Origin: a virus
Virus record (IMG/VR): IMGVR_UViG_3300032288_003681
Span: 1-44,044 of that record
Length of the DNA: 44,044 nt
Reading direction: 5' to 3' (one strand)
Shown here: positions 1 through 44,044 of the stretch, piece by piece
Layout of the letters: every line of letters begins with the position of its first letter
Numbering within the stretch: the stretch's first letter is position 1
Position numbers and translations under genes: made by a program
Notes under the pieces: generated by a model
What the model was told of the DNA's origin: nothing
Seen by the model: only the letters and a program-made list of their open reading frames with translations
Databases searched by the model: none

Positions 1-1149
1 GAAACAGAAACACCAATTTCCCCAACTACAACAGTCCTGATTGAAACAATATTTGATACACCAGTGGAGGTAACCCCAGTTGAGACACCCACGAGCGAAG
101 GTAACGCCGAAGGAGATGGACCCATCACCTCGGTACCACAATATGCCCCAGAACAAGAGACAACAACACAAACGGACGAACCGGCGATAGTTGTTCCTGT
201 AGACACTCAAGAAGCAGCCGACGCTGCAGTTGAAGACATTTTTGATGGCCCCATGTCTAATGCCGGAATTGCAAACGCTGTAGATGACTTGGTGGCAGAC
301 GCCGAAACACCAACACAACTAACCGCTGTTGTTAACTCGCTTCTTGACCAGGAACTTTCAGACACTCAGTTTGCCACCGTTATTGAATCAGTGTTTGATG
401 GGCCCATGTCAAACGAGAACTTTGCCGCTGCAGTAGATGCGGTATTTGAAGACCCAACCCAACTGTCGGATGCACAATTTGAAGACGCTGTAACTGCCGT
501 CTTTGATGGTCCGTTGTCTGATGCTCAGTTTGAAGACGCAGTAGAAGCCGTCTTTGAAGACACTAAGACTCTTAGTGACGAACAGTTTGACGCCGCGGTA
601 CAGGCGGTCTTTGACGAGCCGCTCACTGTAGAGCAGTTCAGTGAAGCCCTTGGCGCTGTCTTTGACGAACCAATCACTGACGAGAAGTTTGACGCAATCA
701 TTGATGCTGTTTTAGACGAGCCAATTACAGACGAGCAGTTTGAAGAACTGGTCAACGTCTTGGAATCAGAAACAGTTACAGAAGAACAGGTTGCGGCTGC
801 AGTTGACTCAGTTATTGAAAACGGCGTTACGGAAGAACAGGCCACCGACCTTGCTACCAGTAAAAAGGTCTTGGAGAGTATCGACGGCGACCAAGCTACA
901 GAAATCTTTGACGCTGTCGACATCGGCGCAGTAACCCCAGAAGAAGCAGCACAGCTTGTTGCAGCTGTCCAAGAGGCTCCAACCGAAGTTAGAGAAGCAA
1001 TGGAATCTGAAATCAACGTCTTCCAAGGAGCAATCGACACCTATGTCCCCCTTGGCTCAAGTGTCCCTATTGGAACAAGAAGAGTAATCATTGGCGCAAG
1101 TGCTCTTGCAATTTTTTGTGCGCCCGTACCAACATCTAGGAGAAACTAA
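1..1149 (+). CDS. Acidic repeat protein, 5' end outside window
   Basis: The frame is open from the first base, so the N-terminus is missing; an internal GTG at 64 is not a convincing start. The visible 382 residues are very acidic. They contain about ten tandem repeats of roughly 20-30 residues built on AVFDGPLSDAQFEDAV-like units, each with a conserved Phe-Asp-Gly/Glu-Pro turn. The C-terminus has a hydrophobic segment (VIIGASALAIFCAPVP) that could be a membrane anchor. It directly precedes the lysis genes and overlaps the next start by one base (TAATG). That position in phages usually follows tail and fibre genes, so a virion or surface-associated role is inferred. No catalytic motif is visible and no family is recognised. 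Confidence 0.75.
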   Translation, partial: ETETPISPTTTVLIETIFDTPVEVTPVETPTSEGNAEGDGPITSVPQYAPEQETTTQTDEPAIVVPVDTQEAADAAVEDIFDGPMSNAGIANAVDDLVADAETPTQLTAVVNSLLDQELSDTQFATVIESVFDGPMSNENFAAAVDAVFEDPTQLSDAQFEDAVTAVFDGPLSDAQFEDAVEAVFEDTKTLSDEQFDAAVQAVFDEPLTVEQFSEALGAVFDEPITDEKFDAIIDAVLDEPITDEQFEELVNVLESETVTEEQVAAAVDSVIENGVTEEQATDLATSKKVLESIDGDQATEIFDAVDIGAVTPEEAAQLVAAVQEAPTEVREAMESEINVFQGAIDTYVPLGSSVPIGTRRVIIGASALAIFCAPVPTSRRN

Positions 1150-1319
1150 TGTTCAAAAAAATTAAAGACGGATTAAGCGACCTGTCGTGGACTCTCGCCG
1201 GAACGGCGCTTGTTCTAATAACACTCAGTGGGCAAACAAGAACCTACGGGCTGTGGATATCTGCCATTGCTTTAATTGTTTACTTTTTTGGGATGCTTAT
1301 CAGTAGCAATGATGATTAA
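1149..1319 (+). CDS. Small two-helix membrane protein, holin candidate
   Basis: The product has 56 residues: a short basic N-terminus (MFKKIKDG), a hydrophobic helix around residues 14-28, a short polar turn (GQTRTYG), a second helix around 34-51 and an acidic tail (SSNDD). The start overlaps the stop of the preceding repeat protein (TAATG), so translation is probably coupled. It lies 55 bases before the endolysin gene. Two helices plus that neighbour fit a class II holin, but other small membrane proteins in the cluster are also candidates, so the holin call is inference. Confidence 0.7.
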   Translation: MFKKIKDGLSDLSWTLAGTALVLITLSGQTRTYGLWISAIALIVYFFGMLISSNDD

Positions 1320-1373
1320 ACCCAGTAGCTATCAGTGGTAAAATTGACTATTCGTTTTTGAAAAGGAATATAA

Positions 1374-1904
1374 ATGCCAAGAAAATACTCCTATTACCCC
1401 AGTTTTGACGGAAAAGGTGCACAGCCTGGAACCCAAAAACTCGCTGAACTCTGTGCGAAGAGATGGAAAGCCAAGAACATGGGGATTTATGTCGCCAGAT
1501 TGATGCGAAATTCTCACACTGAAGGCAAGAAGATTGGTGACCCAGGTATGGAAAAGTGGATGTCGGTTCACGCAACTGGCGCTGCAGTTGACCTTGGGTA
1601 TCCAGACCGCAAGACCGGAGTTGAAATGTGGGACTGGTTCCTCGCGCACACCCTGGAACTCGGCATTGAAGAAATTCATGACTACGCGTTTGATACAAAC
1701 GTCAAAGACAAGGTGCAGGGCTACGGAAGAGGCTTTAGGTGCTCAAGAGGCGAAAATTCCAAAGGGGTAAAAATTTTCACCAAGGATGATAATGCTGGAA
1801 GTTTCGGCGGGCAGTGGTTGCACATAGAACTTTCACCAGAGATGGCAAAAGACGCTGCGAAGTTTGAAGCAGCATGGCGTGCCCTCCCTAAGCCTGGTGC
1901 ATGA
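1374..1904 (+). CDS. M15-like peptidoglycan peptidase (endolysin)
   Basis: This 176-residue protein carries the zinc peptidase signature of the M15 D-Ala-D-Ala carboxypeptidase / L-Ala-D-Glu endopeptidase group. His66 and Asp73 are in SVHATGAAVDLG, and a third ligand His150 is in the C-terminal QWLHIEL motif. M15 enzymes cut peptide stems of peptidoglycan, and phages use them to open the wall at lysis. There is no signal peptide and no obvious separate wall-binding domain, so export would rely on a holin; small membrane proteins lie on both sides. The ATG is preceded by AAAAGGAATAA, a usable ribosome binding site. The family call is good; the bond cleaved is not determined. Confidence 0.85.
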   Translation: MPRKYSYYPSFDGKGAQPGTQKLAELCAKRWKAKNMGIYVARLMRNSHTEGKKIGDPGMEKWMSVHATGAAVDLGYPDRKTGVEMWDWFLAHTLELGIEEIHDYAFDTNVKDKVQGYGRGFRCSRGENSKGVKIFTKDDNAGSFGGQWLHIELSPEMAKDAAKFEAAWRALPKPGA

Positions 1905-1910
1905 TTCAGA

Positions 1911-2138
1911 ATGGAAGCAATTTTAGTTGCTCTCATTACGGTAGTCGGTGCCGTGCTAGTCGCTCTTGTTGAAAAAGGTCGTCGCGAAAATAAAGCCGAC
2001 CATGGAGTTGTCTCGGAAAAACTTGACATCATTGGGAAAAGCCTTGGCCGCTCAATTGACCGTGTTGAAGAGACTGTTGTTCGCAATGAAGTAAAACTCG
2101 ACCAGCACATTCGTGACCACGTAAAGGGAGATGTCTGA
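1911..2138 (+). CDS. Membrane-anchored coiled-coil protein of the lysis region
   Basis: The 75-residue product begins with a transmembrane helix (residues about 3-20, ILVALITVVGAVLVALV). A basic stop-transfer (EKGRREN) and a charged helical region with heptad-like spacing follow to the end. This is the layout of small actinophage proteins found beside endolysins, often annotated DUF2746 or holin-like. It starts six bases after the endolysin stop and its last base overlaps the next ATG, so it belongs to the lysis operon. A holin or anti-holin role is possible but not shown. Confidence 0.7.
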   Translation: MEAILVALITVVGAVLVALVEKGRRENKADHGVVSEKLDIIGKSLGRSIDRVEETVVRNEVKLDQHIRDHVKGDV

Positions 2139-2362
2139 TGGCACCAAAGAAACCAGCAAAGCCAATCGCCGGCCAGGTTAAGCAGATAGTAAAAGACCCT
2201 GCCGTTTATGGTCAGCAAACAATGTTCTGGGGAATGAGGGTAGCGCCATGCATGTGTGCAGAGTGTGGAAGAAAAACAGTGCGCGGCATGATTCGCGTAA
2301 AACAAGAAAAAAGCTACTGCTCTGAAAAATGCGCATTGGCTAGTACGCCAGTGGAGGCCTAA
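2138..2362 (+). CDS. Small zinc-finger protein
   Basis: The product has 74 residues. A basic N-terminus (MAPKKPAKPI) is followed by two cysteine pairs, CAEC near residues 41-44 and CSEKC near residues 62-66, spaced like a treble-clef or TRASH-type zinc finger. The function is unknown. The gene overlaps both neighbours by one base, placing it in the lysis-region operon. Short zinc-finger proteins are common in phages and may bind nucleic acid or protein. Confidence 0.7.
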   Translation: MAPKKPAKPIAGQVKQIVKDPAVYGQQTMFWGMRVAPCMCAECGRKTVRGMIRVKQEKSYCSEKCALASTPVEA

Positions 2363-2631
2363 TGAAAACTCTATTATCACTAATGGGCAGGATTGCTGCC
2401 GTATTTGGTTCAAACGCTCTAGCTGCAGTTGCAGGCGGTGCAGTCTTTGGTGTCGAGTTGTGGAAGAGCGCCGCTATTGCCGGCGTAATGGCCGCAGCAA
2501 AAGTCTCAGAGGCTCTCATGCGTGCGTATGCCGACGATGGTGTTCTAGACAAAGACGAAGTGTCTGCAGCTTTTGGTGGGAACAACAAAGCGACAATTCG
2601 CAAAAAGGCTGCCGTCGCCCAAGCAGGGTGA
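2362..2631 (+). CDS. Hydrophobic holin-like protein with EF-hand-like tail
   Basis: The 89 residues are hydrophobic for about the first 50 (two possible helices, roughly 10-30 and 34-48). An acidic DDGVLDKDEVSAAFG stretch near residues 58-72 resembles a calcium-loop or EF-hand pattern, and the tail is basic (TIRKKAAV). It is the last gene of the run that starts at 1149, with overlapping starts and stops. Its position and composition make it another holin candidate, so the cluster may encode a holin/anti-holin pair. No Pfam-type match can be claimed by eye. Confidence 0.65.
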   Translation: MKTLLSLMGRIAAVFGSNALAAVAGGAVFGVELWKSAAIAGVMAAAKVSEALMRAYADDGVLDKDEVSAAFGGNNKATIRKKAAVAQAG

Positions 2632-2707
2632 TATATAATTAAGTAGCCGTGCGGTCGTCAAGGGGATGTACCTAATTTTTTAAATTTATCCGTGCTATTG
2701 TTCGCCT

Positions 2708-3040
2708 ATGGAAACAGACATTAGTTGGCACAAAGACGGCCACGTTATCGAGTTCATATTGGATAAGTCAAACCTTATTGTCTCCGGCTTTACATGCCCT
2801 AGTACAGAAGGCGAGTGCAGGAACAAGCACGGCGTATGTGTCGTAAAGCTCTTTGTTGATATGTATGGCATGGAATGCAATGTTGGCGTTGCCTCTATAC
2901 ATCGCTCTATGGAGTTTGCTTGGGCGTTCATGGGAGAGATGGATGACCCGCTAGAAAGCTCCCAAGTCTGGATTATCCCTGTCGACGATGACATCTTTTC
3001 TGCTTGGGCAACATCCCAGAATCAGAATGGCACTTCCTGA
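2708..3040 (+). CDS. Hypothetical protein, 110 aa
   Basis: Not recognised. The protein is soluble, with four cysteines in the first half (TCPSTEGEC, CVVKL) and aromatic residues towards the acidic C-terminus. There is no ribosome binding site; instead TGCTATTGT ends only a few bases before the ATG. The same TGCTATTGT occurs 5' of the gene at 29805, so it may be a -10 region, here giving a leaderless mRNA. The 3' end overlaps the convergent regulator gene by 19 bases. Confidence 0.6.
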   Translation: METDISWHKDGHVIEFILDKSNLIVSGFTCPSTEGECRNKHGVCVVKLFVDMYGMECNVGVASIHRSMEFAWAFMGEMDDPLESSQVWIIPVDDDIFSAWATSQNQNGTS

Positions 3041-3441
3041 GCTACGCCTATAACTCGTGAAAGCATTACGATATCAGGCAGCTCGAGAAATTGTGAAACG
3101 TTTACCGAGTAGTGATTTCGGCCCTTGACTTTTGTCTTTGCTACAAGACCCGTAGAAGCCAATGATTTAATGGTCTTTTGCACAGCAGCTTCAGAAATAC
3201 CTAAGTAGATAGACAGTGCCCTCTGGGTCATGGTTGGTTCCTGAATAAGTGTTACGAGCATGCGCGCCGGCGCGGTAAGTATTGACAACTTCCCAGGTGG
3301 GTAGTTGATAGCAGTACCAGAGATTGCTTTTGCTATTTCCATAGCCATCTGTTCTGAAGACATGTTGTTATCCATGCCGCGCTTAACGAGCATCTCAATA
3401 GGTTCAGTCAGCCCGCCTAGTTCATGTTTACGCTTATCCAC
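3022..3441 (-). CDS. Winged helix-turn-helix transcriptional regulator
   Basis: The 139-residue product has a MarR/ArsR-like winged-helix core. PTMTQRALSIYLGISEAAVQ (about residues 68-87) is a clear helix-turn-helix, followed by a recognition helix and a wing (TGLVAKTKVKGRNHYSVN). Translation starts at GTG. The gene is divergent from the gene at 3534, and the intervening 90 bases hold a sigma70-type promoter with a palindrome over its -10. The simplest reading is that this protein controls that promoter and perhaps its own. No ligand-binding domain is evident. Confidence 0.8.
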   Translation of the reverse strand: MDKRKHELGGLTEPIEMLVKRGMDNNMSSEQMAMEIAKAISGTAINYPPGKLSILTAPARMLVTLIQEPTMTQRALSIYLGISEAAVQKTIKSLASTGLVAKTKVKGRNHYSVNVSQFLELPDIVMLSRVIGVAQEVPF

Positions 3442-3459
3442 AAATTACTTTCTCTATGG

Positions 3460-3493
3460 TTGACAGCCCCATACTACTCATGTATATAGTAGT
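3460..3493 (+). promoter_or_regulatory. Promoter with overlapping palindromic operator
   Basis: TTGACA at 3460-3465 and TATATA at 3483-3488, spaced by 17 bases, form a near-consensus promoter reading towards the gene at 3534. ACTACT (3473-3478) and AGTAGT (3488-3493) form an inverted repeat with a 9-base gap that covers the -10. This is a likely operator for the divergent winged-helix protein. Confidence 0.65.
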
Positions 3494-3533
3494 GTTGCAA
3501 ACATCGTCGAACGATGAGGAAGCAGAGGACACC

Positions 3534-3854
3534 ATGAGCGTACAGAACAAACAGGGAGAAGCAACACCGAAGTTCTCTCGCCTGAAAGAAAACCTATTGA
3601 GTCTTTCTTCTAGCGATAAACCCGGCGCGTGTGTTGTTGGAAAGATAGCCAATTCGCTTGACGAGGAAACCCGTCAGGCGTTTTTTGCTGTTATGGCCAG
3701 TACGGCATCATCCAATTCAATCGCCAACACCCTCCGTGAAGAAGGGCTAGTAGTAGCCCGCTCTACGGTTGTACAAAAACGAGCATGTTTCACTGAGGGC
3801 GGGTCCCATATGTGTGCGTGCTTTCCAGGCCTCTATACAGGAGAAGCAAAATGA
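3534..3854 (+). CDS. Small HTH-like protein
   Basis: The ATG at 3534 is chosen because the upstream part of the frame (from 3456) runs through the promoter and operator. The product has 106 residues. The segment from about residue 51 onward (NSLDEETRQAFFAVMAS...SIANTLREEGLVVARSTVVQKR) looks like a helix-turn-helix of the type seen in terminase small subunits or phage regulators. A Cys-rich tail follows (CFTEGGSHMCACF). The stop overlaps the next start (ATGA), so it is probably translationally coupled to the metallophosphoesterase. Function is uncertain. Confidence 0.6.
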   Translation: MSVQNKQGEATPKFSRLKENLLSLSSSDKPGACVVGKIANSLDEETRQAFFAVMASTASSNSIANTLREEGLVVARSTVVQKRACFTEGGSHMCACFPGLYTGEAK

Positions 3855-5026
3855 CAGAAAAGAAACTAACTGGAAAGCTCACAAAGCTTGCCACTAAGGA
3901 AAAAGTTGACTCCCAAAAGGCGAAAGTCTTGGGTGATATCGCCCAGATGCTGGAGCGCAAAAACATCAGCTTGGACGACATCGGTACTATTCAGCGCGTT
4001 TCTCTCTACCAGTCACTCACCAAAAACGATGAAGGAGAGGCAGAAGTACACGATTTGGTCGCTCTGCAGTTCTCGCCGGCCTTCGAAGATGGTCCAAAAT
4101 GGCCAGTTATCCAGCCAGGACCCTCAATACAAGTACCAAAAGTCAAGGGTTCCAAGAAACCCAATAAGGGCTTCAAAACATGCGTGATAGTTCCTGATAT
4201 CCAGATTGGATATTTCCGTAATGCCGAAGGCAAACTGGAACCTACTCACGACGAGCGTGCTATCAGTATCGCTCTACAGATTATCGAGGACCTAAATCCA
4301 GAGTTAATCGTGTGTGTAGGCGACAACTTGGACCTTCCTGAGATGGGTAAGTACTTGACATACCCTTCTTTCCAGCAAACTACTCAGGCGTCTATTGACG
4401 CTGCAACCACTCTTTGTGCTCAAATGCGCGCGGCTGCACCAAACGCAGTTATCAAATGGCTTGCAGGAAACCATGAAGAAAGACTCCCTAAGTACCTTCT
4501 TGTCAATGCAGCTGCAGCATATGGACTCCGCAAGGGCAATACTCCTAAGGACTGGCCAGTAATGACAGTTCCTTATTTGTGCCGTATGGAGGAGTACGGA
4601 GTAGATTTCCTTCCAGGATATCCAGCTAGCCACTACTGGATTAACGAAAAGCTTAGAGTTATCCACGGCGACCGTGTCAACTCGAGCGGTGTCACAGCAA
4701 CCCGCTATCTCAGTAATGAAAAGGTATCCGTTCTCTATGGACACATCCACCGTATCGAAATGGCTTTCAAGACTCGTGAAGACTTTGACGGTCCACGCAC
4801 TGTCATGGCGGCTAGCGCTGGATGCCTTGCCCGCATTGATGGCGCTATTCCTTCTACTAAGGGCGGGGTTGACCTAGACGGTCGTCCACTTGTTCGCCAC
4901 GAAGACTGGCAACAGGGGCTCGGCGTAGTTACTTACGAGGACAAAGGCGAGCATCGGTTTTCATATGAAACTGTTCACATCTATAACGGGTGGGGACAAT
5001 ACCGTGGAACAGAATACAAGGGTTAA
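3851..5026 (+). CDS. Calcineurin-like metallophosphoesterase
   Basis: This 391-residue protein has the full set of metal-binding motifs: PDIQIG (115-120, with Gln where most have His), VGDNLD (156-161), GNHEE (206-210), VIHGD (about 270-274) and GHIHR (297-301). The family hydrolyses phosphomono- or diesters with two metal ions; phage members include nucleotide phosphatases and DNA-repair nucleases. The first ~110 residues are a separate charged domain without recognisable motifs. The start at 3851 has AGGAG seven bases upstream and overlaps the preceding stop (ATGA). Substrate cannot be inferred. Confidence 0.88.
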   Translation: MTEKKLTGKLTKLATKEKVDSQKAKVLGDIAQMLERKNISLDDIGTIQRVSLYQSLTKNDEGEAEVHDLVALQFSPAFEDGPKWPVIQPGPSIQVPKVKGSKKPNKGFKTCVIVPDIQIGYFRNAEGKLEPTHDERAISIALQIIEDLNPELIVCVGDNLDLPEMGKYLTYPSFQQTTQASIDAATTLCAQMRAAAPNAVIKWLAGNHEERLPKYLLVNAAAAYGLRKGNTPKDWPVMTVPYLCRMEEYGVDFLPGYPASHYWINEKLRVIHGDRVNSSGVTATRYLSNEKVSVLYGHIHRIEMAFKTREDFDGPRTVMAASAGCLARIDGAIPSTKGGVDLDGRPLVRHEDWQQGLGVVTYEDKGEHRFSYETVHIYNGWGQYRGTEYKG

Positions 5027-5104
5027 GGATAAACGAAGCCCAAATTATCCCTGCAATGTTCCAGAATGCTGGATACACGTAAGGGAAAGAGAGAACTACT
5101 CCAT

Positions 5105-5755
5105 ATGACAACCATAATAGGAATCCAAGGAGACGACTACTCCCTAATAGTGGCTGACTCTCGCATCTCCGATATTGACAGAGACGGTGACGTCCTTCAA
5201 ATAAGCACTCTGGCTACAGGATTCAATAAGGTGGCTAGCTCTAAACAGTTCCTTATTGGTGCTGCAGGTGACCTAAGGGCTATAAACCTTCTCCATCACG
5301 CCTTTGTACCGCCTCCACCCCCTACTGTCACGGGGAAAAAGCTGGATGCGTACATAACTGTCAAGTTTATCCCTGAACTACGCGCCTGCTTTGACCTACA
5401 TGGGTACTCCCTTCCAGAGAGAGACTCAAGCAATCACATAGCCGAACAGGGCTCGACCATCATGTGTTCCATAAACGGGAGCATCTACATCATCGACAGT
5501 GACTACTCTTGGATAGTAGAACAGTCAGGGATGTACGCAATAGGTAGTGGCGGAGCATATGCACTTGGCGCGTTACACGCCCTCGCCGGCGGGAAAAAGC
5601 TAGAACTGCAACAGGCGAAGAGGATTGCCTTAAAAGCGATTGCCATAGCAGCGAAGTATGACCCCTGTACTGGGGCTCCGTACTCTACGCACACACAAGA
5701 TACGCCTACATCAACACGACAGGTAAACAAAAGTGGCACGAGAACTATCCGGTAA
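5105..5755 (+). CDS. Proteasome-beta/HslV-like Ntn hydrolase
   Basis: The ATG at 5105 is preferred because it places TTIIGIQG immediately after Met, the arrangement of HslV and proteasome beta subunits, where the mature N-terminal Thr is the nucleophile. Further matches are ADSR with Asp18, Lys42 (FNKVASS), GAAGD near residue 54 and GSGGAYALGAL at 147-157, the equivalent of the conserved GSGG loop. The 216 residues suit a single Ntn domain, though the end is low-complexity and basic. No ATPase partner is adjacent; the MoxR-like ATPase at 13.4 kb is remote. Proteolysis is inferred, not shown. Confidence 0.72.
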   Translation: MTTIIGIQGDDYSLIVADSRISDIDRDGDVLQISTLATGFNKVASSKQFLIGAAGDLRAINLLHHAFVPPPPPTVTGKKLDAYITVKFIPELRACFDLHGYSLPERDSSNHIAEQGSTIMCSINGSIYIIDSDYSWIVEQSGMYAIGSGGAYALGALHALAGGKKLELQQAKRIALKAIAIAAKYDPCTGAPYSTHTQDTPTSTRQVNKSGTRTIR

Positions 5756-6083
5756 AGAACTATCCGAAGAAGAAGTACCTGAAGTTCCTTCCGAACTAGA
5801 GATACAAACTAAAGGTTGGATGCACTTCGCTAACTGTAAAGGCCAGACGTTAACGATGTTTCCCAAGGCACATAAGGATATTAGCTACATCATCGGTGCT
5901 AGAGCCCTGTGTGACAAGTGCCCTGTGAGAGCTAGATGCTTAGACTACGCACTGGAGTTCCCAGTAGCCGACATGCACGGTATCTGGGCTGGGATGACGA
6001 GCAGGCAGTTAGCGGCAGAACAGAGACGAAGAGGCATTGGACCAATTAGACCTACGCTGTCGCAAATGTGGGGAGACCGCTAA
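5733..6083 (+). CDS. WhiB-family iron-sulfur transcription factor
   Basis: The 116 residues contain the four WhiB cysteines, Cys35 (ANC), Cys60 and Cys63 (CDKC) and Cys69 (RARC), then the turn GIWAG (83-87) and a basic tail (RQLAAEQRRRG). WhiB proteins bind a [4Fe-4S] cluster and act on host sigma factor to tune transcription; phage copies can alter host gene expression or immunity. Translation starts at GTG and the gene overlaps the end of the Ntn hydrolase gene by 23 bases. It marks the host as actinobacterial. Confidence 0.9.
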   Translation: MARELSGKELSEEEVPEVPSELEIQTKGWMHFANCKGQTLTMFPKAHKDISYIIGARALCDKCPVRARCLDYALEFPVADMHGIWAGMTSRQLAAEQRRRGIGPIRPTLSQMWGDR

Positions 6084-6091
6084 AAAGGTCG

Positions 6092-6436
6092 CTAGATACC
6101 CCGCACGCCGCATTTTTTGCAGAATCTCATATTTTGTAGTTGCTGCCACTCGGGTTCGCAGTCAGTTCGTCCACAGGGTTGGGTGAGTTTCTCGCCGGCC
6201 ATGTACGCGTGTATCTGGTCAGCAGTAGTCGGAATGCGACTAGTGGGGTCTGGTGCCGGCGGTAGGCCCTTCTGTTCCCTGAGAGCCTCTAGGACGACCG
6301 CAGAGACCCACTGGTTGATGGTGGCGTCACTCGAGGCGCAGTGCTCTACTAGCTGGTTCTTAAGCCAGCCAGGAACGCGTATGACGATGTTGTACTTACC
6401 GTCTGGCTTACTGGCTCGTAGAGGCTTCCGAGACAT
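6092..6436 (-). CDS. Ribbon-helix-helix protein with zinc ribbon
   Basis: The N-terminal 50 residues (YNIVIRVPGWLKNQLVEHC...INQWVSAVVLEAL) fit a CopG/Arc-type ribbon-helix-helix DNA-binding fold. A linker leads to a C-terminal zinc ribbon with CGRTDC and CKKC. The total is 114 residues. It overlaps the 3' end of the upstream RHH gene by 29 bases, so the two are probably co-expressed and may form a regulatory pair. Targets are unknown. Confidence 0.72.
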   Translation of the reverse strand: MSRKPLRASKPDGKYNIVIRVPGWLKNQLVEHCASSDATINQWVSAVVLEALREQKGLPPAPDPTSRIPTTADQIHAYMAGEKLTQPCGRTDCEPEWQQLQNMRFCKKCGVRGI

Positions 6437-6593
6437 CTCTCTGCACTAACGTCAAGAGATACTCGGTGATTGTCATGTCATACCCATCAGCCACATCGAC
6501 GATGAGGTTCTTCATCTCCGTCGGGATACGGATGGTTATTGTGGTGGAATCGCCGGCTGCATGTTTCGCCGGCCTTCCCATTCTCTTGCGCAT
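6408..6593 (-). CDS. Small ribbon-helix-helix protein
   Basis: The 61 residues comprise a basic N-terminus (MRKRMGRPAKH), then TTITIRIPTEMKNLIVDVADGYDMTITEYLLTLV in the strand-helix-helix pattern of the Arc/CopG family. It probably acts as a dimeric DNA-binding regulator. It is on the minus strand with the replication-type genes and its end overlaps the next RHH gene. Confidence 0.7.
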   Translation of the reverse strand: MRKRMGRPAKHAAGDSTTITIRIPTEMKNLIVDVADGYDMTITEYLLTLVQRDVSEASTSQ

Positions 6594-6607
6594 GCAGGAA
6601 GGCTAGT

Positions 6608-7072
6608 CTAGTTCTCTACTCCGTAGTGGAGGGCTTCCCACTTAGAGACGATTTCCTGGTACGCTTCTAAGAAGAATGAACGGTCTCCATTGGTGCTCAC
6701 TGAAAGGGAAGCTATGCCTCCCATCGCTTGTACTGTTTCGAGCACGCAGGGATGACAGATACCTTCAGAGTAGGTCCCTGTATTTACTGCTCGACCCAGA
6801 GCCTGCGCCTGAGCCCAAGCAAACGCGTGGGCCGGCGGAGACTGGAGTCGGCTGCTCATGGCCTTCTTTCGCACAAGACCTGGACGAGGCATGTAAGTGT
6901 CGGAAAGAGCTAGGGCGTCTACTGCAGCAAGCGCCTCCTCATACGAGAGTCCACTTAGCGCTCGATGCCACGGTGTCAAGACGGTCTTCTTTACTGGCGC
7001 GGAGCTGGGCAGCCTGTCGTTCCAGTTTCCGTAAATGAGCTCTACGAGCTGCTCAACTTCCTTCGCGTTCAC
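6608..7072 (-). CDS. Helicase-loader-like replication protein
   Basis: The 154-residue product begins with MNAKEVEQLVELIYGNWNDRLP. An all-helical region with LSYEEALAAVDALALSDTYMPRPGLVRK follows. This pattern (short helices, then a YMPRP element) resembles phage helicase-loader or G39P-like proteins that bring the replicative helicase to the origin. It overlaps the end of the next gene upstream, which also looks replication-related, and lies near an iteron-like region. The assignment rests on pattern and context only. Confidence 0.5.
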   Translation of the reverse strand: MNAKEVEQLVELIYGNWNDRLPSSAPVKKTVLTPWHRALSGLSYEEALAAVDALALSDTYMPRPGLVRKKAMSSRLQSPPAHAFAWAQAQALGRAVNTGTYSEGICHPCVLETVQAMGGIASLSVSTNGDRSFFLEAYQEIVSKWEALHYGVEN

Positions 7073-7400
7073 TGTACTCCTCTGCTAGGTCCACGAACTT
7101 GGCGATGCGCCACTCGTCGCGGAATATAAGTTCAACCGAATTGTACTTTTTGCCAGAGTCGTTTCCACCCATATGGAAGTCAGAGAAGCTGCATCCGAGA
7201 ATTGCTTTACTGGCCGTCTCGTACCCGCACGTACCTAATGCATTCTCTAGTGCGCGCCGGCGTGAAGGAGTAAGAGCATGCGGTTTCCCGCGAGAGGAAC
7301 TATGAATCTGTAACCAGTAGTTCCAGAGAGAAAGTATGAGCTCTTCCGACACCGGATAGATGTTGGCATACTTTTTTACGTGTTCTTTTTTACCCGACAT
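7053..7400 (-). CDS. Replication-initiator-type DNA-binding protein
   Basis: The 115 residues include LTPSRRRALENAL near 43-55 and a C-terminal block GCSFSDFHMGGNDSGKKYNS...IFRDEWRIAKFVDLA. SDFHMGGN...KKYN followed by LIFRDEWR is a hallmark I associate with the C-terminal region of phage replisome-organiser proteins. The gene is the first of the minus-strand run and begins next to the repetitive non-coding region. A role in origin recognition or helicase recruitment is likely but unproven. The ribosome binding site is AAGAAGGGAAC. Confidence 0.55.
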   Translation of the reverse strand: MSGKKEHVKKYANIYPVSEELILSLWNYWLQIHSSSRGKPHALTPSRRRALENALGTCGYETASKAILGCSFSDFHMGGNDSGKKYNSVELIFRDEWRIAKFVDLAEEYSEREGS

Positions 7401-7680
7401 AAAGTTCCCTTCTTATGTAGTTATAGTAAAACTAGCTGGTGAAGTTGTACTACACACTAGTTATAGTACAGAGAGTTATTCACTTTCGTTACAGTAGTAA
7501 TTCTACTGAACTAGTAATTCATATCCTGTTTACTCTTAGCGAAGCTAAGACTAAACACGGAAGCTAGTCACTCTACTAAAGGCCCTCCCCCCTATAATCC
7601 CCCCTCCCACGAGGAAGAGACTATAGATATAAATATAGACAACGCAAAAGAGACCTTGCTGAGTTAACTGCAAAGCTTAT
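7401..7680. repeat. Iteron-like AT-rich region, candidate origin
   Basis: No gene is visible from 7401 to 7971. TTATAGTA occurs at 7421-7428 and 7461-7468 and a variant TTACAGTA at 7489-7496, interspersed with ACTAG/CTAGT words. A perfect hairpin TCTTAGC-GAA-GCTAAGA lies at 7534-7550, and an AT-rich palindromic stretch (CTATAGATATAAATATAG) follows near 7620-7640. Iteron-like repeats beside replication-type genes suggest an origin. The rest of the gap, to 7971, holds the first core repeat and nothing else I can interpret. Confidence 0.4.
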
Positions 7681-7785
7681 TGGAAGGTTATTGGCGCGCC
7701 TTCAATTGGAGAAGCTCACTGTACATGAACTTGTTCGTCGTGTCAAGTCAAGTTGATAACGACTCGGCAACGATACTAACAGCAT

Positions 7786-7835
7786 CTTCCGCCACCGTCA
7801 ACTTCAAGCAAGGGAATTTTTGGTTGTTAGCCCCG
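7786..7835 (+). repeat. Core repeat copy 1 (CTTCCGCCACCGTC...AGCCCCG)
   Basis: The core is at 7786-7799 and AGCCCCG at 7829-7835. It lies in the non-coding gap and is the leftmost copy of the dispersed family. Confidence 0.75.
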
Positions 7836-7971
7836 CGATGCTTTATCCTCCCCCTATGGATGGTGTAAAGTATCTCCGGGAGATAGGTCCCCTTCCCTGC
7901 TCCCAACCGAGTAGAGCTGGCGTGTTGGTAGTAGGTGACCAACGCGCCGGCTCCTCACTCGAGATACTTGC

Positions 7972-8472
7972 TTATTCCAGGGAAAGCCCGAACGTGCCGG
8001 TCTCGAGCATGATTCCTATAGCTGCGTAGCCAGAGACGTCCATGATGTTGTCGCGCACTGATTCGTTCTGTGGGTCCTTCCCAGTAGCTTGGAGGTTCTC
8101 CAGGCGTGCAATCTTGTCGTGGCAGCGGACAATGACCCCATAGGTCCCAAAGCGCTGGATGTTGTCATGACCGTAGTCGCGTTGCTTACGTACCAAGGTT
8201 GACGTCAATTCTTCGCCAGTAAAACCGCTGCCGGAATTCGCGGCGTATCGCATAGCTGTATGGCCGACTGCGGCCCAGAGCTCAGCTAGCTTCTCGTGGT
8301 CCTGAGGCGAGATATCGAAATAACCCTCGACCCGGTTAAACGCGAGACGAAGCTCGAGTAGAGCCAGGCCAGGGACCAGGGATTGGCGTGTCTCTATCTT
8401 CTGGACGGCTGCAGCGGCTGCAGCGTTCCAGGTAGGCGGACGGGTTTGAACATGTTCAGTGGTTAGTGTCAT
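7972..8472 (-). CDS. DUF1599 (nucleotide-modification-associated) protein
   Basis: The ATG at 8472 is preferred over one at 8634, because the longer frame reads through core repeat copy 2 and overlaps the neighbouring zinc-ribbon gene. The product has 166 residues. The second half carries VRKQRDYGHDNIQRFGTYG, then VRCHDKIARLENL and ESVRDNIMDVSGYAAIG. This is the signature of DUF1599 (nucleotide modification associated domain 1), common in phages beside nucleotide metabolism genes. Biochemical function is not established. The core repeat falls in its 5' leader. Confidence 0.75.
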   Translation of the reverse strand: MTLTTEHVQTRPPTWNAAAAAAVQKIETRQSLVPGLALLELRLAFNRVEGYFDISPQDHEKLAELWAAVGHTAMRYAANSGSGFTGEELTSTLVRKQRDYGHDNIQRFGTYGVIVRCHDKIARLENLQATGKDPQNESVRDNIMDVSGYAAIGIMLETGTFGLSLE

Positions 8473-8491
8473 AGATAGATAGTAGTGGCCT

Positions 8492-8505
8492 CTTACGCCA
8501 CCGTC
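8492..8505 (+). repeat. Core repeat copy 2 (no AGCCCCG)
   Basis: CTTACGCCACCGTC lies between the start of the DUF1599 gene and the stop of the zinc-ribbon gene, both on the minus strand. The downstream AGCCCCG half is absent. Confidence 0.7.
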
Positions 8506-8516
8506 AATAGTAAGAA

Positions 8517-8714
8517 TTACTTTTTGGACGAAGTCCGGGTTTTGTTTTCTTGACCCGTTAGCGCAGCGGCAGCTTGGCCGGCGATGAGCTCCATCTTCTG
8601 GGGACGCCCAGTGTGAGACTTTCGGTTCGAGCAAATTGGGGCCTGCGTTAACGCGACGAATGTTTCAATCACGTTCGAGCACTTTGGACATTTCCATTTC
8701 GATGTAGCAGACAT
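8517..8714 (-). CDS. Small zinc-ribbon protein
   Basis: The 65 residues start with MSATSKWKCPKCSNVIETF. The CPKC knuckle (9-12) and a later Cys28 with His34 suggest a small zinc ribbon, followed by an alanine-rich then basic tail. The start at 8714 is chosen over 8768 because a tiny overlapping frame occupies the region between. Function is unknown. Confidence 0.65.
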   Translation of the reverse strand: MSATSKWKCPKCSNVIETFVALTQAPICSNRKSHTGRPQKMELIAGQAAAALTGQENKTRTSSKK

Positions 8715-8728
8715 GAATAGAAATATTA

Positions 8729-8782
8729 CTACAGCCAGGCCAGGATGGTAAAGATAGTTACAACCCATATGAGGTTCATCAT
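8729..8782 (-). CDS. Single-helix micropeptide, 17 aa
   Basis: MMNLIWVVTIFTILAWL is encoded by an ATG that overlaps the stop of the preceding minus-strand gene (AATGATG). This junction also occurs at the micropeptide at 19872. The peptide is one hydrophobic helix with almost no polar residues, like the MNSLLF family at 15.9-23.7 kb, but the sequence is more divergent. Short length makes chance occurrence possible; the stop-start overlap and the recurring pattern argue for it. Confidence 0.4.
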   Translation of the reverse strand: MMNLIWVVTIFTILAWL

Positions 8783-8964
8783 TTTTCTACCTCCTGTAAC
8801 CACGTGAGTCCTTGAAGTGTAAGTTCATCCCAGCTCTTGCCCATTAAATAATCGGCGACCTCGAGGTCACTAACTTCTTCTTTGCGTGCTGCCGCGAACA
8901 GTGAGACCAAGATTGTTATCAAGGCCTCTTCGGCATTCGCTGCCAGGTAAACGGGTTCACTCAT
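8779..8964 (-). CDS. Hypothetical protein, 61 aa
   Basis: Not recognised. It is acidic and helical, with a hydrophobic stretch (ALITILVSLFAAA, residues 14-26) too short and interrupted to be a sure membrane helix. It overlaps the upstream gene by eight bases and its stop overlaps a micropeptide start. Confidence 0.6.
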   Translation of the reverse strand: MSEPVYLAANAEEALITILVSLFAAARKEEVSDLEVADYLMGKSWDELTLQGLTWLQEVEK

Positions 8965-9304
8965 CTTCGTCTACAGTTTTAATTGAAGAACGAATCACGT
9001 TTAAAATTTCTAGCTTCTTTTCGTCGGTCTCATGTTCGTAGAGAGAAAACATCAATCGTAAAAACAAAATCATGTTCTGGGCCATGACGTCGAGGAACTC
9101 ATTCCCTTTAGTCGCGACAATCTTTTCAATTGCGACGACGTCATCGCCAGCTAGAACCAGGCGCTCTTCATGAGTTAAGTCTTCTAGGTCCACAAGCTTA
9201 ACTTGTTCGGATACTGGGAATCCGCGTTTTTCAATTCCATCCCATACGTAAGAACTTTTATACGGGGACTGGGGGTCGAGGTGTTCGGGTATGTGCATGT
9301 GCAT
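8957..9304 (-). CDS. Hypothetical protein, 115 aa
   Basis: Not recognised. The start has a curious MHMHIPEH sequence. The body is acidic and helical, with NMILFLRLMFSLYEHETDEKKLEIL towards the end as a probable amphipathic helix. No strong ribosome binding site is evident. It is the first gene of a short minus-strand run ending at 8517. Confidence 0.6.
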   Translation of the reverse strand: MHMHIPEHLDPQSPYKSSYVWDGIEKRGFPVSEQVKLVDLEDLTHEERLVLAGDDVVAIEKIVATKGNEFLDVMAQNMILFLRLMFSLYEHETDEKKLEILNVIRSSIKTVDEDE

Positions 9305-9353
9305 CTTTCTGTAGGTGTGTTAATAGTAGTTATATATAGCTTTAAAAGCAAGT

Positions 9354-9367
9354 CTTCCGCCACCGTA
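9354..9367 (+). repeat. Core repeat copy 3 (truncated)
   Basis: CTTCCGCCACCGTA has 13 of 14 bases of the core and no AGCCCCG follows. It sits between two minus-strand genes. Confidence 0.6.
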
Positions 9368-9420
9368 AATTGTTAGCAACAAAATATTTAGCTCGTTCGG
9401 TTTTTTTATTTGCCTGGTTT

Positions 9421-9639
9421 TTACAAGCCGACGTTCTCGAGTGTGTCCGAGTTGTAAATTGTTTCGCAGCGGTTGCATATGTAGTGCACGCCGTCCCAAT
9501 CCTTGGGTGTCGGGGGAACGCGTTCCCCACGTGATGTACATGTTTCGAATCCTTCGCTGCGCGGGTCGTTTCCACATCCACACACAAACCAGTCACTGGT
9601 TGTCTCTTTTAAATTCAGATTCATTCGTACGCCTTTCAT
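9421..9639 (-). CDS. Small zinc-ribbon protein, 72 aa
   Basis: Cysteines at VCGCG and ICNRC form two knuckles about 36 residues apart, with another in FETCTS between, compatible with a zinc ribbon. The start at 9639 overlaps the stop of the upstream gene (ATGA), supporting it over a second ATG at 9624. Function is unknown. Confidence 0.62.
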   Translation of the reverse strand: MKGVRMNLNLKETTSDWFVCGCGNDPRSEGFETCTSRGERVPPTPKDWDGVHYICNRCETIYNSDTLENVGL

Positions 9640-9818
9640 TCGAAAGCTTTTCCGAATTCACCTAGGTCACCTGTGCGGTTGACGGTTGGGTAGATAGGTC
9701 CGTATCCATTTTCGTCCAGCAGATTGCTGACCATTTCTAGACACTGTCCGTCGGTCGCAAGCTCTCCATCGATACGTACGATGCGAATAATTTCTGTGAT
9801 GATTTCCTCAGGCGTCAT
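9636..9818 (-). CDS. Hypothetical protein, 60 aa
   Basis: Start at 9818 (MTPEEIITEIIRIVRIDG) rather than 9914, because the upstream gene stops at 9820 and the junction TAACATG is tight. The product is helical and ends in GEFGKAFE. Not recognised. Its stop overlaps the next start. Confidence 0.6.
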   Translation of the reverse strand: MTPEEIITEIIRIVRIDGELATDGQCLEMVSNLLDENGYGPIYPTVNRTGDLGEFGKAFE

Positions 9819-9819
9819 G

Positions 9820-10017
9820 TTAGAGGTCGATGCTTTTTGTGATGAACGGTAGAACTTTGTCATCAATGAGTATTCGTTCTTCATCAGTGACGTCGCGAAA
9901 AGTTCCGTCGTCATCCATGGCTTCAGATATTGATGAGTTGAAGTTCATATCCACAAATATTTTACCCTCATCGTTGACAGTGACAATCACTATAGGGCAC
10001 AGGACAATCTGTTTCAT
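9820..10017 (-). CDS. Hypothetical protein, 65 aa
   Basis: Not recognised. A beta-rich first half (MKQIVLCPIVIVTVNDEG) is followed by an acidic middle. The start overlaps the upstream stop (TAATG), so it is coupled to the gene at 10017-10286. Confidence 0.6.
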   Translation of the reverse strand: MKQIVLCPIVIVTVNDEGKIFVDMNFNSSISEAMDDDGTFRDVTDEERILIDDKVLPFITKSIDL

Positions 10018-10286
10018 TAGTCCCCCCAGGCAAGAATGTAACTCTCGACCAGGTCGAGAATGTGTCCGTCTGGCATTCCGTGCGAATCTTCGTTGAGTTC
10101 AGTGCTCTTGTGAATCAAGTCCATCTCTGCGCGTGAGACAGTAAGCACTGTCGCTTCTTCTGAATCTTCCATGCACTCATCAACAATATGTTGTGGCGCG
10201 TCTTCTGAAAGAACAATGAATTGGTACAGGCTGTCGCGCGAGTCCTCATGTGTTCCGTCTCCAATAAATCCGTGAAGTGTTTTCAT
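10017..10286 (-). CDS. Hypothetical acidic protein, 89 aa
   Basis: Not recognised. It is rich in Asp, Glu and His, with no metal motif I can assign. A clear ribosome binding site (AAGGAAAAAAA) precedes the ATG. It heads a four-gene minus-strand operon driven by a promoter of the shared GTGACAAACG type at 10330-10373. Confidence 0.65.
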   Translation of the reverse strand: MKTLHGFIGDGTHEDSRDSLYQFIVLSEDAPQHIVDECMEDSEEATVLTVSRAEMDLIHKSTELNEDSHGMPDGHILDLVESYILAWGD

Positions 10287-10329
10287 TTTTTTTCCTTAGT
10301 TAGCTAGTTAGTTAGTAGGTATGGGGTGC

Positions 10330-10373
10330 ACGCTACACCCAACACACTAGTTTGACAACGTGACGTTTGTCAC
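10330..10373 (-). promoter_or_regulatory. Shared-type promoter, minus strand
   Basis: Read on the minus strand: operator GTGACAAACGTCAC (10360-10373, perfect 5-base arms), -35 TTGTCA (10353-10358), 17-base spacer, -10 TAGCGT (10330-10335). It drives the gene ending at 10017. The operator overlaps the stop codon of the gene upstream. Confidence 0.6.
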
Positions 10374-10579
10374 GCCTTGACGGTTACGCGGTGACGCTCT
10401 ACCCACTGTTCGCCCATGCCATTGAGTGGCTTGACCAGCAGGTCGAGGTGGCCAAAGCGTACACGGACGTCAGAGATTTTTACTCCGACTTCCAGGCTTT
10501 CTAGATTGAGGATTCCAATCTCGCCCTTTAGGCCCTCTGGTTTCATTTCTGAAATGTCTGATTTGTTATACGTCTGCAT
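10370..10579 (-). CDS. Hypothetical protein, 69 aa
   Basis: Start at 10579 (MQTYNKSDISEMKPEG), with GGAG seven bases upstream, preferred to an ATG at 10597 that lies before that site. The product looks all-beta with alternating hydrophobics (EIGILNLESLEVGVKISDVRVRFG). Not recognised. Confidence 0.6.
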   Translation of the reverse strand: MQTYNKSDISEMKPEGLKGEIGILNLESLEVGVKISDVRVRFGHLDLLVKPLNGMGEQWVERHRVTVKA

Positions 10580-10684
10580 TACTGCTCCTTCTAGCACTCC
10601 TTAGTGCCGAGTGCTAAACATACCGTGTACAAACTGCAACTTGCAACCTGCACGCAAAAGTTTTTTGAACGTTCAGCTCGAGCT

Positions 10685-10722
10685 CTTCCGCCACCGTCCG
10701 GTAAAACCATGCTGCAGCCCCG
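10685..10722 (+). repeat. Core repeat copy 4
   Basis: The core is at 10685-10698 and AGCCCCG at 10716-10722, followed by sequence closing with GCGGGACT so that AGCCCCG and CGGGACT can pair. GTCCGG and CCGGAC also flank the region. It lies between divergent genes, in the leader of the plus-strand gene at 10794. Confidence 0.75.
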
Positions 10723-10793
10723 CCGGCGAAATCCGGACGCGGGACTTCTGGGGTTACGCCGCAGCGGCAGCAGGAAACAGTAGTGTCAAGAGT

Positions 10794-11174
10794 ATGAGCA
10801 AATGGAACAAAAACATCACAGCCCTCAGACAGTATGTGGAGAAGAACGGAAACGCCCTTGTCCCAACAGCCTGTAAGTGGGAGATAGACGGAGAGACAGT
10901 TTCTCTCGGTTCGTGGGTCACCTATGTCCGTATCAAACATCGTGCTGGCTCTCTGTCAGCAGAGCGTTCGGTGGAACTTTCGTCTTTCCCTGGTTGGGAA
11001 TGGGGGCCATGTAAGCCTGGCCCGACTGGCAATCCTGAGAGAGACAACACAATGGTGTCGCTGCGCCACTCAGGTCGCAGTCTCCAAAGTATCGGAGACG
11101 AGTACGGTCTGTCTCGTCAGCGTGTCCATCAGATACTCAACCGTCTTGGATACAAAGAAGTTGTCAATGCCTAA
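10794..11174 (+). CDS. Helicase-associated domain fused to sigma4-like HTH
   Basis: Start at 10794 (MSKWNKNITALRQYVEKNG); the longer frame from 10611 reads through core repeat 4. Of 126 residues, the first ~70 match the helicase-associated domain pattern (WNKNITALRQYVEKNGNALV...LGSWVTYVRIKHRAGSLS...FPGWEW). The last ~35 (HSGRSLQSIGDEYGLSRQRVHQILNRLG) are a sigma-70 region-4-like helix-turn-helix. Both modules bind DNA in known proteins, so a phage regulator is likely. It overlaps the next gene by eight bases. Confidence 0.72.
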   Translation: MSKWNKNITALRQYVEKNGNALVPTACKWEIDGETVSLGSWVTYVRIKHRAGSLSAERSVELSSFPGWEWGPCKPGPTGNPERDNTMVSLRHSGRSLQSIGDEYGLSRQRVHQILNRLGYKEVVNA

Positions 11175-11409
11175 CGGCTTCGTAAGCCCCTACACGGGTA
11201 GAACAAAAAAAGAGCACGGTCTAATAGTCGTACTCTTGGGGTTGGCGATAAACGGAGTTATCTATGGGGCAACACTCATGGCTGTCTTGTGGATACTTCG
11301 TTCCTCAGACATCGTTGCGTGGAACATCTCGTGGCATCAAAGCGTCTTGCTCGTGAGTATCATCAACGCGTTACGCATCTACGACAACGCAATCTTTCAG
11401 AAGAAGTAA
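11167..11409 (+). CDS. Two-helix membrane protein, 80 aa
   Basis: The sequence contains GLIVVLLGLAINGVIYGATLMAVLWIL (residues about 18-44, one long or two short helices) and a second hydrophobic segment (SVLLVSIINAL, 59-69). The N-terminus is basic. The start lies inside the previous gene, eight bases before its stop, so translation is probably coupled. It occupies the operon-end position where other modules carry a micropeptide. Function is unknown. Confidence 0.6.
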   Translation: MPNGFVSPYTGRTKKEHGLIVVLLGLAINGVIYGATLMAVLWILRSSDIVAWNISWHQSVLLVSIINALRIYDNAIFQKK

Positions 11410-11413
11410 GTCT

Positions 11414-11427
11414 CTTACGCCACCGTC
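11414..11427 (+). repeat. Core repeat copy 5 (no AGCCCCG)
   Basis: CTTACGCCACCGTC begins five bases after the stop of the plus-strand membrane protein and runs up to the end of a convergent minus-strand gene. The AGCCCCG half is missing. Confidence 0.7.
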
Positions 11428-11443
11428 AATGGCAAGTGAGAGT

Positions 11444-11665
11444 TTATTCCGACTGTCGGAATACCATCAGTCCTGAGACTGACGAGCCTGCGTGTGTTGT
11501 GTCTGCGAGTGCGATACCTGTCACCCACGCTTCCTTCGGCAATGGCTCTGTCGGGTCATCGCCCACTATGCCACGCACCTTCTGTATCGCTTCGCTAATC
11601 GCTTCGCCGTCTGAGTGTGCTTCCACATCTACTCCGACCATAACCTGAACACGGTACTTGCTCAT
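11444..11665 (-). CDS. Hypothetical protein, 73 aa
   Basis: Start at 11665 (MSKYRVQVMVGVDVEAHSDGEAISEAI). An alternating strand then a helix with acidic residues suggests a small alpha/beta ferredoxin-like fold. The frame continues upstream to 11803 but would cross the large hairpin at 11753-11790. Not recognised. Confidence 0.6.
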   Translation of the reverse strand: MSKYRVQVMVGVDVEAHSDGEAISEAIQKVRGIVGDDPTEPLPKEAWVTGIALADTTHAGSSVSGLMVFRQSE

Positions 11666-11732
11666 TGCTGTCTTTCTGCCCGTACCTAAGTGTCGGGTCT
11701 TTGTTTCTGTCGCCCCTACGGGCTTCCTGTGA

Positions 11733-11801
11733 GCCACTTTTTTTGAGAGAGTGGCAGGTGAGGGCGAAAGGGGGGAAACCCTCACCTGCCGACCTTGCCA
11801 C
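11733..11801 (-). other. Large hairpin with competing short arms
   Basis: GGCAGGTGAGGG (11753-11764) and CCCTCACCTGCC (11779-11790) form a perfect 12-base stem with a 14-base loop, just past the stop of the VWA gene. GTGGC at the hairpin foot could instead pair with either of two flanking GCCAC words. On the minus strand no T-run follows, so it is not a classical terminator; it may be a processing or mRNA-stability structure. Confidence 0.5.
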
Positions 11802-11803
11802 AC

Positions 11804-13345
11804 TCAACGGTAAGTGAGTGCGTGACCTGTGTGCGCTAGATAAACTTCGGCAAGGTGGTGAGGAACGGTGCTACGCACTTTCTCGCCCTTAGCCATGCCT
11901 TTGAGCATTGCTATCGCTTGCTCAGGTGTCTCTGCTGTGTAGATACCAAACTGTTTCACGAGTGCGATACATTCCATCACTAAGTCCTCAGACCAACTAT
12001 CGCCCTTGCCCGTGACACCACCATCGCTAATCCAAATAAGAGGCGAGTTGGAACGCTGACGCTTGGAGATAGCCCAACGGATAGCAGGCGCATCGCACCC
12101 ATTACCACCATTAGGGCTTGGAAGTTCACGCACACACTTTCCTTTATTGGCGACAACATACAAGTTGGGGCGAGTTGTACGCCCACCTGAGTATTGCGCT
12201 ACAAGTGCCGATGGTGCGCTGAGTACCATCTCCATCACTTCATCGTGCGTGAGGCTCATAGAACCACTTGTGTCCATGAGTACCACGCCACCAGCACCTT
12301 TCACCGTTCGGTCAAAGATACGCTTGTCGGGGTCGGTGAGTAGGCGAGACATACGGCGAGGACTACGCCCCACATTGGTAGCGACACGCTTGCGCCCGAT
12401 AGCACCCATCACATTACGCTCTAAGGCAGGCGTAGAGACACGCAACTCTTCCCACATTCCATCACGGCTTTTTTTGGGTATCCTGCCACGAGCGTTCCAG
12501 CCTTTTGTTTCTGCTAACTTGCGCTCGTTTGCGTCTGCGAAACCTTTGGCTTCTTCGCCTTCGCCTTCGCCTTCTTTGCCTTCGCCATCTTTGGGCTTGC
12601 CTGTCTTGCCTTTTGGCTGAGGCTCGCCTGTCGGATTATCGGTGAGCGCACCCACCATTTCTTCCAAATACTTCGCTACGCTTTCCACATAGCCAAATCC
12701 ACATAAGTTCAGGCGTGTGTGTGTGTCGTGAAGTTTCGGGTTGGCGTACTCATTCTCTAACAGGTTACGAAAGTATGTTTCTGCTGTCTCTGCGAGAGCG
12801 TTCAGATACTCAACCCAATCAGGCTTTTTGCTCGCAATACCATCTAGGTACGGTGCGTATCCAGCACAAGCACGAAAGGCAATAGCATCGGCAACTGCTG
12901 AACGAAAGTCTCCACCATCTGCTGTGCGCTGACCTGCGAGATACTCGCTTCCATCGCTCAGGTGAGTAATGGTGTCAAACCCTGCTTGCTGTGCGAGTAG
13001 GTTCACACGGAGTTCCTCTACTCGTATCATCATTCCTGCTGTGGCGTATCCACGCTTCACCCACTTGTCAAACTGCTTCGTAGTGGGTGACACTTTTGCG
13101 TGAACCATCTCGTGCGCTCGTATCGTGCGTGAGTGTTCTGTGTCGTACATAGGCACACGCATCTCACGAGCATCTACGCCCGTCATTGGCTCACCACGCT
13201 GAGGCTGTACGCCTACGATGTTCCAACGCTTATCTGTCGTAGAGGCAGATAGGTCATTGCGTGTGAGCATCTCAGGCTCAGGTACTTGTGGCGTTGCGCT
13301 CTTGTTAGGCGTTGCCGTAATCGGTGTATCGGCTGACTTAGACAT
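11804..13345 (-). CDS. HExxH metallopeptidase-like / VWA domain protein
   Basis: This 513-residue protein has an N-terminal zincin motif HEMVH (78-82), a helical region, then a low-complexity charged linker (EPQPKGKTGKPKDGEGKEGE, about 241-260). A C-terminal VWA domain has the MIDAS motif DTSGSMS (358-364) and a later WISDGG. The layout matches CobT-like or DUF2201-type proteins, which pair with MoxR/CobS AAA+ ATPases. Such pairs remodel or load metals into partner proteins. The gene follows a MoxR-like ATPase by nine bases, and its ribosome binding site is in a hairpin. Confidence 0.82.
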   Translation of the reverse strand: MSKSADTPITATPNKSATPQVPEPEMLTRNDLSASTTDKRWNIVGVQPQRGEPMTGVDAREMRVPMYDTEHSRTIRAHEMVHAKVSPTTKQFDKWVKRGYATAGMMIRVEELRVNLLAQQAGFDTITHLSDGSEYLAGQRTADGGDFRSAVADAIAFRACAGYAPYLDGIASKKPDWVEYLNALAETAETYFRNLLENEYANPKLHDTHTRLNLCGFGYVESVAKYLEEMVGALTDNPTGEPQPKGKTGKPKDGEGKEGEGEGEEAKGFADANERKLAETKGWNARGRIPKKSRDGMWEELRVSTPALERNVMGAIGRKRVATNVGRSPRRMSRLLTDPDKRIFDRTVKGAGGVVLMDTSGSMSLTHDEVMEMVLSAPSALVAQYSGGRTTRPNLYVVANKGKCVRELPSPNGGNGCDAPAIRWAISKRQRSNSPLIWISDGGVTGKGDSWSEDLVMECIALVKQFGIYTAETPEQAIAMLKGMAKGEKVRSTVPHHLAEVYLAHTGHALTYR

Positions 13346-13346
13346 T

Positions 13347-13373
13347 GCTCACCCCTACTTCTGAGGGGTGAGC
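13347..13373 (-). promoter_or_regulatory. SD-sequestering hairpin between ATPase and VWA genes
   Basis: GCTCACCCC (13347-13355) and GGGGTGAGC (13365-13373) form a perfect 9-base stem. In the minus-strand mRNA the 3' arm is GGGGTGAG, the ribosome binding site of the VWA gene, four bases before its ATG. The stop codon of the upstream ATPase gene lies at the loop edge. Ribosomes finishing the ATPase gene would open it, giving translational coupling. Confidence 0.6.
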
Positions 13374-14095
13374 GAGTTCACGGCGATAGCGTCAATGATG
13401 CTCTTGGCTCGTTCGCCAAATACCATCTCTGATGCTTTCTTTGTTCCGAGTGCTGTACGCAACTTGTCAAAGGCGTAGAACGAACGGAGAGAGATACGGC
13501 GTTCGCCTGCGTCACACATCTGACGAGCGTACTCACGCAAGTCCTCACTCATTTTGAGTAGGGCTGACGGGTGTGGCTCGTTGATACGGATACATACAGG
13601 GAAACGGTCTTTGAGTGCCATCGGCAGTTCGCTCATCTGCTCAATGTTGGTGGTCATCACTACGGAGAAACCTTCCAACGGCTTGACCACTTCACGGGTC
13701 TGTGGGTGTTCCCATCGTGCGCTCTCAGGGCTGTCTGTCATTGCCAGCAATGTTGCGAACACATCGCCACCAGCCTTGTCAATCTCGTCAATGACGAGGC
13801 GACCACCTGTAACGGCATCACCCTTCCACGCACGGATAGCCTGTCCGTCAAGCCATGACCACGAGCCATTGTCGTTAGGTTGCCAGCAACCTGTGACATC
13901 TGAGTTTGTCATGTCATCGGTACAGATAAGACGGAACGCACCACTCTCAATGTTTCCGTAGTTCAGACCTGCGTAGGTCTTGCCTGTGCCTGCTGTTCCA
14001 AACAGAATAAGACGGTCAATGCCAGCCTCTAATGCGTCTGCGACATCTTGCCAGCACTTAGGCAGTTTGTCTTGTGTTTCCAATAATGTTGCCAT
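13355..14095 (-). CDS. MoxR/CobS-like AAA+ ATPase
   Basis: The 246 residues have Walker A GTAGTGKT (33-40), Walker B LVIDEIDK (100-107), a sensor segment VVMTTN near 150 and an arginine-finger-like DRFPV. This small AAA+ form is typical of MoxR/CobS ATPases that work with a VWA partner. That partner is encoded immediately downstream, so they probably form a chaperone-like complex that acts on a phage or host target. The leader before the ATG (CACCTACAAACTCCCATGAA) is nearly identical to that of the gene at 14647. Confidence 0.85.
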   Translation of the reverse strand: MATLLETQDKLPKCWQDVADALEAGIDRLILFGTAGTGKTYAGLNYGNIESGAFRLICTDDMTNSDVTGCWQPNDNGSWSWLDGQAIRAWKGDAVTGGRLVIDEIDKAGGDVFATLLAMTDSPESARWEHPQTREVVKPLEGFSVVMTTNIEQMSELPMALKDRFPVCIRINEPHPSALLKMSEDLREYARQMCDAGERRISLRSFYAFDKLRTALGTKKASEMVFGERAKSIIDAIAVNSLTPQK

Positions 14096-14196
14096 TGTGT
14101 TCCCCTTTCATGGGAGTTTGTAGGTGAGTTTGAGTGTAGCGACTTTCTTAGTAGCACACAACTTGTTAGCCATTATTTCTATTGGCTGTTCTTGTA

Positions 14197-14227
14197 AGGG
14201 GTGAGTAGTTTCTAGGTACTCACCCCT
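14197..14227. other. Hairpin downstream of the 14243 gene
   Basis: AGGGGTGAGTA (14197-14207) and TACTCACCCCT (14217-14227) form a perfect 11-base stem with a 9-base loop. It lies between two minus-strand genes and no T-run follows on either strand. Its arms resemble the hairpin at 13347. Confidence 0.5.
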
Positions 14228-14242
14228 CACGAGACTTTGTGA

Positions 14243-14647
14243 CTAGGCGACCTGCGCTTTGTCGGTGGACTTGGACTTCGCATCAGGTGAGATGTTGTAG
14301 GTACGCACCTGTGAGTAGGTGGTGACGGTGGTGACTTCATCGGCAACGCTCTGCTCAATGATGATGCCAACTGCCTTCTCAAAGAGGTCTGCGTCAATGA
14401 CGGTCTTTGTGACCTTCTTGTAGATAGCAGGCTTCACGAGCATTGCCAGTTTGTCTGCGTCAAAGGCACGGCGTGTGCCTGTGGTGATGCTGACCTGAAC
14501 GCCATCTATGACGCTCTCTGTCAATCCAGCAGTTGCTAACGCCTTACGGAGTTCTGTCTCTGCTTCTTTCTTTGCCTTCTCTGCCTGTGCGCTTTCCTCT
14601 TTTGCGAGTAAGTAAGCACGGGTGGCTTGGTCTATGGATAGTGCCAT
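14243..14647 (-). CDS. Coiled-coil protein, 134 aa
   Basis: The N-terminal half is one long charged helix (YLLAKEESAQAEKAKKEAET), probably coiled coil. The C-terminal half alternates short strands and ends in a basic tail (SPDAKSKSTDKAQVA). Not recognised. It lies upstream of the ATPase/VWA pair and has two tandem promoters of the shared type ahead of it. Its 5' leader duplicates that of the ATPase gene. Confidence 0.65.
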   Translation of the reverse strand: MALSIDQATRAYLLAKEESAQAEKAKKEAETELRKALATAGLTESVIDGVQVSITTGTRRAFDADKLAMLVKPAIYKKVTKTVIDADLFEKAVGIIIEQSVADEVTTVTTYSQVRTYNISPDAKSKSTDKAQVA

Positions 14648-14687
14648 TGTGTTCCCCTTTCATTGGGACTTGTAGGTGACAATGAAC

Positions 14688-14741
14688 AAGTTACAGGTGG
14701 TAGGACAGAAACACAAGTTATTTCTTTGTGTCGTTTGTCAC
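14688..14741 (-). promoter_or_regulatory. Shared-type promoter, minus strand
   Basis: Read on the minus strand: operator GTGACAAACGACAC (14728-14741), -35 TTGTGT (14711-14716), 17-base spacer, -10 TAACTT (14688-14693). It drives the gene starting at 14647. Operator and flank are repeated almost exactly 86 bases upstream. Confidence 0.6.
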
Positions 14742-14773
14742 ACTCACTAGGCTTGCTCGCTGTATGAGTTGTA

Positions 14774-14827
14774 AAGGTACAGGTGACACGGCGCAATAGC
14801 AAGTTGTTTCTTTGTGTCCTTTGTCAC
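14774..14827 (-). promoter_or_regulatory. Second shared-type promoter, minus strand
   Basis: Read on the minus strand: operator GTGACAAAGGACAC (14814-14827), -35 TTGCTA (14797-14802), 17-base spacer, -10 TACCTT (14774-14779). It lies in tandem behind the previous one; about 28 of 30 bases around the two operators are identical. Confidence 0.55.
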
Positions 14828-14906
14828 ACGGCGCAATCGGGCTGTCGGGGTCGGTGTGGGGTGGTGGAGATGGTGGGCTGATGGTGGTCGGGGGCAGGGG
14901 GCTGGT

Positions 14907-14938
14907 CTTACGCCACCGTCGTTCTGGCGTTAGCCCCG
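14907..14938 (+). repeat. Core repeat copy 6
   Basis: The core is at 14907-14920 and AGCCCCG at 14932-14938. CGCCA in the core can pair with TGGCG just before AGCCCCG. It lies between divergent promoters. Confidence 0.75.
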
Positions 14939-15031
14939 TTGGCGGCGGCGGGGGGGCGGGGCTTCCAGCCAGATGTCGGGTCTGGGGGGTTTCTGGCGCA
15001 TCAACGCGTTGAGTAATGTTCACTAACCGAT

Positions 15032-15095
15032 GTGACAAACGCCACACATGAATGTTTGACAAATGCTTGACACTTTCAGAAAGTGCCTGTATCTT
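15032..15095 (+). promoter_or_regulatory. Shared-type promoter with spacer palindrome
   Basis: Operator GTGACAAACGCCAC is at 15032-15045. TTGACA (15067-15072) and TATCTT (15090-15095) are spaced by 17 bases. The palindrome CACTTTC-A-GAAAGTG (15071-15085) overlaps the -35 and spacer, a likely second repressor site. It drives the gene at 15137. Confidence 0.6.
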
Positions 15096-15136
15096 GTTCC
15101 TTGTACCACACACCTATCCCACGAAAGGGGAGAGAC

Positions 15137-15601
15137 ATGACAGAACAACTATTACAGGTGGCATCACTCGCCAACCTGTCAAATCCCGAAGGTGGTGATG
15201 ACCCATTCCAAATGGAAGAAGCAGTCATCTTCGCCTTCACTAGCGATGGCTTCCGTATCCTTGTCCGTGAAGCAGATGCGTACCAAGCATTAGAGATGGT
15301 GACTGACAAGCACCTAGGCAGTTGGGAACTCGGCATCGGCATCATCACAACAGGTTGGGCTTGCCCGATTACCGATGATGGCACAATCGCAGAAGATGGC
15401 ACAATGAGTACCCCACCAAGCGAACACCCCCTTCGTCGCCGTGTGCGTCTTGTGAGTTGCGTGGACAAGGCAAAGCACATGGTGTCATCGCTTCGTTTCG
15501 CTGACGACCCTGACGAACTTATTACCGAGACAAGTGGCTCAGGCTCTCTCGCTAACGCCCTGACAACAGCAATCGGCTACATGGTGGCTCGCACGAACTA
15601 A
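15137..15601 (+). CDS. Hypothetical protein, 154 aa
   Basis: Start at 15137 with GAAAGGGGAGAG upstream. Not recognised. Acidic, with a probable alpha/beta body (EEAVIFAFTSDGFRILV, then SWELGIGIITTGWACPI) and a C-terminal helix. It is a single-gene module with its own promoter and terminator, flanked by core repeats 6 and 7. It has no micropeptide. Confidence 0.65.
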   Translation: MTEQLLQVASLANLSNPEGGDDPFQMEEAVIFAFTSDGFRILVREADAYQALEMVTDKHLGSWELGIGIITTGWACPITDDGTIAEDGTMSTPPSEHPLRRRVRLVSCVDKAKHMVSSLRFADDPDELITETSGSGSLANALTTAIGYMVARTN

Positions 15602-15620
15602 GCCCCTCACAGGCTCGCTC

Positions 15621-15665
15621 AAAGCCCTACCGACCCTCGGACACGACAGGTCTGTGGGGCTTTCT
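15621..15665 (+). terminator. Terminator after the 15137 gene
   Basis: AAAGCCCTAC (15621-15630) pairs with GTGGGGCTTT with one mismatch and is followed by a short CTG tail. It is a probable intrinsic terminator with a weak T-run. Confidence 0.5.
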
Positions 15666-15704
15666 GCTGTCCGTGAACTTGTTGCCCACCTGCTAAGTAG
15701 TCGT

Positions 15705-15749
15705 CTTCCCCCACCGTCATAAGTAGTACGGGTGCGCTTCGCAGCCCCG
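15705..15749 (+). repeat. Core repeat copy 7
   Basis: CTTCCCCCACCGTC is at 15705-15718 and AGCCCCG at 15743-15749, with GCTTCGC just before it. The text around AGCCCCG closely resembles copy 11 (GCTTCGCAGCCCCG in both). Confidence 0.72.
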
Positions 15750-15804
15750 GCGGGTTTGCCATCCCAGTTGCCATCCCAGTCGGCAGCGGCAGGAATAGGG
15801 GCAT

Positions 15805-15852
15805 AAAAAAACCCGTTGAGTGCGTCAGCGTGAAACGCACCCAACGGGCTTT
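15805..15852 (-). terminator. Terminator of the 17005-15875 operon
   Basis: CCCGTTG (15812-15818) pairs with CAACGGG (15842-15848) and an inner TGCGT/ACGCA extends the stem. On the minus strand the hairpin is followed by TTTTTTT, a strong intrinsic terminator after the micropeptide gene. Confidence 0.75.
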
Positions 15853-15874
15853 ATGACTTTGGCTTGCGCCTTAG

Positions 15875-15931
15875 TCAGATGTCAGAGGAGAACAAGATTA
15901 TGAACAGTCCAACACAAAAGATGACAGACAT
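15875..15931 (-). CDS. Single-helix micropeptide, 18 aa
   Basis: MSVIFCVGLFIILFSSDI starts on the last base of the preceding stop codon (TGATG) and ends just before a strong terminator. It is the last gene of a four-gene operon. The M-S/N-x-hydrophobic-Phe-Val pattern and length match the micropeptides at 17991, 19872, 22297, 23039 and 23646. It is probably a single membrane helix. Confidence 0.6.
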   Translation of the reverse strand: MSVIFCVGLFIILFSSDI

Positions 15932-16203
15932 CACTTTGACTTCACCTGCTTGTAATACTCCATAGCAGGGGTGTTCCACGCAGGCGCAAGTCGGCGAGCA
16001 AGGCTTGCCACTACCCAAATCATGCGCTCGTCTGAGATGCCGTGCGTGTTCAGATACTCGCCTGCCTCTAAATCGCCTAGCACTATTTCTAGTGCCTCTG
16101 AGCCAGTAGTGCCGAGCGTGAAGTATTGCTCGTCTAACAAATCAACCAGTTCTTCGTTAGTCAAGTCCGTGAGGGGACTTTCGGGTTCTAAATGTATGTC
16201 CAT
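15931..16203 (-). CDS. Hypothetical protein, 90 aa
   Basis: Start at 16203 (MDIHLEPESPLTDLTNEELVD) with AAGGAGAAG upstream, preferred to 16248. It is acidic and helical, ending WNTPAMEYYKQVKSK. Not recognised. Its start lies within the end of the DUF4314 gene and its stop overlaps the micropeptide start. Confidence 0.62.
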   Translation of the reverse strand: MDIHLEPESPLTDLTNEELVDLLDEQYFTLGTTGSEALEIVLGDLEAGEYLNTHGISDERMIWVVASLARRLAPAWNTPAMEYYKQVKSK

Positions 16204-16406
16204 GTATCTTCTCCTTGTATTAGACCGAGTGATGAGCCGTTGTCCCACTTGACATGAAGAGTACCCATGTCGTCAATGTAGTCCACAACGCCTTCATCAC
16301 CGTTTTGTAGTTTTGTGTATGGGTCTGAGCAATGGATAAGGCGTACTCGCTTTCCAGCGAATACGCCCTTCACCCATTCGTTTGCGAGTTGGTCAATGCG
16401 TTTCAT
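16188..16406 (-). CDS. DUF4314-like protein
   Basis: 72 residues from the ATG at 16406, which overlaps the previous stop (TAATG). GKRVRLIHCSDPYTKLQNGD (about 15-34), then EGVVDYIDDMGTLHVKWDNG and a final EDTW follow the DUF4314 pattern, a small beta-barrel-like domain found in phages and mobile elements. Its molecular role is not known. Confidence 0.7.
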   Translation of the reverse strand: MKRIDQLANEWVKGVFAGKRVRLIHCSDPYTKLQNGDEGVVDYIDDMGTLHVKWDNGSSLGLIQGEDTWTYI

Positions 16407-17005
16407 TAGCAAATCTGAAATCCACCACAGTTTGCCAAGAAAGTAATGAACTCACGAACATTCTTTTTGTCAAACGGATAGTTCTTTGCCCAATGTTGCT
16501 GACCACCAGTTCCCTGACAGCCGTTACATTCTTTTGTTTCTTCTGTCCAGCCCTCAGGCTTCTCAACAATGGTGTAGGTCGGAAGTTGTCCGTTACCAGT
16601 ACCCTCGTTGTCTTTCTCATTCATCATGGCTTCCATGAGGTCGTAAGAGATAGATGCCTTGTATTCGTTTTTCTCTTTCGGGTTGGTGTACCAAGTACGC
16701 TTCCCTGTCGCCTGACAATGAACACATGGGCGAATAGGCAAAGACGCAAGCCATTCGGTGCGTGTCTGCTCGTAGTTGTCTAGCGTTCCGTCACGCAGGC
16801 TCTTGCGAAGTGCCTTAGCAAGTTCTTTCGCATCTTCTGCATCAAGCCCATCTCCGTCATTGGAATAGCCGTTCTCAACCGTACAGGTCAGTTCAGGTGC
16901 GACAAACTCGCAGTATTCCCATAAGGGTCGCCACCACCACACATTATTGCGGAAGTATGCGCCCTTCTCATTCTTTGGCTCTATGCCATAAACATCCATT
17001 CCCAT
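16406..17005 (-). CDS. Protein with DnaJ-type zinc motifs, 199 aa
   Basis: Start at 17005 (MGMDVYGIEPKNEKG) with AGAAAGGGG upstream; the longer frame to 17389 crosses a core repeat and a promoter. Two CxxCxGxG motifs, CVHCQATGK and CNGCQGTGG, form a DnaJ-like zinc-finger pair. The N-terminus, with clustered Trp and an acidic helix, resembles small phage proteins of unknown role. It heads a four-gene operon driven by a shared-type promoter and ending in a micropeptide. Confidence 0.68.
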   Translation of the reverse strand: MGMDVYGIEPKNEKGAYFRNNVWWWRPLWEYCEFVAPELTCTVENGYSNDGDGLDAEDAKELAKALRKSLRDGTLDNYEQTRTEWLASLPIRPCVHCQATGKRTWYTNPKEKNEYKASISYDLMEAMMNEKDNEGTGNGQLPTYTIVEKPEGWTEETKECNGCQGTGGQQHWAKNYPFDKKNVREFITFLANCGGFQIC

Positions 17006-17034
17006 TGGATACCCCTTTCTAGTAGGTAGTAGAG

Positions 17035-17088
17035 AGTGTAATAGACACATGGCACTTGTCAATAGGTTATTTTTGTGTCGTTCGTCAC
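17035..17088 (-). promoter_or_regulatory. Shared-type promoter, minus strand
   Basis: Read on the minus strand: operator GTGACGAACGACAC (17075-17088), -35 TTGACA (17057-17062), 16-base spacer, -10 TACACT (17035-17040). It drives the operon starting at 17005. Confidence 0.65.
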
Positions 17089-17132
17089 ACCTGTACATGA
17101 ACTTGTACAAGTCGCATCCGTGCTGGCGAGTT

Positions 17133-17190
17133 CTTCCGCCACCGTCGGTTTTTGTCTGGTAGCCCCGTCCGGCAAAAACGCGCCGCGGGG
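17133..17190 (+). repeat. Core repeat copy 8 with AGCCCCG hairpins
   Basis: The core is at 17133-17146 and AGCCCCG at 17161-17167. GTTTTTGTCTGG and CCGGCAAAAAC pair around it with one bulge, leaving AGCCCCG in the loop. Alternatively AGCCCCG pairs with CGGGGCT a little further on. The two structures exclude each other. Confidence 0.72.
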
Positions 17191-17247
17191 CTTCCGTGCC
17201 ATCTGGGAGTTCTTCTGGGTTCTGAGGCTGTGACTGGGCAAAACAAA

Positions 17248-17273
17248 AGCCCCACGCCGTAAAGCGTGGGGCT
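17248..17273 (-). terminator. Terminator after the 17298 gene
   Basis: AGCCCCACGC (17248-17257) and GCGTGGGGCT (17264-17273) form a perfect 10-base stem. On the minus strand it is followed by TTTTGTTTTG. It is a strong intrinsic terminator. Confidence 0.78.
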
Positions 17274-17297
17274 AGTGTTTCGGGTTTGCTCTTGCGA

Positions 17298-17492
17298 TTA
17301 TTTGGTGATTGCGTTTGCAAACTTCTCAGCGTCAAAACGGTAGTTCTCGGATTGTAGGGCTTTGGCGATTGCTTTGATAGCCTCGTCAAAACCTTTCAGC
17401 GTTGCTTCTGCCTGTGGCATCATGCTCGCTTCCAAGTCTTTGCGCTTGTCGTTGAGAAACTTTGCCAGCAGGACATAGTCCTTGCGTGTCAT
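17298..17492 (-). CDS. Small helical protein, 64 aa
   Basis: Start at 17492 (MTRKDYVLLAKFLNDKRKDL) with AAGGGGAAACC upstream. The product is helical, with a C-terminal YRFDAEKFANAITK. The layout resembles short conserved actinophage proteins of unknown role. It is a single-gene module with a shared-type promoter near 17643 and its own terminator. No micropeptide is present. Confidence 0.65.
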   Translation of the reverse strand: MTRKDYVLLAKFLNDKRKDLEASMMPQAEATLKGFDEAIKAIAKALQSENYRFDAEKFANAITK

Positions 17493-17642
17493 GGTTTCCC
17501 CTTCTCGGTGCTTTGGTTGTAAGTGAGACAGGTGCGCTTGTCTAAGGCGCACCCCCTACCCCGACAGTTCCCCCCTATGGTTTCAGGTCACAGATTATGT
17601 GGAGCAATCCCAAAAGGCTTCGGTTCAGTTGTCTCACTTGTA

Positions 17643-17686
17643 AGGGTACAGGTGTCACCCACACATTGCAACATGACATTTGTCAC
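17643..17686 (-). promoter_or_regulatory. Shared-type promoter next to LexA-like boxes
   Basis: Read on the minus strand: operator-like GTGACAAATGTCAT (17673-17686), -35 TTGCAA (17666-17671), 17-base spacer, -10 TACCCT (17643-17648). It drives the gene at 17492. The first LexA-like box abuts the operator. Confidence 0.6.
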
Positions 17687-17797
17687 AGAACAGGTGTTCG
17701 CCGAACAAGTGTTCGCATGAGACACAAACGCCCAAACTGTCTCACGCTACGAACAGGTGTTCGCCTGAGACATTCGGAGCCAAACTGTCTCACTCAC
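17687..17797. promoter_or_regulatory. Three LexA-like boxes in 48-base tandem repeats
   Basis: AGAACAGGTGTTCG (17687-17700), CGAACAAGTGTTCG (17702-17715) and CGAACAGGTGTTCG (17750-17763) match the actinobacterial SOS box CGAAC-N4-GTTCG. Boxes 2 and 3 each begin a 48-base repeat that continues with GAGACA...CCAAACTGTCTCAC, itself an inverted repeat. It could bind host LexA or a phage repressor. Confidence 0.6.
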
Positions 17798-17837
17798 TCG
17801 CACACCCCCCCCGTGAACTCGCCCTTCGCCCGTGCTT

Positions 17838-17897
17838 CTTGCGCCACCGTCGCTTTGGGGTCTTGAGCCCCGGCCGGAAAAACCGGCCCGCGGGGCT
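17838..17897 (+). repeat. Core repeat copy 9 with AGCCCCG hairpin
   Basis: CTTGCGCCACCGTC is at 17838-17851 and AGCCCCG at 17866-17872. AGCCCCGGCCGG-AAAAA-CCGGC...CGGGGCT forms a very stable hairpin. Confidence 0.75.
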
Positions 17898-17952
17898 ACT
17901 GGGGCGACGCTCAGGTTGCCATCGGCAGCGGCGATGTCGGCTGAGGAAAGAC

Positions 17953-17982
17953 TTGACATCGGCGAGGCTGTGTGTGTAAAGT
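17953..17982 (+). promoter_or_regulatory. Promoter of leaderless micropeptide gene
   Basis: TTGACA (17953-17958) and TAAAGT (17977-17982) are spaced by 18 bases (or TGTAAA with 16). The ATG at 17991 follows the -10 by eight bases, so the transcript should start at or next to the start codon. Confidence 0.55.
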
Positions 17983-17990
17983 GACTAACA

Positions 17991-18041
17991 ATGAACTCAC
18001 TACTATTTGTAATAGCCCTAATCATTGTGCTTAGTGCCTAA
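17991..18041 (+). CDS. Single-helix micropeptide, 16 aa
   Basis: MNSLLFVIALIIVLSA differs at only two positions from the peptide at 23039 (MNSLLFVIALIIILTF has VLSA replaced by ILTF in the last four), with many synonymous codon changes. It has its own near-leaderless promoter and comes first rather than last before the 18118 gene. Conservation of the peptide over the DNA argues for translation. Confidence 0.62.
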   Translation: MNSLLFVIALIIVLSA

Positions 18042-18058
18042 TGTCACAAAACAACTAC

Positions 18059-18087
18059 TTGACTAATGGCTACTAACTTGGTAGTCT
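18059..18087 (+). promoter_or_regulatory. Promoter for the 18118 gene
   Basis: TTGACT (18059-18064) and TAGTCT (18082-18087) are spaced by 17 bases. The operator is not recognisable beyond a partial TGTCACAAAACAAC upstream. Confidence 0.45.
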
Positions 18088-18117
18088 GAAAGTCTCAACT
18101 CACAAAAGGGGGGAATC

Positions 18118-18474
18118 ATGACTGATTCTGTCATTGAGTGGGAAGTGATAAGCAACACTTCAGACGAAGTGGAGTGGGACGATGCGAACTTTGTGTTCGC
18201 TGAAGTAGCCAACACGCTCATTGCTCATAATGAGGAACTCAACGAAGGCGACACTTGGTGGCGTGTTCAGGGATTCCCGTTGTGGGGCGGTGGGCGCAAT
18301 GGTATTTTCCGCGCCGATAGTCCGATGGAGTTGTTGGAGAGTATTACCGTTCGTTCGGACTGGTCATTGCGCTACACGCTTGACCCCGAAACGATGATTC
18401 TCACTTGTCACCTTTCTCACCACGATGCAAGCGGAACTTTCACGGTGCAGGCAACGCCTAATCCAGACCGCTAA
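18118..18474 (+). CDS. Hypothetical acidic protein, 118 aa
   Basis: ATG after AAAAGGGGGGAATC. Not recognised. Acidic and tryptophan-rich (EGDTWWRVQGFPLWGGG near 62-78), probably beta-rich to the C-terminus. It is followed by a terminator and core repeat 10. The 3' flank (terminator plus repeat) closely parallels that of the unrelated gene at 21229. Confidence 0.65.
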   Translation: MTDSVIEWEVISNTSDEVEWDDANFVFAEVANTLIAHNEELNEGDTWWRVQGFPLWGGGRNGIFRADSPMELLESITVRSDWSLRYTLDPETMILTCHLSHHDASGTFTVQATPNPDR

Positions 18475-18495
18475 TCCAACCAACCACAACCAAGC

Positions 18496-18530
18496 AAGCC
18501 CGTTCCCGAAAGGGGGCGGGCTTGTTGTTT
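18496..18530 (+). terminator. Terminator after the 18118 gene
   Basis: AAGCCCG (18496-18502) and CGGGCTT (18517-18523) with inner CCC/GGG pairing, then TTGTTGTTT. The interior GTTCCCGAAAGGGGGCGGGC is shared with the terminator at 21621. Confidence 0.75.
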
Positions 18531-18541
18531 GTACGCACTCT

Positions 18542-18598
18542 CTTCCGCCACCGTCATAGTAGTGAGACTGCCATCGGCAGCCCCGCTACCCGATGGCA
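18542..18598 (+). repeat. Core repeat copy 10 with AGCCCCG-loop hairpin
   Basis: The core is at 18542-18555 and AGCCCCG at 18579-18585. CTGCCATCGG and CCGATGGCAG form a perfect 10-base stem with CAGCCCCGCTAC as the loop. The rest of the gap to 18954 is AT-rich with repeated TTTGACT/TTTGACC words and a second hairpin. Confidence 0.8.
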
Positions 18599-18785
18599 GT
18601 AAGCCCCCGAACGTTCTATCTCAGCACGTTTGAGTTTGACTTTTTTTGTGTTTGACTCAGTTTTGACCACTTTGAGTAAGAAACTTTTACTTTTCACCAC
18701 TATCCGTGTTTATCTAAGCAAAACTGGCAAAAAACTAAGGCCAGAAAGTCCCCGTCGAGGGCCGGTTCTTCTGGGCCGTGCGAGA

Positions 18786-18818
18786 GTCCCGATGCTCGCA
18801 TCGCCCTTCGGGGCTTAC
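18786..18818 (+). other. AGTCCCG...CGGGGCT hairpin
   Basis: AGTCCCGATG...TCGGGGCT can pair in a structure like those at 21077 and 22625, with the mismatch arm reversed. It lies in the long non-coding leader of the 18954 gene. Confidence 0.45.
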
Positions 18819-18870
18819 GGGCGCACGCACGGGCGCAGTCGCACACGAGGCTGGCTTCCGATGAAGGGCT

Positions 18871-18913
18871 GTGACAAACGACACTTGTGTTTTGTGTTGT
18901 TGTTCCGTACACT
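18871..18913 (+). promoter_or_regulatory. Shared-type promoter, plus strand
   Basis: Operator GTGACAAACGACAC (18871-18884), -35 TTGTGT (18885-18890), 17-base spacer, -10 TACACT (18908-18913). It drives the gene at 18954. Confidence 0.65.
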
Positions 18914-18953
18914 TACAGTTGTTACATACACCTACACCCTTGGGGGGTAAAAA

Positions 18954-19532
18954 ATGGAAGAAGAAAATAGTCCAGAGCAAGTTCTTGCGATGGTCGTGGA
19001 AAAAGCAAAACAAGCAAAGTGGATACTTTGTGAAGAGAATGGTGGCATAGCAGACGCACCACCAATACTCTTCGGAGAGTTCGCAAACGGCGATGGCTTC
19101 ATCGCCCCCGACCTTATGGAAGGTCACCCAACAGACACCTTGCCTGTAATGCTAGACGGCTTGCTACAAGGAATGACCGAGCAGTACGGAACACCAAAGT
19201 TCCTGTGGCTTGCTTATGTCGTAGAGGGCTACTGTCGTCCAGCAATGACAGACGAAGAAATGGAAAAAGCACAGCGTGGAGAAATGGAAGAGGACTACAA
19301 AAAAAATCCTTCCACAGATGTCCGTGAGGGCATTATCGCTACTGTCTATCCGTGGGACGGAGAAGCAATAGCGCAGACGCTTCTGTATCGCTATGACGAC
19401 AACGGTATGCCTGTCTTTGACGAGGCTGACGACTTCCAAGAGGTTGGGAAAACAGGTGGTGGCAACATTCCTGACTTGTTCCAAATGTTCATTACTCATT
19501 GTCGCCGTGTCGTAGAGGCAAAGAACAACTAA
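18954..19532 (+). CDS. Hypothetical acidic protein, 192 aa
   Basis: ATG with CTTGGGGGGTAAAAA upstream. Not recognised. The sequence is acidic, with a helical start (SPEQVLAMVVEKAKQAKW), a long acidic central helix (TDEEMEKAQRGEMEEDYKK) and an aromatic-containing end. It is the largest protein in the plus-strand module array. It has its own promoter and a terminator; no micropeptide follows. Confidence 0.68.
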   Translation: MEEENSPEQVLAMVVEKAKQAKWILCEENGGIADAPPILFGEFANGDGFIAPDLMEGHPTDTLPVMLDGLLQGMTEQYGTPKFLWLAYVVEGYCRPAMTDEEMEKAQRGEMEEDYKKNPSTDVREGIIATVYPWDGEAIAQTLLYRYDDNGMPVFDEADDFQEVGKTGGGNIPDLFQMFITHCRRVVEAKNN

Positions 19533-19547
19533 GTCCCCCCAAGAGCC

Positions 19548-19590
19548 AAGGGGTCGTTCGCCGAGTTACATCGGTGGGCGACCCCTTTGT
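19548..19590 (+). terminator. Terminator after the 18954 gene
   Basis: AAGGGGTCG (19548-19556) pairs with CGACCCCTT (19579-19587) across a GC-rich loop, followed by TTGTG. It is a probable terminator with a weak T-run. Confidence 0.6.
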
Positions 19591-19609
19591 GCTGTCCCCG
19601 AATAGTTCT

Positions 19610-19654
19610 CTTCCCCCACCGTCATAATAGAGTTGGGTCTGCTTCGCAGCCCCG
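19610..19654 (+). repeat. Core repeat copy 11
   Basis: CTTCCCCCACCGTC is at 19610-19623 and AGCCCCG at 19648-19654, preceded by TCTGCTTCGC. Immediately beyond lies a TATAAA that may be the -10 of the next gene. Confidence 0.75.
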
Positions 19655-19668
19655 CTAGTATAAACATT

Positions 19669-19875
19669 ATGACCTACGCCTTATTTCGTTGTGTATATTG
19701 CGACCACCCAGTTTCAGTCGGTGAAAGTGGAGTGATGAAGCAGGTCTTGTGTTGGGTTCGGTCAAACAACAACACATCTCCGAAGGGCATACAGAGTCAG
19801 CATCGGTACGCACACGCTGTGTGCTTGGAAACGGATTTACACGGCAGGTCTGAACAAGCCGAGACCCTGTTTTAG
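19669..19875 (+). CDS. Small Cys/His protein, 68 aa
   Basis: Start at 19669 (MTYALFRCVYCDHPVSVGE); TATAAA ends six bases earlier, so the mRNA may be leaderless. The CVYC pair near residue 8 with CW, HRYAHAVC later could bind zinc. It is convergent with the micropeptide at 19872-19925, overlapping by four bases. Function is unknown. Confidence 0.6.
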   Translation: MTYALFRCVYCDHPVSVGESGVMKQVLCWVRSNNNTSPKGIQSQHRYAHAVCLETDLHGRSEQAETLF

Positions 19876-19925
19876 TTCAGGAAAAGAACAAGACCAATGG
19901 CGACAACAAAGATGATGCTCATCAT
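19872..19925 (-). CDS. Single-helix micropeptide, 17 aa
   Basis: MMSIIFVVAIGLVLFLN ends the minus-strand operon 20727-19872. The ATG overlaps the previous stop (AATGATG). It has the M-S-I-I-F-V start of the family and a fully hydrophobic body with a single terminal Asn. Probably membrane-spanning. Confidence 0.6.
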   Translation of the reverse strand: MMSIIFVVAIGLVLFLN

Positions 19926-20320
19926 TGGTGCGCCTTGCGCCAGCCACCATTGCCATCGCCAAAGTAAGTGTCGGGCTTACCGTTGCCGACTTTCTTCCAA
20001 GTCCAAGCCCAGCGACAGCACGAAGGGTGAAGTGTCCCATCGTCACCATCATCACGAAAGTCCGTGTGTATGAAGTTCGGGTGACAGCCACCTTGAAACT
20101 TGTTACCAAGCAACGGGAAAGTGGTCAGAAACTTTACAACGCAGTCGTGACACATACTCAGAAAGCGTGTCTCTTCTCCACCTATCAGCACATCAACGCA
20201 GTCGTCAAAGCCCCCGTAGTAGCCGAAGCAGTCAATAGGTAAAGACCAACCCCCATCAGGGGACACGCTTTGTTGTGTGTTGCGTTGTTCTAAACCACAA
20301 GTATCACAGGTAATACTCAT
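19922..20320 (-). CDS. Cysteine-rich protein, 132 aa
   Basis: Start at 20320 overlaps the stop of the upstream gene (GAATGAG). Cysteines occur as CDTC near the N-terminus and CHDC in the middle, with others near the end (PSCCRW), suggesting two zinc sites. A region rich in Gly/Asp/Phe follows (CFGYYGGFDDC). Not recognised. Confidence 0.65.
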   Translation of the reverse strand: MSITCDTCGLEQRNTQQSVSPDGGWSLPIDCFGYYGGFDDCVDVLIGGEETRFLSMCHDCVVKFLTTFPLLGNKFQGGCHPNFIHTDFRDDGDDGTLHPSCCRWAWTWKKVGNGKPDTYFGDGNGGWRKAHQ

Positions 20321-20490
20321 TCTTCCTCTACTGAATAGTCAGAGTTCCACCAAGTTAGTTTTCCTGTGTTGGTTTCTAGAACGCTTGTCAAATGGTCAAG
20401 GTACGCATTGACTATTTCGTTAGCAGACTTTTCATCGTCAGCCTCAAACCCGTCAAGGTGCAAGGTTATTGTGCCTGTGTAGTTTTTCAT
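20317..20490 (-). CDS. Hypothetical protein, 57 aa
   Basis: MKNYTGTITLHLDGFEADDE... has strand-then-helix character and an acidic end (WWNSDYSVEEE). The ATG has GAAAGAAGAAA upstream and the stop overlaps the next start. It starts ten bases after the stop of the membrane protein gene ending at 20500. Not recognised. Confidence 0.6.
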   Translation of the reverse strand: MKNYTGTITLHLDGFEADDEKSANEIVNAYLDHLTSVLETNTGKLTWWNSDYSVEEE

Positions 20491-20499
20491 TTTCTTCTT

Positions 20500-20727
20500 T
20501 CAGGGTTGGTAGATGTTGTACCCGTACGGGTCGTACAAGGTCGTTGTTGTTTCACACGGGTAGTGATAATACTCGCAGTCAGATAGACCTTGCTTCTCAT
20601 CTCCGATAGAGGCGAGAAGAATGAGTGTCGTACCGATGAGGCTTGTCCAAAAGACAAACCGTACACACGAACGCACCTTGTAGTAGATAGGTGGGTGACT
20701 TGTTTTTTCTTCACGCAACTTTTTCAT
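20500..20727 (-). CDS. Single-pass membrane protein with YDPYGY tail, 75 aa
   Basis: MKKLREEKTSHPPIYYKVRS precedes a membrane helix (about 21-41). An outer segment ends in CEYYHYPCETTTTLYDPYGY. The helix start (VRSCVRFVFW) and the tail match the plus-strand protein at 23454 (VRTCVRFVFW, and HYPCETPTTIYDPYGY). The two are paralogs in separate modules on opposite strands. The -10 ends seven bases before the ATG, so the mRNA is probably leaderless. Confidence 0.72.
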   Translation of the reverse strand: MKKLREEKTSHPPIYYKVRSCVRFVFWTSLIGTTLILLASIGDEKQGLSDCEYYHYPCETTTTLYDPYGYNIYQP

Positions 20728-20734
20728 AGAGTGA

Positions 20735-20777
20735 AGGGTACAGGTGTCAAACACACATTGCAAGTGCCGTTTGTCAC
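20735..20777 (-). promoter_or_regulatory. Shared-type promoter, minus strand
   Basis: Read on the minus strand: operator GTGACAAACGGCAC (20764-20777), -35 TTGCAA (20758-20763), 17-base spacer, -10 TACCCT (20735-20740). It is close to the ATG of the 20727 gene, consistent with leaderless transcription. Confidence 0.65.
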
Positions 20778-20831
20778 ACAGGGAGAAGCGAGGAAGGGAG
20801 TGAGTGAATAGACGGCGAAGAACAACTCGCT

Positions 20832-20886
20832 CTTGCGCCACCGTCGTAATGGGGCTGAGGGGTAGCGGGGCTAACGCGCAGCCCCA
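20832..20886 (+). repeat. Core repeat copy 12
   Basis: CTTGCGCCACCGTC is at 20832-20845. GGGGCT...AGCCCC flanks AACGCGC just downstream; AGCCCCA at 20880-20886 is the AGCCCCG equivalent. It lies between divergent promoters. Confidence 0.72.
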
Positions 20887-21017
20887 GAAGAAGCCAGGCG
20901 AAGGGGGTTGAAACCAGGCAAGTCGGTTGGTTTGTGTTTTGGTTTTTTCTTTTTTTGACCACGCAGCGTAATAAACTTTGTTTTTTGACCACTTTTAGTG
21001 AGATTGCGCCAAAAAAC

Positions 21018-21045
21018 TTGACAAAAACGGACTTCGTGTTATGCT
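21018..21045 (+). promoter_or_regulatory. Promoter within the AT-rich leader block
   Basis: TTGACA (21018-21023) and TATGCT (21040-21045) are spaced by 16 bases. The promoter lies after an AT-rich stretch with repeated TTTTTTGACCAC. It would transcribe the hairpin at 21077 and possibly a separate small RNA before the gene at 21229. Confidence 0.5.
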
Positions 21046-21076
21046 TTTTACCATCAGCGCACCCGTCGCATCTGGG

Positions 21077-21114
21077 AGCCCCGATGGTAGCGATGCTGAC
21101 ATCGGGACTATCCC
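21077..21114 (+). other. AGCCCCGATG...CATCGGGACT hairpin
   Basis: AGCCCCGATG pairs with CATCGGGACT with a single C-A mismatch at the third position. The same mismatch occurs in the hairpin at 22625, where the inner bases differ but still pair. Confidence 0.5.
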
Positions 21115-21165
21115 GCGCGCGCGACGGAGTTTCTCGGCTGTGGCTTGGTCTGCCTCGGCTGGCGT

Positions 21166-21208
21166 GTGACAACTGCCACTTGCGTTTGTAGCGTGTTGCT
21201 TGTACCCT
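21166..21208 (+). promoter_or_regulatory. Shared-type promoter, plus strand
   Basis: Operator GTGACAACTGCCAC (21166-21179), -35 TTGCGT (21180-21185), 17-base spacer, -10 TACCCT (21203-21208), driving the gene at 21229. Confidence 0.6.
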
Positions 21209-21228
21209 ACAAAGTGGAAGGGGGTGAA

Positions 21229-21591
21229 ATGAAACTAACAAATACTGACCTGTCACTTATCGCATTGCGTAATCGTGACCGTTCAGGTCGTGACTGTGAC
21301 CCGCAAGAAGTTATAGCCCAAATGGGCAGAATGAACTTCTATGCTGTTTGCGGTGGCAAGTGGGCAAAGATAAACGCTAGTGATGGCGTGACTATCGGCT
21401 TACTGATGCCGTGTGGCGAAAGTCGCGCGGTTGAGGTGGTGCTCAACTTTCTAGACCTGTACGAAGTGCGCCGTGTGCGCCTTGTGAACCGTGGCGAAGC
21501 CAAAGGTACGCTAGTCGTTGAGCACGAAGTGCTAGATGTTTATTGCGAGAACCTAGGCGACGCTGTGTATTCTGCTTCCTGCTGGAAGTAA
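21229..21591 (+). CDS. Hypothetical protein, 120 aa
   Basis: Start at 21229 (MKLTNTDLSLIALRNRDRSG) with GGAAGGGGGTG upstream. Not recognised. Mixed alpha/beta, with arginine-rich segments (YEVRRVRLVNRG). Its terminator and following repeat closely copy those after the gene at 18118, although the proteins are unrelated. Confidence 0.65.
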   Translation: MKLTNTDLSLIALRNRDRSGRDCDPQEVIAQMGRMNFYAVCGGKWAKINASDGVTIGLLMPCGESRAVEVVLNFLDLYEVRRVRLVNRGEAKGTLVVEHEVLDVYCENLGDAVYSASCWK

Positions 21592-21620
21592 TCCAACCCA
21601 ACAACCCAACTAGCCAAGTG

Positions 21621-21655
21621 CGCCCGTTCCCGAAAGGGGGCGGGCGTTTCTTGTT
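21621..21655 (+). terminator. Terminator after the 21229 gene
   Basis: CGCCCG (21621-21626) and CGGGCG (21641-21646), then TTTCTTGTTG. The interior matches the terminator at 18496 while the outer base pair changes from A-T to C-G, a compensatory difference. Confidence 0.75.
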
Positions 21656-21666
21656 GTGCGCATTGT

Positions 21667-21726
21667 CTTACGCCACCGTCACCAATAGTTTAGAGGTACT
21701 TGGTAGCCCCGCCCACCAAGTACCCC
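21667..21726 (+). repeat. Core repeat copy 13 with AGCCCCG-loop hairpin
   Basis: CTTACGCCACCGTC is at 21667-21680 and AGCCCCG at 21705-21711. GGTACTTGG and CCAAGTACC form a perfect 9-base stem around a loop containing AGCCCCG. Beyond lie two direct repeats TATTTTTTACTCAAA (21788 and 21808) in the AT-rich block. Confidence 0.8.
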
Positions 21727-21892
21727 AGACGGAGTCACGTGAGCTCGAGCTCGAGCTTGGAAGGGAGAAAAAAATAATGGAACTTCGTATTTTTTACTCA
21801 AAGTTGCTATTTTTTACTCAAACACAAAAGAAAGTCGGCAAAACGCTAAGTCCTCAGGTGAAGAACCCACGTTCAGATGTCTTCCGACGGGG

Positions 21893-21928
21893 AAGCCCCG
21901 CGGCCGGATTTTTCCGTCCGGGACTCTG
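21893..21928 (+). other. AGCCCCG...CGGGACT hairpin
   Basis: AGCCCCGCGGCCGGA...TCCGTCCGGGACT can fold into a long imperfect hairpin, matching the second-hairpin position in the leaders at 21077 and 22625. Confidence 0.45.
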
Positions 21929-22027
21929 GCCCAACCCGTGGCCACGGGCCCCCGCTGCCGCTGCGACCACGACCGACATCGTGAAGTTCTATGTGCTGGT
22001 TCTGCTTGTGTTTGTTGCGGTTCGGCT

Positions 22028-22070
22028 GTGACAAACGACACTTGTCAAAGCGAGTTGTGACCTGTAACCT
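22028..22070 (+). promoter_or_regulatory. Shared-type promoter, plus strand
   Basis: Operator GTGACAAACGACAC (22028-22041), -35 TTGTCA (22042-22047), 17-base spacer, -10 TAACCT (22065-22070), driving the gene at 22098. Confidence 0.65.
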
Positions 22071-22097
22071 GCTACTTACTATCTACAAGGAGGTTTC

Positions 22098-22304
22098 ATG
22101 CCGGAGTTCTATCCGGAAGAAGCCAAGTTACAGAAGTCAAAAAGATACGGAAAAACTTTTGGCAAGATGGTGAAGGCGTTTGAGGGCACTAAGTGCGGGC
22201 GATGCGGTCACATCATTGACGAAGGTACTAATTGCGTTTGGCTTCGTGGGCTTGGTTGCTTTCACATACAAGGCGAGTGTCCAAAGAAAGAAGAGAATGA
22301 ATAG
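22098..22304 (+). CDS. Small zinc-finger protein, 68 aa
   Basis: ATG with AAGGAGGTTTC, a strong ribosome binding site. The N-terminus is basic (YPEEAKLQKSKRYGKTFGK). CGRCGH, then a later NC and ECPKK, suggest one zinc site. Not recognised. The stop lies inside the micropeptide gene that starts eight bases earlier. Confidence 0.68.
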   Translation: MPEFYPEEAKLQKSKRYGKTFGKMVKAFEGTKCGRCGHIIDEGTNCVWLRGLGCFHIQGECPKKEENE

Positions 22305-22347
22305 TCTTCTTTTTGTAATCGCCATCATCGTTATTCTTTCTTTCTAA
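22297..22347 (+). CDS. Single-helix micropeptide, 16 aa
   Basis: MNSLLFVIAIIVILSF overlaps the end of the zinc-finger gene in another frame, with GAAAGAAGAG as a possible ribosome binding site. A terminator begins seven bases after its stop. It is one of three nearly identical MNSLLFVIA peptides (17991, 22297, 23039). Confidence 0.66.
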   Translation: MNSLLFVIAIIVILSF

Positions 22348-22353
22348 AAGAAA

Positions 22354-22385
22354 AACCCTCGTGCTTCGGTGCGAGGGTTTTTTTT
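22354..22385 (+). terminator. Terminator after the 22297 micropeptide
   Basis: CCCTCG-TGCTTCGGTG-CGAGGG with a TTTTTTTT tail. The loop GTGCTTCGGTGC is shared with the terminator at 23091, while the stem differs and keeps pairing. Confidence 0.85.
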
Positions 22386-22391
22386 GCGCCT

Positions 22392-22446
22392 CTTCCGCCA
22401 CCGTCAATTTATTTACAACCCCCTTCACAGCCCCGCTTGTGAAGGG
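22392..22446 (+). repeat. Core repeat copy 14 with AGCCCCG-loop hairpin
   Basis: CTTCCGCCACCGTC is at 22392-22405 and AGCCCCG at 22429-22435. AACCCCCTTCAC and GTGAAGGGGGTT form a perfect 12-base stem with AGCCCCGCTT as the loop, the clearest case of the AGCCCCG-loop hairpin. Confidence 0.82.
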
Positions 22447-22550
22447 GGTTGCTCTCAGCGCACGCTCGCCCGTCGCCAAAAAAACTGAGCAAAAAACTCA
22501 AAGAACTTCAAGTTTTTTGTCAAAAAAAACAAAAAAGTCATAAAACAAAC

Positions 22551-22578
22551 TTGACAAATGAAAAAAACTTGTTATGTT
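22551..22578 (+). promoter_or_regulatory. Promoter within the AT-rich leader block
   Basis: TTGACA (22551-22556) and TATGTT (22573-22578) are spaced by 16 bases, the same design as at 21018. It would transcribe the hairpin at 22625 and a long leader of the 22805 gene. Confidence 0.5.
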
Positions 22579-22624
22579 GCTTGGTTTGACTGGGGTGTGT
22601 CAGAGTTTTGCCATCTTCGCACGG

Positions 22625-22660
22625 GAGCCCCGCATACCCATCTTGGGGATGCGGGACTAT
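22625..22660 (+). other. AGCCCCGCAT...ATGCGGGACT hairpin
   Basis: AGCCCCGCAT pairs with ATGCGGGACT with a C-A mismatch at the third base and an inner CCC/GGG pairing. The inner stem bases covary with the hairpin at 21077 (CAT/ATG versus ATG/CAT). Confidence 0.5.
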
Positions 22661-22804
22661 TGCTGTCGCATCAGGTCTGGTTGCTCAGATGGCTGATGGC
22701 AAGCCTCAACCTTGCCGAAAGGCGCACGAGCGTGACGAGTGTCATAGTGGAATTGCGCACTGCACCCTATAAGGTGTAACCATAACCGAGGGGGTGAAAA
22801 AATA

Positions 22805-23002
22805 ATGACAAAAACAGAAGCAGAACAACTTGCCAAGGGCAAGACGCTAGTAGAACTTTACGAGATTATTCGTCTTAGTTCCGAATACGAAGCGAACGCC
22901 GAAAACGACCTAATCGTTGCGGTAGTAGATGCAGAAATTCGCAGCCGAATGGGTAACGACCACCCAGTCGGACTCGCTGCACTACTTTCTCCACGCCGAT
23001 AA
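22805..23002 (+). CDS. Small helical protein, 65 aa
   Basis: ATG with CGAGGGGGTGAAAAAATA upstream. The product is helical and charged (TKTEAEQLAKGKTLVELYEI), ending in LLSPRR. Not recognised. It forms a two-gene module with the micropeptide 36 bases downstream. Confidence 0.62.
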   Translation: MTKTEAEQLAKGKTLVELYEIIRLSSEYEANAENDLIVAVVDAEIRSRMGNDHPVGLAALLSPRR

Positions 23003-23038
23003 GCCATAACCAACCCGTTTATTTAGCAAGAGAGGAAA

Positions 23039-23089
23039 ATGAATAGTCTTCTTTTTGTAATCGCACTCATAATCATACTTACTTTCTAA
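23039..23089 (+). CDS. Single-helix micropeptide, 16 aa
   Basis: MNSLLFVIALIIILTF has a clear ribosome binding site of its own (AGAGGA, five bases before the ATG), the best evidence in the family that these peptides are translated. It is the last gene of its module and a strong terminator begins directly after its stop. Confidence 0.72.
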   Translation: MNSLLFVIALIIILTF

Positions 23090-23090
23090 A

Positions 23091-23126
23091 AAGTCCCCGT
23101 GCTTCGGTGCGGGGACTTTTCTTTTT
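23091..23126 (+). terminator. Terminator after the 23039 micropeptide
   Basis: AAGTCCCCGTGC-TTCG-GTGCGGGGACTT, then TTCTTTTTG. Same GTGCTTCGGTGC centre as the terminator at 22354 with a different, still paired, stem. Confidence 0.85.
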
Positions 23127-23128
23127 GT

Positions 23129-23172
23129 CTTCCGCCACCGTCAATGTATTTGCCAATGCCTTTGCAGTCCCG
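23129..23172 (+). repeat. Core repeat copy 15
   Basis: CTTCCGCCACCGTC is at 23129-23142 with AGTCCCG (a one-base variant of AGCCCCG) at 23166-23172. This is the rightmost copy. Confidence 0.75.
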
Positions 23173-23191
23173 TTGGCTCGTAAAGTTACAG

Positions 23192-23312
23192 CCTTCCACT
23201 CACTCAGATTCTGCTCGGCTACGCCGAAGCAGAAACCTTCGTTCATTACAGTCATAACTTTACTCGCAGGCTCTTCGTAACTCTCTGGCGAGAGTACTTC
23301 AGAGCCCCGTTG
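23192..23312 (+). ncRNA. Structured element E, paralog of 23781-23900
   Basis: It begins CCTTCCACTCA, continues with hairpin TCTGCT-CGGC-TAC-GCCG-A-AGCAGA (23210-23233) and hairpin ACTCTC-TGGC-GAGAGT (23280-23295), and ends AGAGCCCCGTTGAG. The element at 23781 has the same order, spacing and start. It lies upstream of the shared-type promoter of the 23454 gene. A non-coding RNA or cis-element is inferred. Confidence 0.45.
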
Positions 23313-23368
23313 AGTTTTTATGACTTGGGCGCATCTCCGCCAGCACCTCGTGCGGTCTTGGGTCAAGG

Positions 23369-23423
23369 GTGACAAACAGCACACGAAAAGGTTCTTGACT
23401 TTGACTCTTGTAACTTGTACCTT
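23369..23423 (+). promoter_or_regulatory. Shared-type promoter, plus strand
   Basis: Operator GTGACAAACAGCAC (23369-23382), -35 TTGACT (23395-23400), 17-base spacer, -10 TACCTT (23418-23423), driving the gene at 23454. Confidence 0.6.
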
Positions 23424-23453
23424 GTACATGGGCGGAGAACCCGAAGGGAAACT

Positions 23454-23636
23454 ATGTACAATTTTGTACGCACTTGCGTTCGTTTTGTGTTTTGGGGAAC
23501 CATTGTTAGTGCGGTTTGGTTGGGCATCATTGCTATTTCCAACTCGTACGACAGCGACACCCCTGAATGCGAAATGCTCCACTACCCATGTGAAACACCA
23601 ACAACCATCTACGACCCATACGGGTACGGAAACTAA
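23454..23636 (+). CDS. Single-pass membrane protein with YDPYGY tail, 60 aa
   Basis: Start at 23454 (MYNFVRTCVRFVFW) with GAAGGGAAACT upstream, preferred to an ATG at 23415. A transmembrane helix spans about residues 7-28. The tail SDTPECEMLHYPCETPTTIY is followed by DPYGY. It is a paralog of the minus-strand protein at 20500. The conserved CE...HYPCET and YDPYGY tail may bind a partner. A micropeptide gene follows nine bases later. Confidence 0.72.
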   Translation: MYNFVRTCVRFVFWGTIVSAVWLGIIAISNSYDSDTPECEMLHYPCETPTTIYDPYGYGN

Positions 23637-23645
23637 AGGGGGAAA

Positions 23646-23696
23646 ATGAGTTCTGTTATCTTTGTAGCAGTTTTGTTTGCGATATTAGCATTGTGA
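23646..23696 (+). CDS. Single-helix micropeptide, 16 aa
   Basis: MSSVIFVAVLFAILAL has a ribosome binding site (AAGGGGGAAA) and is followed by a terminator. It is more diverged than the MNSLLF copies but keeps length, the M-x-S start and Phe-Val at positions 6-7. Confidence 0.66.
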   Translation: MSSVIFVAVLFAILAL

Positions 23697-23707
23697 AAGG
23701 AAAAAGA

Positions 23708-23738
23708 TGTCCCTGCTCAGGCAGGGGCATTTTTTTTG
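23708..23738 (+). terminator. Terminator after the 23646 micropeptide
   Basis: TGTCCCTGC-TCAG-GCAGGGGCA followed by TTTTTTTT. It is a strong intrinsic terminator. Confidence 0.85.
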
Positions 23739-23780
23739 CCCTTTTTTGGCTACTTAGTAGCCCCGCTCACTCCGTCACGA

Positions 23781-23900
23781 CCTTCCACTCAATACGCATT
23801 CTGCTTGGCTGCGCCAAAGCAGAAAACTACTTTCGTTCCAGACGTGACTTCGTTCGCAGTCTGCAAATTCACTCTACGAGTGAATTGTGCAGCCCCGTTG
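23781..23900 (+). ncRNA. Structured element F, paralog of 23192-23312
   Basis: It begins CCTTCCACTCA, with hairpin TCTGCT-TGGC-TGC-GCCA-A-AGCAGA (23800-23823) and hairpin ATTCACTC-TAC-GAGTGAAT (23867-23885), and ends CAGCCCCGTTGA. Compared with element E the inner stem changes from CGGC/GCCG to TGGC/GCCA, a compensatory C-G to T-A change. It ends at the stop of the minus-strand gene at 23902. Confidence 0.45.
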
Positions 23901-23901
23901 A

Positions 23902-24237
23902 TTAATCATCTTCTGGTTTGTGGAGTCGGTCCGCGCGCATCGAGTCACGGGCACCTATTAAACGAACTGCTTGGACTCCGTGTGGTGTAATGATAAAACC
24001 ATCACCCGAAACAACAAGGAATCCCATGGATACCAGCTTCTTAACAGCAAGCGCAAACGACTGTTTTGATGGCCGCGCGTCGCTTCGGAAGTCCCGATAC
24101 TTTTCAAATGTGAATTTTTCCATACGAAATCGCCCATAGTAGAGCAATTGCTTAGGAAGGGAACCGTAGGGAATGTCCTTCTTTGATATTCCGAAACTTG
24201 GATAACGGTCTGCGTGTGGTATTTGTTTACTTGGCAT
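23902..24237 (-). CDS. Possible winged-helix protein, 111 aa
   Basis: The product has basic and aromatic residues in the first half. It then shows KQSFALAVKKLVSMGFLVVSGDGFIITPHGVQAVRLI, which looks like the last helix and wing of a winged-helix fold. DNA binding is plausible. The gene ends inside the terminal part of structured element F. Confidence 0.55.
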   Translation of the reverse strand: MPSKQIPHADRYPSFGISKKDIPYGSLPKQLLYYGRFRMEKFTFEKYRDFRSDARPSKQSFALAVKKLVSMGFLVVSGDGFIITPHGVQAVRLIGARDSMRADRLHKPEDD

Positions 24238-24246
24238 ACCTGCAGT

Positions 24247-24546
24247 TTATCGGGGGCTGTATTTTTCCCACTCGATTTCCCCCAAATCTTCACCATCCCA
24301 GTAAGTGCAAATCTCTCCGAGGGTCGCCGCAATTTCTGCTATCTCCGGGAACATGTCCGGCAGTGTCTTATCGGCAGTGTCGAGCCACCCGGCGCACCAC
24401 ATCTCCTGAGAGTAATATGCCATCACTCGAGGCAGGGCCCATCTGAGTAGATGGTTTGCGTTGCTTGGGGCGGCCGTGTAGTTGAGGTTTATCTCGGACC
24501 ATGACCTTGCAACGTCTTCATTGTCGTAAAACTTTTCAGTACTCAT
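24247..24546 (-). CDS. Hypothetical protein, 99 aa
   Basis: Not recognised. Acidic and tryptophan-rich, helical by composition (LLRWALPRVMAYYSQEMWCAGW). It is divergent from the SNF2-type helicase and separated from it by 34 bases. Confidence 0.6.
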   Translation of the reverse strand: MSTEKFYDNEDVARSWSEINLNYTAAPSNANHLLRWALPRVMAYYSQEMWCAGWLDTADKTLPDMFPEIAEIAATLGEICTYWDGEDLGEIEWEKYSPR

Positions 24547-24580
24547 AGACTAATTCTACATACGCGGCTATGATGAGGGG

Positions 24581-26536
24581 ATGACAGAAGGCGCTCTATT
24601 TCTTGCCGATGACCACTTGGTAATGGACTTTCCCTACAACGCTGAGCGCGTAACCGTTATCAAGGCTGTTAATGGAGCAAAGTGGGACAAGGTTGCCCGA
24701 GTGTGGCGCGTTCCTATGGCGAGTATCGACGAGGCTAGAGAGCTTGCCGACAAGTGGGGTTTTATGATTGACGCCGCAGTAATGAAGTTTGACCTGCCGA
24801 CGCCAGAGAACGAAGTTAAGGGTGTCTATATGGATGGGGATTGGGTGTATCTAAGCTTCGCCTACGACCCCGTGAAGGTGCGTAGCGTCAAATCCTTGCC
24901 CGGAGTCACCTGGCACTCTAAAACAATGGCATGGCGCGTCCCTTCTACGGCGTTGCAAGAAGCAATTGAATGGGGAAACAAGTTCAATCAACCGATAGAC
25001 GAAAACCTTTTTGACATTGCCGAAGACATGCAGCAGGTGAAGAACGACACAATTGCAGCATCGCGCGCAAAAACAGCAGAGCTTGACATACCTGGCCTTG
25101 CCGGCGAGCTTCTTCCCTATCAGAAAGCCGGAGTTGCGTATGCAGCCAATGCCCGCAGGTGTTTTATTGCTGACGACATGGGTCTAGGAAAAACAATGCA
25201 GGCGATAGGTACCCTCGAGTATGTCCACGATTCGTACCCCGTAGTTGTTACATGCCCACCAACCCTTGTTCTTAACTGGCGCGATGAGGTAAACAAGTGG
25301 CTACCCCACCGCAGGGTTGTTGTTGTAACCAATCGCTCGGTTTTCCCCGAGAAAGGTACGTACGACTATTTGATTATCGGCTACTCGAACATCGACCATT
25401 GGCAGAACCAGCTTAAAGGTCATCGCTCGTATGTCTACGACGAGTCGCACTACGCCAAGACACCAACCGCCAAGCGCACAAAAGCCGCTATCAAGATGGC
25501 TCGCTCCGCACCCAAGGAAGGGCTTGTTCTCTGCCTTACCGGAACGCCAATCACCAATCGCCCAGCAGAGTACGCAAGTCAGCTTGATATTCTTGGGCAG
25601 CTCAACAAGTTTGGTGGCCTGTGGGGCTTTTACCGACGCTACTGCGGAGCTTTCCGTGACAGGTTCGGTCAATGGCACATCGAGGGTTCGTCTAACCTTG
25701 ATGAGCTTAATGAGATGCTGCGCAGTAATTGCTACATACGTCGCATCAAGTCCGAAGTGTTGTCGGAACTTCCAGCAGTACGTCACTCCAAGGTTGTAGT
25801 GGAGCCTAGTGCTGCAGCCATGAAAGAATACCTAAAGGCCGAAGAAGACATCATTGAGTACCTTGTTGCGCGTGCAAAAGAAATAGCCAAAGAGCTTGGT
25901 CAGTCTCCGTACTCTGCTGCCGTTCAAGCAAGAATTCGCGCCGAGTCAAACGAACACCTGGTACGCATCTCGGTCCTTCGCCGGCTTGCGGCAAAAGCAA
26001 AGATGGAGTCTGTAAATGAATGGATTGATTCTAAACTTGCTAACGGCGACAAAGTTGTCGTGGCTGCCCATCATCGCGAAATAGTTGACGCCATAGCCAA
26101 GAAGTATGGCGGGCTCAAAATTCAGGGCGGAATGACGGCAGAAGACGTTCAGGAGCATAAGAACTTATTTCAAACAGGTTCAATAGACGATGCGCCAGTT
26201 ATTTCTTTGTCAATGCAAGCAGCAAAGACCGGACACACGCTTACAGCCGCACAAGACGTGTTGTTCGTAGAACTTCCGTGGACGCCCGCGGATGTTGACC
26301 AGACTTACTCGCGTTGCCATAGATTGGGACAAAAAGGAAGCGTAATAGCCACATACATCCTTGCTCAAGGAACGATTGACGAAAAGATTTACGACCTCAT
26401 TAAGTCAAAGCGCAACGTTGTTAACATGGCCACAGAGGGCTCCGATGTAGAATTGAGTGATGGAGCAGGTCAGTTAATCTTTGACTTGATTAATGCAGGT
26501 CTGGAAAAAGATGGCAACGGAATGGCTAAGCGATGA
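24581..26536 (+). CDS. SNF2-family helicase with HARP-like N-terminal repeats
   Basis: This 651-residue protein has all main SNF2 motifs: ADDMGLGKT (197-205), DESH (286-289), LTGTPIT (318-324) and a C-terminal QAAKTGHTLTAAQ...DQTYSRCHRLGQ (motifs V and VI). The N-terminal ~135 residues contain two copies of a short beta unit (VWRVPMASIDEA and AWRVPSTALQEA), like the HARP/SMARCAL1 substrate-recognition repeats. HARP proteins anneal or remodel forked DNA, so a role in phage replication or recombination is likely. TATGAT lies nine bases before the ATG, so the message may be leaderless. Confidence 0.85.
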   Translation: MTEGALFLADDHLVMDFPYNAERVTVIKAVNGAKWDKVARVWRVPMASIDEARELADKWGFMIDAAVMKFDLPTPENEVKGVYMDGDWVYLSFAYDPVKVRSVKSLPGVTWHSKTMAWRVPSTALQEAIEWGNKFNQPIDENLFDIAEDMQQVKNDTIAASRAKTAELDIPGLAGELLPYQKAGVAYAANARRCFIADDMGLGKTMQAIGTLEYVHDSYPVVVTCPPTLVLNWRDEVNKWLPHRRVVVVTNRSVFPEKGTYDYLIIGYSNIDHWQNQLKGHRSYVYDESHYAKTPTAKRTKAAIKMARSAPKEGLVLCLTGTPITNRPAEYASQLDILGQLNKFGGLWGFYRRYCGAFRDRFGQWHIEGSSNLDELNEMLRSNCYIRRIKSEVLSELPAVRHSKVVVEPSAAAMKEYLKAEEDIIEYLVARAKEIAKELGQSPYSAAVQARIRAESNEHLVRISVLRRLAAKAKMESVNEWIDSKLANGDKVVVAAHHREIVDAIAKKYGGLKIQGGMTAEDVQEHKNLFQTGSIDDAPVISLSMQAAKTGHTLTAAQDVLFVELPWTPADVDQTYSRCHRLGQKGSVIATYILAQGTIDEKIYDLIKSKRNVVNMATEGSDVELSDGAGQLIFDLINAGLEKDGNGMAKR

Positions 26537-26699
26537 TGAGTGGCAATTTGAATGGCAGCTTTTTGAGATGCTCGAAGAAGGATTTATTGAAGCGGTAGGT
26601 CTTGACAAGTTCGGTGAAGTGCAACTCAAGTTTACCGAAAAGTACTACTCCGGATATATTGAATCAATAGCCTGGGACGACATAGAAGATGACGATTAG
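26511..26699 (+). CDS. Hypothetical acidic protein, 62 aa
   Basis: Start at 26511 (MATEWLSDDEWQFEWQLFEM), with GGAAAAAG upstream; an in-frame ATG at 26493 is less well placed. Acidic and Trp-rich. It overlaps the end of the helicase gene and the start of the next gene. Function unknown. Confidence 0.6.
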   Translation: MATEWLSDDEWQFEWQLFEMLEEGFIEAVGLDKFGEVQLKFTEKYYSGYIESIAWDDIEDDD

Positions 26700-27132
26700 T
26701 AAAAAAGCAGCCCCACAACAAGAAGTTGTCGAAGTTATTCGGTCCGGTAGATGGGGGAAGGTCGAATACATACATAAGCTTTCCTGCGGACATGCCGAAG
26801 TAAGAAAAAGAGCAGCATCCACAACCAAGATTGCTTGTGAAGGGTGTCTAAAAGCCGAAATGGGTACACAGATGCTGGCTCAATTAGCCGGCGCTAAGCC
26901 CGTGTTCGCAGATTTTGCTGACATTCATGATGAGATAGCGTCTTATGTAGCATCATACGAGCAAGATGCGGCAAGAACGAAAGCAGCTTTAGCTAAAAAG
27001 CTCGGTGTAGAGGTAAGCGCGGTAAACATCTACATTGATGAGACATCAGAATGGGGCGGCAGAGTTGTTCAGGCTGTTGTTTTCTTGGAAGCATGGGACA
27101 TAGAACGAATCATGGGTTCAGATTCCATCTAG
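26689..27132 (+). CDS. Hypothetical protein with zinc-like motif, 147 aa
   Basis: A possible zinc knuckle (SCGH...ACEGC, about residues 32-54) is followed by two helices and a beta-rich end (VNIYIDETSEWGGRVVQAVV). Not recognised. The start overlaps the upstream gene, and the end overlaps the convergent PP-loop gene by 15 bases. Confidence 0.6.
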   Translation: MTISKKAAPQQEVVEVIRSGRWGKVEYIHKLSCGHAEVRKRAASTTKIACEGCLKAEMGTQMLAQLAGAKPVFADFADIHDEIASYVASYEQDAARTKAALAKKLGVEVSAVNIYIDETSEWGGRVVQAVVFLEAWDIERIMGSDSI

Positions 27133-28254
27133 TCTTTCTTGTTCCTGTTCTTGCTGAATTGTGTATGCGCGAGTACCTGGACCAATAGGGCTTACGGCCA
27201 TTGCGCTGAACTCATGTATTAAGAGGTTTCTTGCTAGCAAATGTAGCGGGTAGGAGTACGGGTCCTTAGCGTGCTTCTTGCGGAATTCTGCGCAATACGC
27301 TTGTGCGCGCAGCTTTAACCCAGGCGTAACAATGTTTTCTTCTACGCATCTTTTTATTCCAGGCCACCCATCGCGCGCGTATTGCATGATTCGACCTTCT
27401 AAGTCGTAGTCTGCCCATAGCCGGCGCTGCGCATCAATGTGCGGGAAGCATTCAAACAATCTGTCGTAGAACTCTGGCTCCGTAGCGATTACATCACCAA
27501 GGCGTCGAATTGCCACAGCATGGAGAGGGATACCTACACGCGTGTTAGAACCAGTCAGCGCAGCGCGGTCGTAATAGTCACAGTATGTTGCGTCATGCTC
27601 TTCTGTAATAAACTTAAGAACATCATCCGTTGTCCAGTCGTAAATAATTTTGGCAAACCGTAGAGGTATGTTTTTCTTCATGCGGTAAGGAGTGACAATG
27701 TAGTTCTCGTGCAGTTTCTGAACGCACGAACGGTAGCGAATCATTGATTCATTTGCACGTACTCCGGTAATGAATGCCGTGCGGCCGTTTTTGCCCTGCA
27801 TTGTGTAGTAGTCGATTGATTGTGGAAGAACCTTATTTGGGTCTAATCCGAAGTTCTCTGCCCGGATTGCGTATGGTGGCATTTCGCGCACTAGGCGGCC
27901 CTGTGATGCTCTATACGGCGACCAGAGCAAGCAGTACTCTCTGCGTCCGAGTACCCACACTTCTTGCCCTACTGGAAGGCAATACCACTCCATGTCGACC
28001 CAGTCATAGTTGCGCACTTCTTCTACGAACTTGATAACGGTAGGAGAAACCATCTCTTCATCGCGGAAGATTACCTTTACCGGTCCAAGTCCTCGTTCTT
28101 CATGAATTTCTTTAGCCAAGTAAAGAACAGCTGTGCTGTCTTTTCCTCCAGAAAACTGAACGCAAACAGTATCAAAAGTATCATAAACGTGTCGTATTCT
28201 TTCGCGCGCTGCGTCAACGCATGTCATGTCTAGAAATAGACGCTGTCGTGTCAC
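27118..28254 (-). CDS. PP-loop (PAPS reductase-like / DUF3440) protein
   Basis: The 378 residues contain SGGKDS (35-40), the ATP-pyrophosphatase PP-loop, followed by AVLYLAKEI and conserved segments (IFRDEEM, YWCLPVGQEVW-like, TGVRANESMIRYR). Length and layout match DUF3440/IbrA-type proteins, a PAPS-reductase-related family found in prophages, also related to DndC of DNA phosphorothioation. The PP-loop uses ATP to activate a substrate; the substrate here is unknown. It is followed upstream by a small gene and an NGQHR/ParB-like gene, as in IbrA/IbrB pairs. Confidence 0.75.
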   Translation of the reverse strand: MTRQRLFLDMTCVDAARERIRHVYDTFDTVCVQFSGGKDSTAVLYLAKEIHEERGLGPVKVIFRDEEMVSPTVIKFVEEVRNYDWVDMEWYCLPVGQEVWVLGRREYCLLWSPYRASQGRLVREMPPYAIRAENFGLDPNKVLPQSIDYYTMQGKNGRTAFITGVRANESMIRYRSCVQKLHENYIVTPYRMKKNIPLRFAKIIYDWTTDDVLKFITEEHDATYCDYYDRAALTGSNTRVGIPLHAVAIRRLGDVIATEPEFYDRLFECFPHIDAQRRLWADYDLEGRIMQYARDGWPGIKRCVEENIVTPGLKLRAQAYCAEFRKKHAKDPYSYPLHLLARNLLIHEFSAMAVSPIGPGTRAYTIQQEQEQERLDGI

Positions 28255-28502
28255 GTCGCACCCTTGATGAGCTTCTTAATGTCGCAATAAGCGTTGTGGT
28301 AGGCGCTTTCAAGCGTTGTAGCAGAACGGCATTTAGTAGTTGTCTTTGTTACGAGACTATGTGCGTGAATTGTAAACATACCTTCGGCGTAGTGGATTAC
28401 ATATTCGTAGTTGTTCAGAGTAAACCATTTAGTGTACTGAGTGACAGTCGAGCTGTCTTCTAATGAATAATCGTGCCGTCTGTGTCCGTACTCTACGGGC
28501 AT
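28251..28502 (-). CDS. Hypothetical protein, 83 aa
   Basis: Start at 28502 (MPVEYGHRRHDYSLEDSSTV), with GGAGG six bases upstream. Beta-rich (WFTLNNYEYVIHYAEGMFTIHAHS). Not recognised. Its stop overlaps the PP-loop start, so the two genes are probably coupled. Confidence 0.62.
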   Translation of the reverse strand: MPVEYGHRRHDYSLEDSSTVTQYTKWFTLNNYEYVIHYAEGMFTIHAHSLVTKTTTKCRSATTLESAYHNAYCDIKKLIKGAT

Positions 28503-28523
28503 ATATACCTCCATGAGCAACAT

Positions 28524-28556
28524 GGGGCTGGCATACTTTTAAGCAACACCAGCCCC
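28524..28556. other. Hairpin between the 28502 and 28608 genes
   Basis: GGGGCTGG and CCAGCCCC form an 8-base stem with a 17-base loop. There is no T-run on either side. It lies in the leader of the 28502 gene on the minus strand. Confidence 0.45.
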
Positions 28557-28607
28557 ACGTTCCTGAACTTATTATAGCGACTGCGCCTCTCTGTGCGCAG
28601 TTATCGC

Positions 28608-29666
28608 TTACGCCCAGAATGGCGAATGTACGATTCCGCTGGTGGTAACAGTAGGGAATTCTGATGAATCTGCTGCCCAGGGGCGAACCTGCTGAAGCGA
28701 AGAGCCTTCAATCCACTTGTTGAAGGTGGTAATGAAGGTTGCAGCTTCAAGAACATTCTTGCCTGCTGCGCCCTTGCGCTTCGAGCCTCCACGACCAAGC
28801 CATTGGCGAAGTGCTAGAGCAGGGTTCATTGCCTTAAGGGATGCACCAGTCTCGATTGCCTTACAAAACTCCGCAACCTCTTGGCCGCTAAATCCAGCCT
28901 GAACACGCTGTTGGAACGCATGCACATAGAAGATAATCCATGCGCTTTGAATGCCTCCAGCAACAGACGAGATGCGTGACGCAATAGCGTGGGCATCCAT
29001 TAGGACTTCCTCGTTGGCGTACACATACTGAAGGATGTCCTCAGCGGTGATGAGATTCATTGTTGAGCGGATTGTGGGAGAGAACCCTGCTTCCATCGCA
29101 ACGAGAATACGTGCTGCTGGCTGAATGTTGTGTGTGTTCTTAAACCCAGCAACGGAAAGCACATCAGAGTGACTACGGGTCTTACCACGGTCGATTGTGC
29201 TGAATACCGAGATGGGAAGGCCAAGAACCAACACTGTCTCAAAAGAAACACCAGCAGAAGCGCACGCGTGTAGGCGGTGCTGTCCATTTAGGAGTTGCAT
29301 GTGGCCAGAATCTGTCAAGCCAATCTGGATTGACTCACCATTAAACACGTACTGTCCACGCTTGAGCACGTCTACGTACTGGCGTACGCGCGCGGGCGAG
29401 AGAGGGCGGTTGTGGGTATTGATGAGCGCCAGAAGGTGCTGGGCCAGCTCGGGGGTAATGGTTGCCTTTACAACTGCACCAGGGTTATTGATGCAGACTT
29501 CAGAAATGTCGGCAACAGTCAGGCTGGGTGCTTTTGAGGCATTTTCAAGAAATGCATTAACGCGAGCACTGCGAGTGATTGTAGAGACCGACTGGTCAAT
29601 AATGCCCACGGAACCTGCCGTGTCAGTCGTGGGTGTCTGCGCCACGCCGGAAATAAATGTGCTCAT
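28608..29666 (-). CDS. ParB/NGQHR-type protein
   Basis: The 352-residue product contains NRPLSPARVRQYVDVLKRGQ (near 90-110), YVFNGESIQIG and LLNGQHRLHACASAGV (near 124-140). This is the pattern of ParB/sulfiredoxin-like or DGQHR-type folds common in phages. A C-terminal region with LRQWLGRGG follows. In IbrA/IbrB, and in Dnd systems (DndB), such proteins accompany a PP-loop partner; here that partner is encoded downstream. Enzymatic role unknown. AAGGAGCTCAC precedes the ATG. Confidence 0.68.
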   Translation of the reverse strand: MSTFISGVAQTPTTDTAGSVGIIDQSVSTITRSARVNAFLENASKAPSLTVADISEVCINNPGAVVKATITPELAQHLLALINTHNRPLSPARVRQYVDVLKRGQYVFNGESIQIGLTDSGHMQLLNGQHRLHACASAGVSFETVLVLGLPISVFSTIDRGKTRSHSDVLSVAGFKNTHNIQPAARILVAMEAGFSPTIRSTMNLITAEDILQYVYANEEVLMDAHAIASRISSVAGGIQSAWIIFYVHAFQQRVQAGFSGQEVAEFCKAIETGASLKAMNPALALRQWLGRGGSKRKGAAGKNVLEAATFITTFNKWIEGSSLQQVRPWAADSSEFPTVTTSGIVHSPFWA

Positions 29667-29804
29667 TGTGAGCTCCTTCGTTAGGAACGCGGTTGCGTTC
29701 GGTAGGTGTCAAGGATAAACATGTCTTTGAGGGTTTTGCAACCCCATATCAAAAAAAATCTGCCTGAGGCGTAAATTTCTTACTGCTATTGTGAGTTACA
29801 CGAT

Positions 29805-30833
29805 ATGTCACACGAACTTGAAATAAGCAGCTCCGGCAAAGCCAGTATGGCTTATGCCACTGGTGGAGATAGGTCTATCCCTTGGCACAGACTTGGTACG
29901 CCCATGGCTGGGTTGCAGACAATTGACCAGATGCTCAAGGCTGCAAATGCTGATTTCGACGTCCTTCTAACCAAAGTGGCCGCAGTTGATGACTACGGGA
30001 ACTTAATCAGAAACAGTGATGGTTCTGCACTAATAGTTGAAGACAGTCGGGCCACCATTAGGCAAAACCTTGATGGCTCATTCAATCCGTTAGCTACAGT
30101 TGGAACCAGATACGCAGTAAGGCAGAACAGGGAAGTGCTTGAAAGAGCCCTGGCTGTAGTCGGTGCTGACGAGAACGATGCCGTAATGGACACTGTTGGC
30201 GTACTGCGTGACGGTGCGAGATTCTTTGCGACAATCGAACTTGGGGGACTTGTTATAGACCCTGCGGGTGTCAACGATAAAATTGCTAGATATCTGGTCG
30301 TTTCCGCCGGTCACGATGGCGTATGGCCTATTCGGTATGCAAATACAGACATTCGTGCCGTATGCAATAACACGGTCATCCTCGGACTGAAGCAGGCTCA
30401 GAGAGTGTTTACAGCACGACACACACGCAACGTTGACTCTGTGATAGACGAAGCAAAAGAAGTGCTTAGAATTTCGACAGTCTGGGCTGACATGTTCAAG
30501 ATTGAGGCAGAAAAAATGATGAGTATCAACGCTGCGCCTAGAAGTAAAAAGTTGTCAGATGTTATTGACGGCGTATTCCCTAAACAAAAAGACGAAACCG
30601 CACGTCAACAGAAAAATCGCATTGAAACTATTGACGAAGTTCTGTCTATTTATGGGAATAAACGGAACGCCGGAGGTTATGGCTACAACGGATGGTCTCT
30701 ATATAATGCGATAGTCGAATACTTTGACCATTCACGCACAAGCGACACTTACGCCAATGCTGTTGCGTCCATGGATGAAAATTCATTTGTCACTCAGAAA
30801 AAGTTGCTAACTCATTCTCTAGTGATAAACTAA
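29805..30833 (+). CDS. DUF932 phage/plasmid-like protein
   Basis: The 342 residues begin MSHELEISSSGKASMAYATG and contain PWHRLGTPM, TLDQMLKAANAD-like motifs and later SVIDEAKEVLRISTVWADM. This follows the DUF932 (phage/plasmid-like TIGR03299) family, abundant in phages and plasmids, of unknown function. TGCTATTGT precedes the ATG by about a dozen bases, the same word seen before the gene at 2708. There is no obvious ribosome binding site. Confidence 0.8.
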   Translation: MSHELEISSSGKASMAYATGGDRSIPWHRLGTPMAGLQTIDQMLKAANADFDVLLTKVAAVDDYGNLIRNSDGSALIVEDSRATIRQNLDGSFNPLATVGTRYAVRQNREVLERALAVVGADENDAVMDTVGVLRDGARFFATIELGGLVIDPAGVNDKIARYLVVSAGHDGVWPIRYANTDIRAVCNNTVILGLKQAQRVFTARHTRNVDSVIDEAKEVLRISTVWADMFKIEAEKMMSINAAPRSKKLSDVIDGVFPKQKDETARQQKNRIETIDEVLSIYGNKRNAGGYGYNGWSLYNAIVEYFDHSRTSDTYANAVASMDENSFVTQKKLLTHSLVIN

Positions 30834-30837
30834 ATGG

Positions 30838-31320
30838 ATGGCACGCGACTTTTTTCCTGAAGATATGTTTGATTGGGAAGAGGACGATGATGACGAAATA
30901 TCTATCGCCTTTGAGTCAGATGACGACCCATCAGAATTCATGCTTTATGATGACGAAGACTGGAGCGACCAGCGTCAGCGTCAAATATCGCAGTTTGTCG
31001 AGTACGCATACAAGAATGACGGCATAAACGCCGTTACTGAAATACTGCACGCAGTAGAAGCTTGCACTCTTTGGCGTCTAGAGATAATCGCCGATTCTCA
31101 CGGGTTAGACGATTACATTTTTGCGTGCTATGACAGCTTCGATAGCAATGCGTGGTTGTACTTTTTAAACTCGCCGGAGTTTGAGCAGATGACACGTGAC
31201 ATAACATTGCTTTCAAACATTGCTGCTGAGGCGTTTGTTCGGATACACTTCGACAAGAAGCCGACCTACAAGCAGGTATTCAGGGATTTCTTGATGCGTG
31301 CAGTGCGACGACTTAGTTAG
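30838..31320 (+). CDS. Hypothetical acidic protein, 160 aa
   Basis: The first 55 residues are extremely acidic (DWEEDDDDEISIAFESDDD), followed by a helical body with aromatic residues. Not recognised. Four bases separate it from the DUF932 stop. Highly acidic phage proteins sometimes mimic DNA, but nothing further supports that here. Confidence 0.62.
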   Translation: MARDFFPEDMFDWEEDDDDEISIAFESDDDPSEFMLYDDEDWSDQRQRQISQFVEYAYKNDGINAVTEILHAVEACTLWRLEIIADSHGLDDYIFACYDSFDSNAWLYFLNSPEFEQMTRDITLLSNIAAEAFVRIHFDKKPTYKQVFRDFLMRAVRRLS

Positions 31321-31368
31321 CGCTAGCTTTACCTACAAAACAACACCTACACCTACAAGGGAACCAAT

Positions 31369-31683
31369 ATGGACAGTACAGTGCGTTATATGCGCAATCT
31401 TGAGCTAAGGCCACCCGTAAATGGAGCTTGCATAGGTCACCCAACAGAGTGGTGGTTCCCTTCAAAAAGCGAGACATCCATACAACGCCACTGGCGTATT
31501 AAGGCGGTAGAGGTATGCAATCAGTGTGATGTTCGCCAAGAGTGTCTTGACTACGCAATTGAAGCAGAAGAAATATTTGGCATTTGGGGAGGGTTGTCTG
31601 CGTCTGCGCGTGAAGTAGAAACCCGTAAGCGCCGTGAACTCGGAACCCTTATTGTTCACCCACGTGTGATTAAAATATTATGA
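31369..31683 (+). CDS. Second WhiB-family protein
   Basis: 104 residues with Cys21 (GAC), Cys50 and Cys53 (CNQC), Cys59 (QEC), then GIWGG (71-75), the canonical WhiB turn, and a basic segment (REVETRKRRELG). It binds a [4Fe-4S] cluster by analogy and probably acts with a sigma factor. It differs from the first WhiB (5733) in spacing and tail, so the two are not recent duplicates. It overlaps the primase-helicase start by four bases (ATGA). Confidence 0.9.
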   Translation: MDSTVRYMRNLELRPPVNGACIGHPTEWWFPSKSETSIQRHWRIKAVEVCNQCDVRQECLDYAIEAEEIFGIWGGLSASAREVETRKRRELGTLIVHPRVIKIL

Positions 31684-33470
31684 GTCAAGTATCTGGCTCG
31701 GTAGACAAAGTTCTTTCCCTACTGCAGGGCGTGCGTCAAACTGGCAGCAACCAGTGGATGGCTCGCTGTCCTTGCCGTAATGACGACAGCAACCCTTCGC
31801 TTGCTATTGCACAGGGCGATGATGGTGCTGCACTTCTTCATTGTCATCGTGGTGTGTCTTGTTCGGTAGATGAGATATGCAAGTCGGTTGGGCTTTCTCC
31901 GCGCGAGTTGTTTAATGATTCCGATGAGTGGAAGCCATCTCCACATTATGAACAGCAGGCTTCGTCTCCATCTCCGGCAAAGAAGAAGATGGGCAAGAAA
32001 ATAGAGAAGACTTACCCGTACTGTGATGAAGACGGCAATCTTCTCTATGAAAAGGTTCGTTTCCGCTTTGATGACGGCAGTAAGTCGTTTGCTAATCGTC
32101 AGCCAGACCCATCACGTCCAGGCGAATATGTGTGGAACTTGAAAGAGCCTGCTGTGCGTCGTGTCCTTTATCGTCTCGACGACATCACTAAGGCGATTAA
32201 AAAGGGTGAGCCAGTATGGCTGGTTGAGGGTGAGAAAGACGCTGACACTCTTGCTGCTATGGGTATCCATGCAACGACAATGGATGGTGGCGCAGGAAAG
32301 TGGGACCAGTCCTACACGGACACTCTTGCTGGTGCACACGTTGAAATCATTGCTGATAATGACGAGGTTGGTAAACAGCACGCACTGAGTGTTTCAGAGA
32401 AGCTTCTTGCTGTTGGCTGTACCGGATGCACTATCTGGATTTCTAAATACGGAAAAGACATTACTGACCACTTAACATCAGGTCGCACATTTGACGACCT
32501 TGATTCATATGAGTACTACGAGCGTCCAGAAGACTATCCAGAACTGGAGGTAGACGAAGGCGAGGAAAGCACCGAAGACAAGCTCCTTGACCAAATAGCG
32601 GAAGTGTTCTCTAAAGACAAGTTGACGCTGACGCAAAAACTGAATCGTGCAACAATTCTTCTAGGTTCTGCTGACACCCGTGAGATAAGCAACCCAGGGC
32701 GTCTTGTTGTTTGGCAAGACTTTCTCCAGGAAGCTGAAGTCGATACCTACGACTGGGTTATCCCTGGCCTTCTAGAGAAGAGCGAGCGCGTAATGGTTGT
32801 TGCTGCAGAAGGTGTTGGTAAGACAATGCTTGCGCGTCAAGTGGCCATCTGTAGCGCTGCAGGACTGCATCCGTTTACGTTTCAGAAGATGGAACCAATA
32901 CGAACACTGACAATTGACCTTGAGAACCCTGAACGAATCATCCGCCGCACATCACACAGTATTATGGCGCAAGCGATGCGTAAGTCTGGCGCACGAAGGG
33001 TAGACGCCCACTTGCTTTCGAAGCCCGCTGGTCTAGACCTATGTGACAGCAGGGACCGTATGTACATCGAGAGCGTGATTGAGCGCGTTCAACCACAACT
33101 CATTTGCATGGGTCCTATGTACAAGTCGTACGTTGATTCTGGTACCCGTACAAGTGAAGCCCTTGCTGTAGAAGTAGCAAAGTACCTAGACATGATTCGC
33201 GATGTGTATGGATGTGCCCTATGGCTTGAGCACCATGCCCCACTGGGAACCTCTATGTCTTCCCGTGACCTGCGTCCATTCGGTTCATCCGTGTGGTCTC
33301 GTTGGCCAGAGTTCGGCATTGCCCTAACTCCAGACCCCACCAACCTTGCTGGGTATGTCTATGATGTTGGACACTTCCGTGGAGCCCGTGACAAGCGCCC
33401 ATGGCCGACCAAACTGGCACGAGGCACAGACTTGCCGTTTGTCGTACTAGAATATACAAAGATGGATTAA
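31680..33470 (+). CDS. DNA primase-helicase (Toprim plus RepA-like ATPase)
   Basis: The 596 residues include an N-terminal CHC2-like zinc domain (Cys30, Cys32, Cys55/His56, Cys61), a Toprim domain with VEGEKDAD (182-189) and ADND (~235), then a linker. A RecA/RepA-like ATPase follows with AAEGVGKT at about 372-379, LTIDLENPERIIRR and QLICMGPMYKSY. Such proteins prime and unwind DNA during phage replication. The order of domains is that of bifunctional phage primase-helicases. It follows the second WhiB gene directly. Confidence 0.85.
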   Translation: MSQVSGSVDKVLSLLQGVRQTGSNQWMARCPCRNDDSNPSLAIAQGDDGAALLHCHRGVSCSVDEICKSVGLSPRELFNDSDEWKPSPHYEQQASSPSPAKKKMGKKIEKTYPYCDEDGNLLYEKVRFRFDDGSKSFANRQPDPSRPGEYVWNLKEPAVRRVLYRLDDITKAIKKGEPVWLVEGEKDADTLAAMGIHATTMDGGAGKWDQSYTDTLAGAHVEIIADNDEVGKQHALSVSEKLLAVGCTGCTIWISKYGKDITDHLTSGRTFDDLDSYEYYERPEDYPELEVDEGEESTEDKLLDQIAEVFSKDKLTLTQKLNRATILLGSADTREISNPGRLVVWQDFLQEAEVDTYDWVIPGLLEKSERVMVVAAEGVGKTMLARQVAICSAAGLHPFTFQKMEPIRTLTIDLENPERIIRRTSHSIMAQAMRKSGARRVDAHLLSKPAGLDLCDSRDRMYIESVIERVQPQLICMGPMYKSYVDSGTRTSEALAVEVAKYLDMIRDVYGCALWLEHHAPLGTSMSSRDLRPFGSSVWSRWPEFGIALTPDPTNLAGYVYDVGHFRGARDKRPWPTKLARGTDLPFVVLEYTKMD

Positions 33471-33478
33471 GGTACGGC

Positions 33479-34105
33479 ATGGCCCAAAACACAAACAAAA
33501 GCTTGACACGCGAGTTCCTTGCAGAGAGGGACCTGCGTATATTTAAGATGCGCCAAGCCGGCATTCCAACGAGCGAAATAGCCAGAAGGTTCGGAGTTAC
33601 GTCTAAAGCCGTGTCTTCTTCCGTATCTAGACAACTAGAGAAGTTAAACCAGGAAGCCATACTGGCATACCCTGAGGTGCTCCGTATGGAGCTTGAGAGG
33701 CTCGATGCGCTGCAACAAGCCATCTGGCCCATGACACAGCACAGGAAGATATCCATGGACGATGGCAGCGAAGTACAGGTAGAACCAGACCTCAAGGCCA
33801 TACAGCAGGTTCTGTCAATCATGGATAGGCGCTCCAAGCTCCTTGGCATGGAGCAGAATAATGTCAATATCCAGATGGATGTTTCTACCCGTACCCCAAT
33901 CAGGGCAGCGCTCGCTGGCGCTGTACAGGTAAACGTGGCAAACCAGTTCAGTCCTGAAGCAGAGGCAAAGAAACTACTAGAATTGATGGGTAAGTCCGGA
34001 GTCATGCCAATGGACTATATTGAGTCAATACTTGGTGAGAAAAAAGAACTAAGTCCAATTCTGGACGCAGAAGTTATCGACATAAACGAGGAATCAGATG
34101 AATGA
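33479..34105 (+). CDS. HTH protein, terminase-small-subunit-like
   Basis: Start at 33479 (MAQNTNKSLTREFLAERDLR), since the frame upstream (33401) overlaps the primase-helicase. The 208 residues contain KMRQAGIPTSEIARRFGVTSKAVSSSVSRQ, a clear helix-turn-helix near 23-52, and a long helical body. The layout resembles small terminase subunits or phage regulators. There is no large terminase gene in the window to test this. Confidence 0.6.
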   Translation: MAQNTNKSLTREFLAERDLRIFKMRQAGIPTSEIARRFGVTSKAVSSSVSRQLEKLNQEAILAYPEVLRMELERLDALQQAIWPMTQHRKISMDDGSEVQVEPDLKAIQQVLSIMDRRSKLLGMEQNNVNIQMDVSTRTPIRAALAGAVQVNVANQFSPEAEAKKLLELMGKSGVMPMDYIESILGEKKELSPILDAEVIDINEESDE

Positions 34106-34415
34106 CGAGCAGGAAGACAACATAGAAGCAGCGATGGCCAAGGTTGCAGAGAACCTAACGCTGACACGTAAGGCAAACACTGGCTCCGTACCAGGGGAAC
34201 CAGCTCAGAAGCAGGTCATGGTGCGTGCCTCAGAGATAGACCACGTCAGATGGAAGGAAGCCGCTGAAAAGTCTGGCATATCCATGGCTGAGTTTATTCG
34301 TGATGCTGTCAATGTTGCTGCCAAGAACGCTCTTGAGTGCGAACATCCTGTAGAGATGAGAAAGAGTTACCCGTGGTCTGAATTTTGCTTAAAGTGCAAT
34401 AGTAGAATCAAATAA
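34098..34415 (+). CDS. Ribbon-helix-helix-like protein with zinc ribbon
   Basis: The N-terminus is acidic, then VMVRASEIDHVRWKEAAEKSGISMAEFIRDAVNVA fits a ribbon-helix-helix or similar DNA-binding fold. A C-terminal CEHP...CLKC is a zinc ribbon. The same combination occurs in the gene at 6092. It overlaps the previous gene by eight bases. Confidence 0.65.
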   Translation: MNDEQEDNIEAAMAKVAENLTLTRKANTGSVPGEPAQKQVMVRASEIDHVRWKEAAEKSGISMAEFIRDAVNVAAKNALECEHPVEMRKSYPWSEFCLKCNSRIK

Positions 34416-34417
34416 AC

Positions 34418-34654
34418 ATGAGGTACTTAAATTACAATGACTTCATTGCTGCAGTGTCTACCCGTGCTGACTACGTAAGAAAAGAGCACGACTGGCGTTA
34501 TGGGCAGGCATTTTTCAATGTCTTGTTTGAAGAGATGCCAGAGATAGCAAACGAACTGCGCGCAACAAAGCTTGACCCTTTTCACAAGAACGCTATTGAG
34601 GCAGAGACGTACCAGCGTATCCGTGAACTGTACGAGACAAAGGCAATTAAGTGA
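34418..34654 (+). CDS. Hypothetical protein, 78 aa
   Basis: Not recognised. Helical and charged (YNDFIAAVSTRADYVRKEHDWR). It lies between the RHH-like and thioredoxin genes, with a four-base overlap to the latter (GTGA). Confidence 0.6.
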   Translation: MRYLNYNDFIAAVSTRADYVRKEHDWRYGQAFFNVLFEEMPEIANELRATKLDPFHKNAIEAETYQRIRELYETKAIK

Positions 34655-34971
34655 GCAAAGAACTAAACGACCAGAACTTCGATTCCTTCTTGGGCTCTAC
34701 AGACAAGTACGTACTTGTTGACGTGTGGGCTGAATGGTGTGGCCCGTGCTCTTTCTTCGGTCCAATCATTGAAGAGGTTGCAAACGAACATAAAGAACAC
34801 ATCGAAGTAGGCAAGCTGGATGTAGACGCTTTCCCTCAGATTGCACAGAAATATAGCGTCATGAGTATCCCTACTGTTATCATATTTGATAACGGTCGTG
34901 TTGTGGACAGAATCGTTGGCGCGTACCCCAAAGACAAGTTTGTAGAAAAGATAAAAAAATATCTTTCGTGA
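34651..34971 (+). CDS. trxA: Thioredoxin
   Basis: The 106 residues include VDVWAEWCGPCSFFG (about 24-38) with the WCGPC active site, a cis-proline segment (MSIPTVIIF) near 71-79 and the expected length. Translation starts at GTG. Phage thioredoxins reduce ribonucleotide reductase or assist polymerases; the class II reductase at 37.1 kb, whose C-terminus has the Cys pair that needs a reductant, is a natural partner. The gene symbol is used by family resemblance only. Confidence 0.92.
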   Translation: MSKELNDQNFDSFLGSTDKYVLVDVWAEWCGPCSFFGPIIEEVANEHKEHIEVGKLDVDAFPQIAQKYSVMSIPTVIIFDNGRVVDRIVGAYPKDKFVEKIKKYLS

Positions 34972-35006
34972 TTGCTTTCTGCGTTTAGGCGCGTTAGTAT
35001 TTCAGC

Positions 35007-35228
35007 ATGTCAGTTGACGATGCATCTAGTGATGGCGTAAGGCACACATTTGGACCCGTGGCTCCCTATAACACCCGCCCCCTCACAGTAGAATCTGCAA
35101 TAACGTCAATCACTGCATGCAACAGGACCAAAGAAGCGCATGGTGGAACAATTCCATTTGATTGGAATGTTGTTCTCACTTCTGAGCTAATGCTAGACGT
35201 CCTTAGACGCATAGTCAAATTCTCATAA
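35007..35228 (+). CDS. Hypothetical protein, 73 aa
   Basis: Not recognised. It has a proline-rich start (FGPVAPYNTRPLTVE). Its stop codon abuts the first base of tRNA-Arg, so processing of that tRNA would cut at the end of this message. TTAGTATTT lies eight bases before the ATG, suggesting a leaderless mRNA. Confidence 0.6.
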   Translation: MSVDDASSDGVRHTFGPVAPYNTRPLTVESAITSITACNRTKEAHGGTIPFDWNVVLTSELMLDVLRRIVKFS

Positions 35229-35302
35229 GCCCTGATAGCTCAATCGGATAGAGCAACAGACTTCTAATCTGTAGGTTGTAGGTTCGATTCCTACTCAGGG
35301 CG
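35229..35302 (+). tRNA. tRNA-Arg (anticodon TCT)
   Basis: A full cloverleaf: acceptor GCCCTGA/TCAGGGC, D-arm with AATCGGATA loop, anticodon stem ACAGA/TCTGT with loop CTTCTAA (anticodon 35263-35265), T-arm GTAGG/CCTAC. It reads AGA, a codon often rare in actinobacteria. Confidence 0.92.
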
Positions 35303-35328
35303 CTAAACCGAAAGAACAGGAAAAACAA

Positions 35329-35541
35329 ATGAAACTTACACATAGTCAAGCACAGCAGTACGTAGGAAAGTACGTAAACATCAAGACAGATTACTGGAAT
35401 TTTATTGACGAGCGAGTCATTAAAGTTAGTGAACACGATGTTGTTACCGAGTATTATCACCACATCAAAACTCGTGACGACGGCATTCTTCGGGAAAATT
35501 GGATAGATATTTCTCGTATTGAATCAATCGAAGAGGCATAA
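35329..35541 (+). CDS. Hypothetical protein, 70 aa
   Basis: Not recognised. Beta-strand-rich and charged (YVGKYVNIKTDYWNFIDERV). AAGAACAGGAAAAAC precedes the ATG. It sits between the first tRNA and the next gene. Confidence 0.6.
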   Translation: MKLTHSQAQQYVGKYVNIKTDYWNFIDERVIKVSEHDVVTEYYHHIKTRDDGILRENWIDISRIESIEEA

Positions 35542-35555
35542 AAGTTTTTTGACTA

Positions 35556-36053
35556 ATGAAAAAACTAAATGGGAACCCAAAAGGTGAGCTCGCATCATGG
35601 TTGCGCCAAAACGAAGACATACCAGGCGTTTCTGAAGCTTTGGCTAAATACAAAAAGAAATTCAACTTTAGCGATGACGAGTTTAAACATGCTTCCTCAA
35701 TCAGGGAGATGGCCGAAATAAAAATGCAGCGCAACTATGGGTTTGTTAAACCAAAGCCCGGTCTCTATTACAAAGAGAGCTCACGAATCGTTTACCGCGT
35801 AGAGAAGAATGGCAATAGCTGTTCTTGGCGTCCTGCTACCCGTGACTGGTGGTCAAAGAGCGGTGACATGGTAAAACTCATGACCGATTATGGCATGGGT
35901 AAAACTGTCCTTCTTACGCAAGAGCTGGCGTCAAGGCTCGGATTGGAAGCTGGAATGTGCGTTGCATGCGGCAAAGCCTTGACCACAGCAAAAAGCAAAG
36001 AGCTAGGCATTGGGCCAACTTGTCTCAAATCAATTACTCAAACACATGACTAA
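35556..36053 (+). CDS. DUF6011-type zinc-finger protein, 165 aa
   Basis: The C-terminus has CVACGKALTTAKSKELGIGPTC, the CxxCG-x-L...GIGPxC pattern of DUF6011-type zinc fingers. The remainder is helical and basic at the start, with a beta-rich centre (GLYYKESSRIVYRVEKNG). Common in actinobacterial phages, function unknown. Confidence 0.7.
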   Translation: MKKLNGNPKGELASWLRQNEDIPGVSEALAKYKKKFNFSDDEFKHASSIREMAEIKMQRNYGFVKPKPGLYYKESSRIVYRVEKNGNSCSWRPATRDWWSKSGDMVKLMTDYGMGKTVLLTQELASRLGLEAGMCVACGKALTTAKSKELGIGPTCLKSITQTHD

Positions 36054-36059
36054 ATACAG

Positions 36060-36133
36060 GCCCCTATAGCTCAGTTGGTTAGAGCAGGGGACTCATAATC
36101 CCTTGGCCGCAGGTTCAAGTCCTGCTGGGGGCA
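36060..36133 (+). tRNA. tRNA with CAT anticodon (Met or Ile2)
   Basis: Acceptor GCCCCTA/TGGGGGC, D-loop with AGTTGGTTA, anticodon stem GGGGA/TCCCT with loop CTCATAA (anticodon 36094-36096), T-arm GCAGG/CCTGC. The first base pair is G-C, unlike initiator tRNA, so it is elongator Met or tRNA-Ile (CAT read after lysidine). Confidence 0.9.
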
Positions 36134-36176
36134 CCGAAAAGTAGACAAAAACAAAAAGGACTGGTACGATACCCGT

Positions 36177-36326
36177 ATGATTACACTTCAGTTACACCGC
36201 AAGAAAAAGATGGACATCATTGCCCACTCGTTGACCAAGTCCGGCATCCCTATTTGGAGCGGCATACCAGAACTCATCGTCAAGGACCTCAAAGCTGCTG
36301 GCTATGTCATAAAGAAGAAGAAATGA
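36177..36326 (+). CDS. Small basic protein, 49 aa
   Basis: MITLQLHRKKKMDIIAHSLT... is basic and helical and ends in KKKK. TACGAT, a -10-like word, ends about eight bases before the ATG, suggesting a leaderless message. The stop overlaps the next start (ATGA). Not recognised. Confidence 0.55.
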   Translation: MITLQLHRKKKMDIIAHSLTKSGIPIWSGIPELIVKDLKAAGYVIKKKK

Positions 36327-36523
36327 CGCGGCAGAATTCACGCCCGGCGAAAGAAAAGAAAAACAAACGGCGACACGACCCCAGGACAAGCGATATACGT
36401 CCGAAAGCTGGTCCAGTAACTATACGTAGAGCGGACGGAACGACGGAAAGGCAACCGGCTAAACCTGGAACAAAATACGTAGATAAACCATACTCTTCTC
36501 CGCGTCCTAAAAACGTATCCTAA
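36323..36523 (+). CDS. Hypothetical basic, disordered protein, 66 aa
   Basis: Start at 36323 overlaps the previous stop. Lys/Arg/Pro-rich with no hydrophobic core (SRPAKEKKNKRRHDPRTSD). It may bind nucleic acid non-specifically. Four bases separate it from tRNA-Arg(CCT). Confidence 0.55.
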   Translation: MTRQNSRPAKEKKNKRRHDPRTSDIRPKAGPVTIRRADGTTERQPAKPGTKYVDKPYSSPRPKNVS

Positions 36524-36527
36524 TCAG

Positions 36528-36600
36528 GCTCTCGTAGCTCAGCGGATAGAGCAACAGTTTCCTAAACTGTTGGCCGTAGGTTCGAGTCCTACCGAGAGCG
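36528..36600 (+). tRNA. tRNA-Arg (anticodon CCT)
   Basis: Acceptor GCTCTCG/CGAGAGC, D-arm with CAGCGGATA, anticodon stem ACAGT/ACTGT with loop TTCCTAA (anticodon 36561-36563), T-arm GTAGG/CCTAC. It reads AGG; with the tRNA at 35229 both AGR arginine codons are served. Confidence 0.92.
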
Positions 36601-36623
36601 CCACCTACAACAGAAAGACACTC

Positions 36624-36704
36624 ATGGCAGAAACACTAAGCATTTCCATACTCTTATTCTCAATATGGTACTGCGGAGTACTGACTGGACAAAAATGGAA
36701 ATAG
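36624..36704 (+). CDS. Single-helix small membrane protein, 26 aa
   Basis: MAETLSISILLFSIWYCGVL is followed by TGQKWK, one hydrophobic helix with a basic end. It starts 23 bases after tRNA-Arg and its stop lies inside the following gene. Length suits a micropeptide, but the sequence is not similar to the MNSLLF family. Confidence 0.5.
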   Translation: MAETLSISILLFSIWYCGVLTGQKWK

Positions 36705-36934
36705 ACAAATTGATTGAAGCGTTGCGTCGTGAAGGAAAGAACCTTGGAAAAGACGTAGAGTCACCCATAGGTCATATCTCACAGCTTCTTTTAGATGCAG
36801 CAAACGTACTTGAAGAGCAGATAAAGCTCGGAGACGAACTGCACAACGTTATGCATCACGCGCTGCAGTGTCCAGAAACAGATTGCATCGATGTTGATGG
36901 TCTGTGTGACTGGTGGGAGTTAACCCGTAACTAA
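36695..36934 (+). CDS. Hypothetical helical protein, 79 aa
   Basis: Start at 36695 (MEIDKLIEALRREGKNLGKD), overlapping the small membrane gene by ten bases. Helical and acidic with Cys residues near the end (QCPETDCIDVDGLCDWW). Not recognised. Confidence 0.6.
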   Translation: MEIDKLIEALRREGKNLGKDVESPIGHISQLLLDAANVLEEQIKLGDELHNVMHHALQCPETDCIDVDGLCDWWELTRN

Positions 36935-36935
36935 T

Positions 36936-37133
36936 ATGGAAAAAATAGAACCTGATGACCTAGTGACTCTTCGCTGCTGTCGCGATTGGCCCATTCATGC
37001 ATACGCAGTGTATGGTCAGCAAATTGGTCGATGTGGCATATGCAACAACAGACCATCTGTTGTATGGGAGATTTACCCAGAGGAGAAGTATGCCCGTAAC
37101 CAAGCGGGCTACACCCCTCCTCCTGAGGTTTAA
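36936..37133 (+). CDS. Small Cys-rich protein, 65 aa
   Basis: CC at residues 14-15 and CGIC near 33-36 could bind zinc. Not recognised. Last gene of the plus-strand run; it overlaps the convergent ribonucleotide reductase gene by four bases. Confidence 0.6.
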   Translation: MEKIEPDDLVTLRCCRDWPIHAYAVYGQQIGRCGICNNRPSVVWEIYPEEKYARNQAGYTPPPEV

Positions 37134-39055
37134 CGTACTGGACAGGCTCCTGTAGAGCAGTCATCCAGGTCTAGCATGCCACCCGTGGCTGCCTGTAGAG
37201 GAATTGTGAAGTCAATCTTTGACACGCTCTTCTCGTACTGCTCTTTGGTGATTTCCTCGTATGGAGGAAGTGGGAAGTTGTGGTCAGCATGAAGCAAGAA
37301 CGACACGCTCTTTACACTTGAGTCATAGTTGGCTGTTAGCCACTCTTTGATGGACGAAAGCTCTTCCTTGCGGTAGTACACAGTTACAGAGACGGCGTTG
37401 TCAGCCCACTCTGTCTGCATCTTCTTGACCCACTCAAGCTGCTGTATTGCTGTCATCTCAGAGGCCAGTACTGAACCCGTAGGCGATTGGCAAGGGAACT
37501 CAACAACGTAACGAGTGTGGTCTTCACGTCCATCAATGCCGATATCCCACTGAACCTTGTATCCACGCTTGCGACATGCGTCTACAAGTGCGTCTGCTGC
37601 ACCAAAGCGAACACGACGAGTGTAGTAAGGAGCGAATGCAGGGTGGATACCAGGTGTTACGCCTGGAAGAAGCGACAGTGTTCCGGATGGCTGAACTGTT
37701 GTAAGACGAACAGATGTAGGGAACCCGTGTTCCTTTGAGTATTCCTTGTCCAGTGCTTCGAGTTTCTTGTATGCAGGCGACAACCATGAAACCTGCTCCT
37801 CTGTGCACTGGAGGATACCCGTGATGCTTTGACCGAGACGTGCGTTTTTGCGAACGATGTCTGTGGTTTTGTCGTATGGGTAGTTCATGCGTGTAATGCT
37901 CTTCTGCACCATGTACAGAAGCTCTGATACTTCACAGAACTGCTCGTATGACTCGATGTTCGGCAGGAACAAGGTTGACAGGTTGCATGACTCGCCATCA
38001 CCAAGACCAATCTCGGCACATGGGTTAAAGCCTTCGATGGTGTTGTCTACCTTGCGCTCACCAAGACGACCATATGTGCGAGCTAGGCGACGGTTGACGA
38101 GACCATATGGCTCTCCTGAACCATCGTATCCCTTCCACAGTTCTGGAAGAATCTCATCAAAGTGGTCAGCATAGATACTGTTGTTTGAGTTAGCTCTGTA
38201 TGCAGGAACGTTACCCGTGGACCAATTCTTCGCACGAATGAAAAGAACATCATCAGGGTCGCCAATAGCAATCTGTGCGGAGCGGCGTGAAGAGCCAGAT
38301 ACTACGATTTTTCCGATGATGTTACATATGTCAAGCACGTCAATGCTGCGAAGCTTCTTGCCTTCTCGGTTCTTCATGACCTTGCAGATGTCTTCTATGC
38401 CATCAATCAGTGCGCCTGGTCCGGATGCTGTTCCTCCGAACGTCTTGAGTGGTGCACCAAACTCACGTACCAAGATGGTGGAGTACGAGAAAGACTTACC
38501 CGTGTCGAAATATGACTTCAACACGCTGTGCAAAAGACGACGCCAACCAGTTCGTGAGTCAGGAACAATAATGTCTGCGTCGTTAGAGCGTTCGTGTGTG
38601 ATTGTCACGTTTGGCTTTATCTTTGGAAGCTCATGTATCTTTGAGCGTTCGACAGAGAAGCCAACGCCTCCACCAAGCATGAGGTAGTCAAAGAGAAGCT
38701 CAAAGTCCTCTACTGATTCGATGTTCGTGAAGTAACAGTTGTTAAGTGATGTGCCACTAAATTGCTTAACCAGCGGTGTACCTAGTTGCCACAATGCACG
38801 ACCTGAGAGCGAGCAGCGTAGGTAGAACATGTGGTCAAACAGTTGTTCTGCTTGGGGCTGTGATAGTGGTGCACCAATCTCAATAGCTCCATCAATAGCC
38901 CGTACGATAGTTTCAATCCAGGTCTCATTGCGGTTAAGGCCTGTTATTGGGCGACTGTAGGTGCGAAGGTAAACAACCTCTCCTAATCCACCAAATCCCC
39001 AAGGTACTTGCTTATTTTCGTAAGAGGAGATGAATTCTGGAGTAAAGATTGACAT
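37130..39055 (-). CDS. Class II (B12-dependent) ribonucleotide reductase
   Basis: This 641-residue protein has the catalytic cysteines and motifs of the monomeric adenosylcobalamin-dependent family: NNCYF (Cys107), NPCAEI (344-349, with Cys346 and Glu348) followed by CNLST, and a C-terminal Cys pair (Cys633 and Cys638 in DDCSTGACPVR) that exchanges with a thiol reductant. It makes deoxynucleotides without oxygen chemistry and needs B12 from the host. No intein or large insert is present. Thioredoxin at 34651 is a likely reductant. Six ACCCGT words lie in it, all on the plus strand. Confidence 0.92.
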   Translation of the reverse strand: MSIFTPEFISSYENKQVPWGFGGLGEVVYLRTYSRPITGLNRNETWIETIVRAIDGAIEIGAPLSQPQAEQLFDHMFYLRCSLSGRALWQLGTPLVKQFSGTSLNNCYFTNIESVEDFELLFDYLMLGGGVGFSVERSKIHELPKIKPNVTITHERSNDADIIVPDSRTGWRRLLHSVLKSYFDTGKSFSYSTILVREFGAPLKTFGGTASGPGALIDGIEDICKVMKNREGKKLRSIDVLDICNIIGKIVVSGSSRRSAQIAIGDPDDVLFIRAKNWSTGNVPAYRANSNNSIYADHFDEILPELWKGYDGSGEPYGLVNRRLARTYGRLGERKVDNTIEGFNPCAEIGLGDGESCNLSTLFLPNIESYEQFCEVSELLYMVQKSITRMNYPYDKTTDIVRKNARLGQSITGILQCTEEQVSWLSPAYKKLEALDKEYSKEHGFPTSVRLTTVQPSGTLSLLPGVTPGIHPAFAPYYTRRVRFGAADALVDACRKRGYKVQWDIGIDGREDHTRYVVEFPCQSPTGSVLASEMTAIQQLEWVKKMQTEWADNAVSVTVYYRKEELSSIKEWLTANYDSSVKSVSFLLHADHNFPLPPYEEITKEQYEKSVSKIDFTIPLQAATGGMLDLDDCSTGACPVR

Positions 39056-39120
39056 AGCAACTGCTTTCCTGTAGGAGTGGGGAAAGACTAGTGTACATCA
39101 GCACATTAGTCAAATGCAGT

Positions 39121-39423
39121 CTAGGAAATTCCTAACTCTTGTGCTTTCTCAAGAGTTACGTAACTACCTTTATGCACAGTGATTACTGTTGTTTTAGTAA
39201 AGGGAGTTATCTGTCTATCTTCATAAATGTTTTCTTCTACAAGAATCATTTGTGAATCTTTGAGTGTTTCTAAAACACTGTCAGTAAATGCAATATGCAT
39301 AGGTCGCGCTGTGTCTGTTGTGCAGTCACCCGTGGGGTGTTGACAGACAGGACATGTTTGTCTATCGGCTCTGATGATTGGTATTCCACCTAGAACTACG
39401 TTGTCGTCGTGAAATGCGCTCAT
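39121..39423 (-). CDS. Hypothetical protein, 100 aa
   Basis: Near the N-terminus CPVCQHPTGDC suggests a small zinc site. The rest is beta-rich (QMILVEENIYEDRQITPF). It is the second gene of the minus-strand run after the histone-like gene at 39810. Not recognised. Confidence 0.6.
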   Translation of the reverse strand: MSAFHDDNVVLGGIPIIRADRQTCPVCQHPTGDCTTDTARPMHIAFTDSVLETLKDSQMILVEENIYEDRQITPFTKTTVITVHKGSYVTLEKAQELGIS

Positions 39424-39462
39424 AGTTCTATTTTACAGCACTTGACTGTGCTGTTGCAGTTG

Positions 39463-39810
39463 TTATCGCTTGAACCAGGCGAGGAAGCGCTTACGTAGTG
39501 CTGCTGGCTTTACGTCGTTAGCGTAGATGACCTTGCCATTCACTGTTGCAGAGATGTTCGCAGTTGAGGTGGATGAAGCGGTATTGAATGCTTCCCAAAT
39601 CTTCTCTGCTGATTCAACTACATTCTGTACGCTGTCTGTGTTACCCGTGGCTGTTTTGGCCGCCTTCTTGGCTACTGACTTCTTGACAGAAGGTTTTTTA
39701 GCGGAAGGCTTCTTAGCAGGGGTCTTCTTGGCAACAGCCTTCTTAGCAACAGCCTTCTTAGGAGCTGCCTTCTTAGCGGTTGTCTTCTTTGGTGTTGGTT
39801 TGTTTGCCAT
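39463..39810 (-). CDS. Histone H1-like Lys/Ala/Pro-repeat protein
   Basis: Start at 39810 (MANKPTPKKTTAKKAAPKKA). The first ~57 residues are repeats of AKK, PKK and related units typical of bacterial histone H1-like tails. A folded-looking second half follows (ESAEKIWEAFNTASSTSTAN). Such proteins bind DNA and compact it. The frame upstream to 39894 is less likely. A short hairpin at 39435-39454 lies beyond the stop. Confidence 0.8.
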   Translation of the reverse strand: MANKPTPKKTTAKKAAPKKAVAKKAVAKKTPAKKPSAKKPSVKKSVAKKAAKTATGNTDSVQNVVESAEKIWEAFNTASSTSTANISATVNGKVIYANDVKPAALRKRFLAWFKR

Positions 39811-39870
39811 GCTTGACAGATTAGTCCACCTGATTCCCTGGTGGCGGAAGTAGTCGTGTAGCTTGGAGTG

Positions 39871-40500
39871 ATGGGAGAAGCCAAATATCCACATCGTCTT
39901 GACAAGCTAGCCATCTCTATGATGTCGGCTATGAATGCCAAAGAGCAGGCTGTCAAGAAATACGGCATAGGCGAAGAGATACCCCTCAGTATTATCTGCT
40001 GGTCAGGGGACAAGATAAGTCTCGTATTGTCAGCATCTTGGGAAGTACAGAAAAGCGCGCCTTCTGACAGATTCGGCAAGGTTAATGATGCACTGTGTAT
40101 AGCAAGGAGGGGGTGGGGTATCAATGCCTTCACTCTCATTGCTGAGGGGTTCTGCTCTACTGACCCCTCTGTTACTGATGGCATGGACCTGAGAGAAGCG
40201 TTCATCAGGCCTGGTATGCCAGTGTCTGAGTGTATTGCCATCACACACACAGAGCCAGAAGAGGTGACCTTCATAGCAAAGCCATTCTCACTCACGTATC
40301 CAAAGAGGGTTGTATGGGAAGAGGAGCTGTACTTTCCTGGACAAACAAGGATACGTGGTCAAGACTCTATGTATCCAAGACTAATGAGCAAGGTACTCAC
40401 TGATGTGGAGTATGAATTACCACCCGTGGACGAAAATGCGTATTACGAAGAGTTGAGCGAGGGCCTAGCAGAGCATGGCTTTGCATGCCAATGGCTATGA
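39871..40500 (+). CDS. Hypothetical protein, 209 aa
   Basis: Not recognised. Starts MGEAKYPHRLDKLAISMMSAM; a GTG and an ATG are adjacent and the GGAG site is only two bases away, so the exact start is uncertain. Mixed alpha/beta with a Cys-rich middle (ICWSGDKISLVLSASW) and an acidic end. The stop overlaps the next start (ATGA). Confidence 0.62.
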   Translation: MGEAKYPHRLDKLAISMMSAMNAKEQAVKKYGIGEEIPLSIICWSGDKISLVLSASWEVQKSAPSDRFGKVNDALCIARRGWGINAFTLIAEGFCSTDPSVTDGMDLREAFIRPGMPVSECIAITHTEPEEVTFIAKPFSLTYPKRVVWEEELYFPGQTRIRGQDSMYPRLMSKVLTDVEYELPPVDENAYYEELSEGLAEHGFACQWL

Positions 40501-40730
40501 TGTGGTCGTGGATACTGAGCACAGTAGGCGTTATAGGGCTGTACCTAGTAGGCAGGAAGCATTGGTGGGGCTGGTGTATAGCCTTCATCAATGAGTGTCT
40601 GTGGTGTGTGTATGCAGTCACTACTAGGCAGTATGGGTTCATCTTGGGTGCTGTAGCATATGGTGCTATACATGTAGTCAATGCCACTAAGTGGAGGGGT
40701 GAACTACCCGTGTCACCCGTGGACTCCTAG
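40497..40730 (+). CDS. Three-helix membrane protein, PnuC-like
   Basis: Start at 40497, overlapping the upstream stop; 77 residues. Three hydrophobic helices (WILSTVGVIGLYLVG; WWGWCIAFINECLWCVYAVT; FILGAVAYGAIHVVNA) resemble a fragment or short form of the PnuC-type nicotinamide riboside transporter group. A channel or transporter role is speculative. Confidence 0.55.
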   Translation: MMWSWILSTVGVIGLYLVGRKHWWGWCIAFINECLWCVYAVTTRQYGFILGAVAYGAIHVVNATKWRGELPVSPVDS

Positions 40731-40779
40731 GCGATTCACACACAGTAGAAGCGTGCCTCATAGACACACAGTTGCACAC

Positions 40780-41259
40780 TCAGGTAAAGCAACTAGGTAT
40801 GCGCTTATCTCCACGCTTGTAGATGTCAACAGTAGAGAGATGTTCTGGCTTGATAGTTCCACTGTACGTGTACGACACGAGCTTGGATGGCAGGGCATTG
40901 GTGTGCACGTCTCCACTATCAGCCTTGTTCACTGTGAGTAGTGAGCGGTCAAGGTGCTGCGTGGACACAGCGAGTACGACAGCGCTGTTGTGGTGCTTAC
41001 TGTCTATGCTGGGCATCTCTACTCCATCTACGACTATCCAAGACACACTGTCTATACGAGTGTAGTTACGTGCTGCTAAGAAACCTGCTGAACAGTCAGG
41101 GTCATTGGCTAAGTTGATTACACCAACATCATTAGGGACTAGACCTATCGAGTAGATGAGGGGTATTACGTCATCTAATGTGGCATGGTAAATAGTCTCT
41201 GGAATTGTGTCTTCTAGTAGCATTGCAGCCTTCTTACTGTATGTGTGTATGTGAATCAT
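40780..41259 (-). CDS. ADP-ribosyltransferase-fold (Tpt1-like) candidate
   Basis: The 159-residue protein has YHATLDDVIPLIYSIGLVPN followed by INLANDPDCSAGFLAA and later SYTYSGTIKPEHLSTVDIY. This order resembles the His-, loop- and beta-strand motifs of KptA/Tpt1 and related ART-fold enzymes (HAT...GL.P..., then A..FA). Such proteins remove 2'-phosphate from RNA or transfer ADP-ribose. The catalytic residues cannot all be assigned by eye. Confidence 0.45.
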   Translation of the reverse strand: MIHIHTYSKKAAMLLEDTIPETIYHATLDDVIPLIYSIGLVPNDVGVINLANDPDCSAGFLAARNYTRIDSVSWIVVDGVEMPSIDSKHHNSAVVLAVSTQHLDRSLLTVNKADSGDVHTNALPSKLVSYTYSGTIKPEHLSTVDIYKRGDKRIPSCFT

Positions 41260-41505
41260 AGCGACTATCTGTGTGTAAACCTAGGTGCCTAGGTGATTCA
41301 GGGTGCAGGCAGGCCAATGGACAGGGCTAATAACTAATTATTTATTGGCTACACAGGAATGAGAGTGGGGTCGGCTTGCAGTGTAAGTATCGGGACTGTC
41401 GTGAACTTTCCGCTATCCGATGCGGGGAGGGGGGGAGCGCGTGGAATATTTTTAGCATCAGCATTCCTTGGATAGATTTATCCAAACTTGGTCTAGACTG
41501 GCACG

Positions 41506-41616
41506 ATGAACAAGATTATCTCTTTCTCCATCATTGCCGGTTGCGTTTTGCTTGTTGCCTATCTAGTGCGCAAGCTTACCCCTAAAAAATACTGGCGAGA
41601 TACCTATTTCAGATAA
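41506..41616 (+). CDS. Small membrane protein, 36 aa
   Basis: MNKIISFSIIAGCVLLVAYL then a basic tail (VRKLTPKKYWRDTYFR). TAGACT ends six bases before the ATG, so it may be leaderless. Palindromes GGATAGATTTATCC (41470-41483) and GATAAATTTATC (41612-41623) flank it. Confidence 0.55.
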   Translation: MNKIISFSIIAGCVLLVAYLVRKLTPKKYWRDTYFR

Positions 41617-41638
41617 ATTTATCCGATAAATAGGGACA

Positions 41639-41670
41639 CGAAAAAAGCGCCCCCCGAAGGAAGCGCTTCA
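41639..41670 (-). terminator. Terminator after the 41691 gene
   Basis: On the minus strand AAGCGC pairs with GCGCTT across a TTCCTTCGGGGG centre and is followed by TTTTT. It is a strong intrinsic terminator. Confidence 0.78.
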
Positions 41671-41690
41671 ATCGTAGGAGGTTGAACTAT

Positions 41691-42041
41691 TTAGCCCTCG
41701 GTGACGGTGAATGCAACTGTCATGTTTGAACCAGCGGTGCTTGAACCAACAGCTGAGACATCGAGGCTGACAAGAGCGCCTGCTGCGAAATCGCAATTAG
41801 CAGCGGTAAGCGTGCCTTCGTCTGAAGTTCCTGCGGCTGCGATTGAGAATGCTGCTGCTACATCAGAACCGACTTTAAGGTCTGCGGTAAGTGCTGAGCC
41901 TACTGGGGCTGTGGTTACTGCAACATACGCACCGGTGATTTTGCCGGCGAAAGGCATCGCCATCGTCACGATGCTGGTTGTAGCAAGCGTGCCTGGGATT
42001 GTGAGTGTTACTACTGTTGGGGCAAGAACTGCTGTTGACAT
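41691..42041 (-). CDS. Decoration-type virion protein candidate, 116 aa
   Basis: The sequence is beta-rich and rich in Ala, Thr, Val, Gly and Ser, with few charges (VVTLTIPGTLATTSIVTMAM, then LTADLKVGSDVAAAFSIAAA). Only one Cys is present. Composition, length and a strong terminator fit a head-decoration or fibre protein expressed at high level. No specific family is recognised. Confidence 0.55.
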   Translation of the reverse strand: MSTAVLAPTVVTLTIPGTLATTSIVTMAMPFAGKITGAYVAVTTAPVGSALTADLKVGSDVAAAFSIAAAGTSDEGTLTAANCDFAAGALVSLDVSAVGSSTAGSNMTVAFTVTEG

Positions 42042-42123
42042 TATTTCTCCTATAAGTCGGGGCCTGATTGGCTAAATAAATTATCGCACGACTAGCTGTC
42101 ATGGTGGCAGAAGTTAGGGATTT

Positions 42124-42309
42124 TTATATGCCGTCGTCAATAGATTTATCAATAATGTCGCTAACTTGTTCTTCTTTTAAAGAGCGGCCCAGTTCTGTTG
42201 GGCCCCATAGCTCTTCGCCTTCATCGTTAATTCCGACTACCTCGATGAGACCTATACGTTGCAGGGCTAATAGGTCCTTCATTATCTCTTCTTTGGGGGT
42301 CATTTTCAT
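42124..42309 (-). CDS. Small protein with possible HTH, 61 aa
   Basis: LLALQRIGLIEVVGINDEGEELWGPTELGRSL has the last helix-wing look of a winged-helix fold, but the length is small. The start overlaps the stop of the upstream gene. Function is unknown. Confidence 0.55.
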   Translation of the reverse strand: MKMTPKEEIMKDLLALQRIGLIEVVGINDEGEELWGPTELGRSLKEEQVSDIIDKSIDDGI

Positions 42310-42572
42310 AGTTCCATTTCTGATGCTTTTAGTAGGATGTGACGAAGGGAGTACGCGATTGTGTTATTTATCTCAAAAGTGCCCCAAATTTCGTCATTTG
42401 GCTGCGTTTCTCGTTTTGTTGCAAACGAATCGTTTATTGCCTTGATAGAAATGTTTGCCATTTCTTCATGGAAGATAAATGCCTCTACTACGAGGTCTAC
42501 TATCTTTTGTATGTCTAGGTCTGAGCGCTCTATTCCAAGATGAGCGATGAGACGCTGGTCTATATCTGCCAT
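42306..42572 (-). CDS. Hypothetical helical protein, 88 aa
   Basis: Not recognised. Acidic helical (DIQKIVDLVVEAFIFHEEMAN). It is followed by, and overlaps, the small gene at 42309. Confidence 0.58.
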   Translation of the reverse strand: MADIDQRLIAHLGIERSDLDIQKIVDLVVEAFIFHEEMANISIKAINDSFATKRETQPNDEIWGTFEINNTIAYSLRHILLKASEMEL

Positions 42573-42678
42573 TTTTCCTTCATTTCTCCCCTCTCATTAG
42601 TGCATCTGGAGGCTGTCTTTCAACAGCCCCCAAACACTAGTATTTTGCCTGTGCATAACTCATCGTAGGACAGGCGGA

Positions 42679-43119
42679 CTACGAGTCGTACTCCTCATTT
42701 AGCATTAGTTCAGACACCTGCGCCGGCAAAAGCAAGAATCCCTTTGCAGGATTATCACTTGAGGAGGCGAAGGCCGTTTTACTGAGTGCCGAGTAGTTCT
42801 TACGAAGATAGCGCTTAATTCGGTCAACCGCAACTATTACAAAAGCGCCATCAAGATGATATTGATAGACCCACCATTTGGCGGTCGTCACATTGATTCC
42901 GCTTTTGACCCAGTCTTCCGTTCCATCTTGCTTGAGGCGACGCTTTGGCCACTGTTCGGTTTCTATGACCATTTTCCCATTGCGGTATCGGTCGGTCTTG
43001 ACCTCAATATCACCGGACGAAATGTCTTGGATAAATTTACGCAAAACATCTTCGCCGGCTTCACCGAACGCCAGGTCCATCAAAAAGTTGGGGGCTTGGA
43101 TGTCGTACTTATTGGTCAT
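42679..43119 (-). CDS. PD-(D/E)XK nuclease candidate, 146 aa
   Basis: Residues about 32-43 are DISSGDIEVKTD, the D...ExK core of the PD-(D/E)XK fold, followed by a helix and ETEQW. A basic C-terminal segment follows (RIKRYLRKNY). The length fits a small phage endonuclease or resolvase. Substrate is unknown. A hairpin (GGCTGT/ACAGCC near 42611-42628) lies downstream. Confidence 0.6.
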   Translation of the reverse strand: MTNKYDIQAPNFLMDLAFGEAGEDVLRKFIQDISSGDIEVKTDRYRNGKMVIETEQWPKRRLKQDGTEDWVKSGINVTTAKWWVYQYHLDGAFVIVAVDRIKRYLRKNYSALSKTAFASSSDNPAKGFLLLPAQVSELMLNEEYDS

Positions 43120-43236
43120 GGTGGCTACGATACATCGAGCCGATGATTATTGCAACCTAATAAAAAAATCGCTAAGATATGTTGCGTAGTGAAAAACATC
43201 GCTATATGATTAGGCATCCAACCTACAGGAGGAAAC

Positions 43237-43476
43237 ATGACAAAGCCGAAAAGCTATAAAGAACTAAAAGATTCTGGATTCGTAAGCCGTGGTCGCGCCA
43301 AGCCGGCGATGTCGTCTGAAGAAATCGAAGAGCGTCGCGAGCGTGAGCGTTTGGCAAACCGCCAGCGTCAGGAAGCGCGTCGTCGTGCAGCTATGGTGCT
43401 GCAGCATAATTACCGTAGTGAGTTTTCAGAGCTGTACCAGCGCGAACTCGCAAACATACAGTCCGAAGAGAACTAA
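43237..43476 (+). CDS. Basic coiled-coil protein, 79 aa
   Basis: The product is rich in Arg and Glu in a continuous helix (EEIEERRERERLANRQRQEA). AGGAGGAAAC precedes the ATG, a strong ribosome binding site. It may form a coiled coil with nucleic-acid-binding character. The tRNA-like gene follows seven bases after its stop. Confidence 0.65.
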   Translation: MTKPKSYKELKDSGFVSRGRAKPAMSSEEIEERRERERLANRQRQEARRRAAMVLQHNYRSEFSELYQRELANIQSEEN

Positions 43477-43482
43477 ATTCTC

Positions 43483-43560
43483 GCGGGCGTATCCCCTCAC
43501 TCTTATAAAGTGTAGAAAGGGTAGTCGGTACACGTGGGTTCAATCCCCACCGTCCGCACC
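43483..43560 (+). tRNA. Unusual tRNA-like gene (possible Ile, TAT)
   Basis: Acceptor GCGGGCG/CGTCCGC (7 bases), T-arm GTGGG-TTCAATC-CCCAC and a discriminator A then CC are all proper. The middle 44 bases have no D-arm of the usual form. CACT-CTTATAA-AGTG can be an anticodon hairpin of four pairs, with TAT as anticodon, and AGTCGGTA, a D-loop-like word, lies on its 3' side. Total length (about 76) is normal. It may be atypical, degraded or permuted. Confidence 0.5.
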
Positions 43561-43572
43561 CTGGAAGGAACC

Positions 43573-43677
43573 ATGAACCAATCAGTCCTATATTACGCAG
43601 GCATATGCATAGGTTTTTCCGCAGGTTTACTTGTGGGGTATGCTAGTTGTCTTATTTCTAAAAACAAAAAAAAGTAA
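43573..43677 (+). CDS. Single-helix membrane protein, 34 aa
   Basis: MNQSVLYYAGICIGFSAGLL then VGYASCLISKNKKK, one hydrophobic helix with a basic end. GGAAGGAACC before the ATG is a strong ribosome binding site. Confidence 0.62.
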   Translation: MNQSVLYYAGICIGFSAGLLVGYASCLISKNKKK

Positions 43678-43694
43678 CCCTGTAAGGAGCAATA

Positions 43695-43901
43695 GTGGAA
43701 ATAGCTATTTTTATCGTAATAATTTTTACTTCATTTTTTATGGGCAGGCTGTCAGTTTGGCCTAAAAATAAAAAATTTTTGAAGGTGTCATCCGAGTTAT
43801 CAAACATGACCGCGAGTCGCGACAACTGGCGTGAAAAGTATCTTGTTAATGTCATGCGTGCAAAAATGAAAGAGATGCACGAAAAGCCAGAGATAGATTA
43901 A
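43695..43901 (+). CDS. Membrane-anchored helical protein, 68 aa
   Basis: GTG start with AAGGAG upstream. The N-terminus is a hydrophobic helix (EIAIFIVIIFTSFFMG) followed by basic and then charged helical sequence. Not recognised. It overlaps the convergent partial gene at 43898 by four bases. Confidence 0.6.
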   Translation: MEIAIFIVIIFTSFFMGRLSVWPKNKKFLKVSSELSNMTASRDNWREKYLVNVMRAKMKEMHEKPEID

Positions 43902-44044
43902 AAATCTCCGTGTGCGTCGATAAACATCATAAGACGCTCCGCCGTAGTTGCGCCTTCATAGACAGTCGATGAGCGCAAAAAGCGAATAAAGTCATACCAG
44001 TGACGCTGTTGGTCCGAAGAATCAAACACGAGCGTGTATTGGAC
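43898..44044 (-). CDS. C-terminal fragment of a larger gene
   Basis: The frame is open from the window's right edge and stops at 43898-43900. The visible 48 residues (VQYTLVFDSSDQQRHWYDFI...TTAERLMMFIDAHGDF) suit a soluble alpha/beta domain. The family cannot be identified. Confidence 0.6.
   Translation of the reverse strand, partial: VQYTLVFDSSDQQRHWYDFIRFLRSSTVYEGATTAERLMMFIDAHGDF

Follow-up and report, generated by a model that had tools for sequence, protein, structure and literature searches.

Conserved structured elements with compensatory changes beside an oriented box array in a probable actinophage genome

Introduction

How small early phage genes are assembled and reshuffled is an old question. 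Boundary sequences have been proposed but seldom clearly seen. In mosaic phage genomes, conserved boundary or linker sequences lie at module borders. The window studied here is a linear IMG/VR record of 44,044 bases, analysed as a whole. It carries two similar structured stretches, first placed at 23192-23312 and 23781-23900. Are they coding sequence, RNA or sites on the DNA, and do they serve the genes next to them?

Results

Two elements share a three-helix fold

Both CCTTCCACTCA starts (23192 and 23781) and both AGCCCCGTTGA ends (23303 and 23891) lie where the original prediction had placed them. With one mismatch allowed, the window holds four matches to CCTTCCACTCA (0.9 expected) and three to AGCCCCGTTGA (0.6 expected). 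The predicted hairpin with a bulged A and a C-G to T-A change is present in the sequence, and a second hairpin occurs in both elements with unrelated sequence. Folded, both elements give z-scores of about -3.

Both elements have, in addition, a third, long-range outer stem (P1), absent from the original prediction. AGYCCCG stands at both ends of each element, so the length is about 140-145 nt. The predicted extent of about 120 bases is too short once the outer stem and the AGYCCCG ends are included. Element 1 occupies 23166..23309 on the + (listing) strand, from AGTCCCG (23166-23172) to the terminal AGCCCCG (23303-23309). Its P1 is GTAAAGTTA/TAACTTTAC (23180-23188/23255-23263), followed by P2 with the bulged A (23209-23219/23223-23234) and P3 (23269-23274/23301-23306 and 23280-23285/23290-23295). 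Element 2 occupies 23759..23897 on the same strand, from AGCCCCG (23759-23765) to the terminal AGCCCCG (23891-23897). Here P1 is GTCACG/CGTGAC (23774-23779/23843-23848), P2 with the bulged A lies at 23799-23808/23814-23824 and P3 at 23861-23874/23878-23892.

Homologues were recovered by pattern and covariance-model searches from eight related IMG/VR phage contigs; each contig has one or two copies, giving 13 distinct sequences in all. The model scores them at 101-199 bits, and its search gave nothing convincing beyond the homologues in related contigs. The two elements are similar, as described originally, but they are not a mere pair. A lack of further homologs with preserved pairing had been named as one half of the refuting outcome, and the homologues recovered here speak against it.

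In the alignment of the 13 sequences, which are closely related, P1 encloses ~65-75 bases, the bulged-A P2 lies inside it and P3 comes after. Pairing is present in 96% of pair cells. Changes on both sides affect 13 of the 24 pairs (37 cells), and single-side changes are confined to two misregistered rows. The alignment has a covariation score of 0.377, shuffles one of 0.168, and none of 500 shuffles reaches the observed value. Sliding the pairing by 1-3 columns destroys the signal. P1, for example, appears as GTCACG/CGTGAC, GTACCG/CGGTAC or GTTACA/TGTAAC, and AGYCCCG opens and closes every aligned element. Only six G-U cells were counted among ~300 pair cells, all of them from the two misregistered rows; the phage tRNAs are too few to calibrate G-U frequency.

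The length of P2 varies by 11 bases between copies. This difference and the pairing pattern make coding unlikely, in line with the earlier view that no ORF explains the elements. Overlapping ORFs are "conserved" only as a by-product of DNA conservation. The elements are genuine conserved structured elements with compensatory evolution, neither coding nor chance. At the gathering threshold of Rfam 15, the window gives three tRNAs only and no match for the elements. At a relaxed threshold, only weak sub-threshold matches appear, none across either element. In a DNA comparison, neither the region nor the two elements had a match among the INPHARED phages.

An array of boxes in one orientation

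Upstream of the elements lies an array of ~15 boxes (7785..23142), all on the + strand. The 15-base consensus is TC[A/T]T[C/A]C[G/A]CCACCGTC, derived from 97 distinct sites. The boxes start at 7785, 8491, 9353, 10684, 11413, 14906, 15704, 17132, 17837, 18541, 19609, 20831, 21666, 22391 and 23128. The last one, TCTTCCGCCACCGTC (23128..23142), is immediately upstream of element 1. The window has 21 copies of AGCCCCG where 3.6 would be expected. AGYCCCG and a hairpin usually follow within 60 bases of a box, with AGCCCCG mostly at 10-45 bases.

Across 14 phage contigs, exact box matches fall on a single strand per contig (136/136), in a region of ~15-20 kb. The reversed pattern, used as a control, gave 0 matches in the same contigs. 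A scan for box plus AGCCCCG found 87 stretches in ~50 viral contigs, often with 4-11 copies per stretch. Bacterial genomes gave single scattered pattern matches only and no arrays. The lake actinophage genome DSL-LC01, which has one related gene, shows no box array within the 47 kb read. Of 12 contigs tested, 11 carry WhiB genes, which indicate actinobacterial hosts; the window is one of these 11. Given these genes and the lake origin of relatives, the phages probably infect abundant, hard-to-grow freshwater actinobacteria.

The genes between boxes point both ways. The pairs flanking 142 boxes are +/+ in 53 cases, -/- in 41, -/+ in 31 and +/- in 17, so the box is oriented without regard to the genes beside it. 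Of 84 boxes with a rightward gene next, 74 are followed by AGYCCCG, against 26 of the remaining 58, which leaves room for a transcription-linked role. AGYCCCG is often missing from boxes in the left part of the array, where genes are mostly leftward (window 7785-14906). For this reason, its role may be distinct from that of the box. The box itself was rejected as a sigma70 promoter, having no -10 at fixed spacing.

Hairpins beside the box

The partner hairpins are of two main types. In one, the stem is an inverted repeat of 10-15 bp with variable sequence, and the loop contains AGCCCCGC. In the other, AGYCCCG forms the stem base and is closed by CGGGRCT. A typical simple boundary (22391..22451, +) consists of a box, a 10-base spacer and a 14-bp perfect inverted repeat (22416-22429/22438-22451) whose loop contains GCCCCG. 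On the same strand, a box stands with a 10-bp perfect inverted repeat (loop AGCCCCGCCC) at 21666..21720, and with an 11-bp inverted repeat (loop CAGCCCCGCTAC) at 18541..18598. A class II hairpin follows the box at 17132..17192 (+), with AGCCCCG (17161) paired with CGGGGCT (17186).

Stem mismatches were counted in box-side hairpins and in the terminators upstream. Box-side hairpins have 4 G-T and 8 A-C mismatches, against 45 G-T and 6 A-C in the terminators (Fisher p 0.00025). The box-side hairpins are thus without the + strand RNA signature of G-U (G-T) wobble. Folding of the minus strand was also considered; a first count favoured it, and a stricter count that excluded the conserved loop gave no support.

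A second hairpin class lies ~250 bases downstream of the box, often after sigma70-like sites. Between +210 and +320, the hairpins have 14 G-T and 4 A-C mismatches. With both features, this class may be RNA. An instance in the window is the second spacer-element type at 22551..22665 (+), a sigma70-like TTGACA-16-TATGTT (22551-22578) followed by the hairpin AGCCCCG..CGGGACT (22626-22658). The commonest form of this second family, downstream of TTGACA-16-TATGTT-like sites, is AGCCCCG-TAT-ACCC-ATCTT-GGGG-ATA-CGGGACT. It is seen in the window at 21018-21110, 21894-21935 and 22551-22665, and also in L058, L130, L131 and L188. This family could represent a transcribed leader that has a function of its own. 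A different arrangement occurs in F5 modules (e.g. window 19609-19690), where an apparently leaderless gene has AGCCCCG between its -35-like and -10-like sites.

Box-to-box modules vary between genomes

When gene families were mapped across 15 genomes, the order of box-to-box modules differed, and many insertions of a single module were seen at boxes. The F3 module occupies several different slots. F1 and F6 modules are flipped in gene direction, and the box orientation is unchanged. Homology blocks start at a box edge in 8 cases (1.3 expected) and end at the opposite box edge in 9 (1.1 expected), a count that is biased because a conserved 15-mer near gene ends attracts alignment ends. In F2 modules, for example, identity is 91% and homology stops at box +15. 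The spacer after the box is retained in 22% of cases when both neighbour genes are shared and in 3-7% when one is shared.

The elements occupy slots too. In the window, element 1 is in the box-side slot; in L130 the element is in the second slot, and the F0/F18 junction is used in both. In G005, G011 and L171, this junction holds a short unrelated hairpin with double AGYCCCG instead. Gene F18 reads towards element 2 in L124 as it does in the window; in L130 it starts directly after the element.

Transcription around the elements

Terminator-like hairpins of rightward units sit to the left of the box. By promoter-like pattern scans only, + sites are in excess between +150 and +250 of the box (71 vs 16 in shuffles) and - sites between -100 and 0 (31 vs 16 in shuffles). 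These positions suggest that the box and the first hairpin are likely outside the main transcripts. In L130 and L128, a sigma70-like site lies ~64 bases upstream of the element copy. Element 1 in these two contigs, and some related hairpins, are 30-65 bases downstream of such a site and may be transcribed.

A regulatory role for the neighbouring micropeptide modules had been suggested, and the context argues against it. Both elements lie beyond the terminator-like hairpins of micropeptide units. One hairpin, on the upstream side of the box, closes the preceding + unit (23089..23120, +); the other is bidirectional and immediately upstream of element 2 (23700..23737, +). Element 1 is also upstream of the promoter-like site of the next gene, F0 (TTGACT-17-TACCTT, 23395..23423, +). 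Moreover, the neighbour varies: F18 is reversed in L130 relative to the window and L124, and the slot is filled by an unrelated short hairpin in the three contigs named above.

Comparison with known systems

In cluster A mycobacteriophages, stoperators point along the direction of transcription and serve as repressor-binding sites. Box orientation does not track transcription direction, and this identity was rejected. The box also has a hairpin partner, which is not a known stoperator feature. What is shared is the repetition of short asymmetric sites across intergenic regions (described for stoperators in PMC4351075).

Other actinophages carry comparable arrays. Microbacterium cluster EC phages have 12 copies of an 18-bp asymmetric motif, similarly oriented, 21-30 bp before start codons (PMC7302621). 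Mycobacteriophages of cluster O have 34 copies of a 17-bp dyad, about a third inside genes, and some gene-content changes were attributed to recombination between the repeats (PMC4351075). As in both arrays, a short conserved motif is found here in many small intergenic regions. However, the EC sites stand just before start codons (PMC7302621) and the cluster O sites are symmetric (PMC4351075), whereas the 15-base box holds one orientation whatever the gene direction. Its sequence is unrelated to either, and its partner is a hairpin whose stem varies and whose AGYCCCG is constant.

Integrase-less attC clusters occur in virulent phages (PMC9892861). With these and with integron arrays, the window shares small-gene modules, same-orientation sites and a conserved motif with a variable hairpin (PMC9892861). 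Modules are likewise gained, lost and moved, and the same-orientation array of small modules gained or lost at a site is found here as in an integron or CALIN. In contrast to integrons, RYYYAAC...GTTRRRY at 45-150 b is not above chance (2 on + and 2 on - among 247 sites vs 2.4 in shuffles), and attC was rejected. No attC architecture is present within either element. The modules also carry their own promoter-like sites, with genes in either direction. The tyrosine recombinase PF00589 is absent from 12 contigs of up to 160 kb (control positive in 14/14 genomes), although CALINs lack an integrase by definition and contigs may be incomplete. The same contigs lack the serine recombinase PF00239 and the Y1 transposase PF01797 (control positive in 6 genomes), and no recombinase was found among cassette genes by Pfam or PHROGs. 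The array is integron-like in logic only, an analogue and not an integron.

Compared with boundary or linker sequences of mosaic genomes, the box is likewise a short shared sequence at borders where homology starts or stops. It differs in being repeated ~15 times in one genome, in one orientation and with structured partners.

Discussion

Our preferred reading, held tentatively and at somewhat less than an even chance, is that the elements are a more elaborate form of a spacer element that acts on the DNA as a boundary or exchange point, within the cassette-like array of a group of freshwater actinophages. The box has a fixed orientation and lies in spacers, and modules are gained, lost and moved. 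From this we infer a boundary acting at the DNA level and a mechanism of exchange. Modules would recombine box to box in fixed orientation, and homologous recombination between boxes would suffice. Transient single-stranded or cruciform hairpins beside the box would mark or tolerate the exchange points. In the window lineage, a ~130-nt three-helix fold bounded by AGYCCCG would have replaced the simple hairpin in two adjacent slots flanking F0.

A DNA boundary is favoured because the orientation is constant (136/136) and independent of gene direction, because modules are inserted and moved box to box with homology blocks at box edges, and because the elements occupy interchangeable slots. The position of the box in spacers flanked by promoter-like sites, the lack of a G-T excess in box-side hairpins and the lack of convincing G-U in the elements point the same way. 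It is weakened by the missing recombinases, the biased breakpoint count, the preference of AGYCCCG for rightward-gene spacers and the possible transcription of some hairpins and of the L128/L130 element 1. The long conserved single-stranded stretches inside P1, which are RNA-like, also weaken it.

These stretches, with three strongly covarying helices, would fit regulatory RNA. Each element would be a small RNA or a leader or trailer RNA from the + strand, with P1-P2-P3 and the internal loops functional. The sigma70-like promoter ~64 bases upstream in L130/L128 and the G-T-rich hairpins of the +210 to +320 zone agree with this reading, which we regard as a serious rival, if less likely than the DNA boundary. 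The window copies, however, stand beyond strong terminator-like hairpins with no promoter-like site seen just upstream, and element 1 precedes the promoter-like site of F0. Convincing G-U pairs are lacking in ~300 pair cells, no Rfam family comes near threshold, and the adjoining gene flips orientation between relatives. The preference for rightward genes might instead suggest transcription control on the DNA, the box being a phage-specific promoter or operator, like those of actinophage motif arrays and stoperators, and the AGYCCCG hairpins insulators or regulator sites for rightward units. Promoters and box do share spacers, and a motif array upstream of genes is published for actinophages (PMC7302621). 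We consider it unlikely, since the box ignores gene direction, 58 of 142 box spacers have no rightward gene next, and the stems vary freely, a feature unneeded for a sequence-specific operator. A T7-like single-subunit RNA polymerase (PF00940) gave no match in 11 contigs, with the control genomes equally silent.

Improbable to a similar degree is an integron-like but unrelated cassette system, in which oriented box and hairpin sites, folded as DNA, would be the exchange points of an early-gene array. It would use an unrecognised recombinase or phage annealing machinery, with the three-helix elements as specialised sites. We give very little credence to a small non-autonomous mobile hairpin inserted at AGYCCCG, with 7-base direct repeats at its ends. 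AGYCCCG is indeed at both ends, there are at most two copies per genome in differing slots (window vs L130), and the elements are confined to eight close relatives. Yet no copies exist beyond these slots, and the Y1 transposase expected of a REP/IS200-type hairpin was not found in the 12 contigs. Compensatory changes in every helix argue for a kept function rather than for decay.

One motif marks module borders in ~50 viral contigs, in constant orientation and tied to compensatorily maintained structures. It offers a concrete set of sites for studies of exchange, expression control or replication.

Several minor observations concern the genes of the array. F18 is inverted between lineages beside the same element (window 23902-24237, -; L130 9309-9657, +) and in PHROGs weakly matches MotA-like activators (E 0.03). 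F0 paralogues, encoding a small membrane-like protein, lie on opposite strands of the array (window 20500-20728, -; 23455-23636, +). Conserved hydrophobic peptides of 16-18 aa (MNSLLFVIAIIVILSF and similar) close several units right before the terminator, at 22297-22347, 23039-23089, 23646-23696 and ~17990 in the window, and at the F0/F18 junction in relatives. In the relatives, their sequence has changed, and their length and hydrophobicity are retained.
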